From contig JAFVBE010000035.1 in NCBI GenBank assembly GCA_017480195.1, positions 1 to 64,000 on the forward strand: DNA of 64,000 nucleotides. The letters are read 5' to 3'. The notes below the pieces were generated by a model that was not told where the DNA came from, searched no databases, and saw nothing but the letters and a program-made list of their open reading frames with translations. A program made the translations under genes and the position numbers. Shown here in pieces: positions 1-64,000 of this stretch (position 1 is its first letter; each line of letters begins with the position of its first letter). Source of the DNA: Lachnospiraceae bacterium. Lineage in GTDB: Bacteria; Bacillota; Clostridia; Lachnospirales; Lachnospiraceae.

Positions 1-384
1 TCATAAAAAGTTTTAAATCCCGGAACTTCAAAACGTTGGTCTTTTAGTTCCTGTCTTTACTGTATTTGTGTTTCTGTTCTGAAACTTAATAAAGGATTTT
101 TTTAAATCCTCCGAAAAATTCCTGTTCAAAGGTGACCTCGCAAACACTTCGTGTTCGCTCGTATTTGACGCTCGCGTCAAATAGTTTTAAAAGCATCATC
201 CTTTGCAAGCAAGCTTGCAGGTCTTCCCTTTTAAAACTGCTTTCCTTTGAACTTTGTCAAAGAATTTTCGGGGTTAACATGTTATTAATTTTTCAAAGGT
301 TCATTTGCTGTCTTTTTCAGCGACAGCTTTTATAATATATCACAGTGGATTTTGAATGTCAACACCTAATTTTGATTTTTTTCG
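1..384. other. Intergenic region at left window edge
   Basis: No credible gene is seen here. A 67-codon open frame on the plus strand has no ribosome site and runs through palindromes, so I reject it. The stretch holds a small A/T hairpin at 93-110 and a nested palindromic block at 111-271, described separately. It may form the 3' flank of the minus-strand radA-HAD-flavoprotein group. Confidence 0.6.
111..271. repeat. Nested palindromic element
   Basis: The outer arms at about 111-131 and 244-271 pair (ccgaaaa...gttcaaagg against cctttgaac...attttcgg) with a bulge. Inside are a 20-bp palindrome at 163-182 (atttgacg/cgtcaaat arms), a second arm pair at 184-193 and 228-237 (gttttaaaag/cttttaaaac), and a third at 204-210/213-219 (tgcaagc/gcttgca). 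The block could fold into a multi-branched hairpin. No ORF or recombinase is linked to it. Confidence 0.6.
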
Positions 385-1026
385 TCAATTATTTTTAACC
401 AGAGAAATACCCTTTTCAAATGCCTTTTTACACTCCTGAGGAAAGACATTTTCATGGCGGATTTTCTTTTCTTCAGAATTGAAAATCGACCACTCCCAAT
501 CTGTCTTGCTGTAATCATTAATCTGAAGTGTATCCCCACTTACGATAAAATCTGTCGGTCCGACAAATCTGCTCATAGTCTGTTGATAATCTTTTATCAA
601 CCGGATATACATTGTATCCGGTGCATTACTTGTCATTATAAGCAATACAGGAATTTGAATTTGATTGCAGCAAGGATTATCCTTATTATAAGTAAGATTT
701 TGAAATATAAGCCTTTCATACAACGCACGAAAAGAAGCGGTCATCTCACCAAGATAATTCGGAGAACCTATTATTATCCCATCTGACTCGCGAATTGCAT
801 TAAGCACAGGAGTTAATCCATCATTACATATACAATGCCCTTTGTTTTTTTCCTTCTTACATCCAAAGCAGGAAATACATCCTGTGTATTTCTCTAATCG
901 AAACAAGTCAAATCTTTCTACAACTGCACCGGCACTCTCAGCACCTTTTGAAGCTTCCGTAATCAATGTGTCCGTATTCCATTTCTTTCTTGGACCTGCA
1001 TTAATAGAAATAATCTTCTTACTCAA
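385..1026 (-). CDS. Flavodoxin-family iron-sulfur flavoprotein
   Basis: This is a predicted cytosolic FMN-binding oxidoreductase of the NADPH-dependent FMN reductase / iron-sulfur flavoprotein family, 213 aa. The N-terminus has the flavodoxin-like strand and phosphate loop (ISINAGPRKKWNT). A cysteine cluster at C50, C53, C56 and C65 looks like the Fe-S ligand set of this family. GSPNYLGEMTA is the second FMN-contact segment. The start is TTG, eight bases after a GGGAGG ribosome site, and it overlaps the TGA stop of the upstream HAD gene, so translation is probably coupled. The electron donor and substrate cannot be read from the sequence. Confidence 0.8.
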   Translation of the reverse strand: MSKKIISINAGPRKKWNTDTLITEASKGAESAGAVVERFDLFRLEKYTGCISCFGCKKEKNKGHCICNDGLTPVLNAIRESDGIIIGSPNYLGEMTASFRALYERLIFQNLTYNKDNPCCNQIQIPVLLIMTSNAPDTMYIRLIKDYQQTMSRFVGPTDFIVSGDTLQINDYSKTDWEWSIFNSEEKKIRHENVFPQECKKAFEKGISLVKNN

Positions 1027-1643
1027 TAGTCTTCCTCCCTTATTTCTATTTTAAACTCTTTCAGACTTTTAATCATGTCCTCATATGTCTTAAAAACTAT
1101 GCCATTAAAATCAAGCTGTCCGGCAGCAACGACATTTTCCTCTGTATCATCCACAAATACACATTCCTCAGGCTTCAAATCATATTCATTAAGGAATAGT
1201 TTATACATTTCAGGATCAGGTTTGGTCTTCCCAACCATAAATGACAGTATACCACCATCCATATATTCCATAAATGCAAGCGAATCACCACATTCGTCAT
1301 ATGCTTTCTTAGAATAGTTAGAAAGGAAATATACATTGAGCCCTTCTTCCTTCAGCTTTTTCACAATAGGAATAGCAAAATCACGAATAACAAGCATACC
1401 CTCCACATTCGAATATGCCTTATATAGCTCGTCCTCAATCTCAGGGTCAAGACTTGCAAAAGCCTTTAAGGTCTCCTCCTCAGTGAGCTCTGCTCTCTCG
1501 AACTGCCCCCAGTAAGGACTCATTATGGAAGCTTTAAGAATTCTCTTTATCATAGTACCATCAAAGCCCTTATTTGCCAAAAATTCCTTAATCTTATAAT
1601 CAGCCAGAACACCGCCAATATCGAATACAACATTTTTAATCAT
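1023..1643 (-). CDS. HAD-family (subfamily IA) phosphatase
   Basis: This is a haloacid-dehalogenase superfamily hydrolase resembling the YihX sugar-phosphate phosphatases. Motif I is FDIGGVL (D8, with G at the usual second Asp position, as in YihX-type members), motif II is FLSNYS, and the acidic motif is VFVDDTEEN. A helical cap lies between motifs I and II. An in-frame ATG twelve bases upstream is part of the ribosome site itself (GGAGGG followed by five bases and ATG), so the start at 1643 is preferred, giving 206 aa. The gene sits 29 bp after radA and overlaps the flavoprotein start. The substrate is unknown. Confidence 0.8.
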   Translation of the reverse strand: MIKNVVFDIGGVLADYKIKEFLANKGFDGTMIKRILKASIMSPYWGQFERAELTEEETLKAFASLDPEIEDELYKAYSNVEGMLVIRDFAIPIVKKLKEEGLNVYFLSNYSKKAYDECGDSLAFMEYMDGGILSFMVGKTKPDPEMYKLFLNEYDLKPEECVFVDDTEENVVAAGQLDFNGIVFKTYEDMIKSLKEFKIEIREEDY

Positions 1644-1672
1644 CTTGCCCTCCATAATATTTTATTTACCTT

Positions 1673-3025
1673 CTATAATACATTCAATGCCTCAACCAAC
1701 GAAGAAACACCCTTAACATTAATATTAAGCTTATCCATATTCTTATCATAATTTGACTTCGGTATTATGCAGGTATCAAAGCCCATTTTATCTGCTTCCT
1801 TTACTCTCTGCATAACATTAGTTACGCCTCGTATCTCTCCTGCAAGTCCTATCTCTCCGATAATCATAGTCTTATCGCCTATCGGTTTATTCTCAAGGCT
1901 TGAATATATGGCTGCAGCTATTCCCATATCAACAGCAGGGTCATTTACACGCATACCCCCCGCTATACTCACATAAGCGTCATATCCCCAAAGGTTTAAA
2001 CCCGCCCTTTTCTCAAGCACAGCCATAATAAGATTAACTCTGTTAAAATCTACACCGACGGAGGTTCGTCTTGGCATATTGAAGTTCGTCTTGCAAACCA
2101 AAGCCTGTAATTCTATCAGGATTGACCTTGTTCCTTCTATAGAAGATACAACCACAGAACCAGGCACGCCAATAGGTCTTCCGGACAGCATAACTGATGA
2201 CGGGTTTTCTACCTCCATAAGTCCCTTGTCCGTCATATTAAATACACCTATTTCATTTGTGGAGCCGAATCTGTTCTTTACCCCTCTTAATATACGGAAA
2301 CCATTATTCCTGTCACCTTCAAAATATAGAACTGAATCCACCATATGCTCAAGCGTCCTCGGACCTGCCACAGTTCCTTCCTTTGTCACATGTCCGACGA
2401 TAAATACAGCGACATTATTCTGCTTTGCAAGCTGCATAAGCCTTGATGTCACCTCTCTTACCTGCGTGATTGTACCCGGTGCAGAACCTATTTCATCGAC
2501 AAGCATAGTCTGAATCGAGTCTATTATAACGACCTCAACATTACTTTTCTGTATCGCAACTGAAATATTGTCCATATCATTATCACACAAAAGAAGCATA
2601 TCCTTGTCAAAGCTGCCAATACGCTCTGCACGCATTTTAATCTGCGACAGGGACTCCTCGCCTGACACATACAGTACCTCCACGGACTTGTCAATCAGCT
2701 TCTTGCACATCTGCAATAATATAGTAGACTTACCGATTCCCGGATCACCACCGACCAAAACCAGCGAGCCCTTCACTATGCCTCCGCCCAATACTCTGTC
2801 CAATTCATTAATATCTGTCTTAATACGACTTTCATCTGCTGTAGTCACCTTTAAAATACTTGTAGGTGCAACATAATCTTTTTTTACAGAAGATTTATTT
2901 GCACCTACACTTATTTTTTCTTCAACAAATGTATTCCAAGCCTTACAGCCCGGACATTGTCCTGACCATTTCGCAGATTCATAGCCGCATTCCTTGCAAT
3001 AAAATATCTGCTTTTCCTTAGCCAC
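1673..3025 (-). CDS. radA: DNA repair protein RadA (Sms)
   Basis: RadA is a RecA-like DnaB-type helicase that drives branch migration during recombinational repair. The protein has 450 aa, the usual family length. It has an N-terminal C4 zinc finger (C10, C13, C24, C27), Walker A GDPGIGKST at 93-101, the diagnostic KNRFG motif near residue 250, and a Lon-protease-like C-terminal domain with VGVDFNRVNL. The start is GTG, eight bases after AAGGAG. It lies directly downstream of a small conserved protein and two genes from clpC. The clpC-radA neighbourhood is common in Firmicutes. Confidence 0.97.
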   Translation of the reverse strand: MAKEKQIFYCKECGYESAKWSGQCPGCKAWNTFVEEKISVGANKSSVKKDYVAPTSILKVTTADESRIKTDINELDRVLGGGIVKGSLVLVGGDPGIGKSTILLQMCKKLIDKSVEVLYVSGEESLSQIKMRAERIGSFDKDMLLLCDNDMDNISVAIQKSNVEVVIIDSIQTMLVDEIGSAPGTITQVREVTSRLMQLAKQNNVAVFIVGHVTKEGTVAGPRTLEHMVDSVLYFEGDRNNGFRILRGVKNRFGSTNEIGVFNMTDKGLMEVENPSSVMLSGRPIGVPGSVVVSSIEGTRSILIELQALVCKTNFNMPRRTSVGVDFNRVNLIMAVLEKRAGLNLWGYDAYVSIAGGMRVNDPAVDMGIAAAIYSSLENKPIGDKTMIIGEIGLAGEIRGVTNVMQRVKEADKMGFDTCIIPKSNYDKNMDKLNINVKGVSSLVEALNVL

Positions 3026-3040
3026 TATGAATACTCCTTA

Positions 3041-3454
3041 TTAGATTTTTTCAATCTGAACATTTACTCTCTTGTCAAGTTCTAATTCCACACTGAGATT
3101 GAGCTTACCGCCAAGATTGGTCTTCATCTTGCCTACATATATTCCGCCTATATGTACCTTGTATTCTTTCTCAGCCTCAAGCTCAAGTGTTACCTGAGAG
3201 TTCTCTGTACCCTCAATATCCATAACAACAAGCTTGTCTGTTGCCATAAAGTTGTGTACGACAGTTCCGGGAACCGATTCATATACAAATAAACCATTCT
3301 TCTCAAGCTTGGTAATCTCCTTAAAGGTTTTTATCTTATATAAGTCTCCGTTATATTCAAAACCATCCTTCTTAGTCTTTGCTGCCAAAGCATAATTACC
3401 GAAGCTTAATGCCCCATTTTCTTCCTCGCGAATCAACTCGTCAATTACTGCCAT
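3041..3454 (-). CDS. Small conserved protein of unknown function
   Basis: This is a 137-aa soluble protein without a signal peptide or membrane segment. It is rich in beta-strand-like stretches (YNGDLYKIKTFKEITKLEKN, FVYESVPGT, TLELEAEKEYKVHIGG, GKMKTNLGGKL). From memory, close relatives occur across Lachnospiraceae and are sometimes labelled endosialidase, a label nothing here supports. The open frame extends upstream to 3526, but the internal ATG at 3454 follows GGAGG with eight-base spacing and is the better start. It is 15 bp upstream of radA and probably co-transcribed with it. A TATAAT box at 3546-3551 may drive the group. Confidence 0.7.
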   Translation of the reverse strand: MAVIDELIREEENGALSFGNYALAAKTKKDGFEYNGDLYKIKTFKEITKLEKNGLFVYESVPGTVVHNFMATDKLVVMDIEGTENSQVTLELEAEKEYKVHIGGIYVGKMKTNLGGKLNLSVELELDKRVNVQIEKI

Positions 3455-3854
3455 CTTCTTATCCTCCATCTGTATTTTTATGCCTTCTTCTTGTAAGAGC
3501 CCCTCTGACTCGTTAAGTAATTTCATTATTCATATATACATTTTCATTATACAATATATATGCTTTTTTTTCTACACATTTATTATTAAAAATTGTGAAG
3601 TTTAATATCAAAATATGGAAAGCCTACATATCTGCTTCAATATCGTATGCTACAGGTATCACACATAACAATTTGCCCAATTTGTGTGAAATCAGAAGTG
3701 AGTGGTTCGTATAGAATTGCTCAGAAATCGTGCTGTCTGAGCGAAGCGAGTTCACGATTTCGTGCAAATCCTAAAGAATCCGAGCTTACTGATTTAACAA
3801 ATTGATGGCAAGTTATTGTGATACCTGTAACATATGATGCTTGAAGCAGAAACC
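3455..3854. other. Intergenic region, clpC to radA operon
   Basis: About 400 bp without a gene apart from a possible N-terminal extension of the downstream protein (to 3526). The part near 3530-3600 is A/T-rich and holds a candidate minus-strand -10 box (TATAAT, 3546-3551). The remainder is taken up by a large palindromic element ending five bases from the clpC stop codon. Confidence 0.6.
3631..3850. repeat. Large imperfect palindromic element (about 220 bp)
   Basis: The two halves of this stretch are imperfect reverse complements almost from end to end. The outer arms are 3631-3662 and 3818-3850 (tctgcttca...ctacaggtatcac against its complement with a few changes). Pairing continues inward through the aatttg and gaaatcag segments to aatcgtg/cacgatt arms around a gcgaagcgag loop near 3738-3752. 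There is no ORF, so it resembles a MITE-like or REP-like hairpin element. Transcribed from clpC, it would form one long RNA hairpin. Confidence 0.7.
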
Positions 3855-6305
3855 TTAAGCTTTAACTGTAAAAATCACCTTTCCATCATTTACTCCAATG
3901 CTTACCCTGTCGCCCTGCTTGACATTGCCCTTGAGCATCTCCTCAGCAAGCTTATCCTCAATCTCATTTTGTATAGTACGCTTGATAGGTCTTGCACCGA
4001 GTTTTTTATCATAACCTTTCTCAAATATGAAATTCTTGATAGTGTCGCCATAGGTTAATGTTATTTCCATCTGCTTCTTAGCTCTGGTCTTTAACTCCTT
4101 GAGCATAAGAGAGCTTATGGACTTGATATTCTCTTTGGTAAGAGTTCTGAACACAATTATATCATCTATACGGTTAAGAAACTCCGGTCTGAATATCTGC
4201 TTAATCTCATCCATAACACCCTTCTTCATATCACTGTGGTCACGCTCTGCATCGTTTCCACTTGAGAATCCGAGTGTCTTTGGGTCGATAATTCTCTGTG
4301 CACCGGCATTACTTGTCATAATAATAATAGTATTCTTGAAGTCAACCTTTCTTCCCTGCGAATCAGTTATATGTCCGTCATCAAGCACCTGCAATAATAT
4401 ATTAAATACATCCGGATGTGCTTTTTCTATCTCATCAAATAAGATAACCGAGTATGGCTTCTTACGAACATTCTCACTGAGCTGTCCGCCCTCGTCAAAA
4501 CCGACATATCCGGGAGGTGATCCTATTATCTTCGATACGCTGTGTTTCTCCATATACTCAGACATATCTACTCTGATAAGTGCATTCTCGTCACCGAAAA
4601 CCGCCTCTGCCAAAGCCTTAGAAAGCTCCGTCTTACCGACACCTGTCGGTCCTAAGAATAAGAATGAACCTATTGGGCGTTTTGGGTCCTTAAGTCCCAC
4701 TCGCCCTCTCCTTATGGCTTTAGATACAGCCTCAACTGCCTCATCCTGTGCCACAACTCTCTTATGAAGTGTATCCTCCAGCTTAAGAAGTCTTGCTGAC
4801 TCTGACTCCGTAATCTTATTTACGGGAACCTTAGTCCAGACTGATACAACATCAGCCACATCATCAGCCGTTATCTCAAGTCTTATATCTTCCTTGCTCT
4901 TAGCTGAAGCTTTAGCATTTTCAATCTTCTTTAAAGTCTTCTCAATATCCTTTTTAATTGCTGACGCTCTCTCGAAATCGCCTTCCGTTACAGCATCCTC
5001 TAATTCTTCCTCAAGAAGCTTATAATTCTCCTCAGCACGAAGAATAGTCTTATTCTTACCGTAAAGTCCAAGCTTCTTCCTCGAAGCAGCCTCGTCTATT
5101 AAATCAATCGCCTTGTCAGGTAAAAATCTGTCATTTATATATCTTACAGAGTATTCTGTAGCCGCCTCTATCGCCTCATCTGTAACCTCTACACCATGAT
5201 GTTCCTCGTACTTATGCTTCAATCCCCGCAATATCTCATTTGTCTCGGAGGCAGTAGGCTCCTCTACATATACAGGCTGGAATCTACGTTCAAGTGCAGC
5301 ATCCTTCTCGACATATTTTCTATATTCGGTTCTCGTTGTAGCACCGATTAACTGTACCTCGCCTCGGGACAATGCAGGTTTTAATATATTAGACGCATCA
5401 AGCGCACCCTCTGCACCGCCGGCACCGATTATCGTATGAAGCTCATCGACAAAAAGTATGACATCTCCTGCTGCCTTAACCTCATTTATAACCTTCTTAA
5501 TTCTCTCCTCGAATTCGCCGCGATATTTTGAGCCTGCAACCATACTTGAAAGGTCAAGGTTGATTATCCTCTTATTCCTAAGTATCTCAGGGACATCGCC
5601 CAAAGCAATAAGCTGTGCAAGTCCCTCTACTATAGCAGTCTTACCTACACCGGGTTCACCCACGAGACAAGGATTATTCTTCATCCTCCTGCATATAATC
5701 TGCATAACCCTCTCAATCTCAGAGCTTCTGCCTATAACAGGGTCAAGACCACCCTCAAGCGCAATCTTAGTCAGATTCTTACTGAACTGGTCAAGCGTCG
5801 GTGTAGTCGAGGTGCTTTTCTTCTTCTGTGAAGGATTCTTAATCGCCGAGAATTCCTTCTTTGCCACAGATGCATCCACTCCTACAGCAGTCAGAGTATC
5901 TGTATATATCTTCTGAATATTTACTGACATTGACTCAAGCAACTTGTAAGCTATACTGTCATTCGCCTTGATTAAAGCAATCAGAAAATGCTCCGAGCCT
6001 ATAGTCTTGCTCTTCTGCTTCAAAGCCTCCTTCTCGCTTGCCGAGAGTACTCCGTTTAATCTGTTGGAATACGAAATTCTCTTAGACCTGCCCTTTCCGA
6101 ACTCACTTATCTTACTGAGATATTCCTTTACAACCTTTTTGTCCACATCATTCTCAGAAAGCACTCTGTAAGCGGTTCCCGATGGATAGGTTATGAGAGC
6201 ATACAAAAGATGCTCCGTACCTATAAAGCTGTGCTTCATCTCTATTGCAGTTTCTCTGGCAATGTCAAGTATCTCCTGTGCCTGCAATGTATATTCTAAT
6301 TTCAT
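3855..6305 (-). CDS. clpC: ClpC, AAA+ unfoldase of the Clp protease
   Basis: ClpC is the hexameric HSP100 ATPase that unfolds substrates for ClpP. The 816-aa protein has two Clp-N repeats (about 1-145), a first AAA+ domain with Walker [10 protein letters not shown] (about 220), a middle region with a UVR-type motif ([15 protein letters not shown]) typical of ClpC, and a second AAA+ domain with GPTGVGKTE. The ClpP-docking loop tripeptide LGF is present in TLGFSSG. Its ATG overlaps the TGA stop of the GntR gene (ATGA), so the two are translationally coupled. ctsR, mcsA and mcsB, the usual neighbours in Bacilli, are absent here. Confidence 0.96.
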
Positions 6306-6700
6306 ACTCTACCTCCATCGTCGCGAAAATCTCCAAATTCCTTATATATATCGGATATTATCTGGTGCATTTCCTCAACAGTGATATTCTTACATACAGC
6401 CTCCGCAACCATCATACGCATATTGACATTCATAGTCTCAAGGTGTCTTGGTCTTGTATCCAGGGATACACAGACCACCGCCCCTCTCCTTCTGTCAAGC
6501 TTGAGATAGCCGTCCTCCCTTAAGAGTGCATAAGCTTTATTGACAGTATGCATATTAACCCCTAACTCGTCTGCCAACTGTCTGACTGACGGCAGAGATT
6601 CACCATCCTTTATCTCATCCTGTGCAATTCCAATAATTATTTGATTTCTAAGCTGCATATAAATTGCTTCATCGCTGTTAAAATCAATCTTTATTATCAT
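6302..6700 (-). CDS. GntR-family (YtrA-like) transcriptional regulator
   Basis: This 132-aa protein has an N-terminal GntR winged helix ([34 protein letters not shown]) and only a short C-terminal helical tail, which is the YtrA subfamily architecture rather than the long-effector FadR or HutC type. The open frame begins at 6718, but the ATG at 6700 follows AAGGG at seven bases and starts at the conserved MIIKIDF. The stop overlaps the clpC start. It therefore probably regulates its own operon including clpC. The operator and inducer are not visible. Confidence 0.85.
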
Positions 6701-6752
6701 ATTATCCCTTCTTATCATCTATGACATTACGCTGATAAGACTAATCACAGAC

Positions 6753-8024
6753 CTACTGCTCGTCTATCGCCTTACCTATATCATTACGCATATACTTATT
6801 ATCAAAGTTTATCCACTTTACCGCTTCATATGCATTCGCTCTTGCCTTAAATAAATCCTCGCCCTTTGCAGTTACACCTAATACACGACCGCCGTTTGTA
6901 AGGACCTTGCCACCCTCACTCTTGGTTCCTGCGTGGAATACATAGTAACCCTCTTTATCCTTAAATGTATCAAGACCTGTTATCTCAAAGCCCTTCTCAT
7001 AATGCTCAGGATATCCTTCTGATGCAAGTATTACACAGACAGCAGCGTTGTCCTCAAAATCAAGCTCTATCTCATCAAGTCTGCCATCTATACAGGCTTC
7101 CATAACATCTATTATATCATTTCTCATCCTCGGAAGAACCACCTGCGCCTCAGGGTCACCGAATCTTGCATTATATTCGAGTACCTTCGGTCCATCCTCA
7201 GTAAGCATAAGCCCGCAGAATAAGATGCCCTTAAAGTCTCTACCCTCGGACTTCATAGCAGCCATAGTCGGCTTGTAAATCTTCTCCATACAGAATTTGT
7301 CTATATCCTCAGTATAGAATGGACTTGGTGAAAATGTACCCATACCTCCGGTATTAAGTCCCTTGTCTCCATCCTTGGCTCTCTTGTGATCCTGTGCAGA
7401 GGTCATAGGCTTAATATTAGTTCCGTCGCAGAAGCAAAGTACCGAAACCTCTCTGCCTGTCATAAATTCTTCTATAACAATCTTGTCTCCGGCTTTGCCG
7501 AACTGCTTATCAAGCATAAGTGTCTTAACTCCCGCTTTTGATTCCTCGAGGTTATTGCATATAAGAACACCCTTACCGAGAGCAAGACCATCCGCCTTCA
7601 AAACTATTGGCATTTTCGCCGTCTCAAGATATGAAAGTGCAGCCTCGGCATTGTCGAATACCTCATAAGCTGCAGAAGGTATATTATACTTCTTCATCAA
7701 ATCCTTGGAGAAAGCCTTAGAGCCTTCAATAATTGCGGCATTCTTTGCAGGACCGAACGCGCGAAGTCCTGCTTCTGTAAACGCATCTGCAACACCTGCT
7801 ACAAGTGGGTCATCGGGTCCGATTATAGTTAAATCTATCTCATTTTCCTTAGCAAATTTAACTAACTTTTCCGCATCCATAACAGATATATCCACACACT
7901 CAGCCACCTCTGCTATACCTGCATTTCCCGGTGCTGCATATAATTTATCTACTCTACTGCTTTCACTACATTTTACTGCTATGGCATGCTCTCTGCCACC
8001 GCCTCCGACTATAAGTACCTTCAT
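6753..8024 (-). CDS. purD: Phosphoribosylamine-glycine ligase (GARS)
   Basis: PurD catalyses step 2 of purine synthesis, joining 5-phosphoribosylamine and glycine with ATP to form GAR. It is an ATP-grasp enzyme of 423 aa. It begins with the dinucleotide-like VLIVGGGGREHA and contains the HKRAKDGDKG..NTGGMGT segment and a metal/ATP site (LEYNARFGDPEAQ). The ATG at 8030 is too close to AGGAG. The second ATG at 8024, seven bases away, is preferred. It is the third gene of purM-purN-purD. Confidence 0.96.
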   Translation of the reverse strand: MKVLIVGGGGREHAIAVKCSESSRVDKLYAAPGNAGIAEVAECVDISVMDAEKLVKFAKENEIDLTIIGPDDPLVAGVADAFTEAGLRAFGPAKNAAIIEGSKAFSKDLMKKYNIPSAAYEVFDNAEAALSYLETAKMPIVLKADGLALGKGVLICNNLEESKAGVKTLMLDKQFGKAGDKIVIEEFMTGREVSVLCFCDGTNIKPMTSAQDHKRAKDGDKGLNTGGMGTFSPSPFYTEDIDKFCMEKIYKPTMAAMKSEGRDFKGILFCGLMLTEDGPKVLEYNARFGDPEAQVVLPRMRNDIIDVMEACIDGRLDEIELDFEDNAAVCVILASEGYPEHYEKGFEITGLDTFKDKEGYYVFHAGTKSEGGKVLTNGGRVLGVTAKGEDLFKARANAYEAVKWINFDNKYMRNDIGKAIDEQ

Positions 8025-8055
8025 TTTCATTCTCCTTTATCTATAATTTTTTCAG

Positions 8056-8646
8056 TTATTGTTCATTAGCTATCTTATTAATCGCCGCAGGAAGTATCTT
8101 CCATTCTGCCTCTTCCATAATACGCTGCTGTAAAGCCTTCGGCGTATCACCTTCCTTGACCTCTACTGCTTTCTGCATTATGATAGGGCCTGTATCAGTT
8201 CCCTTGTCCACATAATGAACGGTTGCACCTGAGATTTTAACACCTCGCTTAAGCGCCGCCTCATGTACCTTAAGTCCATAATATCCCGTTCCGCAAAATG
8301 ACGGAATAAGCGAAGGGTGAATATTAATAATCTTATTCGGATAAGCTTCTATCATCTTCTCAGGTATGACAACTAAAAAGCCTGCAAGAACGATTAAATC
8401 AGGGTTAAGCGACCTGACCTTCTCTAAAAGACCATCATTAAAAGCCTCCCTGTCAGGATAATCCTTCGGCGATACGACGAAGCTTTCAATGCCTGCCTTC
8501 TTCGCTCTGTCAAGAGCATGTACGCCGTAATTATTGCTTATTACTCCGACTATCTTAGTGTTTTTTATAAAGCCATTATCTATACCATCTATAATCGCCT
8601 GCAGATTAGTTCCACCGCCTGATACAAGAACAACTATATTTAGCAT
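8056..8646 (-). CDS. purN: Phosphoribosylglycinamide formyltransferase
   Basis: PurN transfers a formyl group from 10-formyl-THF to GAR. The 196-aa length is typical. The sequence has the N-terminal [13 protein letters not shown], the folate/catalytic segment [17 protein letters not shown] with the catalytic N and H, and [18 protein letters not shown] carrying the catalytic Asp. Its start overlaps the purM stop by seven bases and it ends 31 bp before purD. Its folate cofactor links it to the folate operon at 53.6-57.1 kb. Confidence 0.96.
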
Positions 8647-9665
8647 AATTCTACTCCTTTTTCACCGGACTTAACCTCACCTATAACATAAGCCTTATCG
8701 CCTGCTGCCTCTATAGCCGAAAGTGTCTTTTCAACATCAGAAGGTGAGACTGCAACAACCATTCCGATACCCATATTATAAGTATTGTACATCATCTTCT
8801 CCTCGATATTGCCCTTCGAAGCAAGAAGCTTGAATATAGCAGGCACCTCATAGGAATTCTTATCTATCACTGCCTTTACATCATCCGGAAGCATCCTCGG
8901 AATATTCTCATAGAAGCCTCCGCCTGTGATATGACTACAGCCCTTAACTCTTACGCCATTGTCCTTTATGCTCTTTAATGCTTTAACATATATTCTGGTT
9001 GGCTCTATAAGCGCCTCACCAAGCGTCTTTCCAAGTTCATCATAATATGTATCAAGAGATTCCTTAGTCATCTCAAATACCTTTCTTACAAGAGAAAAAC
9101 CATTGCTGTGAACTCCGCTTGAAGCTATACCAATCAGCTTGTCTCCCGCCTTGATATCAGCACCTGTAATGAGCTCCTTCTTATCAACTACTCCGACTGC
9201 GAATCCTGCAAGGTCGTATTCATCCTCCGGCATAAGTCCCGGATGCTCCGCTGTCTCACCGCCTACGAGTGCAGCGCCACTCTCTCTACACCCCTCAGCC
9301 ACGCCGCTTACTATAGCAGCTATCTTCTCAGGATAGTTCTTGCCACAGGCTATATAATCAAGGAAGAATAACGGCTCACCGCCTGAGCAGGCTATATCAT
9401 TTACACACATAGCAACCGCATCTATACCTATGGTATCATGCTTGTCCATAAGAAATGCCAACTTAACCTTAGTTCCACAGCCATCCGTACCTGACAGAAG
9501 AACAGGCTCATCCATATTCTTAATCTTGCTAAGGTCGAAGGCGCCTGCGAAGCCGCCTATCTCCCCAAGCACTTCTTCTCTCATTGTCTTTTTAATGTGC
9601 TTTTTCATCAGCTCAACTGACTTGTATCCTGCCTCAATATCTACACCGGCTTTTTTGTAATCAAT
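8640..9665 (-). CDS. purM: Phosphoribosylformylglycinamidine cyclo-ligase (AIRS), apparent ATT start
   Basis: PurM closes the imidazole ring of AIR using ATP. Conserved segments include VSGTDG-type [29 protein letters not shown] and [11 protein letters not shown]. The first ATG (9608) would give 322 aa and cut off the family N-terminus. In the same frame upstream the DNA encodes [18 protein letters not shown], the canonical PurM beginning, preceded by ATT at 9663-9665 with AGGAGG eight bases before it. No ATG, GTG or TTG lies between an in-frame TGA and this point. With the ATT start the length is 341 aa, normal for PurM. I infer initiation at ATT. A sequencing error is the alternative. Confidence 0.9.
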
Positions 9666-9705
9666 ATTTTCTTCCTCCTGAAAATAACATCAATTTATCC
9701 TGTTT

Positions 9706-9734
9706 ATTATAGTTGATGTAGAACACTTTGTAAA
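9706..9734 (-). promoter_or_regulatory. SigA-type promoter of purMND
   Basis: The minus strand reads TTTACA (9729-9734), a 17-bp spacer, then TATAAT (9706-9711). Initiation would fall near 9699, about 34 bases before the ATT start of purM and right at a short upstream ORF. Confidence 0.75.
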
Positions 9735-9756
9735 GCATTTAACGCTTATTATTTTA

Positions 9757-9785
9757 TTGATATTTAATTACAATTATGCTAAATT
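9757..9785 (+). promoter_or_regulatory. Candidate promoter of the sensor/GGDEF gene
   Basis: The plus strand has TTGATA (9757-9762), a 17-bp spacer and TAAATT (9780-9785). It diverges from the purM promoter and leaves a leader of about 50 bases before the ATG at 9840. Confidence 0.45.
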
Positions 9786-9839
9786 ATAGATATAGCATTA
9801 TACAAAAATTATAGATGTTTATTATGGGGATTAAATAGT

Positions 9840-12158
9840 ATGAATAATAACAAAAGATTAAATATAGGCTTTTTTACCTGTCACTTGGACAACGATTATG
9901 CCTACGAAATATGCAAAGGTGTGGATTATGCCGCCAAGGAATTAGATGTGAATCTGATTATCTTTCCCGGCATGTATATGAATGCGTCATATAATGACCC
10001 TAAGAACGCCCGATTTGATTATCAGTACAATTCTATTTTTTATTATGCATCTCACAATACCTTAGATGCTCTCATTGTATCTATAGGCTCTATAGGCAGT
10101 TTTCTCTCTGAGAATGATATGATAACATTCTTACAGAACTTCGATGTACCTATCCTCACCATAGAGATTGAGGTTCCGGGGTATCCTTATCTTTACACCG
10201 AAAGCAAAACCGGTATGAAGCAGGCTGTCGAGCATCTGATTAAGGAGCATGGAAAAACCAAGATAGGCTTTGTAAGCGGTAGAAAAGAAAATGCAGATGC
10301 ACAGGAACGACTTAAAGTATATTTGGATGTACTTAAGGAGAATAATATCGAGGCAGATGAAGGAAGAATCGTCTACGGAGATTTCTCAGAATATACCGAG
10401 GATATCGTATGTGAATTGTTAGACAAAAACCCTGACCTTGAAGCAATAGTTTTTGCCAATGACCAGATGGCTATCGGCGGATATACTGCAATCAAAAAAC
10501 GAGGACTTCAGATAGGTAAGGATATACTTGTGACAGGCTATGACGATTCCGCAGCTTCAATCGTGTTAGACCCACCTCTTACTACAGTACACAACAGTAT
10601 TATTACTATGGGATATCAGGCTGTATACGAAGCAGTCAATCTTATCAATACAGGCGATACAAAGATTAATACTCTCAATTCACAATTAATCGTACGTTCC
10701 TCTTGCGGCTGTGATGAGCACAAGACAGATTGTCTTTCCGATAATAGTGATATATTCTCTCTGTCTCTTGAGGAGGCAATCAGGCATATAGATGAATTTC
10801 TCTACAAGGATTACAGAAAAACATTTTATTATAATAAGCTCCTTGAGACCATCAATCCGTTCTTTGAGTTGTTGATAGCTCCAATACTTGATAAAAGCTA
10901 TGACTTTGACAATGAAAGGATAATCCTTGAAGCAAGAAAGCTTCTTGATTCACAGGAGATAACCAGCCTTTTTAATACAGATAAAGCCATATACTCCATA
11001 TGCAGACTCAAGGATTATATCACACTCATATTAAAGGACAACGCAGATGCTATATCTAAGATATCCCTGATATTTAATGATATTTTAGAGACACTTCTGC
11101 TGCTTACATCTAATTCACTTTTTAACTCAATCAGAAAAAGCAAATCAGATGTGTGGACATCTATGTACATAACCAGAGACACACTTACCTACAGTGATGA
11201 TGAAGAATCCTGCTTCAAACTCATTATGGAGAAGCTTTATGATTCGCATTTCATAAGCTCTTATATCTATATATATGATGAGCCTGTTATGCTTCTTCCA
11301 AATGGTTCATGGAAGGTGCCAAACACTCTGTTCTTACAGGCATGCAATGAAAAGGGCAAGACAACCTATCTCTCAGGTGACAACAGAATACTCCCATCCT
11401 CCGATATATTCTTCAATGATTATACTTCTTATAAACGAAGAAGAACCTTAGTTATAACACCGCTTTTCACCAATAATATACAATACGGTTTATTTGTCGG
11501 TGAGATAGATATAAGTCACTTTGACTGTATTTATTCTACTGCATTACAATTATCAACCTCGCTTAATTTTATCTCACTTATGAAGCAGCAGCGTGCCATA
11601 CAGAGTAAGCTTGCAATATCGGCAAATGAATTAAATAAAAAGAATAAGCTTCTTAACGAGTTATCAATCACAGACCCTCTTACAGGAATTAATAACCGAA
11701 GAGGCTTCTTAGACAGCGTACAGGAATTAGTCAATGAGGACGACAGCGAAGGCAAAGAAGCAATGATAGTATTCGCAGACATGGATAATCTAAAACAGGT
11801 TAATGACAAATTCGGTCATAACAACGGAGATTTCGCAATCAAGAGTATTGCCAATATTTTGAAGTCAAGCTTTTCCGAGGATGATATAATCGGAAGAATC
11901 GGCGGAGACGAGTTTGTAGCCTTCGCATTCTTAGATGCACCAGACAGACAGCAGGAGATAATCAAAACCATATCAGAATACTCCGAAGCTTTAAACGAAA
12001 GCTGCGGTAAGCCGTATTATATTGATATAAGCTTGGGAGTACATACCTTTACCTGCTCGCAGATGTTAAGCATAGAAGAAGTGCTCCACCACGCTGATGA
12101 AGCACTTTATGAACAGAAGAAAAATAAGCGTAAGAGCGTTATCAAGGGCAGGCTCTAA
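9840..12158 (+). CDS. Soluble diguanylate cyclase with LacI-type sugar-sensor domain
   Basis: This 772-aa protein fuses a periplasmic-binding-protein-like domain of the LacI/GalR type (about 6-285: NIGFFTCHLDNDYAYEICKG, IGFVSGRKENADAQERL, VFANDQMAIGGY, VTGYDDSAAS) to a helical/GAF-like middle region and a C-terminal GGDEF domain (about 610-770) with intact GGDEF near 686. It has no signal peptide, membrane segment or DNA-binding helix-turn-helix, so it should sense a cytosolic ligand. The inhibitory RxxD site is lost (SEDD at that place), suggesting no classical c-di-GMP feedback. It is likely active in making c-di-GMP. The ligand is unknown and may be a sugar. Confidence 0.85.
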   Translation: MNNNKRLNIGFFTCHLDNDYAYEICKGVDYAAKELDVNLIIFPGMYMNASYNDPKNARFDYQYNSIFYYASHNTLDALIVSIGSIGSFLSENDMITFLQNFDVPILTIEIEVPGYPYLYTESKTGMKQAVEHLIKEHGKTKIGFVSGRKENADAQERLKVYLDVLKENNIEADEGRIVYGDFSEYTEDIVCELLDKNPDLEAIVFANDQMAIGGYTAIKKRGLQIGKDILVTGYDDSAASIVLDPPLTTVHNSIITMGYQAVYEAVNLINTGDTKINTLNSQLIVRSSCGCDEHKTDCLSDNSDIFSLSLEEAIRHIDEFLYKDYRKTFYYNKLLETINPFFELLIAPILDKSYDFDNERIILEARKLLDSQEITSLFNTDKAIYSICRLKDYITLILKDNADAISKISLIFNDILETLLLLTSNSLFNSIRKSKSDVWTSMYITRDTLTYSDDEESCFKLIMEKLYDSHFISSYIYIYDEPVMLLPNGSWKVPNTLFLQACNEKGKTTYLSGDNRILPSSDIFFNDYTSYKRRRTLVITPLFTNNIQYGLFVGEIDISHFDCIYSTALQLSTSLNFISLMKQQRAIQSKLAISANELNKKNKLLNELSITDPLTGINNRRGFLDSVQELVNEDDSEGKEAMIVFADMDNLKQVNDKFGHNNGDFAIKSIANILKSSFSEDDIIGRIGGDEFVAFAFLDAPDRQQEIIKTISEYSEALNESCGKPYYIDISLGVHTFTCSQMLSIEEVLHHADEALYEQKKNKRKSVIKGRL

Positions 12159-13009
12159 AAAACCGCATTGTAAATATCTGTAGTAACATCCGATTTATTC
12201 ATAGAATATATATGTATGCCGTCCACTCCGTGAGCGATCAAATCCTCCACCTGTGCGATGGCATATTCTGTTCCTGCCTGCTTCATCCCCTCTGCATCCT
12301 CTCCATATTTTGCAATCAGGTTTGATAATTTCTTTGGTACGGATGAGCCTGATAATGATACACTCGTACCAAGCTGATTAGTCTTTGTAATCGGCATAAT
12401 ACCGGCATGAACAGGTATATCTATACCTGCCTTTCTTATCTCGTCCATAAACCTATAAAACAGGTCATTATCAAAAAACATCTGAGTTATAAAGCTGTCA
12501 ACTCCAAGGTCAGCCTTTAGCTTGAGATACTTAATATCCTCCTCCATGGAAGCCGACTCAGGATGAACCTCAGGATAGCAGGCTGCCACTATTGACATAT
12601 CGCTGTTTCCCTTTATAACCTTAACTAAGTCAGAAGCATGTCTGTAATATCTTGCTTCAAATTCTTCCTCTGTCATGGAACGAGGCTTATCCCCTCTTAA
12701 TGCGAGTACATTCTGCACCCTCTTCTGCTTTAATTCATCAAGCAGTGACAAAAGAGAATCCTCAGTAAGTCCGACAGCCGTTATATGCGCCAACGCATCT
12801 ACCTCACATATATTCTGAATATATGCTGCTATGGTTGCAGTTTTCTTGCTGTTGCTGCCTCCTGCACCATAAGTAACGCTTATAAAGTCAGGATTTAACA
12901 GCTTTATCTCATCTAATGTTTTAAAAATATCATAGATATCATCATTTCTTTTTGGAGGAAAAACCTCACATGAGAAAACTGTTTTTTTATTATACATTTC
13001 TTTTTTCAT
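12155..13009 (-). CDS. metF: 5,10-methylenetetrahydrofolate reductase
   Basis: MetF reduces methylene-THF to methyl-THF for methionine synthesis. This is a 284-aa FAD TIM barrel with the N-terminal FSCEVFPPKR, the SVTYGAGGS motif, VLALRGDKP, and FITQMFFD carrying the conserved substrate-site residues. It converges on the GGDEF gene, overlapping it by four bases. It supplies the folate-linked methyl branch and is probably co-transcribed from further upstream. The start ATG follows AAGGA at eight bases. Confidence 0.93.
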   Translation of the reverse strand: MKKEMYNKKTVFSCEVFPPKRNDDIYDIFKTLDEIKLLNPDFISVTYGAGGSNSKKTATIAAYIQNICEVDALAHITAVGLTEDSLLSLLDELKQKRVQNVLALRGDKPRSMTEEEFEARYYRHASDLVKVIKGNSDMSIVAACYPEVHPESASMEEDIKYLKLKADLGVDSFITQMFFDNDLFYRFMDEIRKAGIDIPVHAGIMPITKTNQLGTSVSLSGSSVPKKLSNLIAKYGEDAEGMKQAGTEYAIAQVEDLIAHGVDGIHIYSMNKSDVTTDIYNAVF

Positions 13010-13030
13010 TTATCCTGTCCTTTCTGTCGT

Positions 13031-13825
13031 TTAATTCTTACTTTCAGTATCAATATCAATTATATCCGATATGTCTTTATCAGGTTGGAGCTTATCGGTT
13101 TTTTCTTCACTTTGGTTCTGCTCTTTAGTCTCAACAGCCGACTCTTCATCTCCGAATTTATCTGACTCAAGCTTTAGCTTCATCTGATAGCTGCCATTCT
13201 TCTCTAACTCACGAGCCTTCTCCCTCTCCATATAAAGCTCGTATGACAGAAGCTGACTCAAATCCAATATCTGCAAATACCTTTCTTCCTTGCTGAGTTC
13301 CTTAAGACTAGCCATAAGCTCTGCCTTATTGTCAGCTACCAGCTTCGCCTTCTCCTCCAATACATCTACCATTCTGCCATACTGGTTATTAATTATATCA
13401 TAAGCCTGTGCTATAACATCATTAACCTCTGTAAGCATCTCGTCTGTATATATAAGTGATGCTGCATATATATCACTTGCAGTTCTTAAGGCTGACTTCT
13501 CATCACTGCTTAAGTCACCGGCACGAAAGCCACTTCCCACAGATGACACATGCTTCGTAACGCGTATCCTGCTTGCGCTTTTTTCTGCCTCATAGACTAT
13601 TTCCTCAGCTTCCTTCTTGGCATCATTAATTATCTTGCCCTTTCTGTCATTAACCTCTCTGTATACCTTAAGTTCGCCCTCTACTATGCTTTCAAGTTCT
13701 TTGAGCATGAGGATAGCTTCGTCCTTATTCACCATTACTTTACCTGTAGACAAAGGTACACTCTGACCGTTTTCAATCATATCAATTAATTTATTAATTA
13801 TAACTTCCGTTCTGCCATTCTCCAT
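13031..13825 (-). CDS. Coiled-coil cytosolic protein of unknown function
   Basis: This 264-aa protein has no membrane segment or signal. Most of it (about 40-215) is predicted helical coiled coil rich in Glu/Lys/Ala, including AKKEAEEIVYEAEKSASRIR, followed by an acidic tail (EEKTDKLQPDKDISDIIDID). Homologues in this family are sometimes labelled vacuolar ATPase subunit H-like because of the coiled coil. No ATPase genes are near, so I do not use that name. A DivIVA-like or scaffold role is possible but unproven. It is flanked by metF (22 bp downstream) and a terminator separating it from the nitroreductase. Confidence 0.65.
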   Translation of the reverse strand: MENGRTEVIINKLIDMIENGQSVPLSTGKVMVNKDEAILMLKELESIVEGELKVYREVNDRKGKIINDAKKEAEEIVYEAEKSASRIRVTKHVSSVGSGFRAGDLSSDEKSALRTASDIYAASLIYTDEMLTEVNDVIAQAYDIINNQYGRMVDVLEEKAKLVADNKAELMASLKELSKEERYLQILDLSQLLSYELYMEREKARELEKNGSYQMKLKLESDKFGDEESAVETKEQNQSEEKTDKLQPDKDISDIIDIDTESKN

Positions 13826-13845
13826 AATATATCTCCAAATTTTAA

Positions 13846-13867
13846 GGCTATCGTAAAAGCGATAGCC
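13846..13867 (-). terminator. Hairpin after nitroreductase gene
   Basis: An 8-bp perfect stem (ggctatcg/cgatagcc) with a 6-base loop. On the minus strand it is followed by TTAAAATTT. It lies 29 bp after the nitroreductase stop. Confidence 0.55.
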
Positions 13868-13895
13868 TCTTAATAATTACAAAATCATCAGACAA

Positions 13896-14438
13896 TTATA
13901 TGAAACTAAGTAAATCGTCGACTTCCTTACGAGGTGTAGGATTAGGAGCACTTTCCGCATATCCTATAGGTATAAGTGTCGCCACAGTCTTTCCCTCTTC
14001 AAGCCCAATAATCTCAGCCACCTTCTTATCATCAAATATTCCCAAAATACAGCTTCCTATTCCTTTCTCATGTGCGGCAAGACAGAAGGTCTGAGCTGCA
14101 ACACCGGCATCAAACATCTCCCAGCCTGCGCCCTTGCTCGTGGTGAAGCTTCCGTCCTTCTCATAACCGCATCTGCCGTTAATCTGGGTAAGTACCACAA
14201 GCGCTGCACACTTGCTGATTATACCATTATTGTGCTCGAATCCAAGCGTTGCCTCCTCGGCAATTCTCTTAATTACATCCTTGTTATCCACTACAACATA
14301 TCTTAATGTCTGCGAATTCTTCCAAGTCGGTGCCATACGAGCTAAATCAATAATTTCTTTAACAGTATCCCTGCTTATCGCATCTTCCTTATAAGCTCTA
14401 ACACTTCTTCTTGTCTTAATACATTCAATTGCGTCCAT
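13896..14438 (-). CDS. Nitroreductase-family flavoprotein
   Basis: This is an FMN-dependent NAD(P)H oxidoreductase of 180 aa. The N-terminal IKTRRSVRAYKEDAI is the phosphate-binding start of the family. ARMAPTWKNSQTLRYVVVD carries the FMN-contact S/N residues, and the C-terminal GYAES...R segment closes the site. The protein probably forms a dimer in the cytosol. The physiological substrate cannot be inferred. It is a single gene with its own terminator, and the ATG follows AAGGAG at six bases. Confidence 0.88.
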   Translation of the reverse strand: MDAIECIKTRRSVRAYKEDAISRDTVKEIIDLARMAPTWKNSQTLRYVVVDNKDVIKRIAEEATLGFEHNNGIISKCAALVVLTQINGRCGYEKDGSFTTSKGAGWEMFDAGVAAQTFCLAAHEKGIGSCILGIFDDKKVAEIIGLEEGKTVATLIPIGYAESAPNPTPRKEVDDLLSFI

Positions 14439-14514
14439 ATTAATCTCCTTTTATTCAGCTAAATTATATAATCTATATGCTTCTGCCTGACAAATACTTC
14501 TTTCAAATAACATC

Positions 14515-14543
14515 TTGAAAGAACCCGGATTATATGCTAATCT
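14515..14543 (+). promoter_or_regulatory. Promoter of rnpB
   Basis: TTGAAA (14515-14520), a 17-bp spacer and TAATCT (14538-14543) preceded by TGC, an extended -10. Initiation is expected near 14550, exactly where the RNase P RNA helix P1 begins. Confidence 0.7.
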
Positions 14544-14550
14544 AAACCTT

Positions 14551-14891
14551 GTGTAAGTCAGACGAGTGATTGCGGCTGTATAATTACAGGTGAGGAAAGT
14601 CCGGGCTTCATAGGGCAGGATGCCGGATAACATCCGGTGGAGGCGACTCCCAGACAAGTGCAACAGAAATAAACCGCCGATTATATCGGTAAGGGTGGAA
14701 AGGCGAGGTAAGAGCTCACCGCTGTACTGGTAACAGGACAGGCTCTGTAAACTCCATCCGAAGCAAGGCCAAATATAAGACTATACAGTTGCCCGCTGTG
14801 TCTTTAGGTAGGCCGCTTGAGCCTTATGGTAACATAAGGCCTAGATAGATAATCACTCTCGACATAACCCGGCTTATAGTCTGGCTTACAC
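14551..14891 (+). ncRNA. rnpB: RNase P RNA (bacterial type A)
   Basis: This is the catalytic RNA that trims tRNA 5' leaders. The ends pair as helix P1 (gtgtaagtcagac at 14551 and gtctggcttacac ending at 14891). Conserved blocks appear in order: GAGGAAAGTCCGGGCT, ACAGAAA, AAGGGTGGAAAGG, GAAGCAAGGCCAAA, GTAGGCCGCTTGAG, AGATAGATAATCACTC and the 3' ACATAACCCGGCTTATAG. It is on the plus strand among minus-strand genes and ends six bases from the stop of the neighbouring unknown gene. No clear terminator is seen. Confidence 0.97.
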
Positions 14892-14897
14892 TATTAT

Positions 14898-15629
14898 CTA
14901 ACTTACACCCAATCCAAATCTGATTCTATGCCTGTTAATATCATTCCACATTATACAATGGTCTATAAGACTTATGGAAAGTCTCTGATATTTATTGATA
15001 ATCTCATCACGACGCATAATACCATCCATTACATCGCGAATCATATCACGCATATCCTCAAGTATTGCTCTATGCATTTCATCGCCAAAAAGTCCGATTA
15101 TAAATTTACTCCTGTCAGGAAGCATATAATATATCTCCCAGAACTTCTCGTAAATATCTTCACTCTCAATATTATCACTGATAAGGTCAAAGCACTCGTT
15201 CTTCTCCGCATTCGGAATGCCTGCATGTCTTGCAGTGAGCCTCTGACACTGCAGCTTCAAATCCTCATCATCACTTCTGAATTCATTAAACGTATCCAAG
15301 CCATAGGAGAAAAATACATCACGGTACATCTCCATATGCATACGCTCCTTGTACTGACTCTTATTAAGAATCATCCATAAAATAGTGTCAAAATCATTGG
15401 TTTTCTCACCATATATAAGAGAATATGTACTATATACAACTATAGACAACATATACTCTTCTATATCACCCTCATTTCCGGTGAAAAAAGCTAAGGATTT
15501 TAACTTTGCCCCCAAACTTCGATAATCATTCTCACTTAATTCAAGGTCACTGATTATACGAATTTTATCCATCTGTCCTTCGAAATACTTCTGCATCTGC
15601 AAAAGATTTATCTTACTACCTGCTTCCAT
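14898..15629 (-). CDS. Uncharacterised protein
   Basis: This 243-aa soluble protein is mostly helical. No signal peptide, membrane segment or recognised domain is evident. Features include LEDMRDMIRDVMDGIMRRDEI and a basic C-terminus (NDINRHRIRFGLG). The start is well supported by AAAGGAGGAGGG before the ATG. I do not recognise the family. It stands alone between asnB and rnpB. Confidence 0.6.
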   Translation of the reverse strand: MEAGSKINLLQMQKYFEGQMDKIRIISDLELSENDYRSLGAKLKSLAFFTGNEGDIEEYMLSIVVYSTYSLIYGEKTNDFDTILWMILNKSQYKERMHMEMYRDVFFSYGLDTFNEFRSDDEDLKLQCQRLTARHAGIPNAEKNECFDLISDNIESEDIYEKFWEIYYMLPDRSKFIIGLFGDEMHRAILEDMRDMIRDVMDGIMRRDEIINKYQRLSISLIDHCIMWNDINRHRIRFGLGVS

Positions 15630-15750
15630 AGGCCCTCCTCCTTTCGCCTATACAAATCTTCATCAACATGGTAATACATAACAGATACTTGTTCCCCCAT
15701 AAAACAAAATACAATATTTAATTTTTATCACGAACTTATATCTAATTTCT

Positions 15751-15779
15751 ATTTTATCACAACTACAATCTATTGTCAC
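15751..15779 (-). promoter_or_regulatory. Candidate promoter of the uncharacterised gene at 14898
   Basis: On the minus strand: GTGACA (15774-15779), a 17-bp spacer and TAAAAT (15751-15756), about 120 bp before the ATG. The -35 box touches the asnB stop codon. Confidence 0.4.
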
Positions 15780-17647
15780 TATTCACTTTTAATTTTTACA
15801 TTGTCATAATTATTATTAAAATAGATATCATGCCATATCAAAAACATATATATAGTCCAGATTTTCTTACTCATATCCTGCTTACCGTTCTTATGCTTAT
15901 CAAGCATCGCAACAAGCTTGTCCGTATTAAAAAACTTATCAGCCGCTTCACTTGTAAACGCCTCCTTAATCCTGCCATAGCAGTCATCCTGTCTTAACCA
16001 CTTGGCTATAGGTACAGGGAAACCAAGCTTCTTCTTTGAAGCAACCTCCTTCGGAAGATATTTATTCGCGCACTCTCTGAATGCATATTTAGTAGTCTTG
16101 TCATGTATCTTATATTCCGTCGGTATTCTCCTCGCAGTCTCAAAAAGTACCTTATCAAGAAACGGTACTCTTGATTCAAGCGAATGAGCCATACTCATCT
16201 TATCCGCCTTAAGAAGAATATCTCCAATCAGCCAGAAATTCATATCTATATACTGCATCTTAGTGACATCATCATAACCGGCTCCTTCCGCCTTATCATA
16301 AAAGCTTCCTGTTATGTCCTGAATGTATTTTTTACTCATTCCCTTAGGAAGCTTCATAATACTTGCAGCTTCTTTTTCATTAAATCTGAAAGCATTTCCG
16401 ACAAATCTTTCACGAAGTGGCGTACAGCCTCTTATGATGAAATTCTTGCCCTTGACATTAGGACCTATCTTGGCTATGCCCCTCATAACCTTCTTAACAG
16501 GCTTAGGTATCTTCTTAAAAGGTCTTAATGAAAACGGCTCATGATATATATTATATCCGCCGAAAAACTCGTCTGCACCCTCGCCGGAAAGTACAACCTT
16601 TACCTGCTTTGCCGCCTCTCTGTCCACAAAATAAAGTGCTATACATGAAGCATCTGCAAGGGGCTCGTCCATATGATATTGCACAGAAGGAAGTACATCC
16701 CAATATTCATCTGAGGTAATTGTCTTATCATAATTTTCAAGCTCAAGCTTCTTAGACAGCCTCTTTGCATAATCTATCTCGGCATAGCCGTCATTTTCAA
16801 AGCCTACTGTAAATGTCTTGGTACCGCTATATCTTGCTACGAGGTAGCTTGAATCCACTCCGCTTGATAAAAGTGAAGCAACCTCCACGTCACTAATCAT
16901 ATGATAATCCACAGAATCCTTCGTAGCCTTATCAATCCTATTAACCCAATCATCTAAGGTCAAGCCCTTCTCCGGTTCAAAGGTTGGCTCAAAGTATCTC
17001 GTTATCTCAAGCTTTCCGTCCTTAAAGACCATATAATGTCCCGGCATAAGCTTATATATACCCTTGAAAAATGTTTCAGGAAGCACCGAATACTGAAAGG
17101 TCAGATACGCCTGTAAAGCCTCTAAATTAACCTCTTTTTTGTATTCAGGATATTCCAATATGCTTTTAATCTCAGAGCCAAAGACAAGGTTATCATTTAT
17201 AAGTCCGTAGTAAAAAGGCTTAATACCGAAATGATCTCTCGCACCGTATAAAGTCTTATTCTTCTTATCCCAGATAACAAATGCAAACATACCTCTCAGA
17301 TGGTTTACAAGGTCGGTACCATACTCCGCATATCCGTTAATAATCGTCTCCGTGTCGGAATTATTCTGGAAAGTGTAACCTTTCTCGATAAGCTCCTGTC
17401 TTAATTCCTTGTAATTATATATCTCACCGTTAAATACAACTGTAATATCCTTATCCTTGTTAGACATAGGCTGTGAGCCATTGTCAAGGTCGATGATACT
17501 TAATCTTCTAAAACCAAGATAAATACCATCGTCGATATACTGTCCGGCAGAATCAGGTCCTCTGTGAATAATCTTATTCATCATATTCGTAAGAACCGTC
17601 TTATAGTCGTCATTTAAGCTTCCGGTAAAACCACATATTCCACACAT
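15779..17647 (-). CDS. asnB: Asparagine synthetase (glutamine-hydrolysing)
   Basis: AsnB makes asparagine from aspartate using glutamine nitrogen and ATP. The 622-aa protein starts MCGICGF, giving the N-terminal nucleophile Cys2 after Met removal. The Ntn glutaminase domain spans about 1-200 (RRLSIIDL, NGEIYNY). The synthetase domain carries the PP-loop SGVDSSY near 265 and GEGADEFFGGY. The C-terminus is LGFPVPIAKWL. It lies 24 bp after the nucleoside kinase gene and may be the last gene of that group. Confidence 0.96.
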   Translation of the reverse strand: MCGICGFTGSLNDDYKTVLTNMMNKIIHRGPDSAGQYIDDGIYLGFRRLSIIDLDNGSQPMSNKDKDITVVFNGEIYNYKELRQELIEKGYTFQNNSDTETIINGYAEYGTDLVNHLRGMFAFVIWDKKNKTLYGARDHFGIKPFYYGLINDNLVFGSEIKSILEYPEYKKEVNLEALQAYLTFQYSVLPETFFKGIYKLMPGHYMVFKDGKLEITRYFEPTFEPEKGLTLDDWVNRIDKATKDSVDYHMISDVEVASLLSSGVDSSYLVARYSGTKTFTVGFENDGYAEIDYAKRLSKKLELENYDKTITSDEYWDVLPSVQYHMDEPLADASCIALYFVDREAAKQVKVVLSGEGADEFFGGYNIYHEPFSLRPFKKIPKPVKKVMRGIAKIGPNVKGKNFIIRGCTPLRERFVGNAFRFNEKEAASIMKLPKGMSKKYIQDITGSFYDKAEGAGYDDVTKMQYIDMNFWLIGDILLKADKMSMAHSLESRVPFLDKVLFETARRIPTEYKIHDKTTKYAFRECANKYLPKEVASKKKLGFPVPIAKWLRQDDCYGRIKEAFTSEAADKFFNTDKLVAMLDKHKNGKQDMSKKIWTIYMFLIWHDIYFNNNYDNVKIKSE

Positions 17648-17671
17648 CTTTGCATCTCCCTTTTTTCAGCA

Positions 17672-19351
17672 TTAATTATGTCCAAAACAGCCTCCGCCCA
17701 CAAACTCACGCAAAATTGAGTTCTTAGGTATGTCTGTCGTATCAAGTCCGACAAAATAATCCAAAAACTTAAGCAGTCTCTTCGCCTCATAATACTCAAA
17801 GCTGTCTCGTGGCACTGCAAAAAGAAGCGGCTCTGCAAACTGTTTAATCACACTTAACTCATGTATAAGTGCCGAATTAAACATAACATCTGCTTCCTCC
17901 TGAAAAGGAAAAATGTACTTTTCCTCGCCTCTTCTTACTGACGGCCACATAGATATGGTCTTCTGAGCATCATTTCCTCTCGTACGCGCATCACGAACAA
18001 TTCTTCTTATCAGTCTGCCATCAGTCGTAGGAATCCTGTTATGCTCGTCAATATTAATCTGCGTAAGAGCGCTTATGTATATCCTGAATTTACTTTCATC
18101 AGGAATCTCTTTGGTCATAAGAGGATTTAGTGCATGAATCCCCTCTGCTACAAGTACATCTCCCTTATTAAGTTTCAATCGCTTACCCTTGTACTCCTTT
18201 ACGCCTATTGTGAAATTAAATGTTGGGATTTCAATCTCCTCTCCATTTAACAGCCGTTTTACATCCGTATTAAATAAATTAAGGTCCATCGCCTCTATAC
18301 ATTCAAAATCATAGTTGCCATCCTCATCACGCGGAGTAAAATCCCTGTCCACGAAATAATTGTCAAGCTCAAGCGGATAAGGTCTTAAGCCATGTGCACG
18401 AAGTTGCACACTTAATCTGTGTGAGAATGTCGTCTTACCTGATGAGCTTGGTCCGGCGATAAGAACAATCTTCCTTCCATCGTTCTTAATCATCTCCGCT
18501 ATATCGGCAATCTGCTTCTCCTGCAATGCCTCCTGCGCAAGCATAAGCTCCTTTATATCGCCTGTCGTAATAGAATTATTAAGCTGACCTACACTATCCA
18601 CATCTAACATTCTTCCCCAATCATCAGAGGTTTTAAGCACCTCAAATAATTTTTTCTGAGGTTTGAATTCAGGTATTACAGTATAATCCTTCTTATCAGG
18701 CGCCATAAGTATAAAACCCTCATCATATGTAAACAAATCAAAACAGGTCAAATAGCCTGCCGAATAAACCATATATCCATAAAAATAATCCTCATATCCA
18801 TCAAGATTATAGATATTAACCCTTGATGCTCTTCTGTATCTGAATAAATTCGCTTTGTCAAGTCTGCCCTGCTTCTCAAATCTCGTTATGGCATCCTCGA
18901 CGCTAATGGACATCTTGTATATCCGCATATCCTCAGAGACAATATCAAGCATTCTCTGCTTAACCTTAGCTATAAGCTCATCACCCGGCTTCTCAAGCTT
19001 AACCTCTTCCTTCTTATTTAGCAGCTTGCAATAATATCCCGTCCCCATTGAATACATAACATGAACAGCATAATCCCTCTTAGTCTCAAGAACATCTGCA
19101 AAAGCCTTAACCATAAGCAAAGTAAGGCTTCTCCTGTATGTATCAAAACCCATTATAGAATTCCTTGAAACCAGTTCTAATTTTCCGTTCCTTTTGAGCT
19201 TCTTACTTAGCTCACAAAGCTTATTATCCACAAATGCAAGCAAATATTCGTGATTAACATCCTTCACATACTCATCTATGAATTCTTTTATACTCATTCC
19301 TTTTTCAACATTATAGGTCTTACCTTCAAATGTAATAGAAAGCTTATCCAT
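17672..19351 (-). CDS. Nucleoside (uridine-type) kinase with N-terminal TGS domain
   Basis: This 559-aa fusion has a TGS-like ubiquitin fold at about 3-65, a region resembling the second additional domain of threonyl-tRNA synthetase (the HVMYSMGTGYY area), and a C-terminal P-loop uridine/phosphoribulokinase domain with GPSSSGKTTF near 305 and LDNYFVDRDFTPRDEDG. The family occurs in Firmicutes and Thermotoga and is annotated as nucleoside kinase. Its role is probably nucleoside salvage. No synthetase catalytic core is present, so it is not a ThrRS. The ATG follows GGAGG. Confidence 0.85.
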   Translation of the reverse strand: MDKLSITFEGKTYNVEKGMSIKEFIDEYVKDVNHEYLLAFVDNKLCELSKKLKRNGKLELVSRNSIMGFDTYRRSLTLLMVKAFADVLETKRDYAVHVMYSMGTGYYCKLLNKKEEVKLEKPGDELIAKVKQRMLDIVSEDMRIYKMSISVEDAITRFEKQGRLDKANLFRYRRASRVNIYNLDGYEDYFYGYMVYSAGYLTCFDLFTYDEGFILMAPDKKDYTVIPEFKPQKKLFEVLKTSDDWGRMLDVDSVGQLNNSITTGDIKELMLAQEALQEKQIADIAEMIKNDGRKIVLIAGPSSSGKTTFSHRLSVQLRAHGLRPYPLELDNYFVDRDFTPRDEDGNYDFECIEAMDLNLFNTDVKRLLNGEEIEIPTFNFTIGVKEYKGKRLKLNKGDVLVAEGIHALNPLMTKEIPDESKFRIYISALTQINIDEHNRIPTTDGRLIRRIVRDARTRGNDAQKTISMWPSVRRGEEKYIFPFQEEADVMFNSALIHELSVIKQFAEPLLFAVPRDSFEYYEAKRLLKFLDYFVGLDTTDIPKNSILREFVGGGCFGHN

Positions 19352-19419
19352 ATATTACCCATCCTCCACATTTTAACTAATCTATCAAAAAACCTTCTCA
19401 TTATATCTGCACATTGAAA

Positions 19420-20193
19420 TTATACTATCTCAAACGGCACGCCTGTGTCCATAATTTCCATATACACATCCGTCATATAATCTTTAAGATAATTATACAT
19501 ATAATTCATAAAAATTTTCTCAATTCCATAATGTGATGCATCAATTATCGTAAGCCCAGCCTCAACTGCATCTATACCGTCATGATGACCTATATCACCT
19601 GTTATAAGACAGTCAGCATGCATCTTAATTGCTTCTCCTATGACACTTTTGCCGGAGCCCGGTGATACAGCAATTTTCTCTAATCTTGTCAGCTTATCTC
19701 CATATATAATCACATTATCCAAACCAAATACAGACTTTACATGAGCAGCATAATCTATAAGTGAAACAGCCTTATCAAGCATACCAACCTCGCCTATGCC
19801 CTCACCATTTAAGGTCTCGTCAAGCACCTCTGTATTCTTGAGTGAAAGCAGCCTTGCAGCTTCTCGCCCCATTCCACCTTTAGTATCAAAATTTGTGTGC
19901 ATCGCATAGCAGCATATTCCTGCCTCTGCGAGTGATAAAATCTTATTGCCAAGCACTGAATCGTCATTTACCCTTTTTACACTTTTAAAAATCATAGGAT
20001 GGTGCGATACTATCATATCAAAGCCTTGTTCTATAGCATAGCTGCATACCTCTTTCGTAACATCAAGTACAAGAAGAAGTTTTTTGACCTCTTTATTGCC
20101 ACGCCCTACTAAAAGTCCGACATTATCCCAATCAAGTGCATATTCAGGAGGTGACTGCCTATCCAAAATATCAACAATATCCCTACATAACAT
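19420..20193 (-). CDS. Nif3-like dinuclear metal-centre protein (YqfO type)
   Basis: This 257-aa member of the NIF3/GTP cyclohydrolase I type 2-like family forms hexamers with a two-metal site. Metal ligands are visible in MIVSHHPMIF, YAMHTNFD and the C-terminal ASHYGIE. The frame opens at a GTG (20208), but the ATG at 20193 follows GAGGA at eight bases and is preferred. It sits downstream of trmK, the usual trmK-nif3 pairing. The biological function of the family is unsettled. Confidence 0.87.
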   Translation of the reverse strand: MLCRDIVDILDRQSPPEYALDWDNVGLLVGRGNKEVKKLLLVLDVTKEVCSYAIEQGFDMIVSHHPMIFKSVKRVNDDSVLGNKILSLAEAGICCYAMHTNFDTKGGMGREAARLLSLKNTEVLDETLNGEGIGEVGMLDKAVSLIDYAAHVKSVFGLDNVIIYGDKLTRLEKIAVSPGSGKSVIGEAIKMHADCLITGDIGHHDGIDAVEAGLTIIDASHYGIEKIFMNYMYNYLKDYMTDVYMEIMDTGVPFEIV

Positions 20194-20259
20194 TTTAATA
20201 TTCCTCACTTATGTAAATACATAAAACTCTAATAATTTTTGGGCACTATGTAAAACAAA

Positions 20260-21036
20260 CTAAAAGCAATGTAAAACCTCTTCAATCATTTTTACAGCTT
20301 TTTTTAATTCAGCAATTTTTTTCATTGAATTATCCGTCTTTACATCAGATAATTTATCAACCAATTCTTTATTCTTATGTAGCTGCATAAGTAAATATTC
20401 CTTTAACACGAAATCTTTTCTCTGTATAAGCAGCTTACCGTACAATAGTTCAATATCTGAGTAATTAATATATTGCGAGTAACATATATCCTGTAAACCT
20501 TTATTTCCATAATCCTTTAATTTCACAGCCTGCATATCCAAAGCAACAGAACTCTTATGTGGTACAGCCTTAATAACCACATAATACTTGCCTTCATCAA
20601 TAAGCATTCTCTCGTCAACAATTATATAGCCTGTATCCAACAAATACCTTCTTACCTTCTCAGGCTCCGATTGTGGCTGCAATATAAGTCCTATACCGTA
20701 CTCAAGCTGTGCTCTGCCCTTCTTAAGTATGTCCACAATAAGCTCTCCACCCATACCTGATATAATAGCCTGCTCTGTCTCTCCGACATCAATCTTATCA
20801 AAGCCATCCGATATTCGTGTGTCAATCCTTGAAGACAGACCATACATATCTATGTTATTACGAGCAATATCAAGGGGACCTTGCCTTACATCTGCAGCGA
20901 TTACCCTGTCAGCTCTGCCGCTCTGTATCAGATATATGGATATGAAAGCATGATCACAACCTATATCAGCTATGCTTTTCTTATCTGCCATATCTGCTAT
21001 TGTCTGCATCCTCGGTGATAACTTTATATATGACAT
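20260..21036 (-). CDS. trmK: tRNA (adenine(22)-N1)-methyltransferase
   Basis: TrmK methylates N1 of A22 in tRNA using S-adenosylmethionine. The 258-aa protein starts MSYIKLSPRMQTIADM, with the SAM site IADIGCDHAFIS (about 21-32) and the catalytic-region motif ISGMGGELIVDIL. The C-terminal third is coiled coil, as in the B. subtilis enzyme. The start lies 9 bp after the rpoD stop with AGAGG six bases before the ATG. Confidence 0.93.
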   Translation of the reverse strand: MSYIKLSPRMQTIADMADKKSIADIGCDHAFISIYLIQSGRADRVIAADVRQGPLDIARNNIDMYGLSSRIDTRISDGFDKIDVGETEQAIISGMGGELIVDILKKGRAQLEYGIGLILQPQSEPEKVRRYLLDTGYIIVDERMLIDEGKYYVVIKAVPHKSSVALDMQAVKLKDYGNKGLQDICYSQYINYSDIELLYGKLLIQRKDFVLKEYLLMQLHKNKELVDKLSDVKTDNSMKKIAELKKAVKMIEEVLHCF

Positions 21037-21045
21037 AGTATACCT

Positions 21046-22257
21046 CTAGTTGTTATCATCCAGATAATCCTTAAGCTTTCTGCTTCTGCTTGGGTGTCTT
21101 AGCTTTCTCAATGCCTTAGCCTCAATCTGTCTTATACGCTCTCTGGTTACATTGAACTCCTTGCCGACCTCCTCGAGTGTTCTGGCGCGTCCGTCATCAA
21201 GGCCAAATCTGAGTCTTAATACCTTCTGCTCTCTCTCAGTCAGGGTTCCAAGCACATCTACAAGCTGCTCCTTAAGTAATGTGAAGGCAGCGGCCTCGGC
21301 AGGAACAGGGACATTCTCATCCTGTATGAAATCACCTAAATGACTGTCCTCCTCCTCACCTATAGGAGTCTCAAGAGATACCGGTTCCTGAGATATCTTA
21401 AGTATTTCTCTTACTCTCTCAACCGGAATATCCATCTCCTCTGCTATCTCCTCAGGAAGCGGCTCCCTGCCAAGCTCCTGAAGAAGCTGTCTGGATACTC
21501 TGATAAGCTTATTAATTGTCTCCACCATATGAACAGGAATACGGATAGTTCTTGCCTGATCTGCAATAGCGCGTGTTATAGCCTGTCTTATCCACCAGGT
21601 AGCATAGGTAGAAAACTTATAACCCTTTCTGTAATCAAACTTCTCAACAGCCTTGATAAGTCCTAAGTTTCCCTCTTGTATAAGGTCTAAGAAAAGCATA
21701 CCTCTTCCGACATATCTTTTAGCAATACTTACAACCAGTCTTAAGTTGGCTTCTGCAAGCTTTTTCTTAGCTTCCTCATCGCCTTCCTCCATCTTCTTTG
21801 CAAGCTCTATCTCTTCATCAGCACTAAGGAGAGGAACCTTACCGATTTCTTTTAAGTACATTCTTACAGGATCATCTATGCTTACGCCATCAGGAGCACT
21901 AAGATCTATGTTCTCCACATCTACATCAAGATCCTCCTCCTCAGCCGCAAGAAGAAGATCGTCAGGTTCATCATCATCGTCATCAGCAGTAATATTTAAT
22001 ACATCTACATTGTGAGCCTCAAGATATTCGAAAATCATAGTCATTCGCTCCGTATTAAGCTCTATCTCTTTGCAGTCCTTAAAATGATCTATAATCTCAG
22101 TATCCTCAATAACCATCTTCTTTTTCTTAGCAAGCTCAAGAAGCTCAGCCATCTTAGCCTCAAATTTTTCTTTCACAGTCTCACTGTCCTTTGTGCCCGC
22201 TTCATCCTGTAACAACTCATTCTCAACATTATTACTTTTCTTCTTTTTCTCTGCCAT
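21046..22257 (-). CDS. rpoD: Primary sigma factor SigA (RpoD)
   Basis: This is the housekeeping sigma factor of RNA polymerase, 403 aa. Region 1.2 is [20 protein letters not shown], region 2 includes [18 protein letters not shown] and the -10-reading helix [14 protein letters not shown], region 3 follows, and region 4 has [20 protein letters not shown] for the -35 element. The acidic stretch [19 protein letters not shown] in the 1.1-like region is long. It follows dnaG in the usual macromolecular-synthesis order. The promoters listed here fit its TTGACA/TATAAT specificity. Confidence 0.98.
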
Positions 22258-22288
22258 TTATCTATATCCTCCCATAGTGATAAATATT

Positions 22289-24082
22289 TTAACCATTCTT
22301 CAAAGAAATATGTAACTTTGAAATCTTAGCCTTCATTTTTATAAGCTCCTGAAATTTCTCCACATCGCTCGTGCACTGTGGCAGCTTCCAGTCTATGTAG
22401 CTTATCTTGGTTTTTCTAACCAAATCATTTATCGCCCTTTCCTCTTCCTCGTCATCCATCTCAAAGGGCAGCTCAGTCTGCATTATACCAGCCACAACTC
22501 TCTGCTTGTCCACATCATCGAATTTATCAAGTATGGCTGCGGGCTTAACACCTCCAGTATTCCTATACTGTGCAAAAAGCTCAGTTGCAACCGGATGAAT
22601 ATTCTCCTCATAAAAATCCTCCTCAGAAATAATATCCTCAAGAATTTTAAATAGCCTTATATCATTAATCATCCATGTAAGCAGAAGTCTCTGCGTCTTG
22701 GTTAAATCATTATTCCCTCTTTCCTCATTTCTTATATTATTACCTCTGTCAGTTGCAAAATTCGTCTCAAGCACGGCATTCTGCGTTTCAATTGTTCCAT
22801 ATTTGGTAACCATGTTCTTAAGACCATCCCTGTCGAGATTATATTTATCTGCGACTGCATCTATATAACTATGTCTTGCAACAGGTTCTTCAATGGATGA
22901 AAGTCGTTTCGCAACCTCCTTTGTAAATTTTATCTTTTCCTCAGGATCCCTGAGATTAAAATTACCTGATATAGTATCAACCTCAAATACAATACCGGTC
23001 ACAGCATTTCGTATACGATCCTCATACACTTCTTTACCAAGGTTTTTGATAAACTCATCAGGATCCTTATATGGCTTCATATCAATAACCCTTGTAGTAA
23101 GTCCAACCTCCCTGAAAATCCCTATAGCTTTCAGTGTGGCATTGGTTCCTGCACCGTCACTGTCATAAGCAAGGTAAACCTCATCCGTATACCTCTTGAT
23201 AATATTGGCATGTCCCATGGTAAGCGCCGTGCCAAGCGAGGCAACAGCATTATCAAACCCTGCCTGATGCATGGATATAACATCCATATAGCCCTCGCAA
23301 ATAATAATCCCTCTTTTTTTGGAGCGTCTGGCGATATTCATTGCAAAAAGATTATGGCTTTTATCAAATATCTGAGTCTCTCTCGTATTCAGGTATTTGG
23401 GTGTTCCATCGCCTAACACTCTACCGCCAAAAGCTATTACCTTGCCATTAATATCAGTAATCGGTACCATAACCCTGTTCCAAAACATATCAGTTGCACC
23501 CTTGCTCTCGGCAAATGAAATCAACCCCGTATCTCTCAGTTGTTCGTCCTTATATCCTTTATTCTTCAAATACCTATACAAATCATTCGGATAAATATCA
23601 GAATATCCCATGCCAAAATTATGGATTGTCTCCTCTGTAAAGCCTCTGTTCTCAAGATATTCTCTCGCCTTTGCTCCGTGTTCCGTCTTCATCAGAAGAT
23701 AATGAAAATAACCCGCAGCTACCTTATTAATCTCCTTAAGCACAACCTTGTAATTCTCTTTTGCCTTCCTCTCCTCGCTCATATCCTGTTCAGGAAGCTG
23801 ATAACCGCATCTGTCAGCTAAAAGCTTAACCGCCTCCGGAAAGGAATAATTCTCATATTCCATAATGAATGTATATACATTGCCACCTACTCCACAGCCA
23901 AAGCAGTGGTACATCTGCTTGTCTCGGCTTACATGGAAGGACGGCGTCTTCTCATGATGAAACGGGCAACACGCGGTATATGAATTACCTTTATGCTTAA
24001 GACTTACATATCCTCCTATAACATCGATAATGTCATTTCTGCTCCTGACTTCTTCTATAACATCATCGGAATAATATGCCAT
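22289..24082 (-). CDS. dnaG: DNA primase DnaG
   Basis: DnaG synthesises RNA primers at replication forks. The 597-aa protein has an N-terminal CHC2 zinc-binding domain (CCPFHHEKTPSF, YHCFGCG), a Toprim catalytic core with IICEGYMDVI and the acidic DSDGAG, and a helical C-terminus that binds DnaB. The open frame reaches 24115, but the ATG at 24082 starts the conserved MAYYSDDVIEEV and has AGAGG eight to nine bases upstream. With this start there is a 20-bp gap from dgt instead of an overlap. Confidence 0.96.
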   Translation of the reverse strand: MAYYSDDVIEEVRSRNDIIDVIGGYVSLKHKGNSYTACCPFHHEKTPSFHVSRDKQMYHCFGCGVGGNVYTFIMEYENYSFPEAVKLLADRCGYQLPEQDMSEERKAKENYKVVLKEINKVAAGYFHYLLMKTEHGAKAREYLENRGFTEETIHNFGMGYSDIYPNDLYRYLKNKGYKDEQLRDTGLISFAESKGATDMFWNRVMVPITDINGKVIAFGGRVLGDGTPKYLNTRETQIFDKSHNLFAMNIARRSKKRGIIICEGYMDVISMHQAGFDNAVASLGTALTMGHANIIKRYTDEVYLAYDSDGAGTNATLKAIGIFREVGLTTRVIDMKPYKDPDEFIKNLGKEVYEDRIRNAVTGIVFEVDTISGNFNLRDPEEKIKFTKEVAKRLSSIEEPVARHSYIDAVADKYNLDRDGLKNMVTKYGTIETQNAVLETNFATDRGNNIRNEERGNNDLTKTQRLLLTWMINDIRLFKILEDIISEEDFYEENIHPVATELFAQYRNTGGVKPAAILDKFDDVDKQRVVAGIMQTELPFEMDDEEEERAINDLVRKTKISYIDWKLPQCTSDVEKFQELIKMKAKISKLHISLKNG

Positions 24083-24102
24083 ACAATGACACCTCTCAAT
24101 CT

Positions 24103-25119
24103 CTATCTCTGCCATGAATTAGGAATAAATAATTCCTTGGCCTTTCCTACAGCATAATTATCTGTCATACCTGCTATATAATCACATACGACAACTGCTT
24201 TTTCCTCACCGTTTTCTATGTAAGATATATACTCCTCAGGCAGCCTGTCAATATGCTCCATATATTCATTAAAAAGCATCCCTATAAGAGTTTCTGCTTT
24301 AACCTCTTCGCCTTTCGCAATAGGATTAGTATATAAATCCCTGAACATAAAACTTCTTAGTTCCGCAAATGCTTGGCTGTACTCCTCAGGCATGGCTATA
24401 ACTTCCTTATCTATGCTAAATGTAACCGTCGCATGTATCAGATTATTGATTCTGTCTCTGGTTGAATGTCCAAGCATATTTGTACACTCAGCAGGCAGAG
24501 ATTCCTCTGTAAGAAGTCCTGCCCTTATGCCATCATCTATATCATGGTTTACATAAGCTATCTTATCCGAAATCCTGACTATATGTCCCTCCAATGTCGA
24601 AGGGTTGCAGCTTGTCTTGTGATTGACAATTCCATCTCTTACCTCCCAGGTAAGATTAAGTCCCCTGCCGTTCTTCTCTAATCTATCCACCACTCTTAAG
24701 CTTTGCTCATTATGTAGAAAAGGCTTATGAATATAATCCTTAGCATACCTTGTAAGAGCCCTCTCTCCTGCATGTCCAAACGGCGTATGTCCCAAATCAT
24801 GTCCCAAAGCTATTGCCTCGGTCAAATCCTCGTTAAGCCTAAGCGCCCTCGCTATAGTCCTCGCTATCTGAGCAACCTCAAGCGTATGTGTAAGTCTGGT
24901 TCTGTAATGATCATCATCCGGAGCTAAAAAAACCTGCGTCTTATGCTTTAACCTCCTGAATGATTTAGAATGTATAATGCGGTCCCTGTCTCTCTGAAAA
25001 TCAGTTCTTATATCGCATTTTTCTTCACAAATTGCCCTGCCTCTGCTCTCATCAGCAAAAGATGCGCAGTCTCTATATATATCATGCTCTCTTTTCTCGA
25101 ATTCTTCCCTTAAAAGCAT
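24103..25119 (-). CDS. dgt: dGTPase-like HD-domain triphosphohydrolase
   Basis: This protein belongs to the dGTP triphosphohydrolase-like family (dNTP to deoxynucleoside plus triphosphate). The HD metal ligands are visible in TRLTHTLEVAQIAR, LGHDLGHTPFGHAGE and RISDKIAYVNHDIDD. The length with the preferred start is 338 aa, typical of the shorter Firmicute form. The frame opens at 25185, but the ATG at 25119 follows AAAGGG at eight bases and begins MLLREEFEKRE. It is the first gene before dnaG-rpoD, as in many clostridia. Its dNTP specificity is unknown. Confidence 0.9.
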   Translation of the reverse strand: MLLREEFEKREHDIYRDCASFADESRGRAICEEKCDIRTDFQRDRDRIIHSKSFRRLKHKTQVFLAPDDDHYRTRLTHTLEVAQIARTIARALRLNEDLTEAIALGHDLGHTPFGHAGERALTRYAKDYIHKPFLHNEQSLRVVDRLEKNGRGLNLTWEVRDGIVNHKTSCNPSTLEGHIVRISDKIAYVNHDIDDGIRAGLLTEESLPAECTNMLGHSTRDRINNLIHATVTFSIDKEVIAMPEEYSQAFAELRSFMFRDLYTNPIAKGEEVKAETLIGMLFNEYMEHIDRLPEEYISYIENGEEKAVVVCDYIAGMTDNYAVGKAKELFIPNSWQR

Positions 25120-25220
25120 ATTAAGTACCCTTTCAATAATCACATTTCGACAATCATCATTTATATTATTCTTTAAAAAAATCATTTTCCCTTTTTTATT
25201 TTTAATTTTTCATAAAAAAT

Positions 25221-25245
25221 CGGGAAGACATTTTATGTCTTCCCG
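25221..25245 (-). terminator. Rho-independent terminator after yesL copy A
   Basis: Ten-base arms cgggaagaca and tgtcttcccg close a short loop. On the minus strand the hairpin is followed by ATTTTTTA. It lies 12 bp after the yesL stop. Confidence 0.85.
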
Positions 25246-25257
25246 AAATATACTTTT

Positions 25258-26166
25258 TTATTTACTCTTTTTGTTCTTTTTTGAATCCCCGGATTTTTTC
25301 TTGTTATCAGACTTCGATGTCTCCCGCTTATCATCTTCATCAGCTTTCGGTTCTTCCAGTTCTTCAACTTCTTCCGGCACTTCGGCTTCTTCCGACTCTT
25401 CAGCTTCCTCCGACTTCTTTCGAGCCTCTTTAGCCTCCTTGGCAGCCTGCTTCTTAGCCTCTCTGGCTTCCTCCTCAGCTTTTTTCTCGGTATATTCCTC
25501 AAGCTCCTTATTCTTGTTAAATACCTTTCTAACCGTAAATGATGTTCCATAAGCTATAGCTCCGAATATAAACAAAAGCCACATATACCACAGATACAGG
25601 AATAAGGTAGGATAGATTACGCAGAACGCTATAGGCGCAAACCAGGCTATAAATATCTTTATCCAGCTTCCTAAGTATCCTATCGCAAGTATAAAAGAGT
25701 TTTTAAAGGTATTAAACAATGTATTCTCATAACAGGCAATAAGAGGGAATACAAAGGGTACCACAAGGCAGAAGAAAACCACTTCAACTAACAAAACATA
25801 GGTATAAAAGGTTGATATTCCACCCTCAATATTATTAATCATAATGTATTCCGCCAACATAACCGCAAGATATACAAGAATCGCAAGATAAGCCTTTGTA
25901 GCCTGTTTGAAATTTTTCTTGAATTCCGTTATATATCCGGCAAGTACAGTCTCTTCCCTGCCATCCTGAAGTCTTATGCACATGGAATAAAGCGCAGCCA
26001 GCGAAGCACCTATGGTTATAATGGGAAGGCTCGATATGACGAAGCATATATTAAGCGCAAATATATTTCCAAAGCCGTCCATAGCCCTTCTTAAAAAAGG
26101 TCTTGTATCAGCATTCTTATTATCACTTTCAGATATTTTATTATATGAATTATGCCTTTCTGACAT
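25258..26166 (-). CDS. yesL: YesL-family membrane protein, copy A, with long charged tail
   Basis: YesL (DUF624) proteins accompany sugar ABC transporters of the oligosaccharide type. This 302-aa copy has about five hydrophobic segments (FALNICFVISSLPIITIGASL, LAILVYLAVMLAEYIMI, YVLLVEVVFFCLVVPFVF and others) and then a cytosolic tail (about 215-302) made almost wholly of Lys, Glu, Ala and Asp. Copy B (37646-38389) lacks this tail but is otherwise closely similar. The gene follows malG copy A behind a strong hairpin, so it may have separate expression. Its function is unknown. A role in transporter assembly or regulation is only suggested by context. Confidence 0.8.
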   Translation of the reverse strand: MSERHNSYNKISESDNKNADTRPFLRRAMDGFGNIFALNICFVISSLPIITIGASLAALYSMCIRLQDGREETVLAGYITEFKKNFKQATKAYLAILVYLAVMLAEYIMINNIEGGISTFYTYVLLVEVVFFCLVVPFVFPLIACYENTLFNTFKNSFILAIGYLGSWIKIFIAWFAPIAFCVIYPTLFLYLWYMWLLFIFGAIAYGTSFTVRKVFNKNKELEEYTEKKAEEEAREAKKQAAKEAKEARKKSEEAEESEEAEVPEEVEELEEPKADEDDKRETSKSDNKKKSGDSKKNKKSK

Positions 26167-26244
26167 AAATATTCTCCTTAATTAAAAAATATAAAATCCA
26201 CTAAAAATCAGACCATATCAAAATTTCAAATATATCATTTAATT

Positions 26245-26280
26245 AAATAAGGTGTACCATATTATCGGTACACCTTATTT
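26245..26280 (-). terminator. Hairpin between malG copy A and yesL copy A
   Basis: Fourteen-base arms (aaataaggtgtacc and its complement) around an 8-base loop, flanked by A/T-rich runs. Copy B has a near-identical hairpin at 37530-37563, so the feature was duplicated together with the operon. Confidence 0.75.
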
Positions 26281-26303
26281 TAAAATATACATATAATATA
26301 TTA

Positions 26304-27164
26304 TTACTCCTTTACTCCTCCGAGAGCAACACCTGCGATAATGTATTTAGATAAGATAAAGTACATTACTAAAAGAGGTAATACTGTAACGAAGAGTCCA
26401 CAGTAAATCTGACCCCAGTCTCTTTCCTTATCGTTAGCCTTAAGAGCTTCTACATACATAGGCATTGTCATCTTCTGTCTCTCTGTACCAAGGACAAGAG
26501 AAGGAACATAAAGATTGTTCCATGTTGCTACGAAACCGAATATTGCCTGAGTAGCCATAGCCGGCTTAAGCAATGGAAGTACTATTGTATTAAATGTCTT
26601 AAACTCACTTGAACCATCGATTCTGGCAGCTTCTACAATTTCCAATGAAAGACCTGTCTCCATATACTGCTTCATAAAGTAAACAGTAGTAGGTGCAGCC
26701 ATAGCAGGAATTATAAGTGGCCAGTAAGTTCCATAAAGATGAGTTAATCTACAAACCTTAATGAAACCAACGACTGAAACCTGAGTAGGAATCATCATAA
26801 TAGCATAGATGAAGCCCCACATAAAGTCTCTACCCTTAAACTTATAAGCTGTTACTGCGTAAGCAGTAAGTGAACCGAAATAAATCTGAAGTATAGTAGC
26901 AGGTACAGTGATGATAAGCGAATGAAGCATAGCCTGCAATACATTGACACCACTTGTCTTAGCTCCTGCTGCAATAAGGTTCTTAAAGTTAGTTGCAAAC
27001 TGTGAACCCGGCAAAAGCTTAATACCTGTAACAATCTTAGCTGTTGGTAAAGTTGAGTTAATTATCAAAATATAAAATGGTAAAATAGATATTGCACAAA
27101 GTAAAACACAGATTATATATCTTACCAATTTGACTGTTGAATATCCTTTAACTTCCTGATCCAA
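26304..27164 (-). CDS. Sugar ABC transporter permease (MalG/AraQ type), copy A
   Basis: This is the inner-membrane subunit of a carbohydrate ABC importer, 286 aa, with six predicted helices. The EAA loop that contacts the ATPase is EAARIDGSSEFKTFNTIVLPLLKP. The start is TTG eight bases after AGGTG, overlapping the upstream gene end region. It shares roughly 90% of its residues with copy B (36645-37505) by eye. No ATPase gene is in the cluster, so a shared MsmK-like ATPase elsewhere is expected, as is usual for this class. Confidence 0.92.
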   Translation of the reverse strand: MDQEVKGYSTVKLVRYIICVLLCAISILPFYILIINSTLPTAKIVTGIKLLPGSQFATNFKNLIAAGAKTSGVNVLQAMLHSLIITVPATILQIYFGSLTAYAVTAYKFKGRDFMWGFIYAIMMIPTQVSVVGFIKVCRLTHLYGTYWPLIIPAMAAPTTVYFMKQYMETGLSLEIVEAARIDGSSEFKTFNTIVLPLLKPAMATQAIFGFVATWNNLYVPSLVLGTERQKMTMPMYVEALKANDKERDWGQIYCGLFVTVLPLLVMYFILSKYIIAGVALGGVKE

Positions 27165-27174
27165 TCTCTTTCAC

Positions 27175-28116
27175 CTACCTTCCATCATTAGTCTTATCCT
27201 GAGTAAGCTTGTAGAATATCAAGCTTATTATCATAGTTACAACGAAAAGAACTATCGAATAAGAAGCGGCACGACCTAAGTTCTGAGCAGGACTTACAGC
27301 AGTATAATTCTTGATAAGCATCATAACAGTAGTTGTGGAATTAACCGCCTGACCATTAAACAGAACGACAGGACCACCATCATTAAACAATGCAGGTATA
27401 TCGTACATCTGTAAACCACCGATAGCGGATGTTACAAGTGTGTACTGTAAGATAGGCTTAAGCAATGGAAGTGTAATCTGGAAGAACTGCTGTCTGCTGC
27501 TCGCTCCATCAACCATAGCTGCCTCGTAAAGTGAAGGATTAATACCCATGATACCGGCACAAAGGACAATCATAGTATTACCATACCACATCCAGAACTG
27601 GATAAATGCGATAATTATGAGTGATGCCCAACCGGTCTTAAGGAAGCCGTCCTTACCAACCCAGCCCCATTTTCGAACAAGACTTGTGATTGGTCCGTTT
27701 GTCTCAAACATACTGTAGAACAATACAGCGATTGTTGCTGCAGTTATAATATTTGGCATATACATTATAACCTTGTATATACCGTTACCCTTTAATTTAT
27801 ACTTTATGTCAGTAAACCATGCTGCAAGTAAAAGTGAAAGTAATATCTGAGGGATAAAGTTCAATATCCATAATACAACAGTTACTCCGAGAGCCTTCCA
27901 AATCTCTCCACCACCAAGGTCACCAAATACATAGTTCTTGAAGTTACCAAAGCCGAAAGACTCCGTTATATTTCTACCATTCTTAGCAGAATATATGAGA
28001 GAATTATAAAAAGTATATATCAGCGGATATAACTGAAATACTAAAAATACTACGAAGAAAGGAACCGCAAATAAGACACCATATTTACCATGTTCCACTG
28101 ATTTTTTCTTTTTCAA
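27175..28116 (-). CDS. Sugar ABC transporter permease (MalF/UgpA type), copy A
   Basis: This partner permease of the importer has 313 aa and six helices. The EAA loop is EAAMVDGASSRQQFFQITLPLLKP. The open frame begins with an ATG at 28134, but that ATG is part of the GGGAGGAGG ribosome site. The TTG at 28116 gives MKKKKSVEHGKYGV, matching copy B, which starts GTG at the equivalent place. It is close to copy B along its length. A hairpin lies between it and the upstream binding-protein gene. Confidence 0.92.
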   Translation of the reverse strand: MKKKKSVEHGKYGVLFAVPFFVVFLVFQLYPLIYTFYNSLIYSAKNGRNITESFGFGNFKNYVFGDLGGGEIWKALGVTVVLWILNFIPQILLSLLLAAWFTDIKYKLKGNGIYKVIMYMPNIITAATIAVLFYSMFETNGPITSLVRKWGWVGKDGFLKTGWASLIIIAFIQFWMWYGNTMIVLCAGIMGINPSLYEAAMVDGASSRQQFFQITLPLLKPILQYTLVTSAIGGLQMYDIPALFNDGGPVVLFNGQAVNSTTTVMMLIKNYTAVSPAQNLGRAASYSIVLFVVTMIISLIFYKLTQDKTNDGR

Positions 28117-28153
28117 AGCGTAACCTCCTCCCATGAATGATTTTTTTTACAAT

Positions 28154-28187
28154 ACACGCACCGGCAAAATTACTACCGATGCGTGCA
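28154..28187 (-). other. Intercistronic hairpin between SBP-A and malF-A
   Basis: Arms near 28154-28163 and 28176-28187 (cacgcaccgg against ccgatgcgtg with one mismatch). No U-run follows on the minus strand, so this looks more like an RNA-stabilising or attenuating hairpin than a full terminator. This would leave more binding protein than permease. Confidence 0.5.
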
Positions 28188-28217
28188 TAATTATCGTTAT
28201 AAAATAACTTCTAACAA

Positions 28218-29657
28218 TTACTCTGCTGCTGGGATACCAAGCTCAGTATTTGACTTGTCATATACATAAGCGATAGCATCATCTACAGAAGAATATGTTC
28301 CATTGTTATAACCATTCATAGCATCTTTGATGTATGACTCGTAGTTCTTATCAGCATAAGTTGAAGCTGACTGATCGATTCCCTCTGCTGCAGCAGCCCA
28401 AGTTGCATATGGGTTCTGTCCGCCAAGGAACTTAAGACCGTTGTTATCATCTGAAAGCTCACCATTTGCAAGCTTATCATTTGCAGTCTTATTAACAACA
28501 GCATCACCAGTTACATTAGTGATATCTACACCGATTGCTGGATCGAATGCAAGCTCATAAGCGATAAATGCTGCAAGCTCTGGGTTAGGAGTATCCTTAC
28601 CGATACATACATAAGTACCGCCCCAGTAGTATGACTGAGGACCTACAACAGCACCCCAATCGCCATCTACAGCACCGTTACCCTGGAATACACCAATCAT
28701 CCAAGGACATGCGAAGTAGCAGAATACATTACCATCTGGTCCCATGTTAGCAGCCCAATCGCCGTCCCACATAGTACCGTTGTTAGTGTAATCACCATCG
28801 TAAAGCTTCTTAGCAGTCTCAAGGAACTTGTTTACAGAGTCATCAAGCTTAACTGTCTCTGAACCGTCATCTGCAACATTTACCCACTGATTAGTATGTG
28901 CATTGATAATTGCATAGTAAACTTCATCAGGACCATTTACAATCTTGTAACCTGCTTCCTTAAGAGTGTCAGCAGCCTCGAAGAATGAATCCCAATCTCC
29001 GATAAGTGCCTGAATCTCGTCTGGATCGTCAGTACCAAATACTTCCTTAGCAATGTTTCTGTTATAGAATACAGAACCTGCTGTTGACTGCCATGTTACA
29101 GCCTTGAGCTCTCCATTGTATGAAGCATACTCCTTAGCGTAATCATAGTTATCAGCCCACATATCCTCAGTGAAACCAAGATCTAAGAGGTTAGCAGTCT
29201 TGCTGTCATCCTCTGTCCAATACTTAGCTGATCCAACATCACCAGGGATGAGTGAAGGATACTTGTCTGAGTCAAATGCAAGGTCAATCTGCTCAAGTGA
29301 CTCCTCTGATGCAATACCAAGGTTGATGTACTCTACATAATCCTTGTACTCTGGATAAGCATCAAGTACAACATTAAGCTTCTTCTGGAAGTCATCATCC
29401 CATGAATAAGCATAAATCTTGTTTGAATCATCCCATCCGTCAGTACTTGGAGCTGCGATACCGCCTGTTGCTACATCACTGCCACCATCCTCAGGTGCCT
29501 CAGTAGTCTCTTCACCACCGTCATTTGATGCCTCAGTTGTAGTCTCAGCTGCAGTAGTAGTCTCATCACCATCGTTGTTATCATCGCCACAAGCTGCAAG
29601 AGAAAGTCCCATAGCAAGTGCTAATGATAATGCCATTGCTTTTTTGAATTTTTTCAC
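28218..29657 (-). CDS. Sugar-binding lipoprotein of ABC importer, copy A
   Basis: This is an extracellular solute-binding protein (family 1, MalE-like) of 479 aa. The signal peptide with lipobox LAAC places the acylated Cys near residue 22, followed by an Asp/Thr/Glu-rich linker. The folded domain starts about residue 70 (GGIAAPSTDGWDDSNKIYAY) and is Trp/Tyr-rich (DWGAVVGPQSYYWGGTYV), consistent with carbohydrate stacking. The start is GTG with GGAGGG seven bases upstream and a consensus promoter at 29885-29913. Its first 92 coding bases are identical to copy B, yet the mature proteins are only about 60% identical by eye. The sugar is unknown. Confidence 0.93.
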   Translation of the reverse strand: MKKFKKAMALSLALAMGLSLAACGDDNNDGDETTTAAETTTEASNDGGEETTEAPEDGGSDVATGGIAAPSTDGWDDSNKIYAYSWDDDFQKKLNVVLDAYPEYKDYVEYINLGIASEESLEQIDLAFDSDKYPSLIPGDVGSAKYWTEDDSKTANLLDLGFTEDMWADNYDYAKEYASYNGELKAVTWQSTAGSVFYNRNIAKEVFGTDDPDEIQALIGDWDSFFEAADTLKEAGYKIVNGPDEVYYAIINAHTNQWVNVADDGSETVKLDDSVNKFLETAKKLYDGDYTNNGTMWDGDWAANMGPDGNVFCYFACPWMIGVFQGNGAVDGDWGAVVGPQSYYWGGTYVCIGKDTPNPELAAFIAYELAFDPAIGVDITNVTGDAVVNKTANDKLANGELSDDNNGLKFLGGQNPYATWAAAAEGIDQSASTYADKNYESYIKDAMNGYNNGTYSSVDDAIAYVYDKSNTELGIPAAE

Positions 29658-29664
29658 AAAAAAA
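29566..29664. repeat. 99-bp perfect inverted repeat, left copy
   Basis: The reverse complement of 29566-29664 equals 34127-34225 base for base (checked by reading both). It covers seven T residues, the GTG start and the signal-peptide codons of the binding protein. Outside the repeat, similarity falls to about 70% on the coding side and to nothing on the promoter side, where the left copy continues directly into GGAGGG. Confidence 0.95.
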
Positions 29665-30090
29665 CCCTCCTTTTTATAATGTGTGTTTTGTCCTTACACA
29701 TCTGTCACATATTTCATTCTCAAACATCAATCTCTGAGCAAGCCCGTCAAAATCAATCTGAAATCTCCATACACGACATCCGTGCTTGAACTGCTCTTTT
29801 TTGAACCTATGTAAACAGTAAAACTGTTGGTTCCTTACATAAAAATAGTCGTAATGGACTGGCATATCCATCAAAACTATGGTTATTATAGGACATTTTA
29901 AACAATTTTGCAAGTGTTTTTTTTAATTTTCTTTGTGCAATTATACTTTTTGACCCGATTTATGTGCACTTCTTTTATATATTATCTTATGATATTATAG
30001 TCCAAAGCAGACAAAAATTCACTCTTTTTTCATATTTTTCTTTAAATATATTTTATGTATGATAAAATATTTTATTATATGGAGGAAGCT
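29658..30090. other. Divergent intergenic region upstream of SBP copy A
   Basis: This 430-bp region holds the SBP-A promoter (29885-29913) and a leader of about 215 bases. The leader includes a hairpin at 29808-29841 (tatgtaa/ttacata outer arms, aacagt/actgtt inner arms) and a 65-codon minus-strand frame (29871-29674) that starts about seven bases after the expected transcription start and ends just before GGAGGG. I cannot tell whether that frame is real. To the right are A/T-rich sequences with a possible plus-strand -35 (TTGACC, near 29950) for the next gene. Confidence 0.6.
29885..29913 (-). promoter_or_regulatory. SigA-type promoter of SBP copy A operon
   Basis: On the minus strand: TTGCAA (29908-29913), a 17-bp spacer, TATAAT (29885-29890). 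This near-consensus promoter lies inside the candidate invertible segment and points outward through the left repeat. Confidence 0.8.
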
Positions 30091-30975
30091 ATGAAAAAAA
30101 ATCATTTTAAGCCTGATGAAGATATAAATGCCGAAAATCCCATAAAGCTAAAGCCTGATGCAGATATCGCCGATAAGACCGAGAGTTTAAAAGAAGGTAA
30201 GACAGAAAAGATTAAACATATGACATTTGAAAATAACCTCGAGATGTCAGAATTAAGTTTCAGAGAGCGCCATGAAGCCAGAAAAGCTCAGAGAAAAGCC
30301 ATTATTAAGGATATGAGTTCTAAGGAAAAAATAAGCTATTTCTTCTATTATAATAAGTGGAAGATAATTTTTTCGTTAATTGTCATAATTTATGCGTCTG
30401 CTGCAATCGCTACTATAATAAGAAACACACGGCCTTATGCCTTGTCATACGCAATTGTAAATCACAATTTCTCTGAGGTTTTAAGCGATGAACCGATACG
30501 GGATTATCTAAAATATTATAATATGGATAAGGGCTATCAGGTTAATTCAAGCACGAATATTCACCTTAACCTTAAGGAATACCTTAATGGCAACGCTGCC
30601 GAAAATGATTCTACATCATATGATAGCTTCCCTCTGCTATGCTCCGAGAATTATTACGATATAATAATATCGGATAAAAATGGCATTGATTTTTGTGTTG
30701 AATCTTATATTGCTCAGCCTGTCGAGGATGTTTTATCATCAGATATAATAGAGGAGATTACTATGAAATATCCTGACATTATTCACAGTGTCAAAGAAGA
30801 AAACGGCGAATCAACAAATATCTATATAGATATAAGCGATACAGATTTTGCAAAAAATCTAAACCTTTCCTATAATAAGGTATATATCTGTTTTCCGGGT
30901 AAATCATCACAGAATGTTAAAAATGCCGAAAAGGCTATGAAATTCATATTAAGCTTAGATTACAACATTAATTAA
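30091..30975 (+). CDS. Single-pass membrane protein of unknown function
   Basis: This 294-aa protein has a charged cytosolic N-terminus (about 1-90), one membrane helix (KIIFSLIVIIYASAAIATII, about 100-120) and an extracytoplasmic domain of about 170 residues without a recognised motif. The open frame starts at 30055, but the ATG at 30091 follows GGAGG by five bases. It is transcribed divergently from the copy A operon and ends at a bidirectional terminator shared with the ABC-F gene. It lies inside the candidate invertible segment. No function can be assigned. Confidence 0.65.
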   Translation: MKKNHFKPDEDINAENPIKLKPDADIADKTESLKEGKTEKIKHMTFENNLEMSELSFRERHEARKAQRKAIIKDMSSKEKISYFFYYNKWKIIFSLIVIIYASAAIATIIRNTRPYALSYAIVNHNFSEVLSDEPIRDYLKYYNMDKGYQVNSSTNIHLNLKEYLNGNAAENDSTSYDSFPLLCSENYYDIIISDKNGIDFCVESYIAQPVEDVLSSDIIEEITMKYPDIIHSVKEENGESTNIYIDISDTDFAKNLNLSYNKVYICFPGKSSQNVKNAEKAMKFILSLDYNIN

Positions 30976-30988
30976 AGCACCCAAAGAA

Positions 30989-31022
30989 ATAAGCTGATTG
31001 AGCACACGCTCAATCAGCTTAT
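30989..31022. terminator. Bidirectional terminator
   Basis: Perfect 15-base arms (ataagctgattgagc and complement) around an acac loop, with ATTTTTA on the plus side and A-rich sequence before it. It serves the converging membrane-protein and ABC-F genes. Confidence 0.85.
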
Positions 31023-31055
31023 TTTTACTTCACATTATATTCACTTTAATTATTT

Positions 31056-32684
31056 TTAATTGTCATCTGTCGGCATATTCATAACTTGACGCTTTCTTGC
31101 AAGTTCATCATTAGCAAGGTATTCGTCATATGTGGTCTGCTTGTCGATAAGACCTGTATTCGTAAGCTCCATAATACGATTGGCAGTCGTCTGCACGAAC
31201 TGGTGATCCTGGCAGGCAAAAAGCACAACTCCCGGGAACTTTATCAGACCATTGTTTAATGCTGTTATCGACTCCATATCAAGATGATTGGTAGGCTCAT
31301 CTAATATAAGAACATTCGAGCCCATAATCATAAGCTTGGACAGAAGGCATCTTACCTTCTCTCCTCCCGATAATACCTTGACCTTCTTGACACCGTCTTC
31401 GCCTGCGAAGAGCATTCTTCCGAGGAATCCTCTTACATAGGTTGCATCCTTATCATCGGAATACTGTGCAAGCCAGTCTGCTATAACAAGGTCATTGTCG
31501 AATTCCTTCGTATTGTCCTTAGGGAAATACCCCTGAGATGTGGTAACTCCCCATTTATATGACCCCTCGTCCGGTTCTTCCTCGCCTGCAAGTATCTTGA
31601 ATAATGTAGTCGTAGCTATGGTATTCGGTCCTACGAAGGCAATCTTGTCATCATGTCCTACCGTGAAGGATATATTATCAAGCACTTTTACACCGTCTAC
31701 GGTCTTGGAAATATTCTCCACCATAAGCACTTCATTACCGATTTCTCTCTTCGGTCGGAAATCTATATAAGGATATTTTCTGCTTGAAGGCTTAATCTCA
31801 TCAAGCTCAATCTTCTCCAATGCACGCTTTCTCGAGGTCGCCTGCTTGGACTTGGAAGCATTCGCCGAGAATCTCTGAATGAATTCCTGTAACTCCTTAA
31901 TCTTCTCTTCCTTCTTCTTATTAGCTTCCTTCATCTGCTTAATCATAAGCTGGCTTGACTCATACCAGAAGTCATAGTTACCTGCATAAAGCTGAATCTT
32001 AGCATAATCTATATCAGCGATATGTGTACATACTTTATTAAGGAAGTATCTGTCATGGGACACGACGATTACCGTATTATTAAAGTCAATCAAAAATTCC
32101 TCAAGCCATGCGATAGCATCAAGGTCCAGGTGGTTGGTCGGCTCGTCAAGCAGAAGTACATCCGGATTGCCGAAAAGCGCCTGAGCCAAAAGCACCTTAA
32201 CCTTAAGGTTGCCGTCAAGCTCGCTCATCTGCTTATAGTGTATATCCGTATCAACACCCAGTCCATTAAGTAGTGTGGCTGCGTCCGACTCAGCATTCCA
32301 GCCGTCCATCTCTGCGAACTCCGCCTCAAGCTCAGAGGCTCTTACGCCATCCTCATCTGAGAAGTCTTCCTTTGCATAGATTGCATCCTTTTCCTTCATT
32401 ATCTCATACAGTCTCTTATTACCCATAATGACTGTATCCATTACATTATATTCATCATACTTATAGTGATCCTGCTGGAGCACGGAAAGTCTCTCGCCCG
32501 CATTCATTATAACCTCACCATTGGTTGGCTCAAGCTCTCCTGAAAGTATCTTTAAAAATGTAGACTTACCCGCACCGTTAGCGCCTATAAGTCCGTAACA
32601 GTTACCTTCCGTAAATTTAATATTAACATCCTCGAACAAGGCTTTTTTACCAAGTCTTAAAGTAACATTGTTTGCACTAATCAT
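31056..32684 (-). CDS. ABC-F family ATPase (YbiT/YkpA type)
   Basis: ABC-F proteins bind ribosomes and modulate translation, and they lack membrane domains. This 542-aa protein has two nucleotide-binding domains joined by a charged helical linker (KQMKEANKKKEEKIKELQEF). Domain 1 has Walker A GANGAGKST and DEPTNHLDLDAI. Domain 2 has the signature LSGGEKVRCL and DEPTNHLDMESI. Its Walker A is replaced by GPNTIATTT, which I recall as normal for this YkpA-like branch. I see no specific sign of an antibiotic-resistance subtype. It has its own promoter at 32731-32759. Confidence 0.92.
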   Translation of the reverse strand: MISANNVTLRLGKKALFEDVNIKFTEGNCYGLIGANGAGKSTFLKILSGELEPTNGEVIMNAGERLSVLQQDHYKYDEYNVMDTVIMGNKRLYEIMKEKDAIYAKEDFSDEDGVRASELEAEFAEMDGWNAESDAATLLNGLGVDTDIHYKQMSELDGNLKVKVLLAQALFGNPDVLLLDEPTNHLDLDAIAWLEEFLIDFNNTVIVVSHDRYFLNKVCTHIADIDYAKIQLYAGNYDFWYESSQLMIKQMKEANKKKEEKIKELQEFIQRFSANASKSKQATSRKRALEKIELDEIKPSSRKYPYIDFRPKREIGNEVLMVENISKTVDGVKVLDNISFTVGHDDKIAFVGPNTIATTTLFKILAGEEEPDEGSYKWGVTTSQGYFPKDNTKEFDNDLVIADWLAQYSDDKDATYVRGFLGRMLFAGEDGVKKVKVLSGGEKVRCLLSKLMIMGSNVLILDEPTNHLDMESITALNNGLIKFPGVVLFACQDHQFVQTTANRIMELTNTGLIDKQTTYDEYLANDELARKRQVMNMPTDDN

Positions 32685-32730
32685 AATATAAAATTCCTTC
32701 CTAAATCACTTAAAAACTGCAACAAAATTG

Positions 32731-32759
32731 AGTATAACAAGTGCCTGTTTTTATGTCAA
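32731..32759 (-). promoter_or_regulatory. SigA-type promoter of the ABC-F gene
   Basis: On the minus strand: consensus TTGACA (32754-32759), a 17-bp spacer and TATACT (32731-32736). It is about 47 bp upstream of the ATG. Confidence 0.8.
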
Positions 32760-32783
32760 GGGTTTAAAATAAAATGAAATAGT

Positions 32784-33902
32784 TTAATCAATACTGCCAA
32801 GCTTATTAATCTCACTCTTCTTAATATCCTCAGTAATATGAACATAAATATTCATAGTGGTACTGATATCGGAATGTCCCATAACAGACTGTAAAACCTT
32901 TGGAGATACACCTGCTGTCACACATTTCGAGGCGAAAGTATGTCTTAATGAATGTATTGAAAATACATCAATACCGGCTTTCCTGCATATTGTTGCAATT
33001 CCTGTATCGTACGAATTATTCCTTATGGGAAGCCCCCGAGAGCTTAAGAAAACCAAATTTTCAAAGTCAGAGTTTACAGCCGACGGGCGTAAAGCGCATA
33101 TTCTTTTTGCCTCCTCTAAGATCTCCCTACATTTAACAGTCATATAAATATCTCTTATTCCCTGCTTTGATTTTGGTGATATAAAGTACCATCCCTTGGT
33201 TTTATCGTACTGCATGGTATGTCTTATATGTATGCAATCGTTCTCAAAATCCACCTCGTCCCAGGTAAGTCCTATAAGCTCGCCTGCCCGAAGTCCTGTC
33301 TCAAGAACCAGACGGCAGGGAAGATAATATGCGGTTCCCTTTGCATATTCAAAAAATGTTTTTATTTCATCCGGTGATATAAGCAAATGCCTCTCGTGAT
33401 TTTCATCCTCAGTCGCATCACTCGGCACAATCACTGATTTGCCTACCGGATTTTTTATAATTATATCATTGTAAACAGCATACTGGAACATACAGCTCAT
33501 AGCAACTCTTGTCTGCTTTATCGAAGAGCTCCTATAAGACCTGCTCATATTTTGCAGCACAGCCGTACAATGCATGGGCTTTACATCTGTAATCTGCATA
33601 CTTCCGATTATGGATTTGATATTATTGTTGTAATAATTCGTATAGTTAAACACCGTCTTAGGCTTAAGCGTATCGTCCAATATAGCTATCCATTGCTTGA
33701 ACCAGCAGTCTACCGTCATACTTTTCTGCGTCACTATACTCCCATGCCTGTCCTGATATCTGCTCTCCTCGAGCCATAGCTTAGCCTCTGAAAGTTCATC
33801 AAAACGCCTTCCAATTCTTTTACCATTCTGTCTTGAAGTAAATCGGGCATAATACCGCCCGTCTTTTGTCTTTGTTATTCCTTTTACATTAACCTTACTC
33901 AT
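32784..33902 (-). CDS. Tyrosine recombinase / phage-type integrase
   Basis: This 372-aa site-specific recombinase has an N-terminal arm-binding AP2-like domain (about 5-50: TKDGRYYARFTSRQNGKRIGRRF), a SAM-like core-binding domain (about 60-150) and a C-terminal catalytic domain. The catalytic set is complete: Arg in GLRAGELIGLTW, Lys in SPKSKQGIRD, HxxR in HSLRHTF, His in MGHSD and the nucleophile Tyr in NIYVH. The open frame extends to 33995, but the ATG at 33902 follows GGAGG by seven bases. No other phage or ICE gene is nearby. It lies at the right end of the segment bounded by the 99-bp inverted repeats. Confidence 0.93.
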   Translation of the reverse strand: MSKVNVKGITKTKDGRYYARFTSRQNGKRIGRRFDELSEAKLWLEESRYQDRHGSIVTQKSMTVDCWFKQWIAILDDTLKPKTVFNYTNYYNNNIKSIIGSMQITDVKPMHCTAVLQNMSRSYRSSSIKQTRVAMSCMFQYAVYNDIIIKNPVGKSVIVPSDATEDENHERHLLISPDEIKTFFEYAKGTAYYLPCRLVLETGLRAGELIGLTWDEVDFENDCIHIRHTMQYDKTKGWYFISPKSKQGIRDIYMTVKCREILEEAKRICALRPSAVNSDFENLVFLSSRGLPIRNNSYDTGIATICRKAGIDVFSIHSLRHTFASKCVTAGVSPKVLQSVMGHSDISTTMNIYVHITEDIKKSEINKLGSID

Positions 33903-33920
33903 ATAAATTCCTCCGATTTT

Positions 33921-33948
33921 ATCATAAAATGGTGCAAAATTGGTGCAA
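33921..33948 (-). promoter_or_regulatory. Candidate promoter of the recombinase gene
   Basis: On the minus strand: TTGCAC (33943-33948), a 16-bp spacer and TATGAT (33921-33926), just before the ribosome site. The -35 and spacer coincide with a TGGTGC repeat pair, so recombinase binding could repress its own gene. Confidence 0.4.
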
Positions 33949-34066
33949 AAAAATAATAGTAAAATCAATTTACTAAAATTGCACTTAATATACACATAAA
34001 CTCTTATTCGGACAGTAATATATTTTTCATTAATCTATAAATCTAAATTGGTGCGGAATATGGTGC
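33930..34066. repeat. Paired TGGTGC direct repeats (possible recombinase arm sites)
   Basis: Four direct copies lie in two pairs: 33930-33935 with 33941-33946 (11-bp period) and 34049-34054 with 34061-34066 (12-bp period). An inverted, weaker copy (attgcac) lies near 33978-33984. Pairs one helical turn apart next to an integrase gene are typical of arm-type binding sites. Binding is inferred. Confidence 0.5.
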
Positions 34067-34126
34067 TTTATTTTCAAATCCCTACAAGCAAAACAGTTAT
34101 ATTTAACGCATTCTTAAAAAATTATT

Positions 34127-34225
34127 TTTTTTTGTGAAAAAATTCAAAAAAGCAATGGCATTATCATTAGCACTTGCTATGGGACTTTCTCTTGCAGCTT
34201 GTGGCGATGATAACAACGATGGTGA
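34127..34225. repeat. 99-bp perfect inverted repeat, right copy
   Basis: This is the exact inverse of 29566-29664. It starts within a run of nine T residues before the GTG of SBP copy B and ends 92 bases into the gene. In the next 46 bases the two genes differ at about 13 positions. Confidence 0.95.
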
Positions 34226-35588
34226 CGAGACCACTACCGCATCAGAGACTACTACTGAGGCGGCAGTCGATGGCGGTGATGAGGATACTGAAGCTCCGGC
34301 AGTAGAGGATGGAGACACTGCTAAGGCAGGCGGAATCGAAGCACCAAGCACTGACGGATGGGACGATTCAAAGAAGATTTACGCTTATACATGGGATGAG
34401 AATTTCCAGAAGACAGTTGAGCTTCTTCTTCAGAAGTATCCGGAGTATGTAGATTATGTTGAGTTCGTGAACTTAGGTGTTGGCGGACAGTCAGACGAGT
34501 GGATTCAGGGTGTTGATACTGCACTTGAGAATGGTGACAAGTATCCATCACTTATCCCTGCTGATATAGGTGTTGCTAAGTACTGGTCAGAGGACGACAG
34601 CAAGACTGCTAACCTCTATGACTTAGGCTTCACAGATGATATGTTCGCAGATAACTATGACTTCGTACTTGATTTCGGTTCATACAATGGTGAGCTTAAG
34701 TGTGTAACTTATCAGTCAAACCCTGGTTCAGTATTTTATCGTAGAGACATTGCTAATGATGTATTCGGAACTGATGATCCGGATGAGATTCAGGCAAAGC
34801 TTGCTGATTGGGATACAGTTCTTGAGACTGCTCAGGAGCTTAAGGATGCCGGATATTATCTTACATCAGGACCTGCTGATGTTAAATATCCTATCTGGGA
34901 GACTAAGTCAAATCCTTGGGTAACTATCGCAAGTGACGGTTCTGAGACTCTTTCACTTGACAGCTCAGTTACAACTTATTTTGAGACTGCCAAGACACTT
35001 AATGACGAAGGCTATACTAACGGTGTAGCAGGTATGTGGAACTCTGACTGGTATGCAGATATGACTGATGAGAGCAAGGTATTCTGCTTCTTTGGATGTC
35101 CTTGGTTCGTAGGCACTATGCAGGGTAACGGTGCTGTAGATGGTAACTGGGGTGCTGTTGTAGGTCCTCAGGCATATCATTGGGGTGGTACTTATGTATC
35201 AATCGGTAAGGATACTCCTAATCCGGAGCTTGCAGCATTTATCGCTTATGAGCTTTGCTGTGATACTGATTTCGCTGTAGACCTTGTTAATTCAGACTGT
35301 GATACAAACTGCTCAGCAAATAAGGCTGCTAATGCAAGACTTGCAGCAGGCGAGCTTTCAGCTGACTTCAACGCTACTAAGTTCTTAGGCGGACAGAACC
35401 CATTTGAGGTTTGGTCAGCAGCATCAGAGGGTATCAACCTTGCAAACGAGACTTATGCAGATGGTACTCTTCAGAACTTCATGGATGATGCTTCAACAGG
35501 TTACAACGCAGGAACATATTCAAGTGTTGATGAGGCACTTCAGTATGTAAAGGATCAGGCTTCTTCAGTGCTCGGTCTTTCAGAGTAA
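34134..35588 (+). CDS. Sugar-binding lipoprotein of ABC importer, copy B
   Basis: This family 1 solute-binding lipoprotein has 484 aa, with signal peptide, lipobox LAAC and acidic linker as in copy A. The mature domain is Trp/Tyr-rich (WDENFQKT, GNWGAVVGPQAYHWGGTYV) and about 60% identical to copy A by eye, so it may bind a related but different sugar. It has the same GTG start as copy A, but the 20 bases before it are A/T only and contain no ribosome site, and no convincing promoter is seen. In the present DNA orientation it is probably poorly expressed. The gene itself is intact. A strong terminator-like hairpin separates it from its permease genes. Confidence 0.9.
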   Translation: MKKFKKAMALSLALAMGLSLAACGDDNNDGDETTTASETTTEAAVDGGDEDTEAPAVEDGDTAKAGGIEAPSTDGWDDSKKIYAYTWDENFQKTVELLLQKYPEYVDYVEFVNLGVGGQSDEWIQGVDTALENGDKYPSLIPADIGVAKYWSEDDSKTANLYDLGFTDDMFADNYDFVLDFGSYNGELKCVTYQSNPGSVFYRRDIANDVFGTDDPDEIQAKLADWDTVLETAQELKDAGYYLTSGPADVKYPIWETKSNPWVTIASDGSETLSLDSSVTTYFETAKTLNDEGYTNGVAGMWNSDWYADMTDESKVFCFFGCPWFVGTMQGNGAVDGNWGAVVGPQAYHWGGTYVSIGKDTPNPELAAFIAYELCCDTDFAVDLVNSDCDTNCSANKAANARLAAGELSADFNATKFLGGQNPFEVWSAASEGINLANETYADGTLQNFMDDASTGYNAGTYSSVDEALQYVKDQASSVLGLSE

Positions 35589-35621
35589 TCTAAAGTATAG
35601 ACTTATATAGGATTTTTATGC

Positions 35622-35666
35622 GGGCTGCTGCTTTAACGAAAAACAAGTGAAGCAGCAGCCCTTTTT
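35622..35666 (+). terminator. Terminator/attenuator between SBP-B and malF-B
   Basis: Arms gggctgctgcttt and aagcagcagccc (35622-35661) are followed by TTTTT. It probably lets only some transcripts continue into the permease genes. Copy A has a different, weaker hairpin at this place. Confidence 0.8.
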
Positions 35667-35692
35667 AAAAATTACTTATCGGAGGTGAAAGT

Positions 35693-36634
35693 GTGAATAA
35701 AAAGAAATCGGTTGAACACGGCAAATATGGTGTAATGTTCTCCATACCATTCTTTGTTGTGTTTTTAATCTTCCAATTATATCCGCTCATACTGACATTC
35801 TACAATTCGCTGATTTATTCCAATAAACAGGGTAGAAATACTACAGATGTATTCGGGTTGGGTAACTTTACACACTATATATTCGGACATGATGCCGGCG
35901 GCGAAGTATGGCATGCGCTTGGTGTAACTGCGGTTATGTGGATACTTAACTTCATACCTCAGATACTTCTCTCACTGCTTCTTGCCGCATGGTTTACGGA
36001 TATTAAATACAAATTAAAAGGAAATGGTATATACAAGGTTATTATGTATATGCCAAATATCATAACTGCTGCAACAATCGCAGTTTTATTCTACAGCTTA
36101 TTCTCTAACAACGGACCTATGACAAAGCTTTTTCAGAACTTAGGCTGGGTAGGAAGTAACGGATTCCTAAGCAAGGGTTGGGCATCTCTTATAATCATTG
36201 CATTTATCCAATTTTGGATGTGGTATGGCAATACCATGATAGTCCTTTGTGCAGGTATATTAGGTATCAATCCATCACTCTACGAAGCAGCTATGGTGGA
36301 TGGCGCTACTAGCAGACAGCAGTTCTTCCAGATTACACTTCCTCTGCTTAAACCTATCTTACAGTACACACTTGTAACATCCGCTATCGGTGGTTTACAG
36401 ATGTACGATATACCACAGCTTTTCAACGAAGGCGGTCCTATCGTCAAGGTAGGAGATGCATCAGTTAATTCAACTACTACAGTTATGATGCTTATCAAGA
36501 ATTATGCAAGTCCGGGCGCAAGGACAGATATGGGACGTGCAGCAGCATATTCCGTACTCTTATTTGTAGCAACATTAATTGTAAGCTTATTCTTCTATAA
36601 GCTTACTCAGGATAAGTCTAATGACGGAAGGTAG
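35693..36634 (+). CDS. Sugar ABC transporter permease (MalF/UgpA type), copy B
   Basis: A 313-aa permease paralogous to 27175-28116, with six helices and EAA loop EAAMVDGATSRQQFFQITLPLLKP. The start is GTG five bases after GGAGGTG. Differences from copy A cluster in the periplasmic loop regions (for example GHDAGGEVWHALG, and the segment before NSTTTVMML), which is where the binding protein docks. It overlaps malG-B closely (10-bp gap). Confidence 0.92.
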   Translation: MNKKKSVEHGKYGVMFSIPFFVVFLIFQLYPLILTFYNSLIYSNKQGRNTTDVFGLGNFTHYIFGHDAGGEVWHALGVTAVMWILNFIPQILLSLLLAAWFTDIKYKLKGNGIYKVIMYMPNIITAATIAVLFYSLFSNNGPMTKLFQNLGWVGSNGFLSKGWASLIIIAFIQFWMWYGNTMIVLCAGILGINPSLYEAAMVDGATSRQQFFQITLPLLKPILQYTLVTSAIGGLQMYDIPQLFNEGGPIVKVGDASVNSTTTVMMLIKNYASPGARTDMGRAAAYSVLLFVATLIVSLFFYKLTQDKSNDGR

Positions 36635-36644
36635 GTGAAGATAA

Positions 36645-37505
36645 TTGGATCAGGAAGTTAAAGGATATTCAACGGTGAAATTGATAAGATATATAATATG
36701 TATATTACTTTGTTTCTTATCTATCTTCCCGTTTTATATATTGATAATAAACTCAACACTGCCGTCATATAAGATTGTTACAGGCATCAAGCTTCTGCCG
36801 GGTTCACAATTTGCAACTAACTTTAAGAATCTTATAGATGCAGGTGCTAAAACAAGCGGTGTCAATGTATTACAGGCTATGCTTCATTCACTTATCATCA
36901 CTGTGCCTGCTACAATTCTTCAGATATATTTTGGTTCTCTTACGGCTTATGCGGTAACAGCTTATAAGTTCAAGGGAAGAAATCTTATGTGGGGATTTAT
37001 ATATGCGATAATGATGATACCTACTCAGGTATCTATAGTAGGTTTTATAAAGCTCTGTAACCTTACACATCTTTACGGAACTTATTGGCCGCTTATCATC
37101 CCTGCTATGGCAGCTCCAACTACCGTTTACTTTATGAAACAGTATATGGAGACAGGTCTTTCACTTGAAATCGTGGAAGCCGCTAGAATAGATGGTTCAA
37201 GTGAGTTTAAAACATTTAATACGATAGTACTTCCATTGCTCAAGCCGGCTATGGCAACTCAGGCAATATTTGCTTTCGTTGCTTCATGGAACAATCTCTA
37301 TACGCCATCTCTTATATTGGCAACAGAGAGAGAAAAGATGACAATGCCTATGTATGTATCTGCTCTTAAAGCAGATGATAAGAATCAGGATTGGGGACAG
37401 ATTTACTGTGGTCTTCTTGTAACTGTTCTTCCAATTATAGTAATGTATTTCATTTTATCTAAATACATTATCGCAGGTGTCGCTTTAGGCGGAGTAAAGG
37501 AGTAA
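36645..37505 (+). CDS. Sugar ABC transporter permease (MalG/AraQ type), copy B
   Basis: A 286-aa permease paralogous to 26304-27164, with EAA loop EAARIDGSSEFKTFNTIVLPLLKP identical to copy A. The start is TTG after AGGTG. It ends before a hairpin (37530-37563) that matches the one after copy A. The ATPase subunit is missing from this cluster too. Confidence 0.92.
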   Translation: MDQEVKGYSTVKLIRYIICILLCFLSIFPFYILIINSTLPSYKIVTGIKLLPGSQFATNFKNLIDAGAKTSGVNVLQAMLHSLIITVPATILQIYFGSLTAYAVTAYKFKGRNLMWGFIYAIMMIPTQVSIVGFIKLCNLTHLYGTYWPLIIPAMAAPTTVYFMKQYMETGLSLEIVEAARIDGSSEFKTFNTIVLPLLKPAMATQAIFAFVASWNNLYTPSLILATEREKMTMPMYVSALKADDKNQDWGQIYCGLLVTVLPIIVMYFILSKYIIAGVALGGVKE

Positions 37506-37529
37506 TCATATATTACTATGTATATTTTA

Positions 37530-37563
37530 AAATAAGGTGTGCCATGATTGGTGCACCTTATTT
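37530..37563 (+). terminator. Hairpin between malG-B and yesL-B
   Basis: Fourteen-base arms (aaataaggtgtgcc and near-complement ggtgcaccttattt) with a 6-base loop, followed by A/T-rich sequence. It is the homologue of 26245-26280, with compensatory-type changes in the stem. Confidence 0.75.
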
Positions 37564-37645
37564 ATATAATGAGGATATCATCTAACCTTCGTTATATAAA
37601 TAAGGTGTATCAAATATACTGAAAATATTTATAAGGAGTTTATAA

Positions 37646-38389
37646 ATGTCAAATAGTAAAAAAACAAACAATACAAGCATAGGTAAAGAAAGCAAAAATC
37701 CAAATAATCAGATATCAAATTACAGAATGTCAGAAAACGATAACAAAAACGCAGACACCAGACCTATCTTACGAAGGGCAATGGATGCCTTCGGCAATAT
37801 ATTCGGTCTTAATGTATGCTTCGTCATATCCTGTCTGCCTGTGATAACCATAGGCGCGTCTCTTGCCGCACTTTATTCTATGTGTATAAGACTTCAGGAC
37901 GGCAGGGAGGAGACGGTGCTTGCAGGATATATAACGGAATTCAAGAAGAACTTTAAGCAGGCTACACAGGCATTTCTTGTAATACTTGTATATCTGGTAG
38001 TCATGCTTGGCGAGTATATTATGATTAACAATGTTGACGGAGGTATCTCAACCTTCTATACCTATATACTTATCGTCGAGGCGGTATTATTCTGCCTTGT
38101 TGTGCCTTTTGTGTTTCCGCTTATAGCCTGCTATGAAAATACATTAATAAATACCTTTAAGAACGCTTTTCTTCTCTCCATAGGCTACTTAGGAAGCTGG
38201 ATAAAGATATTTATAGCATGGTTCGCACCGACAGCCTTCTGTATCATATATCCTATGTTATTTATCTATATATGGTATCTGTGGCTTCTGCTTATCTTCG
38301 GTGCTATAGCCTACGGAACATCATTTACAGTAAGGAAGGTGTTCAACAGGAATAAGGAGTTGGAGGAGAACACCGAGAAAGACAGCTAA
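37646..38389 (+). CDS. yesL: YesL-family membrane protein, copy B
   Basis: This 247-aa copy closely resembles copy A in its membrane core (CFVISCLPVITIGASLAALYSMCIRLQDGREETVLAGYITEF region), with about five hydrophobic segments. It ends shortly after the last helix (NRNKELEENTEKDS), lacking the roughly 85-residue Lys/Glu tail of copy A. It has a longer Asn/Ser/Lys-rich N-terminus. The ATG follows AAGGAG. Its function is unknown, tied by context to the adjacent sugar importer. Confidence 0.8.
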   Translation: MSNSKKTNNTSIGKESKNPNNQISNYRMSENDNKNADTRPILRRAMDAFGNIFGLNVCFVISCLPVITIGASLAALYSMCIRLQDGREETVLAGYITEFKKNFKQATQAFLVILVYLVVMLGEYIMINNVDGGISTFYTYILIVEAVLFCLVVPFVFPLIACYENTLINTFKNAFLLSIGYLGSWIKIFIAWFAPTAFCIIYPMLFIYIWYLWLLLIFGAIAYGTSFTVRKVFNRNKELEENTEKDS

Positions 38390-38395
38390 TAATAA

Positions 38396-38430
38396 TACAC
38401 CCTACAGGTTTTTATACCTTATAGGGTGTA
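38396..38430 (+). terminator. Terminator after yesL copy B
   Basis: Arms tacaccctacaggt and atagggtgta, followed by ATTTTGTTT. A second small hairpin (ataccc/gggtat, 38455-38470) follows and may serve the converging small gene. Confidence 0.8.
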
Positions 38431-38481
38431 ATTTTGTTTGTGTAAATCATTTTTATACCCTATCGGGTATTTTATGTTAAT

Positions 38482-38667
38482 TTACAAATTTCTTACTATC
38501 GGGTCATATAAATCAAGTCTGCAATGCTCGTCATCTGCGAAATGTGTGCAGGTAAGGCAGCTAACTGAATCTCCTGCAAGGTCTGTAAATCTGTCACGAC
38601 AATGCTTGCAGTCATACTCGCTGCATCTTTGGGCTACCTCATGGTAGGTCTCCTGTGAACTACGCAT
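38482..38667 (-). CDS. Small Cys-rich, probably zinc-binding protein
   Basis: This 61-aa protein has seven cysteines arranged CSEYDCKHC, CLTCTHFADDEHC and related spacing, suggesting a small zinc-ribbon-like fold. The open frame starts at 38727, but the ATG at 38667 follows GGAGG at nine bases and begins MRSSQETYHEVAQRC. It lies between terminators and the ABC exporter genes. I do not recognise a named family. Confidence 0.65.
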   Translation of the reverse strand: MRSSQETYHEVAQRCSEYDCKHCRDRFTDLAGDSVSCLTCTHFADDEHCRLDLYDPIVRNL

Positions 38668-38740
38668 ATTCTCGTTCCTCCTTATATACGATAATTTAAT
38701 TATCTTTATATAAGGAAAGTATGCCACTAAATGCGATTAA

Positions 38741-41119
38741 TTATTCCACCACCAGCACTCTTGTAGAAACCTTCTTTATCCTCCTTGATACGAGGTACGC
38801 AAATGCATAGAACATAAGAGCCATTACACAAATCGGAATTATAAGCGCAGATATACCAAAGCTAAAGTCAAGGTGCATAACACCAAACATACTGAATATC
38901 AGGCTCATAATTCTCTCACCGAATATAAGCGCAAGCACCATACCAAGCAGAGAACCGACTATAGATGCAAGCATAAATCTTAGAGCGAACTGGCTTCTTA
39001 AATCCCCTACTTCGAAGCCGCAGGATTTTAGTATTCCGTAGTCCTTCTTCTCACGCTCGAACATCTTACTTGATACAAGAAGTACGGTAATTATTATAAA
39101 TATCGCTGACAGCACATAGATTACAACCGATATGCCCTCTATGGCAACTACTATAGTATCATCTGCGATACCAAGCTCAGCCTTTGCAGCACTTATATTA
39201 TATTCGCCATATCTCTCATTTATTAAATCAATTATTCCATCAATTTTACTGTCATCTTCAATCTTATAATATGCGATTTTCCAAGTCCAGTCAGATGATT
39301 TTCTCAGCCTGTCATAGCCTGCACAGCTCATCACGAAGCATTTACCGGTATCATTTCCACTTGTGATAAAGCCCGATACTATATATTCTTCCTTATCATC
39401 ATAATCTCCTACCGTCACCGTATCGCCTATGTCGATTCCAAGCTCCTCCGAGAGATATTCTGTGATAAGAACCTCGTTGTCATACAGACAGGTTCTTCCC
39501 TTGTATATATTTATGACCTCCTCCGGCTTATCTACGAAGTAACAATATATAGTCATATCATTTAACAGAATATACTTGCTCCACAGATGGTACTTATCAT
39601 AATCACTTTCGCCTGCTATAAGCTCGTCAATCTCCTTAACCTTATCAGGCATTTCATCCTCATCAACCGCTACATAGATATCCGATTCAAACGGTGTGAA
39701 CAAGAGGTCAAGGGATTTTCCGTCGCCATCTCCAAGCCATGTAAGCGTCTGATTAATAAGTATCATAAATACTACCAAAAGTGCAGTTATAATTATCGCA
39801 CTGGCATACTGCTTCTTTCTTGATATAAGCTGTCTGTATGCAAGAGAAGTATTAAGTAGTTTCTTCGATACGGGAAGCTTAAATACACTTGAAAAATGCA
39901 CATCCGCTCTTCCCTCATTTAAAGCCATAACCGGCGTAACTCTACTTATCCCTGTTACCTTAACAAGTATATATAAGCTTACTACGATAAGTATTAAAAG
40001 CATTACAATAACACTTCCGGCTATATTCGCATTATCCTCTACATAGGTTCCGTTTAAAGGTCTTATAATCCTGTTAATAATTCTTATAATCGGTACAGCA
40101 ACAGGTATTCCGCATATAAAACCCATAAGACAGGTAAATATGTAACCGCACATTATGGACATTTTTAATTTGTTATTTGTAATTCCGACCGCCTTGTATA
40201 TACCATAATTGACATAATCCTTTTCAATACTGTTGCTTATATTATGTCCAAGAACTATTATCGCTATTATAACAAGCAGGATGATAAATCCTGTCAGTAT
40301 TCCCGAGAAAATATTGACCATCATAAGCATATATTTATAGCTTTGATTCTTGGTAATACTTATCCACGAATAAGCAGATACATTCGTGTCATTATTTACC
40401 TGCTTTTCAAATTCCATATCGCCCATATCTGCATCACTTTTTTTGAGCGAAAACAGCACACTTTCGGCAAATGCATCATAAGCCTCGTTATAAACTTCCT
40501 TAATATATGCGATATCCTCCTCTGATATAAGAAGTGTTTTTATGCCCATCATCGCTGTGCCCATATAAGGATCTTCAAAGAAATAAGCTATGGTAAAATC
40601 CATAGTATTATCCTCATAGCCCACAGTAATGCTGTCTCCTATGTCAGCATCAAATAAAAGCTTGAAGCTAATCGGTACAATAATTTCCCCCTTATTCAAT
40701 ACGGGGTTTTCGACCAAATTATCATCACCGTCATATATATCAAATGAAACCTCCTCAGACCTGTAATCCATCATAAATAAAGACTTACCATAGCTTTTAC
40801 CGTTTATATCAGAAATTATTGTTGTAATCTGTTCTATAACCTTGACCTCTGATATGGCAGGCGAACTTTTAAGTCTGTTCTCAAATTCAACCTTGGCATC
40901 ATCCAAATCACCTGAGATATTATGCCCCGAGCACCATACAAGCATATCTCCAAGTCCGGTTTTATCCATAGCCTGCCTATTGTGTCTGTTGGTATTACTT
41001 ACCACACTAATCACCGCTACGAAGCATATTGAAACTATGAACATAAGTATAAACACGGTTATGTATGCGCCCTTGTTCTTCCTGATATTGCCCTTTATAA
41101 TCAAATTCATATCTCTCAT
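38741..41119 (-). CDS. FtsX/MacB-type ABC transporter permease
   Basis: This 792-aa membrane subunit has an N-terminal helix (about 17-40), a large extracytoplasmic domain, then three helices (about 270-390). After a linker comes a second FtsX unit (helix near 440, extracellular domain 460-660, final three helices 665-785). Two FtsX units in one chain are typical of exporters handling peptides or lipids. It pairs with the ATPase gene 15 bp upstream and a histidine kinase/response regulator pair, suggesting a cell-envelope stress or antimicrobial-peptide response, but the substrate is unknown. Confidence 0.88.
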   Translation of the reverse strand: MRDMNLIIKGNIRKNKGAYITVFILMFIVSICFVAVISVVSNTNRHNRQAMDKTGLGDMLVWCSGHNISGDLDDAKVEFENRLKSSPAISEVKVIEQITTIISDINGKSYGKSLFMMDYRSEEVSFDIYDGDDNLVENPVLNKGEIIVPISFKLLFDADIGDSITVGYEDNTMDFTIAYFFEDPYMGTAMMGIKTLLISEEDIAYIKEVYNEAYDAFAESVLFSLKKSDADMGDMEFEKQVNNDTNVSAYSWISITKNQSYKYMLMMVNIFSGILTGFIILLVIIAIIVLGHNISNSIEKDYVNYGIYKAVGITNNKLKMSIMCGYIFTCLMGFICGIPVAVPIIRIINRIIRPLNGTYVEDNANIAGSVIVMLLILIVVSLYILVKVTGISRVTPVMALNEGRADVHFSSVFKLPVSKKLLNTSLAYRQLISRKKQYASAIIITALLVVFMILINQTLTWLGDGDGKSLDLLFTPFESDIYVAVDEDEMPDKVKEIDELIAGESDYDKYHLWSKYILLNDMTIYCYFVDKPEEVINIYKGRTCLYDNEVLITEYLSEELGIDIGDTVTVGDYDDKEEYIVSGFITSGNDTGKCFVMSCAGYDRLRKSSDWTWKIAYYKIEDDSKIDGIIDLINERYGEYNISAAKAELGIADDTIVVAIEGISVVIYVLSAIFIIITVLLVSSKMFEREKKDYGILKSCGFEVGDLRSQFALRFMLASIVGSLLGMVLALIFGERIMSLIFSMFGVMHLDFSFGISALIIPICVMALMFYAFAYLVSRRIKKVSTRVLVVE

Positions 41120-41134
41120 ATCGCTCCCACCCTT

Positions 41135-41971
41135 CTACCAGTTCATGGATGAAAGCCATGAGTTTACCTGTGATTCTCTGTCCTTTAGTTCTTCCTTATA
41201 TCCGAATTTATCCTTGCTGTCATCATCGGATTTTTTATTATTTGCTTTTTCTTTATCGTATATACATAGCTCGTAATATGGTTTTAATTCAAGCTCTCCG
41301 CCAATCCTGCCGTCCTCAAGGTATATAAGTCTGTTGGCACGAAGTGCAGCCTTGATATCATGCGTAACCATAAGTATGCTCTGTCCGTCCTTGTTAAGCT
41401 CGGTAAGAAGGTCAAGCACATTCTCCGTATTCTTCCTGTTAAGTGCTCCTGTCGGCTCATCTGCAAATAGAAGCTTAGGCTCATTTATAACCGCTCTTGC
41501 TATAGCCGCTCTCTGTGCCTCTCCACCCGATACCTGAGAAGGAAGTCTGTCCTTCGCTTCCGTAAGACTCATCATATCAAAAAGCTTATCTGCCCTTTCC
41601 TTTACCTGCTGCTTGGTCTTAGCCTTATCCATATATCCGGGAACAAGGGTATTCTCCATAAGTGTAAGATTATTCACAAGATGTATCTGCTGGAATACAA
41701 AGCCAAAGGAAAAGGCACGAAGTCTTGCAAGCTTTTTCTCAGACAGCTTGGTTATATCCTCTCCGTCAAATATAACCTCTCCGTCACTTGGCTTATCCAT
41801 ACCGCTTATATTATATAAAAGTGTTGATTTACCTGAGCCAGATGCGCCCATAACAACTGTAAAGTCTCCCTCATATATCTTAAAAGAGACATTATTAAGA
41901 ATATGTACCTGTGAGCCCTCGTTGGCAAAGCTCTTGCTTAGATTCCTTGCTTCTAATATTGTATTCTTCAT
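41135..41971 (-). CDS. ABC transporter ATP-binding protein (MacB/LolD type)
   Basis: This 278-aa ATPase partners the FtsX permease. Walker A is GASGSGKST (about 42-50), the signature is VSGGEAQRAAIARA, Walker B is LLFADEPTG and the switch His is VTHD. The last 50 residues form an unusual charged extension (EKANNKKSDDDSKDKFGYK). A candidate response-regulator operator (42035-42052) lies upstream of its start. Confidence 0.92.
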   Translation of the reverse strand: MKNTILEARNLSKSFANEGSQVHILNNVSFKIYEGDFTVVMGASGSGKSTLLYNISGMDKPSDGEVIFDGEDITKLSEKKLARLRAFSFGFVFQQIHLVNNLTLMENTLVPGYMDKAKTKQQVKERADKLFDMMSLTEAKDRLPSQVSGGEAQRAAIARAVINEPKLLFADEPTGALNRKNTENVLDLLTELNKDGQSILMVTHDIKAALRANRLIYLEDGRIGGELELKPYYELCIYDKEKANNKKSDDDSKDKFGYKEELKDRESQVNSWLSSMNW

Positions 41972-42034
41972 GGCATTTCTCCTTCTTTATAATACCTTTT
42001 CATTGTTTACAATACGATATTAAAATAAAAGATA

Positions 42035-42052
42035 TTAAGAAATCCTTAAGAA
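42035..42052 (-). promoter_or_regulatory. Candidate OmpR/PhoB-type operator of the ABC exporter
   Basis: The minus strand has TTCTTAA, four bases, TTCTTAA: a direct repeat with an 11-bp period as bound by OmpR-family dimers. It lies about 65 bp before the ATPase start and downstream of the kinase gene. Binding by the adjacent regulator is inferred. Confidence 0.5.
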
Positions 42053-42124
42053 GTAAATTTTTTAAAAAAGAATATTTAAAATACTACTAAAAGACAGACT
42101 AAAAATAAGGTTTTGAATTAAACT

Positions 42125-43408
42125 TTAATATTTATGATTTGAAAATGTTAGTATAACCTCAAGTCCTCTTCTGCTGTTATTAAGTGCAGCTTCTCCATTC
42201 ATTTCTTCCATAATATACTTCACTATGAACAGTCCAAGTCCTGCCCCCTTATTGTCACCCTTATTCTTACCACGATAAAACTTGTCGAATACGAAAGGCG
42301 TATCCTCAGGCGGTATGCCTGTGCCGTTGTCCTTAATGTGAAGACGATACAAAGTGGCATCAATATCCAAATTGATAACAGAAGCTGCTTCGTCATTATC
42401 TGAATTTAAGTCTGAATTATCGTCTGACTTGCATATCTCACTCCATACCTCTATCTTAGTATTAGGTGCATACTTTCTCGCATTCGTGATAATATTTTCT
42501 ATCACTTGTGCAATTCGCAGAGAATCTGCCTCTGCCAATGTAAACCTGTCTATCTCACCCCTTATTACTATATCATCTTTTCCGCCCTGCATAGCTTCTA
42601 TAGTTTCATTGATAACCTTATCTAGCTTAACCTCATCCTTATTTATGACAAGCCTGTCCAAATCATGTAACGAGTGTATAAACATATCATCAGTTACCTT
42701 CGTGACCTCGTCGCATTTTCTCATTATTACATCTATGTAGCGGTTTCTCCTCTCAGGACTGCTATCCATATTGTCAGCCAGTCCCTCTGCATAGGCTCTG
42801 ATTGAAGTTACGGGAGTTTTAATATCGTGTGAGAGTGTTGCGATTATAGTCTTGTTATTCTCGACCGCCTCCTGCTCACGCTCCTTCGCCTTCTTAAGCT
42901 CGCTCCTCATATGGTCGAATGCCCATGTGAATTCACCAAACATATTCACACGCTCGTATTTTAATTCTCCATCTAAATTACCTCTTGCAATCTCTCCTGC
43001 AAATCGCTCTAACTTTTCAAATGGTCTTAGAATAGTAAACCAGATTACAAGGAATAAAGTGATAATTACTGCTACAGATATCAGATATGCGGTGATTATA
43101 TATTTTCTGCCATAGCCGGAGACTTCTTTCTTATTATTCTGTAGACTTATTATGATTGAGTTGATTTTATCTTTTATGAATAAATTATTATCCGATATGC
43201 TTTTATCCTTATCACCCATCGATACTCCTTCATAAGCATCCAGTAACGCCGACACCTCATTCAAGGAAACTATCGTTTCCGAATTTATATCCTGTGCTCT
43301 CTCATTATTATCCGTCCTGATATAAAGACACGCAAAAATCACTGTGCAGATAAGCGCGCAGCACAAAGCCATTATAAAAATTTTCTCAGATATTTTTATA
43401 CTTTTCAT
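42125..43408 (-). CDS. Sensor histidine kinase
   Basis: This 427-aa membrane kinase has a first helix (about 10-30), an extracellular sensor of about 75 residues, a second helix (about 105-127), a HAMP-like segment, the H-box LSHDIKTPVTSIRAYAEG, N-box NIITNARKYA, G1 DNGTGIP, F-box FDKFYRG and G2 GAGLGLFI. The sensor loop is too long for the intramembrane BceS class. It follows the response regulator gene with an 88-bp gap. Confidence 0.93.
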   Translation of the reverse strand: MKSIKISEKIFIMALCCALICTVIFACLYIRTDNNERAQDINSETIVSLNEVSALLDAYEGVSMGDKDKSISDNNLFIKDKINSIIISLQNNKKEVSGYGRKYIITAYLISVAVIITLFLVIWFTILRPFEKLERFAGEIARGNLDGELKYERVNMFGEFTWAFDHMRSELKKAKEREQEAVENNKTIIATLSHDIKTPVTSIRAYAEGLADNMDSSPERRNRYIDVIMRKCDEVTKVTDDMFIHSLHDLDRLVINKDEVKLDKVINETIEAMQGGKDDIVIRGEIDRFTLAEADSLRIAQVIENIITNARKYAPNTKIEVWSEICKSDDNSDLNSDNDEAASVINLDIDATLYRLHIKDNGTGIPPEDTPFVFDKFYRGKNKGDNKGAGLGLFIVKYIMEEMNGEAALNNSRRGLEVILTFSNHKY

Positions 43409-43496
43409 AAATTATCCCTATTTTTTCATCAAATAACTATTTTAAAATTATTATCTATTATACAATAATTATTAATTAATTTTTCTCGATTTATAA

Positions 43497-44219
43497 TTAT
43501 TCGGTGGTTTCTTCCAATATATATCCCACTCCCCATACCGTCTTGATAAATACAGGCTTGGACGGGTTGTTCTCCAGCTTCTCCCTGAGCCACCTTATAT
43601 GTACGGTAAGGGTCGAAGGCTCTACATCACTGAAGGCTCCCCATACGGCATTGACAAGTTCCTCCTTAGACACAGCCTGTGAATTATGCTCACAGAGATA
43701 CAAGAGCAGGTCGTATTCCTTAAGTGACAGTGATATGGTACTACTTTTCTCTCCTGTCACCCGCTTCACCGTGTGGCTTCCGGTATCTATCTCAATCACA
43801 TTATCCTTACCTGCCTGCAATGTGTAATTGCTGTTCTTACCCTTGAAGCCATAGGTGCGCCTTATCAGCGAATTAATCCTCGACATAAGCTCTTTTATCG
43901 AATATGGCTTAGCTATGTAATCATCACCACCCATATCAAGCCCTTTAACCTTGTCATTCTCTGAGGTTCTTGCACTCGCAAATATAACCGGAATCTCCGA
44001 TACTCTCCTTAGCTCCTGACACAGTTCAAATCCCGTGCCATCAGGGAGATTGATATCAAGCAGAATAAGATGTACATTTTCATGCTCAAGAATTTCGTAC
44101 GCATCATCAAGTGATTTTGCAGTCATATAATCATAACCATTATCAGACAGCATATCACATATAAGCATTGACAGATCCGTATCATCATCCACAATAAGTA
44201 TTTTATATTTATTAACCAT
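43497..44219 (-). CDS. OmpR-family response regulator
   Basis: This 240-aa regulator has a receiver domain (about 1-120) with acidic pocket VDDDTD, phospho-acceptor Asp in LILLDINLPDG, the T/S position in FASAR and conserved Lys in YIAKPYS, plus a C-terminal winged helix (SLKEYDLLLYLCEH, VHIRWLREKLENNP). It should control the ABC exporter genes downstream. The promoter at 44297-44325 drives it. Confidence 0.95.
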   Translation of the reverse strand: MVNKYKILIVDDDTDLSMLICDMLSDNGYDYMTAKSLDDAYEILEHENVHLILLDINLPDGTGFELCQELRRVSEIPVIFASARTSENDKVKGLDMGGDDYIAKPYSIKELMSRINSLIRRTYGFKGKNSNYTLQAGKDNVIEIDTGSHTVKRVTGEKSSTISLSLKEYDLLLYLCEHNSQAVSKEELVNAVWGAFSDVEPSTLTVHIRWLREKLENNPSKPVFIKTVWGVGYILEETTE

Positions 44220-44296
44220 AATTAAGCTTTACCTTCCATATTAAAATCATAGACATCTCATACATCTAAATACAAATAATTAATATGCATATTCTA

Positions 44297-44325
44297 AGTT
44301 TAGTCTTAAATAAAACACTTGTCAA
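44297..44325 (-). promoter_or_regulatory. Promoter of the two-component system
   Basis: On the minus strand: TTGACA (44320-44325), a 17-bp spacer and TAAACT (44297-44302), about 80 bp before the response regulator start. Confidence 0.7.
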
Positions 44326-44385
44326 TTTTTCGATTTTAAATAGATAATATTTAATCAAAAAAATTTATTAATCTTGATAATCCAC

Positions 44386-44414
44386 TTGCAACACAGTAAT
44401 CCTTATGTTAGAAT
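44386..44414 (+). promoter_or_regulatory. Promoter of the pilin-like gene
   Basis: TTGCAA (44386-44391), a 17-bp spacer and TAGAAT (44409-44414) on the plus strand, with a leader of about 100 bases. Confidence 0.65.
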
Positions 44415-44522
44415 GTGAATAAAATATGAATAAGTTATGACATTATTATATTAATTAAACCGCCTGTGGTTTATATCTATCCTATCAAATCAGGCGATAT
44501 TGAAAGGGGAAATAAGAGAGAG

Positions 44523-45098
44523 ATGAGAGAAAAAATGAAAAATAATACGGGATTCTCGCTTGTAGAATTGATTATAGTAATCGCTATAATGGCTATACTT
44601 GCCGGAGCAATAGCGCCTGCACTCATTCGATATATTGATAAATCGCGAAAATCAAATGATGTAACTGCAGCAAAGACAATAAAAACAGCAGTTGAGACAG
44701 CCTTATCCTATGAAAAGTCCTTTGAACTTCTTACAACCGGAGATGAGAGCTCAACGACAGACGCAGATGGTAAAACAATAAGTTATGTAGGGTATATTGA
44801 GATTAAACCTGATGTCGAATATACCGGCTACGGTAATCATGAGATAGAATTAATCCCTGCCGATAATGCAGAAACAGAAAGTGATTCATTAGAGAATACC
44901 TCCGATGAGATAGCGAATAACTTAGGTGATAAAACACCGAAGATTAAATACAGAAAAGCAGCAAATGGAACAATTAAACCTACTACATGGTTTGTATTCT
45001 GTACTACACAAGGTTCAATAAGTGTAGGCATTGGCGAAAGTAAAGACAACGGAAAGTTCTATTTACTCGCACCTGACATAAGTAAATTTTATAATTAA
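44523..45098 (+). CDS. Type IV pilin-like prepilin (orphan)
   Basis: This 191-aa protein begins with a short basic leader ending at G10, then FSLVELIIVIAIMAILAGAI: a textbook prepilin-peptidase site with Glu at +5 and a hydrophobic stalk helix. The rest is a hydrophilic, Thr/Glu/Asp-rich head with a single Cys. No prepilin peptidase, assembly ATPase or PilC gene is in the window, so the machinery must be encoded elsewhere. The frame opens further upstream at a GTG (44466), but the ATG at 44523 close to the leader is favoured. A GAAAGGGG and an AGAGAGAG stretch precede it, and neither is ideally spaced. Confidence 0.8.
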   Translation: MREKMKNNTGFSLVELIIVIAIMAILAGAIAPALIRYIDKSRKSNDVTAAKTIKTAVETALSYEKSFELLTTGDESSTTDADGKTISYVGYIEIKPDVEYTGYGNHEIELIPADNAETESDSLENTSDEIANNLGDKTPKIKYRKAANGTIKPTTWFVFCTTQGSISVGIGESKDNGKFYLLAPDISKFYN

Positions 45099-45118
45099 AA
45101 ATCATTTATACAAATTAA

Positions 45119-45168
45119 AACAACCATCAAACAAATATACTCACATATCGTTTTGATGGTTGTTTTTT
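45119..45168 (+). terminator. Terminator of the pilin-like gene
   Basis: Arms acaaccatcaaa and ttttgatggttgt with a long loop, followed by TTTTTT, 20 bp after the stop. Confidence 0.85.
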
Positions 45169-45199
45169 AATTATTATAAATATTTATATCGAAATTATT

Positions 45200-45241
45200 A
45201 AAGCTCATAGTACCACTCGTCTGTGATACTATGAGCTTTTT
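45200..45241. terminator. Terminator hairpin of the surface-protein gene
   Basis: Arms aaagctcatagtacc and gatactatgagcttt (one mismatch pair). TTTT follows on the plus side and a weaker TTTAAT on the minus side. It lies just after the stop of the minus-strand surface-protein gene. Confidence 0.7.
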
Positions 45242-45256
45242 AGATTAATGTTATAA

Positions 45257-47851
45257 TTAGTTTTCTTTCTTCTTCATATATCCAACCATTGCTAATCCTG
45301 CCAATGACATCAACATAATCACGAATGCAAACATCGTATTATGAGTATCTCCTGTCTTAGGAGACGAATCATTTGTAGATGTAACTACTGTAGTTGTATT
45401 AGGCGTTGTAGATGGAGTAGCCTCAGTCGTTGTAGTCGTCGTAGTTGTTGTAGTTGGAGTATCTTCTGATGTAACAACTATTGTCTGCGTTGTTTTCTCA
45501 TTTTCCTTTACCGTAACTGTAGTCTTCTGACCTGTTGTAACGGTGTATCCCTCAGGAACCTTTGTAACCTCAACTGTATAATCTCCTGTAGGAGTATTCT
45601 CAATGGTTATTGTTCCATTCTGGTCTGTGGTATGATTACTGTCATTACCACTTGGGTCTGTAACCTTTACATCAGCATTTGGTACCGGATCATTTGTTAC
45701 CTCATCACGCACTGTAATCTCGAGAGTACCTGTGTTTGCAGTATTAATCTTTGCAACATGCTCAGCTATCTCAAGCTTTTTAACTGTTACTGTAGTTGTC
45801 TCACCAACTGTAACCTTCTTACCCTCAGGAACCTTAGTAACAACTATCTGATAATCACCTGTATCGGTTGGGTTAATTATTATCTCACCTTTTGCATCTG
45901 TTGTATATTCCTTAGAGTTACCATTCTTGTCTGTTATTTTAACTACTGCATCCTTAACAGGTTCACCTGTATCTTCTTCAAGAACAGTTACCTTAAGTCC
46001 TCCTGTCGGAGTAATCTCAGCTACATGCTCTGCTGTCTTATTATTCTCAACAGTCTTAGTAGCTTCCTCTCCTGTAGTAACTCTGTAGCCCTCAGGAACC
46101 TCGGTAACTACAATCTTATAATCTCCTGATGGAGTATTATTAACCTCAATTTTTCCATTGCTATCCGTCGTATATGTTGTCTTTGTACCATCCGGAGCAG
46201 TAACATCAACCTTTGCATTCGGTACGAGGTCACCTGTATCCTTATCTACAACTGTAATTTCAAGATTTCCTAAATCTGCAAGGTTATATATTCCTCCTAA
46301 TGTCCACTCTACACCGGACATAACACCAGGGGCTCTATAGTTAGCCGGTTTATTATTTGCCTTATCCTCAGCCGTAATATATTTCCATGTAGTAATCGTA
46401 AAAACAAATGAAGATGTATCACCGTTAGTAACCTTATCAACATGCAACAATATATCCAATTCTCCATCTGAATTGGTAATGCCATTCTTTACCTTTCCCG
46501 GTTCAGCTTCTTTGATTATATAGTAATAATCGCCTTCCTCAGAGAAAGTAAGTGTGCTAAATGTAATATTACTTACTGCATCATTTGATACAGTTTCAAT
46601 CAAATTTGCACTATTAATATCAAAATTAGCATCTGCCTCATAAAACTGGAACTGATATTCACCAGCAACGGCTTTAATATTTTTATCTTCTTCAACACTA
46701 TTAACACTATCTCTAACATCATAAGAATGTGTGAATGCTTTTCTTGCCGCAAAATTCATAGAGCGGCTGGTTCCAGAATCGTCTGTACTTACAGTAGTAT
46801 TACGCCCCTGATAGATAAAATGCCACTCTCCTGTGGTTGCAAATGTTCCACCAGTAGCAACCCATCCACCGCTTGAACCACCGGTTACAAACGCATCATT
46901 CCTTGGAACTATAAAACATCCCAATGTAGTATCCAAATCTACCTTTGTGGAATTAGGCATGTTAAATATTATTTTTTGGCAAATCTCTGCATCCTTCTCT
47001 ATCATTTCAGGTGTAACATTACCATTCGCATTAACTCTATGATCTGTTACCAATACCTCATTATTCTTATCAATAACCTCAACTGTATACTGATTAATAC
47101 TTAACTTATCCCCATTATTAGTCGCAGGCAGATTGAATACAACAACTGTACTTGAATATTTCTTAATCCTAAGACCATTTGACGCTTTGATTGCATTAGC
47201 AATCTGGTCTCCTGTTTCAACATTTATGTATACGACAGATTCTTTAAATTTCTCATTACTAAGGTCTAAAGTGATATTCCCGTTTCCTGTTATGCTATAT
47301 CCATCTGTCGTTGAGCGTCCGGCAAGATAAGCTGATTCATCTTGAACATGCTCAATTATAGAATCGATATTTGCGTCTATAGCACTCTTTTCTGCAACAT
47401 TTGTAACAACAGTAGGTTTGTTCTCATCTGATGCACCCATTATTACAATATTATCGGCTATCTCCTGCGTAGTTTCAACATTTAAAATCATTCCGTCTAC
47501 AGCTACTTTACCAAATCTAACACCATTACCTGTTGTGGCTCCGATTATAAAATGCACAGGCAATCCACCAGCCATATCAATATCATTATTATCGGCACTA
47601 TTATTAAACATTTTTGTAGCATAGGTTGTTTCCATATGGTGTTTTTGGTTAAGAGTTGCAGCTGTTAATCCAAAATCTGTGGCTCGTCCGAGCACAGTTC
47701 TGAAATTAACCTGACTTGCCGAATCCAAAGCTGCTGCCTTCACCGCATCCGTGCCTCTGTCAGCTCCTCCCACACTTAGCATTCCGACAGCCATAAGCGC
47801 CGTCATACCAACAGATAAGAGCTTGTTTAAAATCCTTTTTGACTTTCTCAT
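45257..47851 (-). CDS. Sortase-anchored surface protein with pilin-type isopeptide domains
   Basis: This is an 864-aa secreted wall protein. The N-terminal signal is MRKSKRILNKLLSVGMTALM. A roughly 350-residue unknown adhesive region is followed by a Spy0128/FctA-like pilin domain (about 380-510, GEYQFQFYEAD...FSEEGDYYYIIKE). Then come three tandem CnaB-type repeats of about 90 residues (starting near 530, 620 and 710, each LEITV/LKVTV...GxY.I/VVTxVPEGY/K), a Thr-rich stalk, and a C-terminal SPKTG sortase motif, membrane helix and KKKEN tail. The ATG at 47851 is preferred over 47869, which belongs to the ribosome site GAGGGGG. No sortase gene is adjacent. The role is presumably adhesion or pilus shaft. 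Confidence 0.85.
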   Translation of the reverse strand: MRKSKRILNKLLSVGMTALMAVGMLSVGGADRGTDAVKAAALDSASQVNFRTVLGRATDFGLTAATLNQKHHMETTYATKMFNNSADNNDIDMAGGLPVHFIIGATTGNGVRFGKVAVDGMILNVETTQEIADNIVIMGASDENKPTVVTNVAEKSAIDANIDSIIEHVQDESAYLAGRSTTDGYSITGNGNITLDLSNEKFKESVVYINVETGDQIANAIKASNGLRIKKYSSTVVVFNLPATNNGDKLSINQYTVEVIDKNNEVLVTDHRVNANGNVTPEMIEKDAEICQKIIFNMPNSTKVDLDTTLGCFIVPRNDAFVTGGSSGGWVATGGTFATTGEWHFIYQGRNTTVSTDDSGTSRSMNFAARKAFTHSYDVRDSVNSVEEDKNIKAVAGEYQFQFYEADANFDINSANLIETVSNDAVSNITFSTLTFSEEGDYYYIIKEAEPGKVKNGITNSDGELDILLHVDKVTNGDTSSFVFTITTWKYITAEDKANNKPANYRAPGVMSGVEWTLGGIYNLADLGNLEITVVDKDTGDLVPNAKVDVTAPDGTKTTYTTDSNGKIEVNNTPSGDYKIVVTEVPEGYRVTTGEEATKTVENNKTAEHVAEITPTGGLKVTVLEEDTGEPVKDAVVKITDKNGNSKEYTTDAKGEIIINPTDTGDYQIVVTKVPEGKKVTVGETTTVTVKKLEIAEHVAKINTANTGTLEITVRDEVTNDPVPNADVKVTDPSGNDSNHTTDQNGTITIENTPTGDYTVEVTKVPEGYTVTTGQKTTVTVKENEKTTQTIVVTSEDTPTTTTTTTTTTEATPSTTPNTTTVVTSTNDSSPKTGDTHNTMFAFVIMLMSLAGLAMVGYMKKKEN

Positions 47852-47923
47852 AATTATCTGCCCCCTCATTAAATTATTTTGCTAAACCACATAAGTGATT
47901 TACATAATAACAGATATGATAAC

Positions 47924-47967
47924 AATAACACAGATACTACAATATTACAATAGATATCTGTGTTATT
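47924..47967. repeat. Inverted repeat upstream of surface-protein gene
   Basis: Perfect 13-base arms aataacacagata (47924-47936) and tatctgtgttatt (47955-47967). A third aacagata copy lies at 47909-47916. It lies between the purine permease stop and the surface-protein promoter area. It has no U-run, so it may be an operator cluster rather than a terminator. Confidence 0.55.
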
Positions 47968-48027
47968 ACCAGTTTTTTCATCAAATTTCACAAAACAATT
48001 TGTATAAAAAATACTATTAAGTTTTTT

Positions 48028-49590
48028 CTACATAGTTACGAATATGAACTTGCATACAAAGAGTGCTGCAATAATAGTTACAACCCAATCCTTCTTAGTA
48101 AACTTGCCACTGAATAAGGTTATAATTACATAAGCGATTGCACCGATACCGATACCGTTGGAGATTGAATAGGTAAGCGGCATCATGATAAGTGCGAGGA
48201 ATGCAGGTACTGCTGAACGCATATCGTCCATATCAACATTTGCGAAGTTCTTAGCCATAAGAACGCCTACAAATACCAGAGCAGGAGCTGTAGCACAGCT
48301 TGGAATTATACTTGCCAGAGGACTAAGGAATAAGCAGACTACGAAGCAAAGTGCAGTAACCACACTTGCCAGACCTGTTCTGCCGCCTGCACCTACACCT
48401 GAGGCTGACTCAACGAAGGTTGTACATGTTGAAGTACCAAGTAATGAACCTGCTACCGTACCGATAGAGTCACACATCATTGACTGATTTAGGTTAATCG
48501 GGTCGCCGTTTTCATCAAGCATATTTGCAGATGCTGCTGTACCATAGATTGTACCGACCGTATCAAACATATCTACCAGACAGAATGCAATTATGAGAAC
48601 TATAGCAGCAAATACGCCACCGATAAATTCTCCTGTAAATGCAGCATTCCAAGCATCACCATTGAACACTCCGAATAATCCTATATCTGAGAAGTCCTTG
48701 AATGACTGCTTTATCTGTCCCACATCAAATGAAGGAAGCTCCCACATCATTATATAATAAAGAATCGTTGAAGCAAAAATACCGATTATAACATTAGCTT
48801 TAACGCCCATCTTGGCAAGCACAGCAATTATAAATATACCGATAAATGCAACAAGTACAGGTACTATCTGGTGCCATACATCTAACTTTGTTATTATATG
48901 TCCGAAAGCGTCCTCAGTTCCTATCTGATTGATTCTTCCATGTATATCAAAGAACTGAACGAAGGTATACTGGTTGCTCTCTACTATACCTGCATTCTTG
49001 AAACCAATCATCGCTATGAAAAGCCCTATACCTGCCGGTATTGATTTTTTAAGACACTCAGGAAGTGCAGTTGCTACATATTTTCTTAATCCGGTTATAG
49101 AAAGTATAAGGAATATGACGCCTGACAGGAATATAACTACAAGTCCTGCCTGATATCCTGTAACAATATTCTCCCCACCGAAGAATGCACCTGAAATAAA
49201 TGTAGTACAGAAGAATGAATTTAGTCCCATGCCACACGCCTGAGCAAATGGCATCTTAGCATAAAGTGCCATAAGCAGGGTTCCTATTATAGCCACCAAT
49301 ATGGATGCGATATAAACTGAATTCCATATCTTACCCATAGTAGCCGAATCTGCTCCTAATGCCACAAGCCATCCATTTGCACCCTCTGCAGCAACCTGAT
49401 TAGGATTTACAAATACGATATAAGCCATTGCAAAGAATGTAGTAAGTCCTGCAAATATCTCAGTTCGTATTGTAGAACCTCTTTCCTCAATTTCAAAGAA
49501 GCTCTTACTGCCTGTAGAAGTTTTTGACTTCTCGGTAGTTTTCTTTTCTTTTTTTACAGCTTCTTCTTTAGTCTTTTTTTCCTTTTCCAC
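48028..49590 (-). CDS. NCS2-family purine permease (AzgA/PbuG-like)
   Basis: This proton-coupled nucleobase importer has 520 aa and about 12 to 14 helices. Diagnostic AzgA-branch segments are FAGLTTFFAMAYIVFVNPN, ACGMGLNSFF, SIPAGIGLFIAMIGFKNAG and the GTSTCTTFVESASGVGAGGRTG motif that lines the substrate site. The N-terminus has an unusual Lys/Glu-rich extension of about 30 residues. The start is GTG seven bases after AGGAGG. Substrates are probably adenine, guanine or hypoxanthine. It would supply salvage purines alongside purMND. Confidence 0.88.
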   Translation of the reverse strand: MEKEKKTKEEAVKKEKKTTEKSKTSTGSKSFFEIEERGSTIRTEIFAGLTTFFAMAYIVFVNPNQVAAEGANGWLVALGADSATMGKIWNSVYIASILVAIIGTLLMALYAKMPFAQACGMGLNSFFCTTFISGAFFGGENIVTGYQAGLVVIFLSGVIFLILSITGLRKYVATALPECLKKSIPAGIGLFIAMIGFKNAGIVESNQYTFVQFFDIHGRINQIGTEDAFGHIITKLDVWHQIVPVLVAFIGIFIIAVLAKMGVKANVIIGIFASTILYYIMMWELPSFDVGQIKQSFKDFSDIGLFGVFNGDAWNAAFTGEFIGGVFAAIVLIIAFCLVDMFDTVGTIYGTAASANMLDENGDPINLNQSMMCDSIGTVAGSLLGTSTCTTFVESASGVGAGGRTGLASVVTALCFVVCLFLSPLASIIPSCATAPALVFVGVLMAKNFANVDMDDMRSAVPAFLALIMMPLTYSISNGIGIGAIAYVIITLFSGKFTKKDWVVTIIAALFVCKFIFVTM

Positions 49591-49618
49591 TTTTCGTCCT
49601 CCTTTTTTTAATTTATTT

Positions 49619-49641
49619 TAATTTGAACTTCGTTCAAATTA
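49619..49641. repeat. Perfect hairpin between ppk1 and the purine permease
   Basis: Ten-base arms taatttgaac and gttcaaatta around a 3-base loop. It lies 14 bp after the ppk1 stop and 28 bp before the permease ribosome-site region. No U-run follows on the minus strand. It is too small and lacks the conserved loops of a purine riboswitch. Confidence 0.55.
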
Positions 49642-49654
49642 GTTTAGTGCCTAC

Positions 49655-51775
49655 CTAATCTGACTTTGTCCTCGGTATAAAGGTCCGTGACTCGACCTGC
49701 TTCTTGCTCTCCTTGTTGGCATTTACTGCCTGCTTGCAAAAATAAACCTGTGCCTCAAGCTTATCTCTGCCCCTTAAATCCTGCTTCTCATAGGTTCCGT
49801 CAGGCTGCATGATATGTGCCTTTAATGTATCAGCAAGCTGAATGTTTAAGATTTCTATTACTCTCTGCTTCAAATCCTCATCCTCTACAGGGAAGGTAAT
49901 CTCGACTCTCTTGTCAAGATTTCTCGGCATCCAATCGGCACTGCCCATATACACATCCTCAAAGCCTCCATTGTAGAAGTAGAATATCCTTGAATGTTCA
50001 AGGAAGTTACCTACGATAGACCTTACGGTTATATTCTCACTAAGGTCAGGAATTCCAGCCTTAAGACAGCATATGCCTCTTACAATTAAATCTATCTGTA
50101 CGCCCGCACAGGAAGCCTCGTATAATTTCTTAATTATCACAGGGTCACAAAGCGCATTCATCTTAGCGATTATTCTTGCTCCCCTGCCATGCTTGGCATT
50201 GTCAATCTCTCTGTCTATAAGTCCGACAAACTTCTTCTTAAGCCATATCGGTGCCACCATAAGCTTGTTCCAAGCAGGCGGTTCCGAATAACCTGAGAGC
50301 ATATTGAATACTGCTGCCGCATCCTCTCCTATTGCATCCGATGCAGTAAATATTCCCATATCTGTATATATTTTTGCAGTTATGTCGTTATAATTTCCGG
50401 TTCCAAGATGGACATATCTTTTTATACCATCCTCTTCACGCCTTACCACAAGCGCAATCTTAGAATGTGTTTTAAGTCCTACCAGACCGTATATAACATG
50501 GCAGCCTGCCTTCTCAAGCTTCTTCGCCCATATTATATTATTCTCCTCGTCGAATCTCGCCTTAAGCTCAACCAGTACCGTAACCTGCTTGCCGTTCTCC
50601 GCCGCTTGGGCTAATGCCGCAACTATAGGAGAGTTACCGCTTACACGATACAGTGTCTGCTTTATAGCAAGTACATCAGGGTCAACTGCTGCCTGTCTTA
50701 TGAAATCCACGACAGGAGTAAATTCATAGAACGGATGGAATAAAAGTATATCCTTCCTCCTAATCTGGTCAAATATATTCTCCTCATTATTATAGCCCGG
50801 TACAGGCTGTGGTGTATACTTTTTATATTTCAAATGCTCAAAACCTTCAAAGCCATACACCTTCATAAGGAAAGTAAGGTCAAGCGGTCCATTTATTGAA
50901 TACACATATTCATTGTCCACATTAAGCTGCTTCTTAAGCTCCTTGAGAAGCCTCTTGTCCATATCAGACTCAACCTCAAGCCTTATTACCTCTCCCCAGG
51001 CACGCTTCTTTATCTGCTTCTCTATCTCCTTAAGTAAGTCGGCCGCATCCTCCTCGTCGATGGTAAGGTCGGCATTTCTCATAATTCTATATGGATATGC
51101 ACAGACTATCTCGTAGTTAAGGAAGAGCTTGCCTAAGTTCTTCTCTATAATCTCCTCAAGCAGTATTATCTCGCGTGACTCACCTTCCTTCGGAAGCTCT
51201 ATAACTCGCGGAAGTACTGAAGGCACCTGAACTGTCGCTATATCCACTACATCCTTTTTCTTGTCGCGGATAAGCGCACCGATGTTAAGGGTTTTATTCC
51301 TGATAAGCGGAAATGGTCTGGATGAATCCACTGCCATAGGAGTAAGTACGGGATATATCTCCTTCTCAAAATACTTATCCACGAATTTGCTCTGCTTCTC
51401 AGACAAATCCTCGTAATGTCTTAAAAGCTTCAAGCCCTCTGACTCAAGCGCCGGTATCAGTGAGCGGTTAAGTGTCACATATTGTGACTGCATCATACTC
51501 TTGGTCTCAGGTATTATCTTCTCTATCTGTGCCTTCGGACTAAGACCTGCGATGTCCTTCTTCTTGATATCCGCCTCAATAAGGTCTATAAGCGAGGCAA
51601 CTCTTATCATGAAAAATTCATCCAGATTTGAAGCCGTGATGCTTAAGAATTTAAGTCTTTCAAATAATGGTATAGTCTTATCCTTTGCCTCATTCAATAT
51701 ACGATAGTTAAATAACAGCCATGATAATTCTCTGTTATAAAAATTCTCCGGTTTATCCAAGCTCTTCTTATCCAT
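49655..51775 (-). CDS. ppk1: Polyphosphate kinase
   Basis: PPK1 reversibly polymerises ATP gamma-phosphate into polyphosphate. The 706-aa protein has the usual N-terminal helical domain (FYNRELSWLLFNYRIL), head domain and two phospholipase-D-like C-terminal domains. The autophosphorylated His is in GLKTHSKIALVVRRE and the second conserved His in NFLEHSRIFYF. Its ATG overlaps the TAA stop of the ppx gene by one base, so synthesis and degradation enzymes are translated together. Confidence 0.97.
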   Translation of the reverse strand: MDKKSLDKPENFYNRELSWLLFNYRILNEAKDKTIPLFERLKFLSITASNLDEFFMIRVASLIDLIEADIKKKDIAGLSPKAQIEKIIPETKSMMQSQYVTLNRSLIPALESEGLKLLRHYEDLSEKQSKFVDKYFEKEIYPVLTPMAVDSSRPFPLIRNKTLNIGALIRDKKKDVVDIATVQVPSVLPRVIELPKEGESREIILLEEIIEKNLGKLFLNYEIVCAYPYRIMRNADLTIDEEDAADLLKEIEKQIKKRAWGEVIRLEVESDMDKRLLKELKKQLNVDNEYVYSINGPLDLTFLMKVYGFEGFEHLKYKKYTPQPVPGYNNEENIFDQIRRKDILLFHPFYEFTPVVDFIRQAAVDPDVLAIKQTLYRVSGNSPIVAALAQAAENGKQVTVLVELKARFDEENNIIWAKKLEKAGCHVIYGLVGLKTHSKIALVVRREEDGIKRYVHLGTGNYNDITAKIYTDMGIFTASDAIGEDAAAVFNMLSGYSEPPAWNKLMVAPIWLKKKFVGLIDREIDNAKHGRGARIIAKMNALCDPVIIKKLYEASCAGVQIDLIVRGICCLKAGIPDLSENITVRSIVGNFLEHSRIFYFYNGGFEDVYMGSADWMPRNLDKRVEITFPVEDEDLKQRVIEILNIQLADTLKAHIMQPDGTYEKQDLRGRDKLEAQVYFCKQAVNANKESKKQVESRTFIPRTKSD

Positions 51776-53313
51776 TATTTCACGCTCCTTTTCAATCTTA
51801 AAATAGGTCTTATGCCATATACCTGCTCGAAGAAATCTGCTCTTGCCTCGAAAAGTCCTGCTTCAAGTGATATGTCGTCATAGGTAAGTGCGGATATTAT
51901 CAGGTTATCATCCTTTATTGTTATACTGACATCCTCTATCTTCTGCAGGTGGCTCTTGTCTAATATATTTGCGATTCTAAGTATAGCAACCAGCTTCGCG
52001 ATAACCATATAGTCACAGTCCCCAAGCTCTGCAAGTATTTTTTCCTTCGCCGGCAGATAGTGTATATTATACTTTACTATATTTGCGACCTCCATACGCT
52101 CGGTATGTGACAGTCCTATAATCTCCGTATTTGCTATAATATGATAGGAGCTCATCGCACCATTATGCATGCTTATGAAGTTACCGCAGTCATGGAGTAT
52201 CGCCGCTATCTTAAGCAGAAGTCTTTCCTGCTTATCCATACCATATGGCTTTCTGACACTGTCGAATATCTTAAGAGCAAGCTCCGATACAGCCTCAAGA
52301 TGTCTCTGGTTACATTTATATCTCTTGCTTAAGTTATACGCAGAAGCAACAATGTCCTCCGTGAAATCATGCGAGAATACAACTCTGCTTCCCTCGTCCA
52401 TATATGATGCGACTATACCCTCACAGAAGGTAACATTCGGTACATATATCGACTCTGCCTTGCAATTGTTAAGCAGAGATTTATATATAAGTACATTCGG
52501 AAGTATAAGCGTCGCCCTCTCGAAAGGTATTCCGTATTTCTCAGACAGCTCAAGAGGCGACAGCTTCGTAGCTCTGTTATATATCTTATCAAACTGATCG
52601 TTGCTTATCCTCTCAGTCAAGTCTATCTCCGGTACAATCTTACCGAAGGATTTCACGATTTCTCCGACTGCAACTATGTTCTTTATCTCTTTATCATTCA
52701 GATATATATTTCTGAAGGTTCCTATATCATTGTCTACGAATTCCGCTATAACCTGATCGAGCCTGCCGGATTTGTTACCGATTATCGACAGGTAGTCTCG
52801 GATACGCACCGCACCTATAGGCATATTCTCGGATACTATCAGATTATTCTTATCGAACAGTGATATCTGTATGCTTCCGGCACCTACATCTATTAATGCC
52901 GTATTCTTACTTGCTATCTGGCTGAAATTCTCGGATTTGGCAATTAGGCCCTTGAATATTATGTATCTTTGCTCAGAATTACTAAGTATCTTTACATCAA
53001 TGTTGGTCGTTCTTTTAATCGTTTCAAGAATTATCTCAGAGTTTTTCGCTTCACGAACTGCAGATGTCGCATAGGCTCTGTATTCCGTTATCTGATATTC
53101 CTTCATCTTCTTCTTAAAATCGCCAAGCACCTCGCAGACCTGCTTTATAGATGAAGTGCTAAGGGCTCCATTGCTGTAGGTATCCTTACCTAATTCGATA
53201 AAGCGGCTTATGCCATCTATTCTCTTGAATGACTTTCTGCCGTTTATCTCAAATATATTAAGTGATAATTCGCTTGAGCCAACATAGATGGCAGCGAACA
53301 TTTTCAAAGCCAT
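51775..53313 (-). CDS. ppx: Ppx/GppA-family exopolyphosphatase
   Basis: This actin-fold phosphatase hydrolyses polyphosphate or pppGpp. The 512-aa protein has N-terminal phosphate-binding loops (YVGSSELSLNIFEI, AYATSAVREAKNS, LIDVGAGSIQIS) and a C-terminal HD-type domain (about 330-500, with ILHDCGNFISMHNG and SHTERMEVANIV). The first loop has VGSSELSLN where typical Ppx has DxGSNSxR, so its specificity may differ. It is followed directly by ppk1. The ATG follows AAGGAGG. Confidence 0.88.
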   Translation of the reverse strand: MALKMFAAIYVGSSELSLNIFEINGRKSFKRIDGISRFIELGKDTYSNGALSTSSIKQVCEVLGDFKKKMKEYQITEYRAYATSAVREAKNSEIILETIKRTTNIDVKILSNSEQRYIIFKGLIAKSENFSQIASKNTALIDVGAGSIQISLFDKNNLIVSENMPIGAVRIRDYLSIIGNKSGRLDQVIAEFVDNDIGTFRNIYLNDKEIKNIVAVGEIVKSFGKIVPEIDLTERISNDQFDKIYNRATKLSPLELSEKYGIPFERATLILPNVLIYKSLLNNCKAESIYVPNVTFCEGIVASYMDEGSRVVFSHDFTEDIVASAYNLSKRYKCNQRHLEAVSELALKIFDSVRKPYGMDKQERLLLKIAAILHDCGNFISMHNGAMSSYHIIANTEIIGLSHTERMEVANIVKYNIHYLPAKEKILAELGDCDYMVIAKLVAILRIANILDKSHLQKIEDVSITIKDDNLIISALTYDDISLEAGLFEARADFFEQVYGIRPILRLKRSVK

Positions 53314-53344
53314 AGTTTTTTACCTCCTTAAAATTTACTCTATG

Positions 53345-53533
53345 AGGTATATTCGATTATATATAACTATCGCAGGCACGCTCTCGCTAAGATTCGCACG
53401 CAATGGTACTAAGTGTCTTAATCCTGTAAAACCATATTAACTCACTTCGTTCGTTATATGTTTTCCAGTCTTAATCCACTAACTACCAGCGGCTCATATT
53501 ACCTGCTTATAGCCATATATAATCGAATATACC
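53345..53533. repeat. Large imperfect palindromic element (about 190 bp)
   Basis: The outer arms 53345-53370 and 53509-53533 match over about 25 bp (ggtatattcgattatatat and complement). Inward the halves still pair in patches (gcagg/cctgc, atggta/taccag, cttaatcctg/cagtcttaa, cactt/cgttcg centre near 53440). No ORF. It separates ppx from the folate operon. Its build is like the element at 3631-3850 but its sequence differs. Confidence 0.7.
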
Positions 53534-53584
53534 GCTTTACGTTTATAAATAAGCAAAATCAATGCTTTTATAAATGTTCTATTG

Positions 53585-54418
53585 TTATATATTAGTTTCC
53601 TTTTTATCCTTAAGTATGTCAAATAACTCAATAATTCTTTTATTATAACCCGGGTGGTAGGCAAATGGTGCTATCTCACACAATGGTTCCAAGACAAATT
53701 CTCTGTTCGTCATGTCAGCATGAGGAATCTTTAAATTTTCCTCCATTATTATGTCCTTATTGTACAGAAGAATATCTATGTCGAGGGTTCGCGGACCCCA
53801 GTGTATTATTCGTTTTCTTCCGGCGCTCTGCTCTATATCATTTATTACTGATAAAAGCTCTGTAGGAGAATATAAGGTTTCAATCTCAAGACAGGCATTT
53901 AGGAAGTTCTCCTGCTCCACATCCCCATAAGGCTCAGTCTCAATATATGAGGATATTTTATTGACTCTTATGTATTCGTCCTTATTAAGCTGATCTACCG
54001 CATAATCAAGGTAGCCCTCTTTATCCCCCATATTGGAGCCTATGCCAAGATATGCTATGTTCTTGCGTCTTGTTATATCCACACAGACCGTATCAAAGCT
54101 CATATCTATAGGCGCTTCGGGTTTTCCGACTACTATTCTCACACTCTTTATTCTATCATATTTTATAAGAATTGTGTTCGCAATATTTTCCGCTGCCGCC
54201 TCAATAAGATTATATTTCTCCTCAAGCATAACGCCGCTTATAAGCTCACAAACCTGAGCATAATTAACAGTCTTCGTTAAGTCATCGGTCATGCCTGCAT
54301 CTCTTAAATCAAGTTCAAGCTCTGCGGTAATTATAAAGGTCTGTCCCCTTTTTTTCTCTTCGTCATATACACCATGATAGGCGAATATTTCCAAATCCTT
54401 AATTATAATTTTATCCAA
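53585..54418 (-). CDS. folK: Bifunctional dihydroneopterin aldolase / HPPK
   Basis: This fusion catalyses two consecutive folate steps: dihydroneopterin to 6-hydroxymethyl-dihydropterin (FolB) and its pyrophosphorylation (FolK). Residues about 1-117 are FolB (DLEIFAYHGVYDEEKKRGQ with the catalytic region, SVRIVVGKPEAP). Residues about 120-277 are HPPK (YLGIGSNMGDKEGY, ETEPYGDVEQENFLNACLEI, GPRTLDIDILLYN). It is the last gene of the folate cluster. The 277-aa length fits a full fusion. Confidence 0.95.
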   Translation of the reverse strand: MDKIIIKDLEIFAYHGVYDEEKKRGQTFIITAELELDLRDAGMTDDLTKTVNYAQVCELISGVMLEEKYNLIEAAAENIANTILIKYDRIKSVRIVVGKPEAPIDMSFDTVCVDITRRKNIAYLGIGSNMGDKEGYLDYAVDQLNKDEYIRVNKISSYIETEPYGDVEQENFLNACLEIETLYSPTELLSVINDIEQSAGRKRIIHWGPRTLDIDILLYNKDIIMEENLKIPHADMTNREFVLEPLCEIAPFAYHPGYNKRIIELFDILKDKKETNI

Positions 54419-54480
54419 ACCGCTTCTCCCTTATAGCTCATATAATAATATTTTCATTAAGCTGATTTTATCTTCAACTG

Positions 54481-55290
54481 TTATCCTGCTTTAATTATCT
54501 CATATGTCATCTTAAGTGCTCTGTAATTCGCCCTGACATCATGCACACGGAAGAATGAACAGCCCTTAATAAGTCCAAGAACAGAAGTAGCGATAGTCCC
54601 CTCCTCACGCTCAGCCACGGGCAGATTAAGGGTATTGCCAATCATTGACTTCCTTGATGTACCAAGCAGCACAGGATAGCCCATATCAACAATCTTCTCA
54701 AGATTATTCATCACGGCAAGATTATCCTCCGTGGTCTTAGCAAAGCCTATACCGGGATCCAGCATTATCCTGTCCTTAGCTACACCTGCCTTGTCCGCTA
54801 TATCAAGCATTGCCTCTAAATCTGATACTACATCATCCATAAGATTATTGTAATTCTTATTATCACGATTATGCATTATGCAGACTGACACATTATGCTT
54901 TGCCACGGTTTCCGCCATCATGTCATCAGCAGTAAGCCCCCATATATCATTTACAAGGTCTGCACCCGCAAGTATGGCTGCTTCAGCCACCTTATGCTTA
55001 TATGTATCTATCGAAATTGGAATATTGAAATTCTCTCTGATTGCTTCTACAATGAAGCAGGTTCTCTCAATCTCCTCCTGTACGGATATAGTTGTATGTC
55101 CGGGTCTGGTCGACTCCCCTCCTACATCTATTATATCTGCTCCATCATCTATCATCTGCTTCGTATGCATGAGTGCCTTGTCCAAGTCATTATAGTTTCC
55201 ACCATCCGAAAAGGAATCCGGTGTAACATTTAGAATCCCCATAATATATGGTCTTTGTCCGGTTTCAAAATATCTGTTACCAATTATCAT
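54481..55290 (-). CDS. folP: Dihydropteroate synthase
   Basis: FolP condenses p-aminobenzoate with 6-hydroxymethyl-dihydropterin pyrophosphate. It is a 269-aa TIM barrel with IMGILNVTPDSFSDGG, DVGGESTRPG, a pterin-site DLVNDIWG and LLGTSRKSMIG, where sulfonamide contacts lie in the family. The gene follows the HD-domain gene and precedes folBK. The start ATG lies near the end of a short 70-bp gap. Confidence 0.96.
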   Translation of the reverse strand: MIIGNRYFETGQRPYIMGILNVTPDSFSDGGNYNDLDKALMHTKQMIDDGADIIDVGGESTRPGHTTISVQEEIERTCFIVEAIRENFNIPISIDTYKHKVAEAAILAGADLVNDIWGLTADDMMAETVAKHNVSVCIMHNRDNKNYNNLMDDVVSDLEAMLDIADKAGVAKDRIMLDPGIGFAKTTEDNLAVMNNLEKIVDMGYPVLLGTSRKSMIGNTLNLPVAEREEGTIATSVLGLIKGCSFFRVHDVRANYRALKMTYEIIKAG

Positions 55291-55361
55291 ATCTGTCTCC
55301 TATGCGCTTAGTCTAAGTCTATCGTCCGCGCAGTTAAATACCGACTCTATTCTGCTTCCGA

Positions 55362-55847
55362 CTACATCTGCACCGTCTGATTTTTCTTCTCCTCATCCCA
55401 GTAACACTCGTCATACATCTTACATTCAAAGCAGTTTCTCGACAACTTATCTGCTCTATATAAGATATATCTCAAATCAGCTTTATCCGCATCATCTGAG
55501 ATGATTTTATGACTTTCTATCGCCTGAGTTATAAAATATATCTCCTCCTCGGTAAAGCTCGAAGCCCGAAGTATCTTCTCCGCTATCCTGCTGCCGGCCA
55601 TATGATGCGGCGTACCGTTCTCATATTCCTCGCATCTTCCTATATCATGCAGAAGTGCCATCGCATAAATACACTCCTTATCAAATCCAAGTCCTTCTTC
55701 TAAATTAATGATATAGGCTATACGCGCCACAGCCAGTGAATGCTCTAAATCATGCAGGCAAAACCGCCTCTTTTCTTCAGCCTTCTCAATCTGAGCCATA
55801 CACTGATTATATATATTATTATTTAGTATATTATCTACTCTCTGCAT
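55362..55847 (-). CDS. HD-domain phosphohydrolase in the folate operon
   Basis: This 161-aa metal-dependent phosphohydrolase has H-x and HD ligands in CLHDLEHSLAVARIAY and ALLHDIGRCEEYE, and further conserved positions HHMAGSRIAEKIL and YRADKLSRNCFEC. A C-terminal Cys group (NCFECKMYDECYW) is distinctive. It lies between folC and folP with gaps of 24 and 71 bp, so it is co-transcribed with folate genes. In Lachnospiraceae such HD genes commonly sit there. It could act on a pterin phosphate, but that is inference. Confidence 0.8.
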   Translation of the reverse strand: MQRVDNILNNNIYNQCMAQIEKAEEKRRFCLHDLEHSLAVARIAYIINLEEGLGFDKECIYAMALLHDIGRCEEYENGTPHHMAGSRIAEKILRASSFTEEEIYFITQAIESHKIISDDADKADLRYILYRADKLSRNCFECKMYDECYWDEEKKNQTVQM

Positions 55848-55871
55848 ATCTTCCTCCGGGTATCAGAAAAT

Positions 55872-57125
55872 TCACATATTTAGATAATCCGATATAAAAG
55901 ATAACGAACCGCACACCATAATTACATCCTCGTCTTTTGCTGTATCAAATGCCTTTCTTACAGCGTCCTTATATGTGTCGGCGGTTTCGGCCTTTATGCC
56001 CTTCTTCTTTATCAGCTCCGCCAATGTATAATTATCCAATGCTCTTGGTGTATCAGGTGTGACTGTTATGGCATATGACATATTATCACACAAAATATCA
56101 ACCATTTTTTCGTATTCCTTATCCCTTAATACTCCTATTATATAAATAATTTTCCTATTTGTAAAATACTTATTTATATTGTTTTTTAAATTCATCCATG
56201 CAGCCACATTATGTGCTCCATCCACATACATAAGTGGTATGTCGCACACTCTGGTAAGTCTGCCCTTCCATTCTGTATTATGTAAACCTTTCTTTATAAA
56301 TTCGTACTTAATATTTATCGCATTTAAAACCTCTATGGCAGTTGCAGCATTTATTATCTGATGCTCTCCTATAAGACTTATATTATATTTCTCACCCTTA
56401 TACAAAAACCTTATTCCTTCTATATTATCCTTTTCTACATATATATCCTGCTCATCAACCATTATAAGCTCGGTTTTTTTCTCTTCGCAGACAGACCTTA
56501 AAACCTGTGCAGCCTCCTCGTTTTGCGGAGCGGATACACATATTGATTCTTTCTTTATTATACCTGCCTTATGTACGGATATTTCTCTTATTGTATCTCC
56601 TAAAAATGCCGTATGGTCTATACTTATCTGGGCTATGACAGATACGAGCGGTCTTTTAATTACATTTGTCGCATCCAATGTACCGCCCATACCACACTCA
56701 ATAAGCATATAATCACATTTGTTTTCTGCAAAATATAAAAAGGCAATGGCAGTCTCTATCTCAAATGCTGTCGGACTCATATATCCGTCTGCCTCCATTT
56801 TCTCAATTACACCTGCCACCCTTTCAAGCAATCTGCAAAAGGTATTCTCACTCATATTTATTTTATTAATCTGAAATCTCTCGAGATATTCAAAGATTGT
56901 CGGGGATATATATCTACCGACCGTGAAGCCCGCCTCAATAAGAGCTGATTCAACAAAGGCGAATATCGAGCCCTTTCCATTGGTACCGGATATATGCAAA
57001 GACCTGCACTTATCCTGCGGGTTATCAAGCCTTCTTAAAAGCTCCTTAATATTATCTAAGCCCGGCACGATGCCGAGCTTATTCTTCTTATCAATATAAT
57101 ACATAGCAGTATTTATGTCCATCAT
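55872..57125 (-). CDS. folC: Folylpolyglutamate synthase / dihydrofolate synthase
   Basis: FolC adds L-glutamate to dihydropteroate and folates using ATP. The 417-aa Mur-ligase-type protein has the P-loop SLHISGTNGKGS near residue 43, the omega-loop YISPTIFEYLERFQIN, CGMGGTLDATNV and a C-terminal domain with VDGAHNVAAW. Two adjacent ATGs are possible; the second (57122) has the better spacing from AGAGG. It opens the folC-HD-folP-folBK group. folE is not in the window. Confidence 0.93.
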   Translation of the reverse strand: MMDINTAMYYIDKKNKLGIVPGLDNIKELLRRLDNPQDKCRSLHISGTNGKGSIFAFVESALIEAGFTVGRYISPTIFEYLERFQINKINMSENTFCRLLERVAGVIEKMEADGYMSPTAFEIETAIAFLYFAENKCDYMLIECGMGGTLDATNVIKRPLVSVIAQISIDHTAFLGDTIREISVHKAGIIKKESICVSAPQNEEAAQVLRSVCEEKKTELIMVDEQDIYVEKDNIEGIRFLYKGEKYNISLIGEHQIINAATAIEVLNAINIKYEFIKKGLHNTEWKGRLTRVCDIPLMYVDGAHNVAAWMNLKNNINKYFTNRKIIYIIGVLRDKEYEKMVDILCDNMSYAITVTPDTPRALDNYTLAELIKKKGIKAETADTYKDAVRKAFDTAKDEDVIMVCGSLSFISDYLNM

Positions 57126-57160
57126 ATCTACCTCTTATAGCAGTCAAAGCATAGCTAATC

Positions 57161-58240
57161 CTACTGCCCATCGTCTACCTTATCATTATCCGGTTCATAC
57201 TTAACATGCTGCACCGGAGTTGTATTATCATCTATGGCACATATTTCATAGCCCTCAGCCTTAAGCGTGTCAATCAAATCCTGCAATCCCTCAACCGTCG
57301 CATGAGTGGTAGATAAATCATGCATAAGAACAACTGAGTCGCCCTCATTGCTTCTTACATATTGCATGATATTTGAGTTTAATTGGTATGGTGTAAGATA
57401 CTCTGACACGGCGTCATTGCTTAATGCATTCCAGTCATAGTATACTATGCCCTGTTCATCAAGGAATCTCATACACTCCTGCATATCAACATTTGACACA
57501 TGGTTGGAGCTTCCGCCCGGAAATCTGTAAAACTTGCAGTCATAGCCGGTCTGCTCGTATAAGAAATCATGTATATCCTGTACATCCTTCTCGAACGCCT
57601 CTTCATCAGCATATATTTCCCTGTATATATGTGTATATGAATGCATTGCAAGAGTATGCCCTTCATCAACAATACGATTATATACAGGCCATAAGTCCTC
57701 CTCGCTGTAGTGTACCACGAAAAATGTCGCCTTTACATCATTCTCTGCAAGTATGTCCAATATCTCATCAGAATATATGCTTGGTCCGTCATCAAAGGTA
57801 AGATATACCTTCTTACCATTCAGTTCTATGTTCTTCCTGAGAACTGTAGCATCTTCATCAATATTTTCTCCATTATATATATCATCAGATTCTGCATCAC
57901 TATCCGTACTTATTTCCGTATTGGCAGTTCCAGTGCTTCCTGATGATAAATATGTATTCTCATTATCATATATCTCAAGCTGTGAAAATGCAGTCATATC
58001 CTGCTCTTTGTAATCATTCTCAACAGTCTCACTAACAGTGGTGCTTCCTATACTAACAGCAGTTTTCAAGCTTATCTCGTCCAATTTTCTCTCCAAACTA
58101 TTAAGCCTTATCATAAGATATATACATAGGAGTACAGGTATTGCGAACATTATTACGAATATCGCAATAAGCATCTTTTTGATAAACTCAACATTTTTCC
58201 GATTATATTCAGTTTTTTTATTTTTATTATTTTCTTCCAT
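57161..58240 (-). CDS. Membrane-anchored polysaccharide deacetylase (NodB domain)
   Basis: This 359-aa protein has an N-terminal anchor helix (MLIAIFVIMFAIPVLLCIYL, about 23-43), a Ser/Thr/Glu-rich linker, and a NodB carbohydrate esterase family 4 domain (about 145-345). The catalytic Asp pair is in YLTFDDGPS, the metal His pair in AMHSYTHIY, and the conserved RFPGGSSN and LMHDL follow. It probably deacetylates peptidoglycan or a surface polysaccharide outside the membrane. It is 35 bp upstream of folC. Confidence 0.92.
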   Translation of the reverse strand: MEENNKNKKTEYNRKNVEFIKKMLIAIFVIMFAIPVLLCIYLMIRLNSLERKLDEISLKTAVSIGSTTVSETVENDYKEQDMTAFSQLEIYDNENTYLSSGSTGTANTEISTDSDAESDDIYNGENIDEDATVLRKNIELNGKKVYLTFDDGPSIYSDEILDILAENDVKATFFVVHYSEEDLWPVYNRIVDEGHTLAMHSYTHIYREIYADEEAFEKDVQDIHDFLYEQTGYDCKFYRFPGGSSNHVSNVDMQECMRFLDEQGIVYYDWNALSNDAVSEYLTPYQLNSNIMQYVRSNEGDSVVLMHDLSTTHATVEGLQDLIDTLKAEGYEICAIDDNTTPVQHVKYEPDNDKVDDGQ

Positions 58241-58289
58241 AAAAAGCCTTTACAAATCTAAATATTGTGGTATAATAATCGCAAAGTAC

Positions 58290-58339
58290 AATTTGCAGTT
58301 TTCTTTGGAAATGTATTTTTCCAAAAAAAGCTGCAAATT
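58290..58339 (-). terminator. Hairpin between the coiled-coil protein gene and the deacetylase gene
   Basis: Arms aatttgcag...ctttggaaa and tttccaaa...gctgcaaatt pair through most of 50 bp. It lies 28 bp after the stop of the upstream gene. Downstream on the minus strand is TTGTACTTTG, so the U-run is poor and it may only attenuate. Confidence 0.55.
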
Positions 58340-58366
58340 TTATTATATGATATTTTCAATCTAAAG

Positions 58367-59602
58367 TCAAGCTTCTACGAGCTTTTCAATTTCCTCGTAA
58401 TTATCTTCAAATTTTTTTTCGTCATCTGATTTTTTTTCATTTTCTAAAGTTTTCTTGTCCTTATTTGTTTTTCTTGATGCAGACTTTTTAATTTCTTTTT
58501 TTACTTCTGATTTAATATCTTCTTTTTTCTCCATCTGTGTACTTTCTTCTATTTTATCATCTATAGCTTCACTCACTTCTTCCCTGATTTTCTCTTTATC
58601 TTTTACTGCAATATCCTCATCTTTTTTAATCTCATTCTTTTCTCCGATATTTTTTCCGTCCGCTTTTTCTGTACTCTGCTTCGCAGTCTTTCTTGCTTTT
58701 GCAGCAGAATTCTTCTTCGTGTCAATTATATCAACGCTCTTTCTTCTCTCATTCTTAATCTTCTCGAGCACATCAAGAGTCTGAATATACATATCCCTGT
58801 ATTGCTTACCTTCCTCCTGAATCTGCTTCGTCATATCACTAAGTTCATTATACTGTCTTGTATAATTCTCCTCCAGGGACCTTATTTCCTCAGCTCGTTT
58901 TTCATCTAATTCTGTCTTTAATTTGTCCATTTCCTGATTGAGCTTATCCTCATATTCCTTGCTTATCTGTTCCTTAAGATCATTCTTATCAGCTTCTATC
59001 TTATCAAGCTTGTCATTAATATCCTTCTCATATCTCTTCCTCTCATTATCATCTATCAGATAATTCTGTGATAAGACTATATCCTCACTTCCATCTATCG
59101 ACAGTCTGTAGAACTCGTAAGCTTTGCCCGCCTCATATCTTACCTTAAGATATATTTCCTCATTAGCTGTAAATATACTGTATTCATATATCCTGTCCTT
59201 CTTAGACAGCATAAGCTTACTCTTCCTGTCACCGCGCGGATTGATATATCTTATCTCATGCTCATCATCACCCTTATTATAAATCTGATAACTCAGATAA
59301 ATTTTTTCATTTATGACAAATAGCTGCAAATCAGATACATTCCATACCTCGTTCGCATCGGATATTAAAACAAGTGTTTCATCACTACCTATCTGTCTGA
59401 ATTTCACTTCATTAGTATTACTTATATAAACTATATATATGTTGTTCCTGAAATACACACAGTCAAGCGACGACAGGTAATCACGTGCCACTACTGCACT
59501 CTGCATATTTCTCGTATTTGTCATAAAAATAAGAATTATATTATTGCCTTCATCATATATTATGGCTTTTCGCCCATCAGCTAAAGAGTGTATAAATTCC
59601 AT
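58367..59602 (-). CDS. Unknown protein with beta-rich N-terminus and charged coiled-coil tail
   Basis: This 411-aa protein has no signal peptide. Residues about 1-190 alternate short strands (KAIIYDEGNNIILIFMT, YFRNNIYIVYISNTNE, LQLFVINEKIYLSYQIY, YSIFTANEEIYLKVRYEAG), like blades of a propeller. Residues 190-290 are coiled coil (KRYEKDINDKLDKIEADK). The last 120 are almost entirely Lys/Glu/Asp/Ala. I do not recognise a family. It is divergent from an equally unknown Cys-containing protein. Confidence 0.6.
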   Translation of the reverse strand: MEFIHSLADGRKAIIYDEGNNIILIFMTNTRNMQSAVVARDYLSSLDCVYFRNNIYIVYISNTNEVKFRQIGSDETLVLISDANEVWNVSDLQLFVINEKIYLSYQIYNKGDDEHEIRYINPRGDRKSKLMLSKKDRIYEYSIFTANEEIYLKVRYEAGKAYEFYRLSIDGSEDIVLSQNYLIDDNERKRYEKDINDKLDKIEADKNDLKEQISKEYEDKLNQEMDKLKTELDEKRAEEIRSLEENYTRQYNELSDMTKQIQEEGKQYRDMYIQTLDVLEKIKNERRKSVDIIDTKKNSAAKARKTAKQSTEKADGKNIGEKNEIKKDEDIAVKDKEKIREEVSEAIDDKIEESTQMEKKEDIKSEVKKEIKKSASRKTNKDKKTLENEKKSDDEKKFEDNYEEIEKLVEA

Positions 59603-59727
59603 GTCTGCTCCTTAAAATATTATTTGTAATATCTATATTCAAATTAATTAAAATAATGTACATATTTTTAACAAATGTTTATCACGAGAATATATTAGAG
59701 TAAGCATATTAGAAAGGAAATGTCCCA

Positions 59728-60597
59728 ATGTCTAAATTTTGTAATTCTAACCAAAGACCAAATAACAACGATACCAATAACATCGGAGGCGGAGGCTGTT
59801 CGGGGGCAGATGTATGCTTAAATCCACAATGCGGCGATCCAAAACTGCTCAATGTTTTGACACCTGTCGTATATGATGAAGTCGGTGTAAATATAAGCCA
59901 GACCATACCACTTCCTGAGGATTTCCTCACAGATTATCCTACTGCATATTATGCGACAGCAGAGGTTCTTGACATCACCTTTGAGACAGTAGAAGACGAA
60001 ACAACGACGGTAGCACCTATAGCTACAAGACCTAACTGCTACAATGTTGACCTCACCAATCTTTCGGTTGATTTTGCAATCAAGCTGTATGATTACAGTA
60101 AAAGACTTTTAGCTACTCTTGCTCTTGATGACATATTGTTCCTTCCATCAGATACCACTGACCCCGGATTTGACGATGAGACCAACCCATCATCTGTCAG
60201 CATGGATGTATTTGCCCCTTACGGAATATCCTATGAGGGTGGAGATGTAACCGTACCATTATTAAATGTAATCGGTTTTACCGATACGAATAACACCATA
60301 TGTCAGGGGCTTAACCTTATGGCAATACCTAAGGTGCTTGATTTTGACCAGACTGAAGAAGACATAACCATAGGACTTACTTTAACCTGTAATTCCTGTT
60401 ACTATAATACTTATCGTATCGAACACGACGGTAAAACAGTTGCAGAGAGAGCAGAGCTCGTATCAGACGAAGAAGCATTACGTACAGAATTTGTACAGGG
60501 TAGTCTGCTTGACAGAAATATCAAGCCTCTTGAGCTGTGTAACCCGGGAGATAACAAAAACCAAAATTCTAATAATGACATAAATAATTGTGATTAA
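59728..60597 (+). CDS. Unknown acidic protein with Asn/Gly/Cys-rich N-terminus
   Basis: This 289-aa protein lacks a signal peptide and membrane helices. The N-terminus is Asn-rich with a GGGGC...C...C segment (about 22-36), the middle is acidic with beta-like strands (TAEVLDITFETVEDETTT, DFAIKLYDYSKRLLATLALDD), a CNSC pair lies near residue 220, and the tail is Asn-rich. Such composition is seen in some spore-coat-like or surface-layer proteins, but I cannot assign it. The ATG follows AGAAAGGAAA. Confidence 0.6.
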   Translation: MSKFCNSNQRPNNNDTNNIGGGGCSGADVCLNPQCGDPKLLNVLTPVVYDEVGVNISQTIPLPEDFLTDYPTAYYATAEVLDITFETVEDETTTVAPIATRPNCYNVDLTNLSVDFAIKLYDYSKRLLATLALDDILFLPSDTTDPGFDDETNPSSVSMDVFAPYGISYEGGDVTVPLLNVIGFTDTNNTICQGLNLMAIPKVLDFDQTEEDITIGLTLTCNSCYYNTYRIEHDGKTVAERAELVSDEEALRTEFVQGSLLDRNIKPLELCNPGDNKNQNSNNDINNCD

Positions 60598-60635
60598 ATG
60601 TAATTTTTAACATTTTGAAAATAGACAAATATTTT

Positions 60636-60756
60636 CCTTAATTAAGTGTAATACTAAATTGCAAGGAAAACGACAATTTTGCTTTGCAAATTGTCATTTG
60701 ACGAGCAGCCATATCAAGCCGACAGGCAAGATACATGGTTATAAATTTAATTAAGG
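60636..60756. repeat. Palindromic element with terminal inverted repeats
   Basis: The ends ccttaattaa (60636-60645) and ttaattaagg (60747-60756) are perfect inverted repeats. An inner palindrome lies at about 60669-60695 (cgacaattttgc/gcaaattgtc). The right end contributes the AAGG of the lipoprotein ribosome site. Confidence 0.55.
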
Positions 60757-60767
60757 AGTGTAGATTA

Positions 60768-61112
60768 ATGAAAAATATAAAGAAATTTTTATTAATGACT
60801 TTATCTTTAACCTTACTTTCCATCTCACTTGTAGCTTGTGGTGAGGGAAATGATGAGACAACTCGTGACGAGGCAACCACTGAGAGCACAAGGAATAATA
60901 ACGACAACTTAATGGATGATGCAGGTGATGCAGTCGGCGATGTAGTTGACGGAGTTGGTGATGGAATTAATGATGTTGTTGATGGTGTAGGCAATGGTAT
61001 TAACAACGCTGTCGATGGAGTTCAAAATGGAGTAGACGAGATGACAGACGACGATGACAACAATAACAACAGAAAGAACAATACCAACAATAATAACAGA
61101 AACAATAACTAA
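60768..61112 (+). CDS. Small lipoprotein with 11-residue amphipathic repeats
   Basis: This 114-aa secreted lipoprotein has a signal peptide with lipobox LVAC (acyl Cys near residue 23). After a Thr/Glu-rich linker come repeats of the type DVVDGVGDGIN (period 11, about three copies, residues 50-90), then an Asp/Asn-only tail. Eleven-residue periodicity suggests an amphipathic helix or right-handed coiled coil. The open frame starts at 60735, but the ATG at 60768 follows AAGGAG at nine bases. Its function is unknown. Confidence 0.7.
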   Translation: MKNIKKFLLMTLSLTLLSISLVACGEGNDETTRDEATTESTRNNNDNLMDDAGDAVGDVVDGVGDGINDVVDGVGNGINNAVDGVQNGVDEMTDDDDNNNNRKNNTNNNNRNNN

Positions 61113-61128
61113 ATAAGCTTTTACAGGA

Positions 61129-61160
61129 AAAACGCGAAGATTATAATGGCTTCGCGTTTT
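61129..61160. terminator. Bidirectional terminator
   Basis: Perfect 11-base arms aaaacgcgaag and cttcgcgtttt around a 10-base loop, between the lipoprotein gene and the converging membrane protein gene. Confidence 0.85.
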
Positions 61161-61175
61161 ACATATTTTATAAAA

Positions 61176-61535
61176 TTAATTATCAAGCTTAAACGCCTTA
61201 TGATTCTTATTCATCATCTCGTCATACTGCGTATACATCTTCTGAACACTGTTCTCTAAGAGATAATAGTGCATTACATACGGTATAAGCAGTACAAGAA
61301 GCGCGACGGTTAGAAGAAGCATAATCATCTTGCCACTGTAATTAAGATACAGAATTGACATAAGTGTCATAAGTGCAAAGAGTACCATAACAATAAGATG
61401 CACCTGTCTTTCATGAGCGAAAAAACCTATATGTACGAGATGCTTCTTTATCTCCTTATCCCAATCCGTGTCTGCGCTGTTTTCCTCTAACAGTTTATCT
61501 ATGTATGCAAGGTATGCTGTAATTCTTTTCTTCAT
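61176..61535 (-). CDS. Small two-helix membrane protein
   Basis: This 119-aa protein has two adjacent membrane helices (VHLIVMVLFALMTLMSILYL and MIMLLLTVALLVLLIPYVMHYYL, about 40-95) flanked by charged cytosolic ends. There is no recognised domain. The ATG follows TTGGAGG. It lies downstream of the YqeG-type phosphatase gene with a 66-bp gap. Confidence 0.65.
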   Translation of the reverse strand: MKKRITAYLAYIDKLLEENSADTDWDKEIKKHLVHIGFFAHERQVHLIVMVLFALMTLMSILYLNYSGKMIMLLLTVALLVLLIPYVMHYYLLENSVQKMYTQYDEMMNKNHKAFKLDN

Positions 61536-61601
61536 ATGTAACCTCCAAATTCCTATAATTTTGTTTAAGCCAGTTCATAAATTTATAGATTTAAATATGT
61601 C

Positions 61602-62123
61602 TTAATCCATATTTGTCTTTGTTTTAATACTATACTTCCTCATATAAAAGAATAACACAAGCTTCTCAGGTATCCTCTTAAGTATAATCTGTATCTCTTC
61701 ATGCTTAGCAATCGGCTTTACCAATATACTATGAAGCTTAGCATTATTCGCTCCCCATATATCAGTAAATAACTGATCGCCCACGAATAATGTATTATCC
61801 TTATTGGTTTTCATACGCTCCATAGCCTTATTATATCCCTTCGCCAGAGGCTTACCTGCTTTATAAATATATACTGCTCCAAGTTCCTTATTAAAATCAG
61901 CTACACGCTTCTCATCATTATTGGATAAAAAACAGACCTGATACCCCATGGCGAGCAGCTTCTTTATAAGCACCGTAGCCCTAAAATCAGCAGGAGCGTC
62001 ATGCTCAACCAAGGTATTATCAATATCAAAAATCACTGCTCTGTAGCCTTTGTTATAATATTCCTTAAAATCTATGGAATAAGTTGAGTCATAATATTCT
62101 GTAGGATAGAATTTTTTTAACAT
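61602..62123 (-). CDS. YqeG-family HAD phosphatase (subfamily IIIA)
   Basis: This 173-aa HAD enzyme has motif I FDIDNTLVEHD, motif II CFLSNNDEKR, a conserved Lys (KAGKPLAKGYNKAM) and motif IV VGDQLFTDIWGANNA. YqeG proteins are conserved in Firmicutes and related to mitochondrial phosphatidylglycerophosphate phosphatase. A PGP phosphatase role is plausible. It lies 71 bp after uvrC. Confidence 0.87.
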   Translation of the reverse strand: MLKKFYPTEYYDSTYSIDFKEYYNKGYRAVIFDIDNTLVEHDAPADFRATVLIKKLLAMGYQVCFLSNNDEKRVADFNKELGAVYIYKAGKPLAKGYNKAMERMKTNKDNTLFVGDQLFTDIWGANNAKLHSILVKPIAKHEEIQIILKRIPEKLVLFFYMRKYSIKTKTNMD

Positions 62124-62193
62124 ATATACCCTCTCAATCCAATTATAAAATCTCGTAACTTAATAAACATAATATATAATATATCATTCTAAA

Positions 62194-64000
62194 TCAACCA
62201 TGAAAAAATTCAAATATATTTTTAGCAACCCCCTGCGGCATACCCTGAACCGCCTCTAATTCAGAAATATCTGCTGTCCTAATATGTTCAATATCCTTAA
62301 AATGTTTAAGCAACGCCTTCCTTCGTGATGGTCCTACACCTTTTATCTCATCAAGTATGGAATGCACCTGATTTTTGCTTCTAAGCTGTCTGTGGTATTC
62401 AATTGCGAACCTGTGTGCCTCGTCCTGAAGTGCAGTTATCATTAGCATGGCTTGACTTCCTTTCGGAAATTCCACCTCTTCATTGTTATAATATAGTCCT
62501 CTGGTATGGTGGTTATCATCCTTAACCATACCGCATACCGGTATGTCAATACCGAGACTGTCAAGCACCATAAGAGCAATATTGACCTGACCCTTGCCAC
62601 CATCCATCATTATGACATCAGGATATATATCCATCTTTTCATCAGTGAACCTCCTGCTTAGCACTTCTTTCATGGAAGCATAATCATCCGGTCCCTGTAT
62701 GGTCTTAAGTCTGAATTTCCTGTAGGCATTCTTCTTCGGTACACCTTTCTCAAATACTACCATAGATGCTACACTGAGTGTACCCGATATATGTGATATA
62801 TCGAACGCCTCAAGCCTGTCTGCCTTTTCTATACCAAGCAGATTAGCTATATCCTTAGCAGCACCTATAGTCCTCTTCTCCTGTCTTTTAATCCTCTCCA
62901 TATCCTGTTTTAAGACAAGTGCTGCATTGTCGTAGGCAAGATTAAGCAGCTTCTTTTTCTCGCCCTTCTGCGGAATTATGATTTTAACCTTAGAGCCTCT
63001 TTTCTCCTCAAAATAAGCTTCCAATATATCCATCTCATCTATCTCATCCTGTACGACTATCTCCTTAGGTAAGAATGGTGTGCCTGAATAATACTGCTTC
63101 ACAAATGCCGTAATAATCTCACTTACACTCTCCTGATTATTCGCATTCATGTGATGATGCTCTCTTCCTAAGAGCTTTCCCTCTCTGACGAAGAATATCG
63201 TGACAACTGCGTCAGTATCATTTGAAGCACAGGCTATGATATCTCTGTCCTCGCCATTTGCGATATTCATCTTCTGCTTATCCATAATATGATTTATACT
63301 TTCGATTAAATCCCGAGTCTCAGCCGCCTTCTCGAATTCCATCTCCTCAGCATAGTTTTTCATTTTTTTATTTAATGAATTAAGTGTATCCTTGTAATTT
63401 CCATTTAGAAAATCAATCGCTCTATCGATATTCTTCCTGTAATCTTCAGAGGAAATACGAGCATTGCATGGTGCATCACATTGTCCTATCTGATGATATA
63501 GACAAGGTCTCTCCTTACCTATATCTCTTGGCAGAACCCTGTTACAGTTCCTTAAATGATAGAGCTTATTGATAAGCTCTATGATATCCCTTACCGCACG
63601 CGAATTAGTGTATGGACCGAAATATTTTGACTTATCGCGCCTAATATTGTGACTATACAGCACTCGCGGATATTCTTCCTCCACCGTAATTTTAATATAC
63701 GGATAACCCTTATCATCAGTCATAAGCGTATTGTACTTCGGACGATATTCTTTAATAAAGTTACATTCAAGCACAAGTGCCTCCATCTCTGATGAAGTCA
63801 CTATGTATTCAAAATATGCTATCTGCGAAACCATCTTGACAATCTTCGGAGAATTATTGTGTCCGTGACCTTCTCTAAAGTACTGCCTCACTCTGTTGTG
63901 CAGATTAATCGCCTTACCCACATAAAGAATATCATCATTGGCACTGTGCATAACATACACACCCGGCTTCTTGGGAAGTTTATTAAGTTCCGTCTCTATA
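62194..64000 (-). CDS. uvrC: Excinuclease ABC subunit C (5' end cut by window)
   Basis: UvrC makes both incisions in nucleotide excision repair. The reading frame runs through the right window edge: beyond the GTG at 63960 the DNA still encodes ETELNKLPKKPGVYVM, the start of the GIY-YIG domain, so only about ten codons are missing. Later come ILYVGKAINLHNRV (GIY-YIG), a UVR motif (KNYAEEMEFEKAAETRD, about 200), the RNase-H-like nuclease with EAFDISHISGT and MMDGGKGQV, and tandem helix-hairpin-helices (IKGVGPSRRKALLKHF). It is the first seen gene of uvrC-yqeG. Confidence 0.96.
   Translation of the reverse strand, partial: IETELNKLPKKPGVYVMHSANDDILYVGKAINLHNRVRQYFREGHGHNNSPKIVKMVSQIAYFEYIVTSSEMEALVLECNFIKEYRPKYNTLMTDDKGYPYIKITVEEEYPRVLYSHNIRRDKSKYFGPYTNSRAVRDIIELINKLYHLRNCNRVLPRDIGKERPCLYHQIGQCDAPCNARISSEDYRKNIDRAIDFLNGNYKDTLNSLNKKMKNYAEEMEFEKAAETRDLIESINHIMDKQKMNIANGEDRDIIACASNDTDAVVTIFFVREGKLLGREHHHMNANNQESVSEIITAFVKQYYSGTPFLPKEIVVQDEIDEMDILEAYFEEKRGSKVKIIIPQKGEKKKLLNLAYDNAALVLKQDMERIKRQEKRTIGAAKDIANLLGIEKADRLEAFDISHISGTLSVASMVVFEKGVPKKNAYRKFRLKTIQGPDDYASMKEVLSRRFTDEKMDIYPDVIMMDGGKGQVNIALMVLDSLGIDIPVCGMVKDDNHHTRGLYYNNEEVEFPKGSQAMLMITALQDEAHRFAIEYHRQLRSKNQVHSILDEIKGVGPSRRKALLKHFKDIEHIRTADISELEAVQGMPQGVAKNIFEFFHG

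Follow-up and report, generated by a model that had tools for sequence, protein, structure and literature searches.

A candidate inversion switch between two sugar ABC transporter operons in a Lachnospiraceae genome

Two transporter operons sharing one gene start

The window, as we call the whole 64,000-nucleotide stretch analysed here, comes from a draft genome (63 contigs, 84.7% complete) of the Lachnospiraceae, a family often met in guts, and holds two related, oppositely facing operons. Operon A (25258..29657, minus strand), in the proposed ON position, was delineated from open reading frames, Pfam and profile matches, and comprises a DUF624 gene (25258-26166, Pfam DUF624), two permease genes (26304-27164 and 27175-28134, Pfam BPD_transp_1) and the GTG-initiated gene for the sugar-binding lipoprotein SBP_A (28218-29657, matching the SBP profiles 8bfy and 5ixp), all on the minus strand. 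Its permeases are UgpE/UgpA/MalG/MalF-like, with every match under the curated cut-offs. Operon B (34134..38389, plus strand), in the proposed OFF position, consists of SBP_B (34134-35588), two permease genes (35693-36634 and 36645-37505) and a DUF624 gene (37646-38389), all on the plus strand and all open. Pfam, family and SBP profiles thus identify the cargo as sugar ABC transporter operons, not an S-layer protein. Between A and B the permeases are 80 and 91% alike, the binding proteins 63%, and conserved residues are substituted; on these grounds the two operons may take different sugars.

The two binding-protein gene starts are covered by a perfect 99-nt inverted repeat, as the preliminary description had claimed. 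The left arm (29566..29664) spans the first codons of SBP_A, encoding its signal peptide, together with a T-run, and the right arm (34127..34225) spans the first codons of SBP_B. Within the draft genome the 99-nt repeat occurs in these two copies only, and a 25-nt start motif is confined to the two arms even when two mismatches are allowed. Outside the first 110 alignment columns the identity between the two operons is 75.5%, and the longest perfect run of their alignment is 99 nt, the next-longest 62 nt; at that background identity a 99-nt run has a probability of about 9e-13 (0.755^99). The arm falls in a signal peptide conserved across the genus (mean identity 82-85% over the first 75 nt), and the lipobox LSLAAC read in the binding-protein translation places the shared site at the 5' end of a lipoprotein gene. 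We propose from these sequences that recombination takes place at the start codon and immediately within the coding sequence.

The arms bound a 4,462-nt segment (29665..34126), the proposed invertible unit, with an RBS-bearing start on the left only and a recombinase gene adjoining the right arm. The leader of operon A (29665..29960, minus strand) lies inside this segment, is more than 200 nt long and carries the RBS AGGAGGG and a promoter-like TTGCAA-17-TATAAT (29913-29885, minus strand, 228 nt from the GTG). A generic promoter scan was not clearly above shuffled sequences (5 found, against a mean of 2.8, s.d. 1.7), and the TTGCAA-17-TATAAT stretch belongs to the parts of the leader conserved across the genus loci. 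The right start has no RBS, and the scan found no promoter-like site directed at its gene; the asymmetry first described between the two genes is therefore borne out by the sequence. An RBS is present at 29 of 29 other genus starts tested, as well as at that of operon A. Judged by sequence, a promoter and RBS inside the segment would serve one flank per orientation, and inverting the segment in silico places an RBS and GTG before an intact 484-aa SBP_B. An Rfam search of positions 25000-40000 returned four weak matches to eukaryotic or snoRNA families (E up to 1), all below gathering scores.

A recombinase related to gene-start integrases

The gene beside the right arm (32784..33902, minus strand) starts at an ATG preceded by an RBS and encodes a 372-aa tyrosine recombinase, assigned from Pfam, Int alignments and a tree, which we propose to be the invertase. 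By family it is a Tn916/Tn1549-like integrase, matching at E 5e-30 the Int chains 6emy and relatives, which we take to be Tn1549 Int. Its alignment with Int proteins of solved structure covers the segments bearing R, K, HxxR, H and Y, presumably the catalytic motif of tyrosine recombinases. The catalytic completeness reported initially was thus verified by reading these residues in the Int alignment.

In the tree, the recombinases of this genome and of three others (RGIG3763, RGIG4472 and C6A11) form one clade (support 100/99), nested in a group of 20 rows (support 96/96) whose other members are 16 integrases. Thirteen of the 16 end before a ychF start; one locus, in which only the first six ychF codons are visible, was left out of that count. 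Over its N-terminal 60 aa the window recombinase is similar to the ychF-associated integrases, and its relatives in RGIG4472 and C6A11 lack this stretch. On this evidence the recombinase is kin to integrases that lie next to gene starts. The scan of genomes for this clade recovers close relatives only and did not return the 41-45% identical relatives known from other searches, so that the clade may have additional members in which the pattern is altered. Among phage and plasmid records (2361 and 621 with a match, respectively) none matched at 60% identity or above. Integration at tRNA genes was considered and set aside for these relatives, as no tRNA occurs in 17 loci with flanks of up to 1.5 kb included.

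The ychF-adjacent elements are the nearest recombinase relatives that we have seen. At one of their loci, a 50-bp att-like repeat, 96% identical, covers positions -33 to +17 of ychF and recurs 9.3 kb away; at four further loci a second att copy was sought in upstream stretches of about 1.5 to 15 kb and not found (one of five loci positive). They also share with the window a direct repeat, with a period of 11-12 bp, between integrase and target; all 12 ychF loci tested have it. In the window this repeat, TGGTGCAAAATTGGTGCAAAA (33930..33950, plus strand), lies between recombinase and right arm and is a proposed arm-type site; 2 of 300 shuffles gave one equally long. The corresponding repeat of RGIG3763 has a mismatch and failed the repeat test; none was found in RGIG4472 or C6A11. 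The ychF elements differ from the present locus in their direct-repeat att and in the Xis-like ORF of several loci, whereas the repeats of the window and RGIG3763 are inverted, not direct att sites at element ends, and no candidate excisionase, meaning an ORF of at least 30 aa, was found in 32600-34140 except those overlapping the recombinase, ABC-F and SBP_B genes. The ychF elements presumably integrate and excise rather than invert. One Streptococcus pneumoniae satellite prophage lies upstream of ychF according to the portion of text available for PMC10383233.

Recurrence of the layout and its empty site

The four genomes found with the recombinase clade share one layout: in all of them the recombinase adjoins a binding-protein start without RBS, and a second start has the leader and RBS. 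The record of C6A11 bears no MAG label, and this genome may be an isolate. In 4 of 4, the ON and OFF copies part abruptly at the junction of T-run and GTG, and their identity extends on the gene side for 92 nt in the window, at least 112 nt in RGIG3763 (to the contig end), 30 nt in RGIG4472 and 259 nt in C6A11. The arms are identical within the window and within RGIG3763, and differ between the two at 3 of the first 86 nt. The ON gene of RGIG3763 is cut by a contig end inside the arm; a gene on contig C88, considered as the missing copy, was rejected, having its own RBS and start. Because the two copies lie on separate contigs in RGIG4472 and C6A11, we only infer an inverted arrangement there. 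The RBS-less binding-protein gene is open in three of the four genomes, that of C6A11 being frameshifted, and the RBS-less operon of RGIG4472 is intact (dN/dS 0.04-0.11 against operon A, with dS above 1).

Recombinase and silent operon lie on the FtsX side in all three orientable genomes (the window, RGIG3763 and RGIG4472), an outcome with a chance of 0.25 at 50:50; the opposite orientation sought in related genomes was found in none.

Two further genes lie inside the segment: a membrane-protein gene without a Pfam or NCBIfam family (30055..30975, plus strand) and an ABC-F ATPase gene (31056..32684, minus strand), assigned from Pfam, family profiles and genus loci. Both had been described as riding inside the segment, and inside it they are. 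However, in 28 genus genomes with the start and without the recombinase clade, the membrane gene adjoins the operon in 25 and the ABC-F gene in 20, several of those without the neighbour stopping at a contig edge, and both are therefore ancestral neighbours of the operon and not cargo. In two genomes the recombinase and spare operon are absent between the ABC-F and FtsX genes. By comparison with this empty site, the recombinase and spare operon are an insertion between these two genes.

A likely switch, its alternatives and its counterparts

The locus is likely to be a site-specific inversion switch between the two sugar-transporter operons, a reading that comparison of genomes has raised from a guess. 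We propose that the tyrosine recombinase acts on the identical sites over the start and first codons of the oppositely facing lipoprotein genes, at a core predicted to include TTTTTGTGAAAAAATTCAAAAAAGC, and that a 4.46-kb inversion would detach the sole promoter, with its leader and RBS, from operon A and join it in frame to operon B, leaving the RBS-less recombinase-side sequence before operon A. Each cell would then make one of two related transporters, the other remaining silent but intact. From the sequences we infer that this recombinase catalyses the inversion and that the inversion is reversible. The arrangement would have originated when a recombinase and spare operon were inserted, facing the opposite way, beside an operon already in place whose start sequence was the same. 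That inversion would disconnect A and connect B, as suggested at the outset, agrees with the in-silico product and with the layout of the four genomes; a flipped copy did not turn up. Weighing against the switch are also the arms, longer than a short core site would explain, the two starts of RGIG4472, which are not homogenised, the frameshift in C6A11, the imperfect or missing direct repeats of the three other genomes, the contig breaks at their loci, and the position of the arm in a signal peptide conserved across the genus.

Gene conversion had been raised as another possible source of the identity of the arms. Homologous recombination alone, with RecA-dependent conversion keeping the repeats identical, any inversion rare and incidental and the recombinase a bystander, would suit the arm lengths (from 99 to more than 200 nt), which exceed the need of a short core site, as well as the other identical runs between operons A and B and the patchwork of identical and diverged stretches between the C6A11 copies. 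Yet one recombinase clade adjoins an RBS-less start in every genome found with it, that binding-protein gene stays mostly open, and the boundary is sharp at the start codon throughout. The two starts of RGIG4472, moreover, have 35 nt in common in a single run, a match short for homologous recombination, which favours the recombinase there. Gene conversion has probably helped to lengthen the identical arms; as the sole explanation homologous recombination is unlikely.

Alternatively, an integrase may have delivered the spare operon, now a silent reservoir, and be inactive here. Such a relic would fit the module inserted at a site that is empty elsewhere, the uniform orientation and the frameshifted copy of C6A11, and is quite improbable in view of the open recombinase and silent operons, the low dN/dS in RGIG4472 and the arms identical within each of two genomes. 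A misjoin at 99 nt, a common assembler k-mer, is very improbable: the genome is fragmented, the RGIG3763 contig stops inside the arm and both C6A11 contigs stop just past the binding-protein genes, but separate assemblies repeat the layout with other arm lengths, and operon B adjoins FtsX as do the silent operons of RGIG4472 and RGIG3763.

The proposed inversion switch has several counterparts. In the sap system of Campylobacter fetus, expressed and silent copies are swapped by inversion in a RecA-dependent exchange, and Boot reportedly described slpA/slpB inversion in Lactobacillus acidophilus in 1996. Invertases choose SusC/SusD nutrient-uptake surface proteins in gut Bacteroides, where Nakayama-Imaohji, as cited in PMC11868660, is said to have described shufflons in 2009; like the present proposal these select nutrient-uptake surface proteins, and they differ in that they belong to the outer membrane, use other invertases and have repeats that are shorter. 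The accessible text on slpA/slpB likewise reports expressed and silent copies swapped by inversion of a chromosomal segment (PMC7858073); slp and sap thus resemble the swap proposed here, but their cargo is S-layer protein. Gut invertons are treated in the excerpt available of PMC11892184. The Clostridia species C. difficile has a XerC/D-type tyrosine recombinase, RecV, that flips DNA between inverted repeats at the single gene cwpV; as far as the accessible text goes, this is a 195-bp element with the promoter outside, ON/OFF control and an unlinked recombinase (PMC2784873). The lipoprotein switches of Mycoplasma, namely vpma with Xer1 in M. agalactiae, vsp in M. bovis and vsa with HvsR in M. 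pulmonis, resemble the proposed switch in their linked tyrosine recombinase, in surface lipoprotein genes served by one promoter, in recombination close to the 5' end of the genes and in promoterless silent genes, with putative vpma recombination sites at -1 to -72 (PMC2268961, available in part). Those systems select single antigens among several genes, whereas the window has two whole sugar-transporter operons, a proposed site overlapping start codon and signal-peptide codons, and an enzyme whose kin are the ychF-associated integrases; the multi-gene family trait of Vpma and Vsa is absent, with two start copies in the draft genome. We found no published inversion switch of sugar-transporter operons in Lachnospiraceae in the open-access literature.

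A wider reading is conceivable, if rather doubtful: the constant leader and signal-peptide start may be a docking site for interchangeable transporter operons that a domesticated gene-start integrase captures and flips. Across the genus, one and the same promoter and start precede operons of three types, their binding proteins about 37% alike between types, and these types are scattered over the ABC-F tree, requiring four changes (counted with expressed-side labels and without RGIG3763). Capture would then resemble that of an integron, with the difference that whole sugar-uptake operons are joined at the start codon.

If the switch is real, isogenic Lachnospiraceae cells would bet-hedge on the carbohydrate that they take up by a DNA inversion that selects between whole ABC-transporter operons and recombines at the start codon itself, and an integrase acting beside a gene start could become a domesticated switch.

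A shared start for two transporter operons

The perfect 99-nt inverted repeat of the preliminary description (29566-29664 and 34127-34225) was confirmed, and its arms cover the initial codons of two sugar-binding lipoprotein genes, SBP_A and SBP_B, that face in opposite directions. Each gene heads a paralogous operon of binding protein, two permeases and DUF624 (operon A, 25258-29657, minus strand, proposed to be ON; operon B, 34134-38389, plus strand, proposed to be OFF), with the permeases and DUF624 identified by family searches in operon A and assigned in operon B as paralogs of these. Identity between the two operons outside the arm is 75.5%, with 62 nt as the next-longest perfect run. 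The binding proteins match no Pfam family, but a profile built from 20 of them recovers 8bfy, a cellobiose-binding protein (1e-21), and 5ixp, a family 1 solute-binding protein (2e-16). An RBS (AGGAGGG) and a promoter-like site are present at the left gene only, as originally claimed; the right gene has no RBS, and a promoter scan found no promoter-like site directed towards it. The leader of more than 200 nt (29665-29960) contains some stretches conserved in loci of the genus, and an Rfam search that included it returned no credible match.

A related start is present in 31 of 37 genus genomes, counting that of the window, and 28 of the 31 lack the recombinase clade described below. The membrane-protein and ABC-F genes, initially taken for riders inside the segment (29665-34126), are not cargo, because they commonly adjoin the operon in these 28 genomes (membrane gene in the fetched stretch in 25, ABC-F in 20, with several of the loci missing either one ending at a contig edge). 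Beyond the operon lies dgt in 15 genomes, and an RBS is present at all 29 starts examined (the 28 clade-free genomes and the ON copy, with leader, of RGIG4472). RGIG3763 has an extra gene between membrane gene and leader (L062:9132-10175), absent from the window and putatively alpha/beta-hydrolase-like.

The recombinase clade and its relatives

Relatives of the window recombinase at ≥60% identity were found only in RGIG3763 (87%), RGIG4472 (68%) and C6A11 (60%), among 80 of 388 confirmed stretches kept; the scan took a single genome from each species, left out the window's genome and misses relatives at 41-45%. In a genus search, the best match after RGIG3763 and RGIG4472 was 45%; a search of 397 genomes of the family with the C6A11 recombinase gave matches at 1e-70 in 11, of which only the window's genome exceeded 45%. 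In all four clade genomes, the recombinase adjoins a binding-protein start without an RBS in the preceding 20 nt (the silent copy), and a second start with leader and RBS exists. The paired starts part abruptly upstream of the T-run/GTG junction, with gene-side identical stretches of 92 nt in the window, at least 112 in RGIG3763 (contig end), 30 in RGIG4472 and 259 in C6A11. The arms of the window and RGIG3763 differ at 3 positions in the first 86 nt, each pair being perfect within its own genome. Unlike in the other three genomes, where the silent operon lies beside FtsX, the C6A11 recombinase and silent gene adjoin dgt; downstream of the binding-protein gene, the two C6A11 contigs break off in identical sequence, so we infer the arrangement of the two copies. 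Along the two C6A11 binding-protein genes (L214:12477-13940 and L064:10960-12431), identical stretches alternate with diverged ones in a mosaic.

The four recombinases form one clade (100/99) within a 20-row group (96/96) that includes 16 family integrases, whose own grouping is not firm (86/91), so that the clade may stand beside or among them. Thirteen of the 16 (L035, L036, L037, L038, L039, L040, L203, L204, L205, L208, L209, L212 and L213) end just before the ychF start, which was not seen for L041, L206 and L211. Outside the tree, integrase L207 ends before the first six ychF codons only; it lies about 11 kb from L213 on one contig (G137:C6), and with only those six codons remaining the pair looks like two elements in tandem. 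Several ychF-associated integrases have a Xis-like ORF in front; no excisionase-sized ORF adjoins the window recombinase. In genome G268, a 50-bp repeat (96% identical) spans -33 to +17 of ychF, including the start codon, with a second copy 9.3 kb away, which we read as a putative att site; in the stretches examined at four other ychF loci, no second att-like copy was found. Integrase and target are separated by a direct repeat with a period of 11-12 bp in 12 of 12 tested ychF loci and in the window; that of RGIG3763 contains a mismatch and failed the repeat test, and none is present in RGIG4472 and C6A11, whose shorter recombinases are without the N-terminal region. The recombinase gene points towards the silent start in RGIG4472 and C6A11, as in the ychF loci, and away from it in the window and RGIG3763.

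Evidence bearing on inversion

In-silico inversion of 29665-34126 agreed with the proposal that inversion would disconnect transporter A and connect transporter B in frame: it yields leader, RBS, GTG and the full 484-aa SBP_B, and leaves operon A without an RBS. The RBS-less operon of RGIG4472 is intact, with a dN/dS of 0.04-0.11 against window operon A, a rough value because dS is 1.1-1.7 and some of the divergence may have accumulated while the operon was expressed; being intact at such low dN/dS, it looks as if it were sometimes expressed. Conversely, the flipped orientation, a check named at the outset, was not seen, all three orientable genomes agreeing, and both the frameshift in the silent, recombinase-side gene of C6A11 and the non-homogenised arms of RGIG4472 count against a switch. 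The length of the arms implies that gene conversion acted to some extent alongside site-specific exchange, and signal-peptide conservation explains part of the likeness between the starts.

Operon types, origin of the second operon and known systems

In two genomes (G029 and G001), ABC-F lies directly beside FtsX, which the fetched stretch did not reach at the other genus loci examined. In RGIG4472, about 5.4 kb comprising recombinase and operon lie between the two genes, and in the window recombinase and operon are likewise placed. The silent operon of RGIG3763 also adjoins FtsX but is of another type (35-37% binding-protein identity), although RGIG3763 is the genome closest to the window on the ABC-F tree.

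Three types can be distinguished among 34 binding proteins, all behind one leader and start, with 37% amino acid identity between types in the body versus 82% nucleotide identity in the first 75 nt. Across different species, the genus-wide locus (L142-L172; window 25258-30054) carries three dissimilar operon types behind a leader, an RBS and a signal peptide that are conserved among them. When an ABC-F tree of 23 rows was labelled with the silent operon for RGIG3763 and RGIG4472, the types needed 6 changes (least possible 2), and shuffled labels were as low in 20 of 200 trials; with expressed-side labels and RGIG3763 omitted, the number of changes on the remaining 22 rows was 4, as low in 14 of 200 shuffles. 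This scatter of operon types over the tree is suggestive, not proof.

Searches of open-access papers turned up no report of inversion at a start codon choosing whole sugar-transporter operons. Mycoplasma lipoprotein switches (PMC2268961) and the Lactobacillus acidophilus slp inversion (PMC7858073) are closest in logic, and Clostridioides difficile cwpV (PMC2784873), Ureaplasma UU172 (PMC3047005), Vpma in infection (PMC5634654) and gut invertons (PMC11892184) are further relatives. SBP_A and SBP_B are 63% identical and the permeases of the two operons 80 and 91%, a pattern that would fit different ligands for similar channels.
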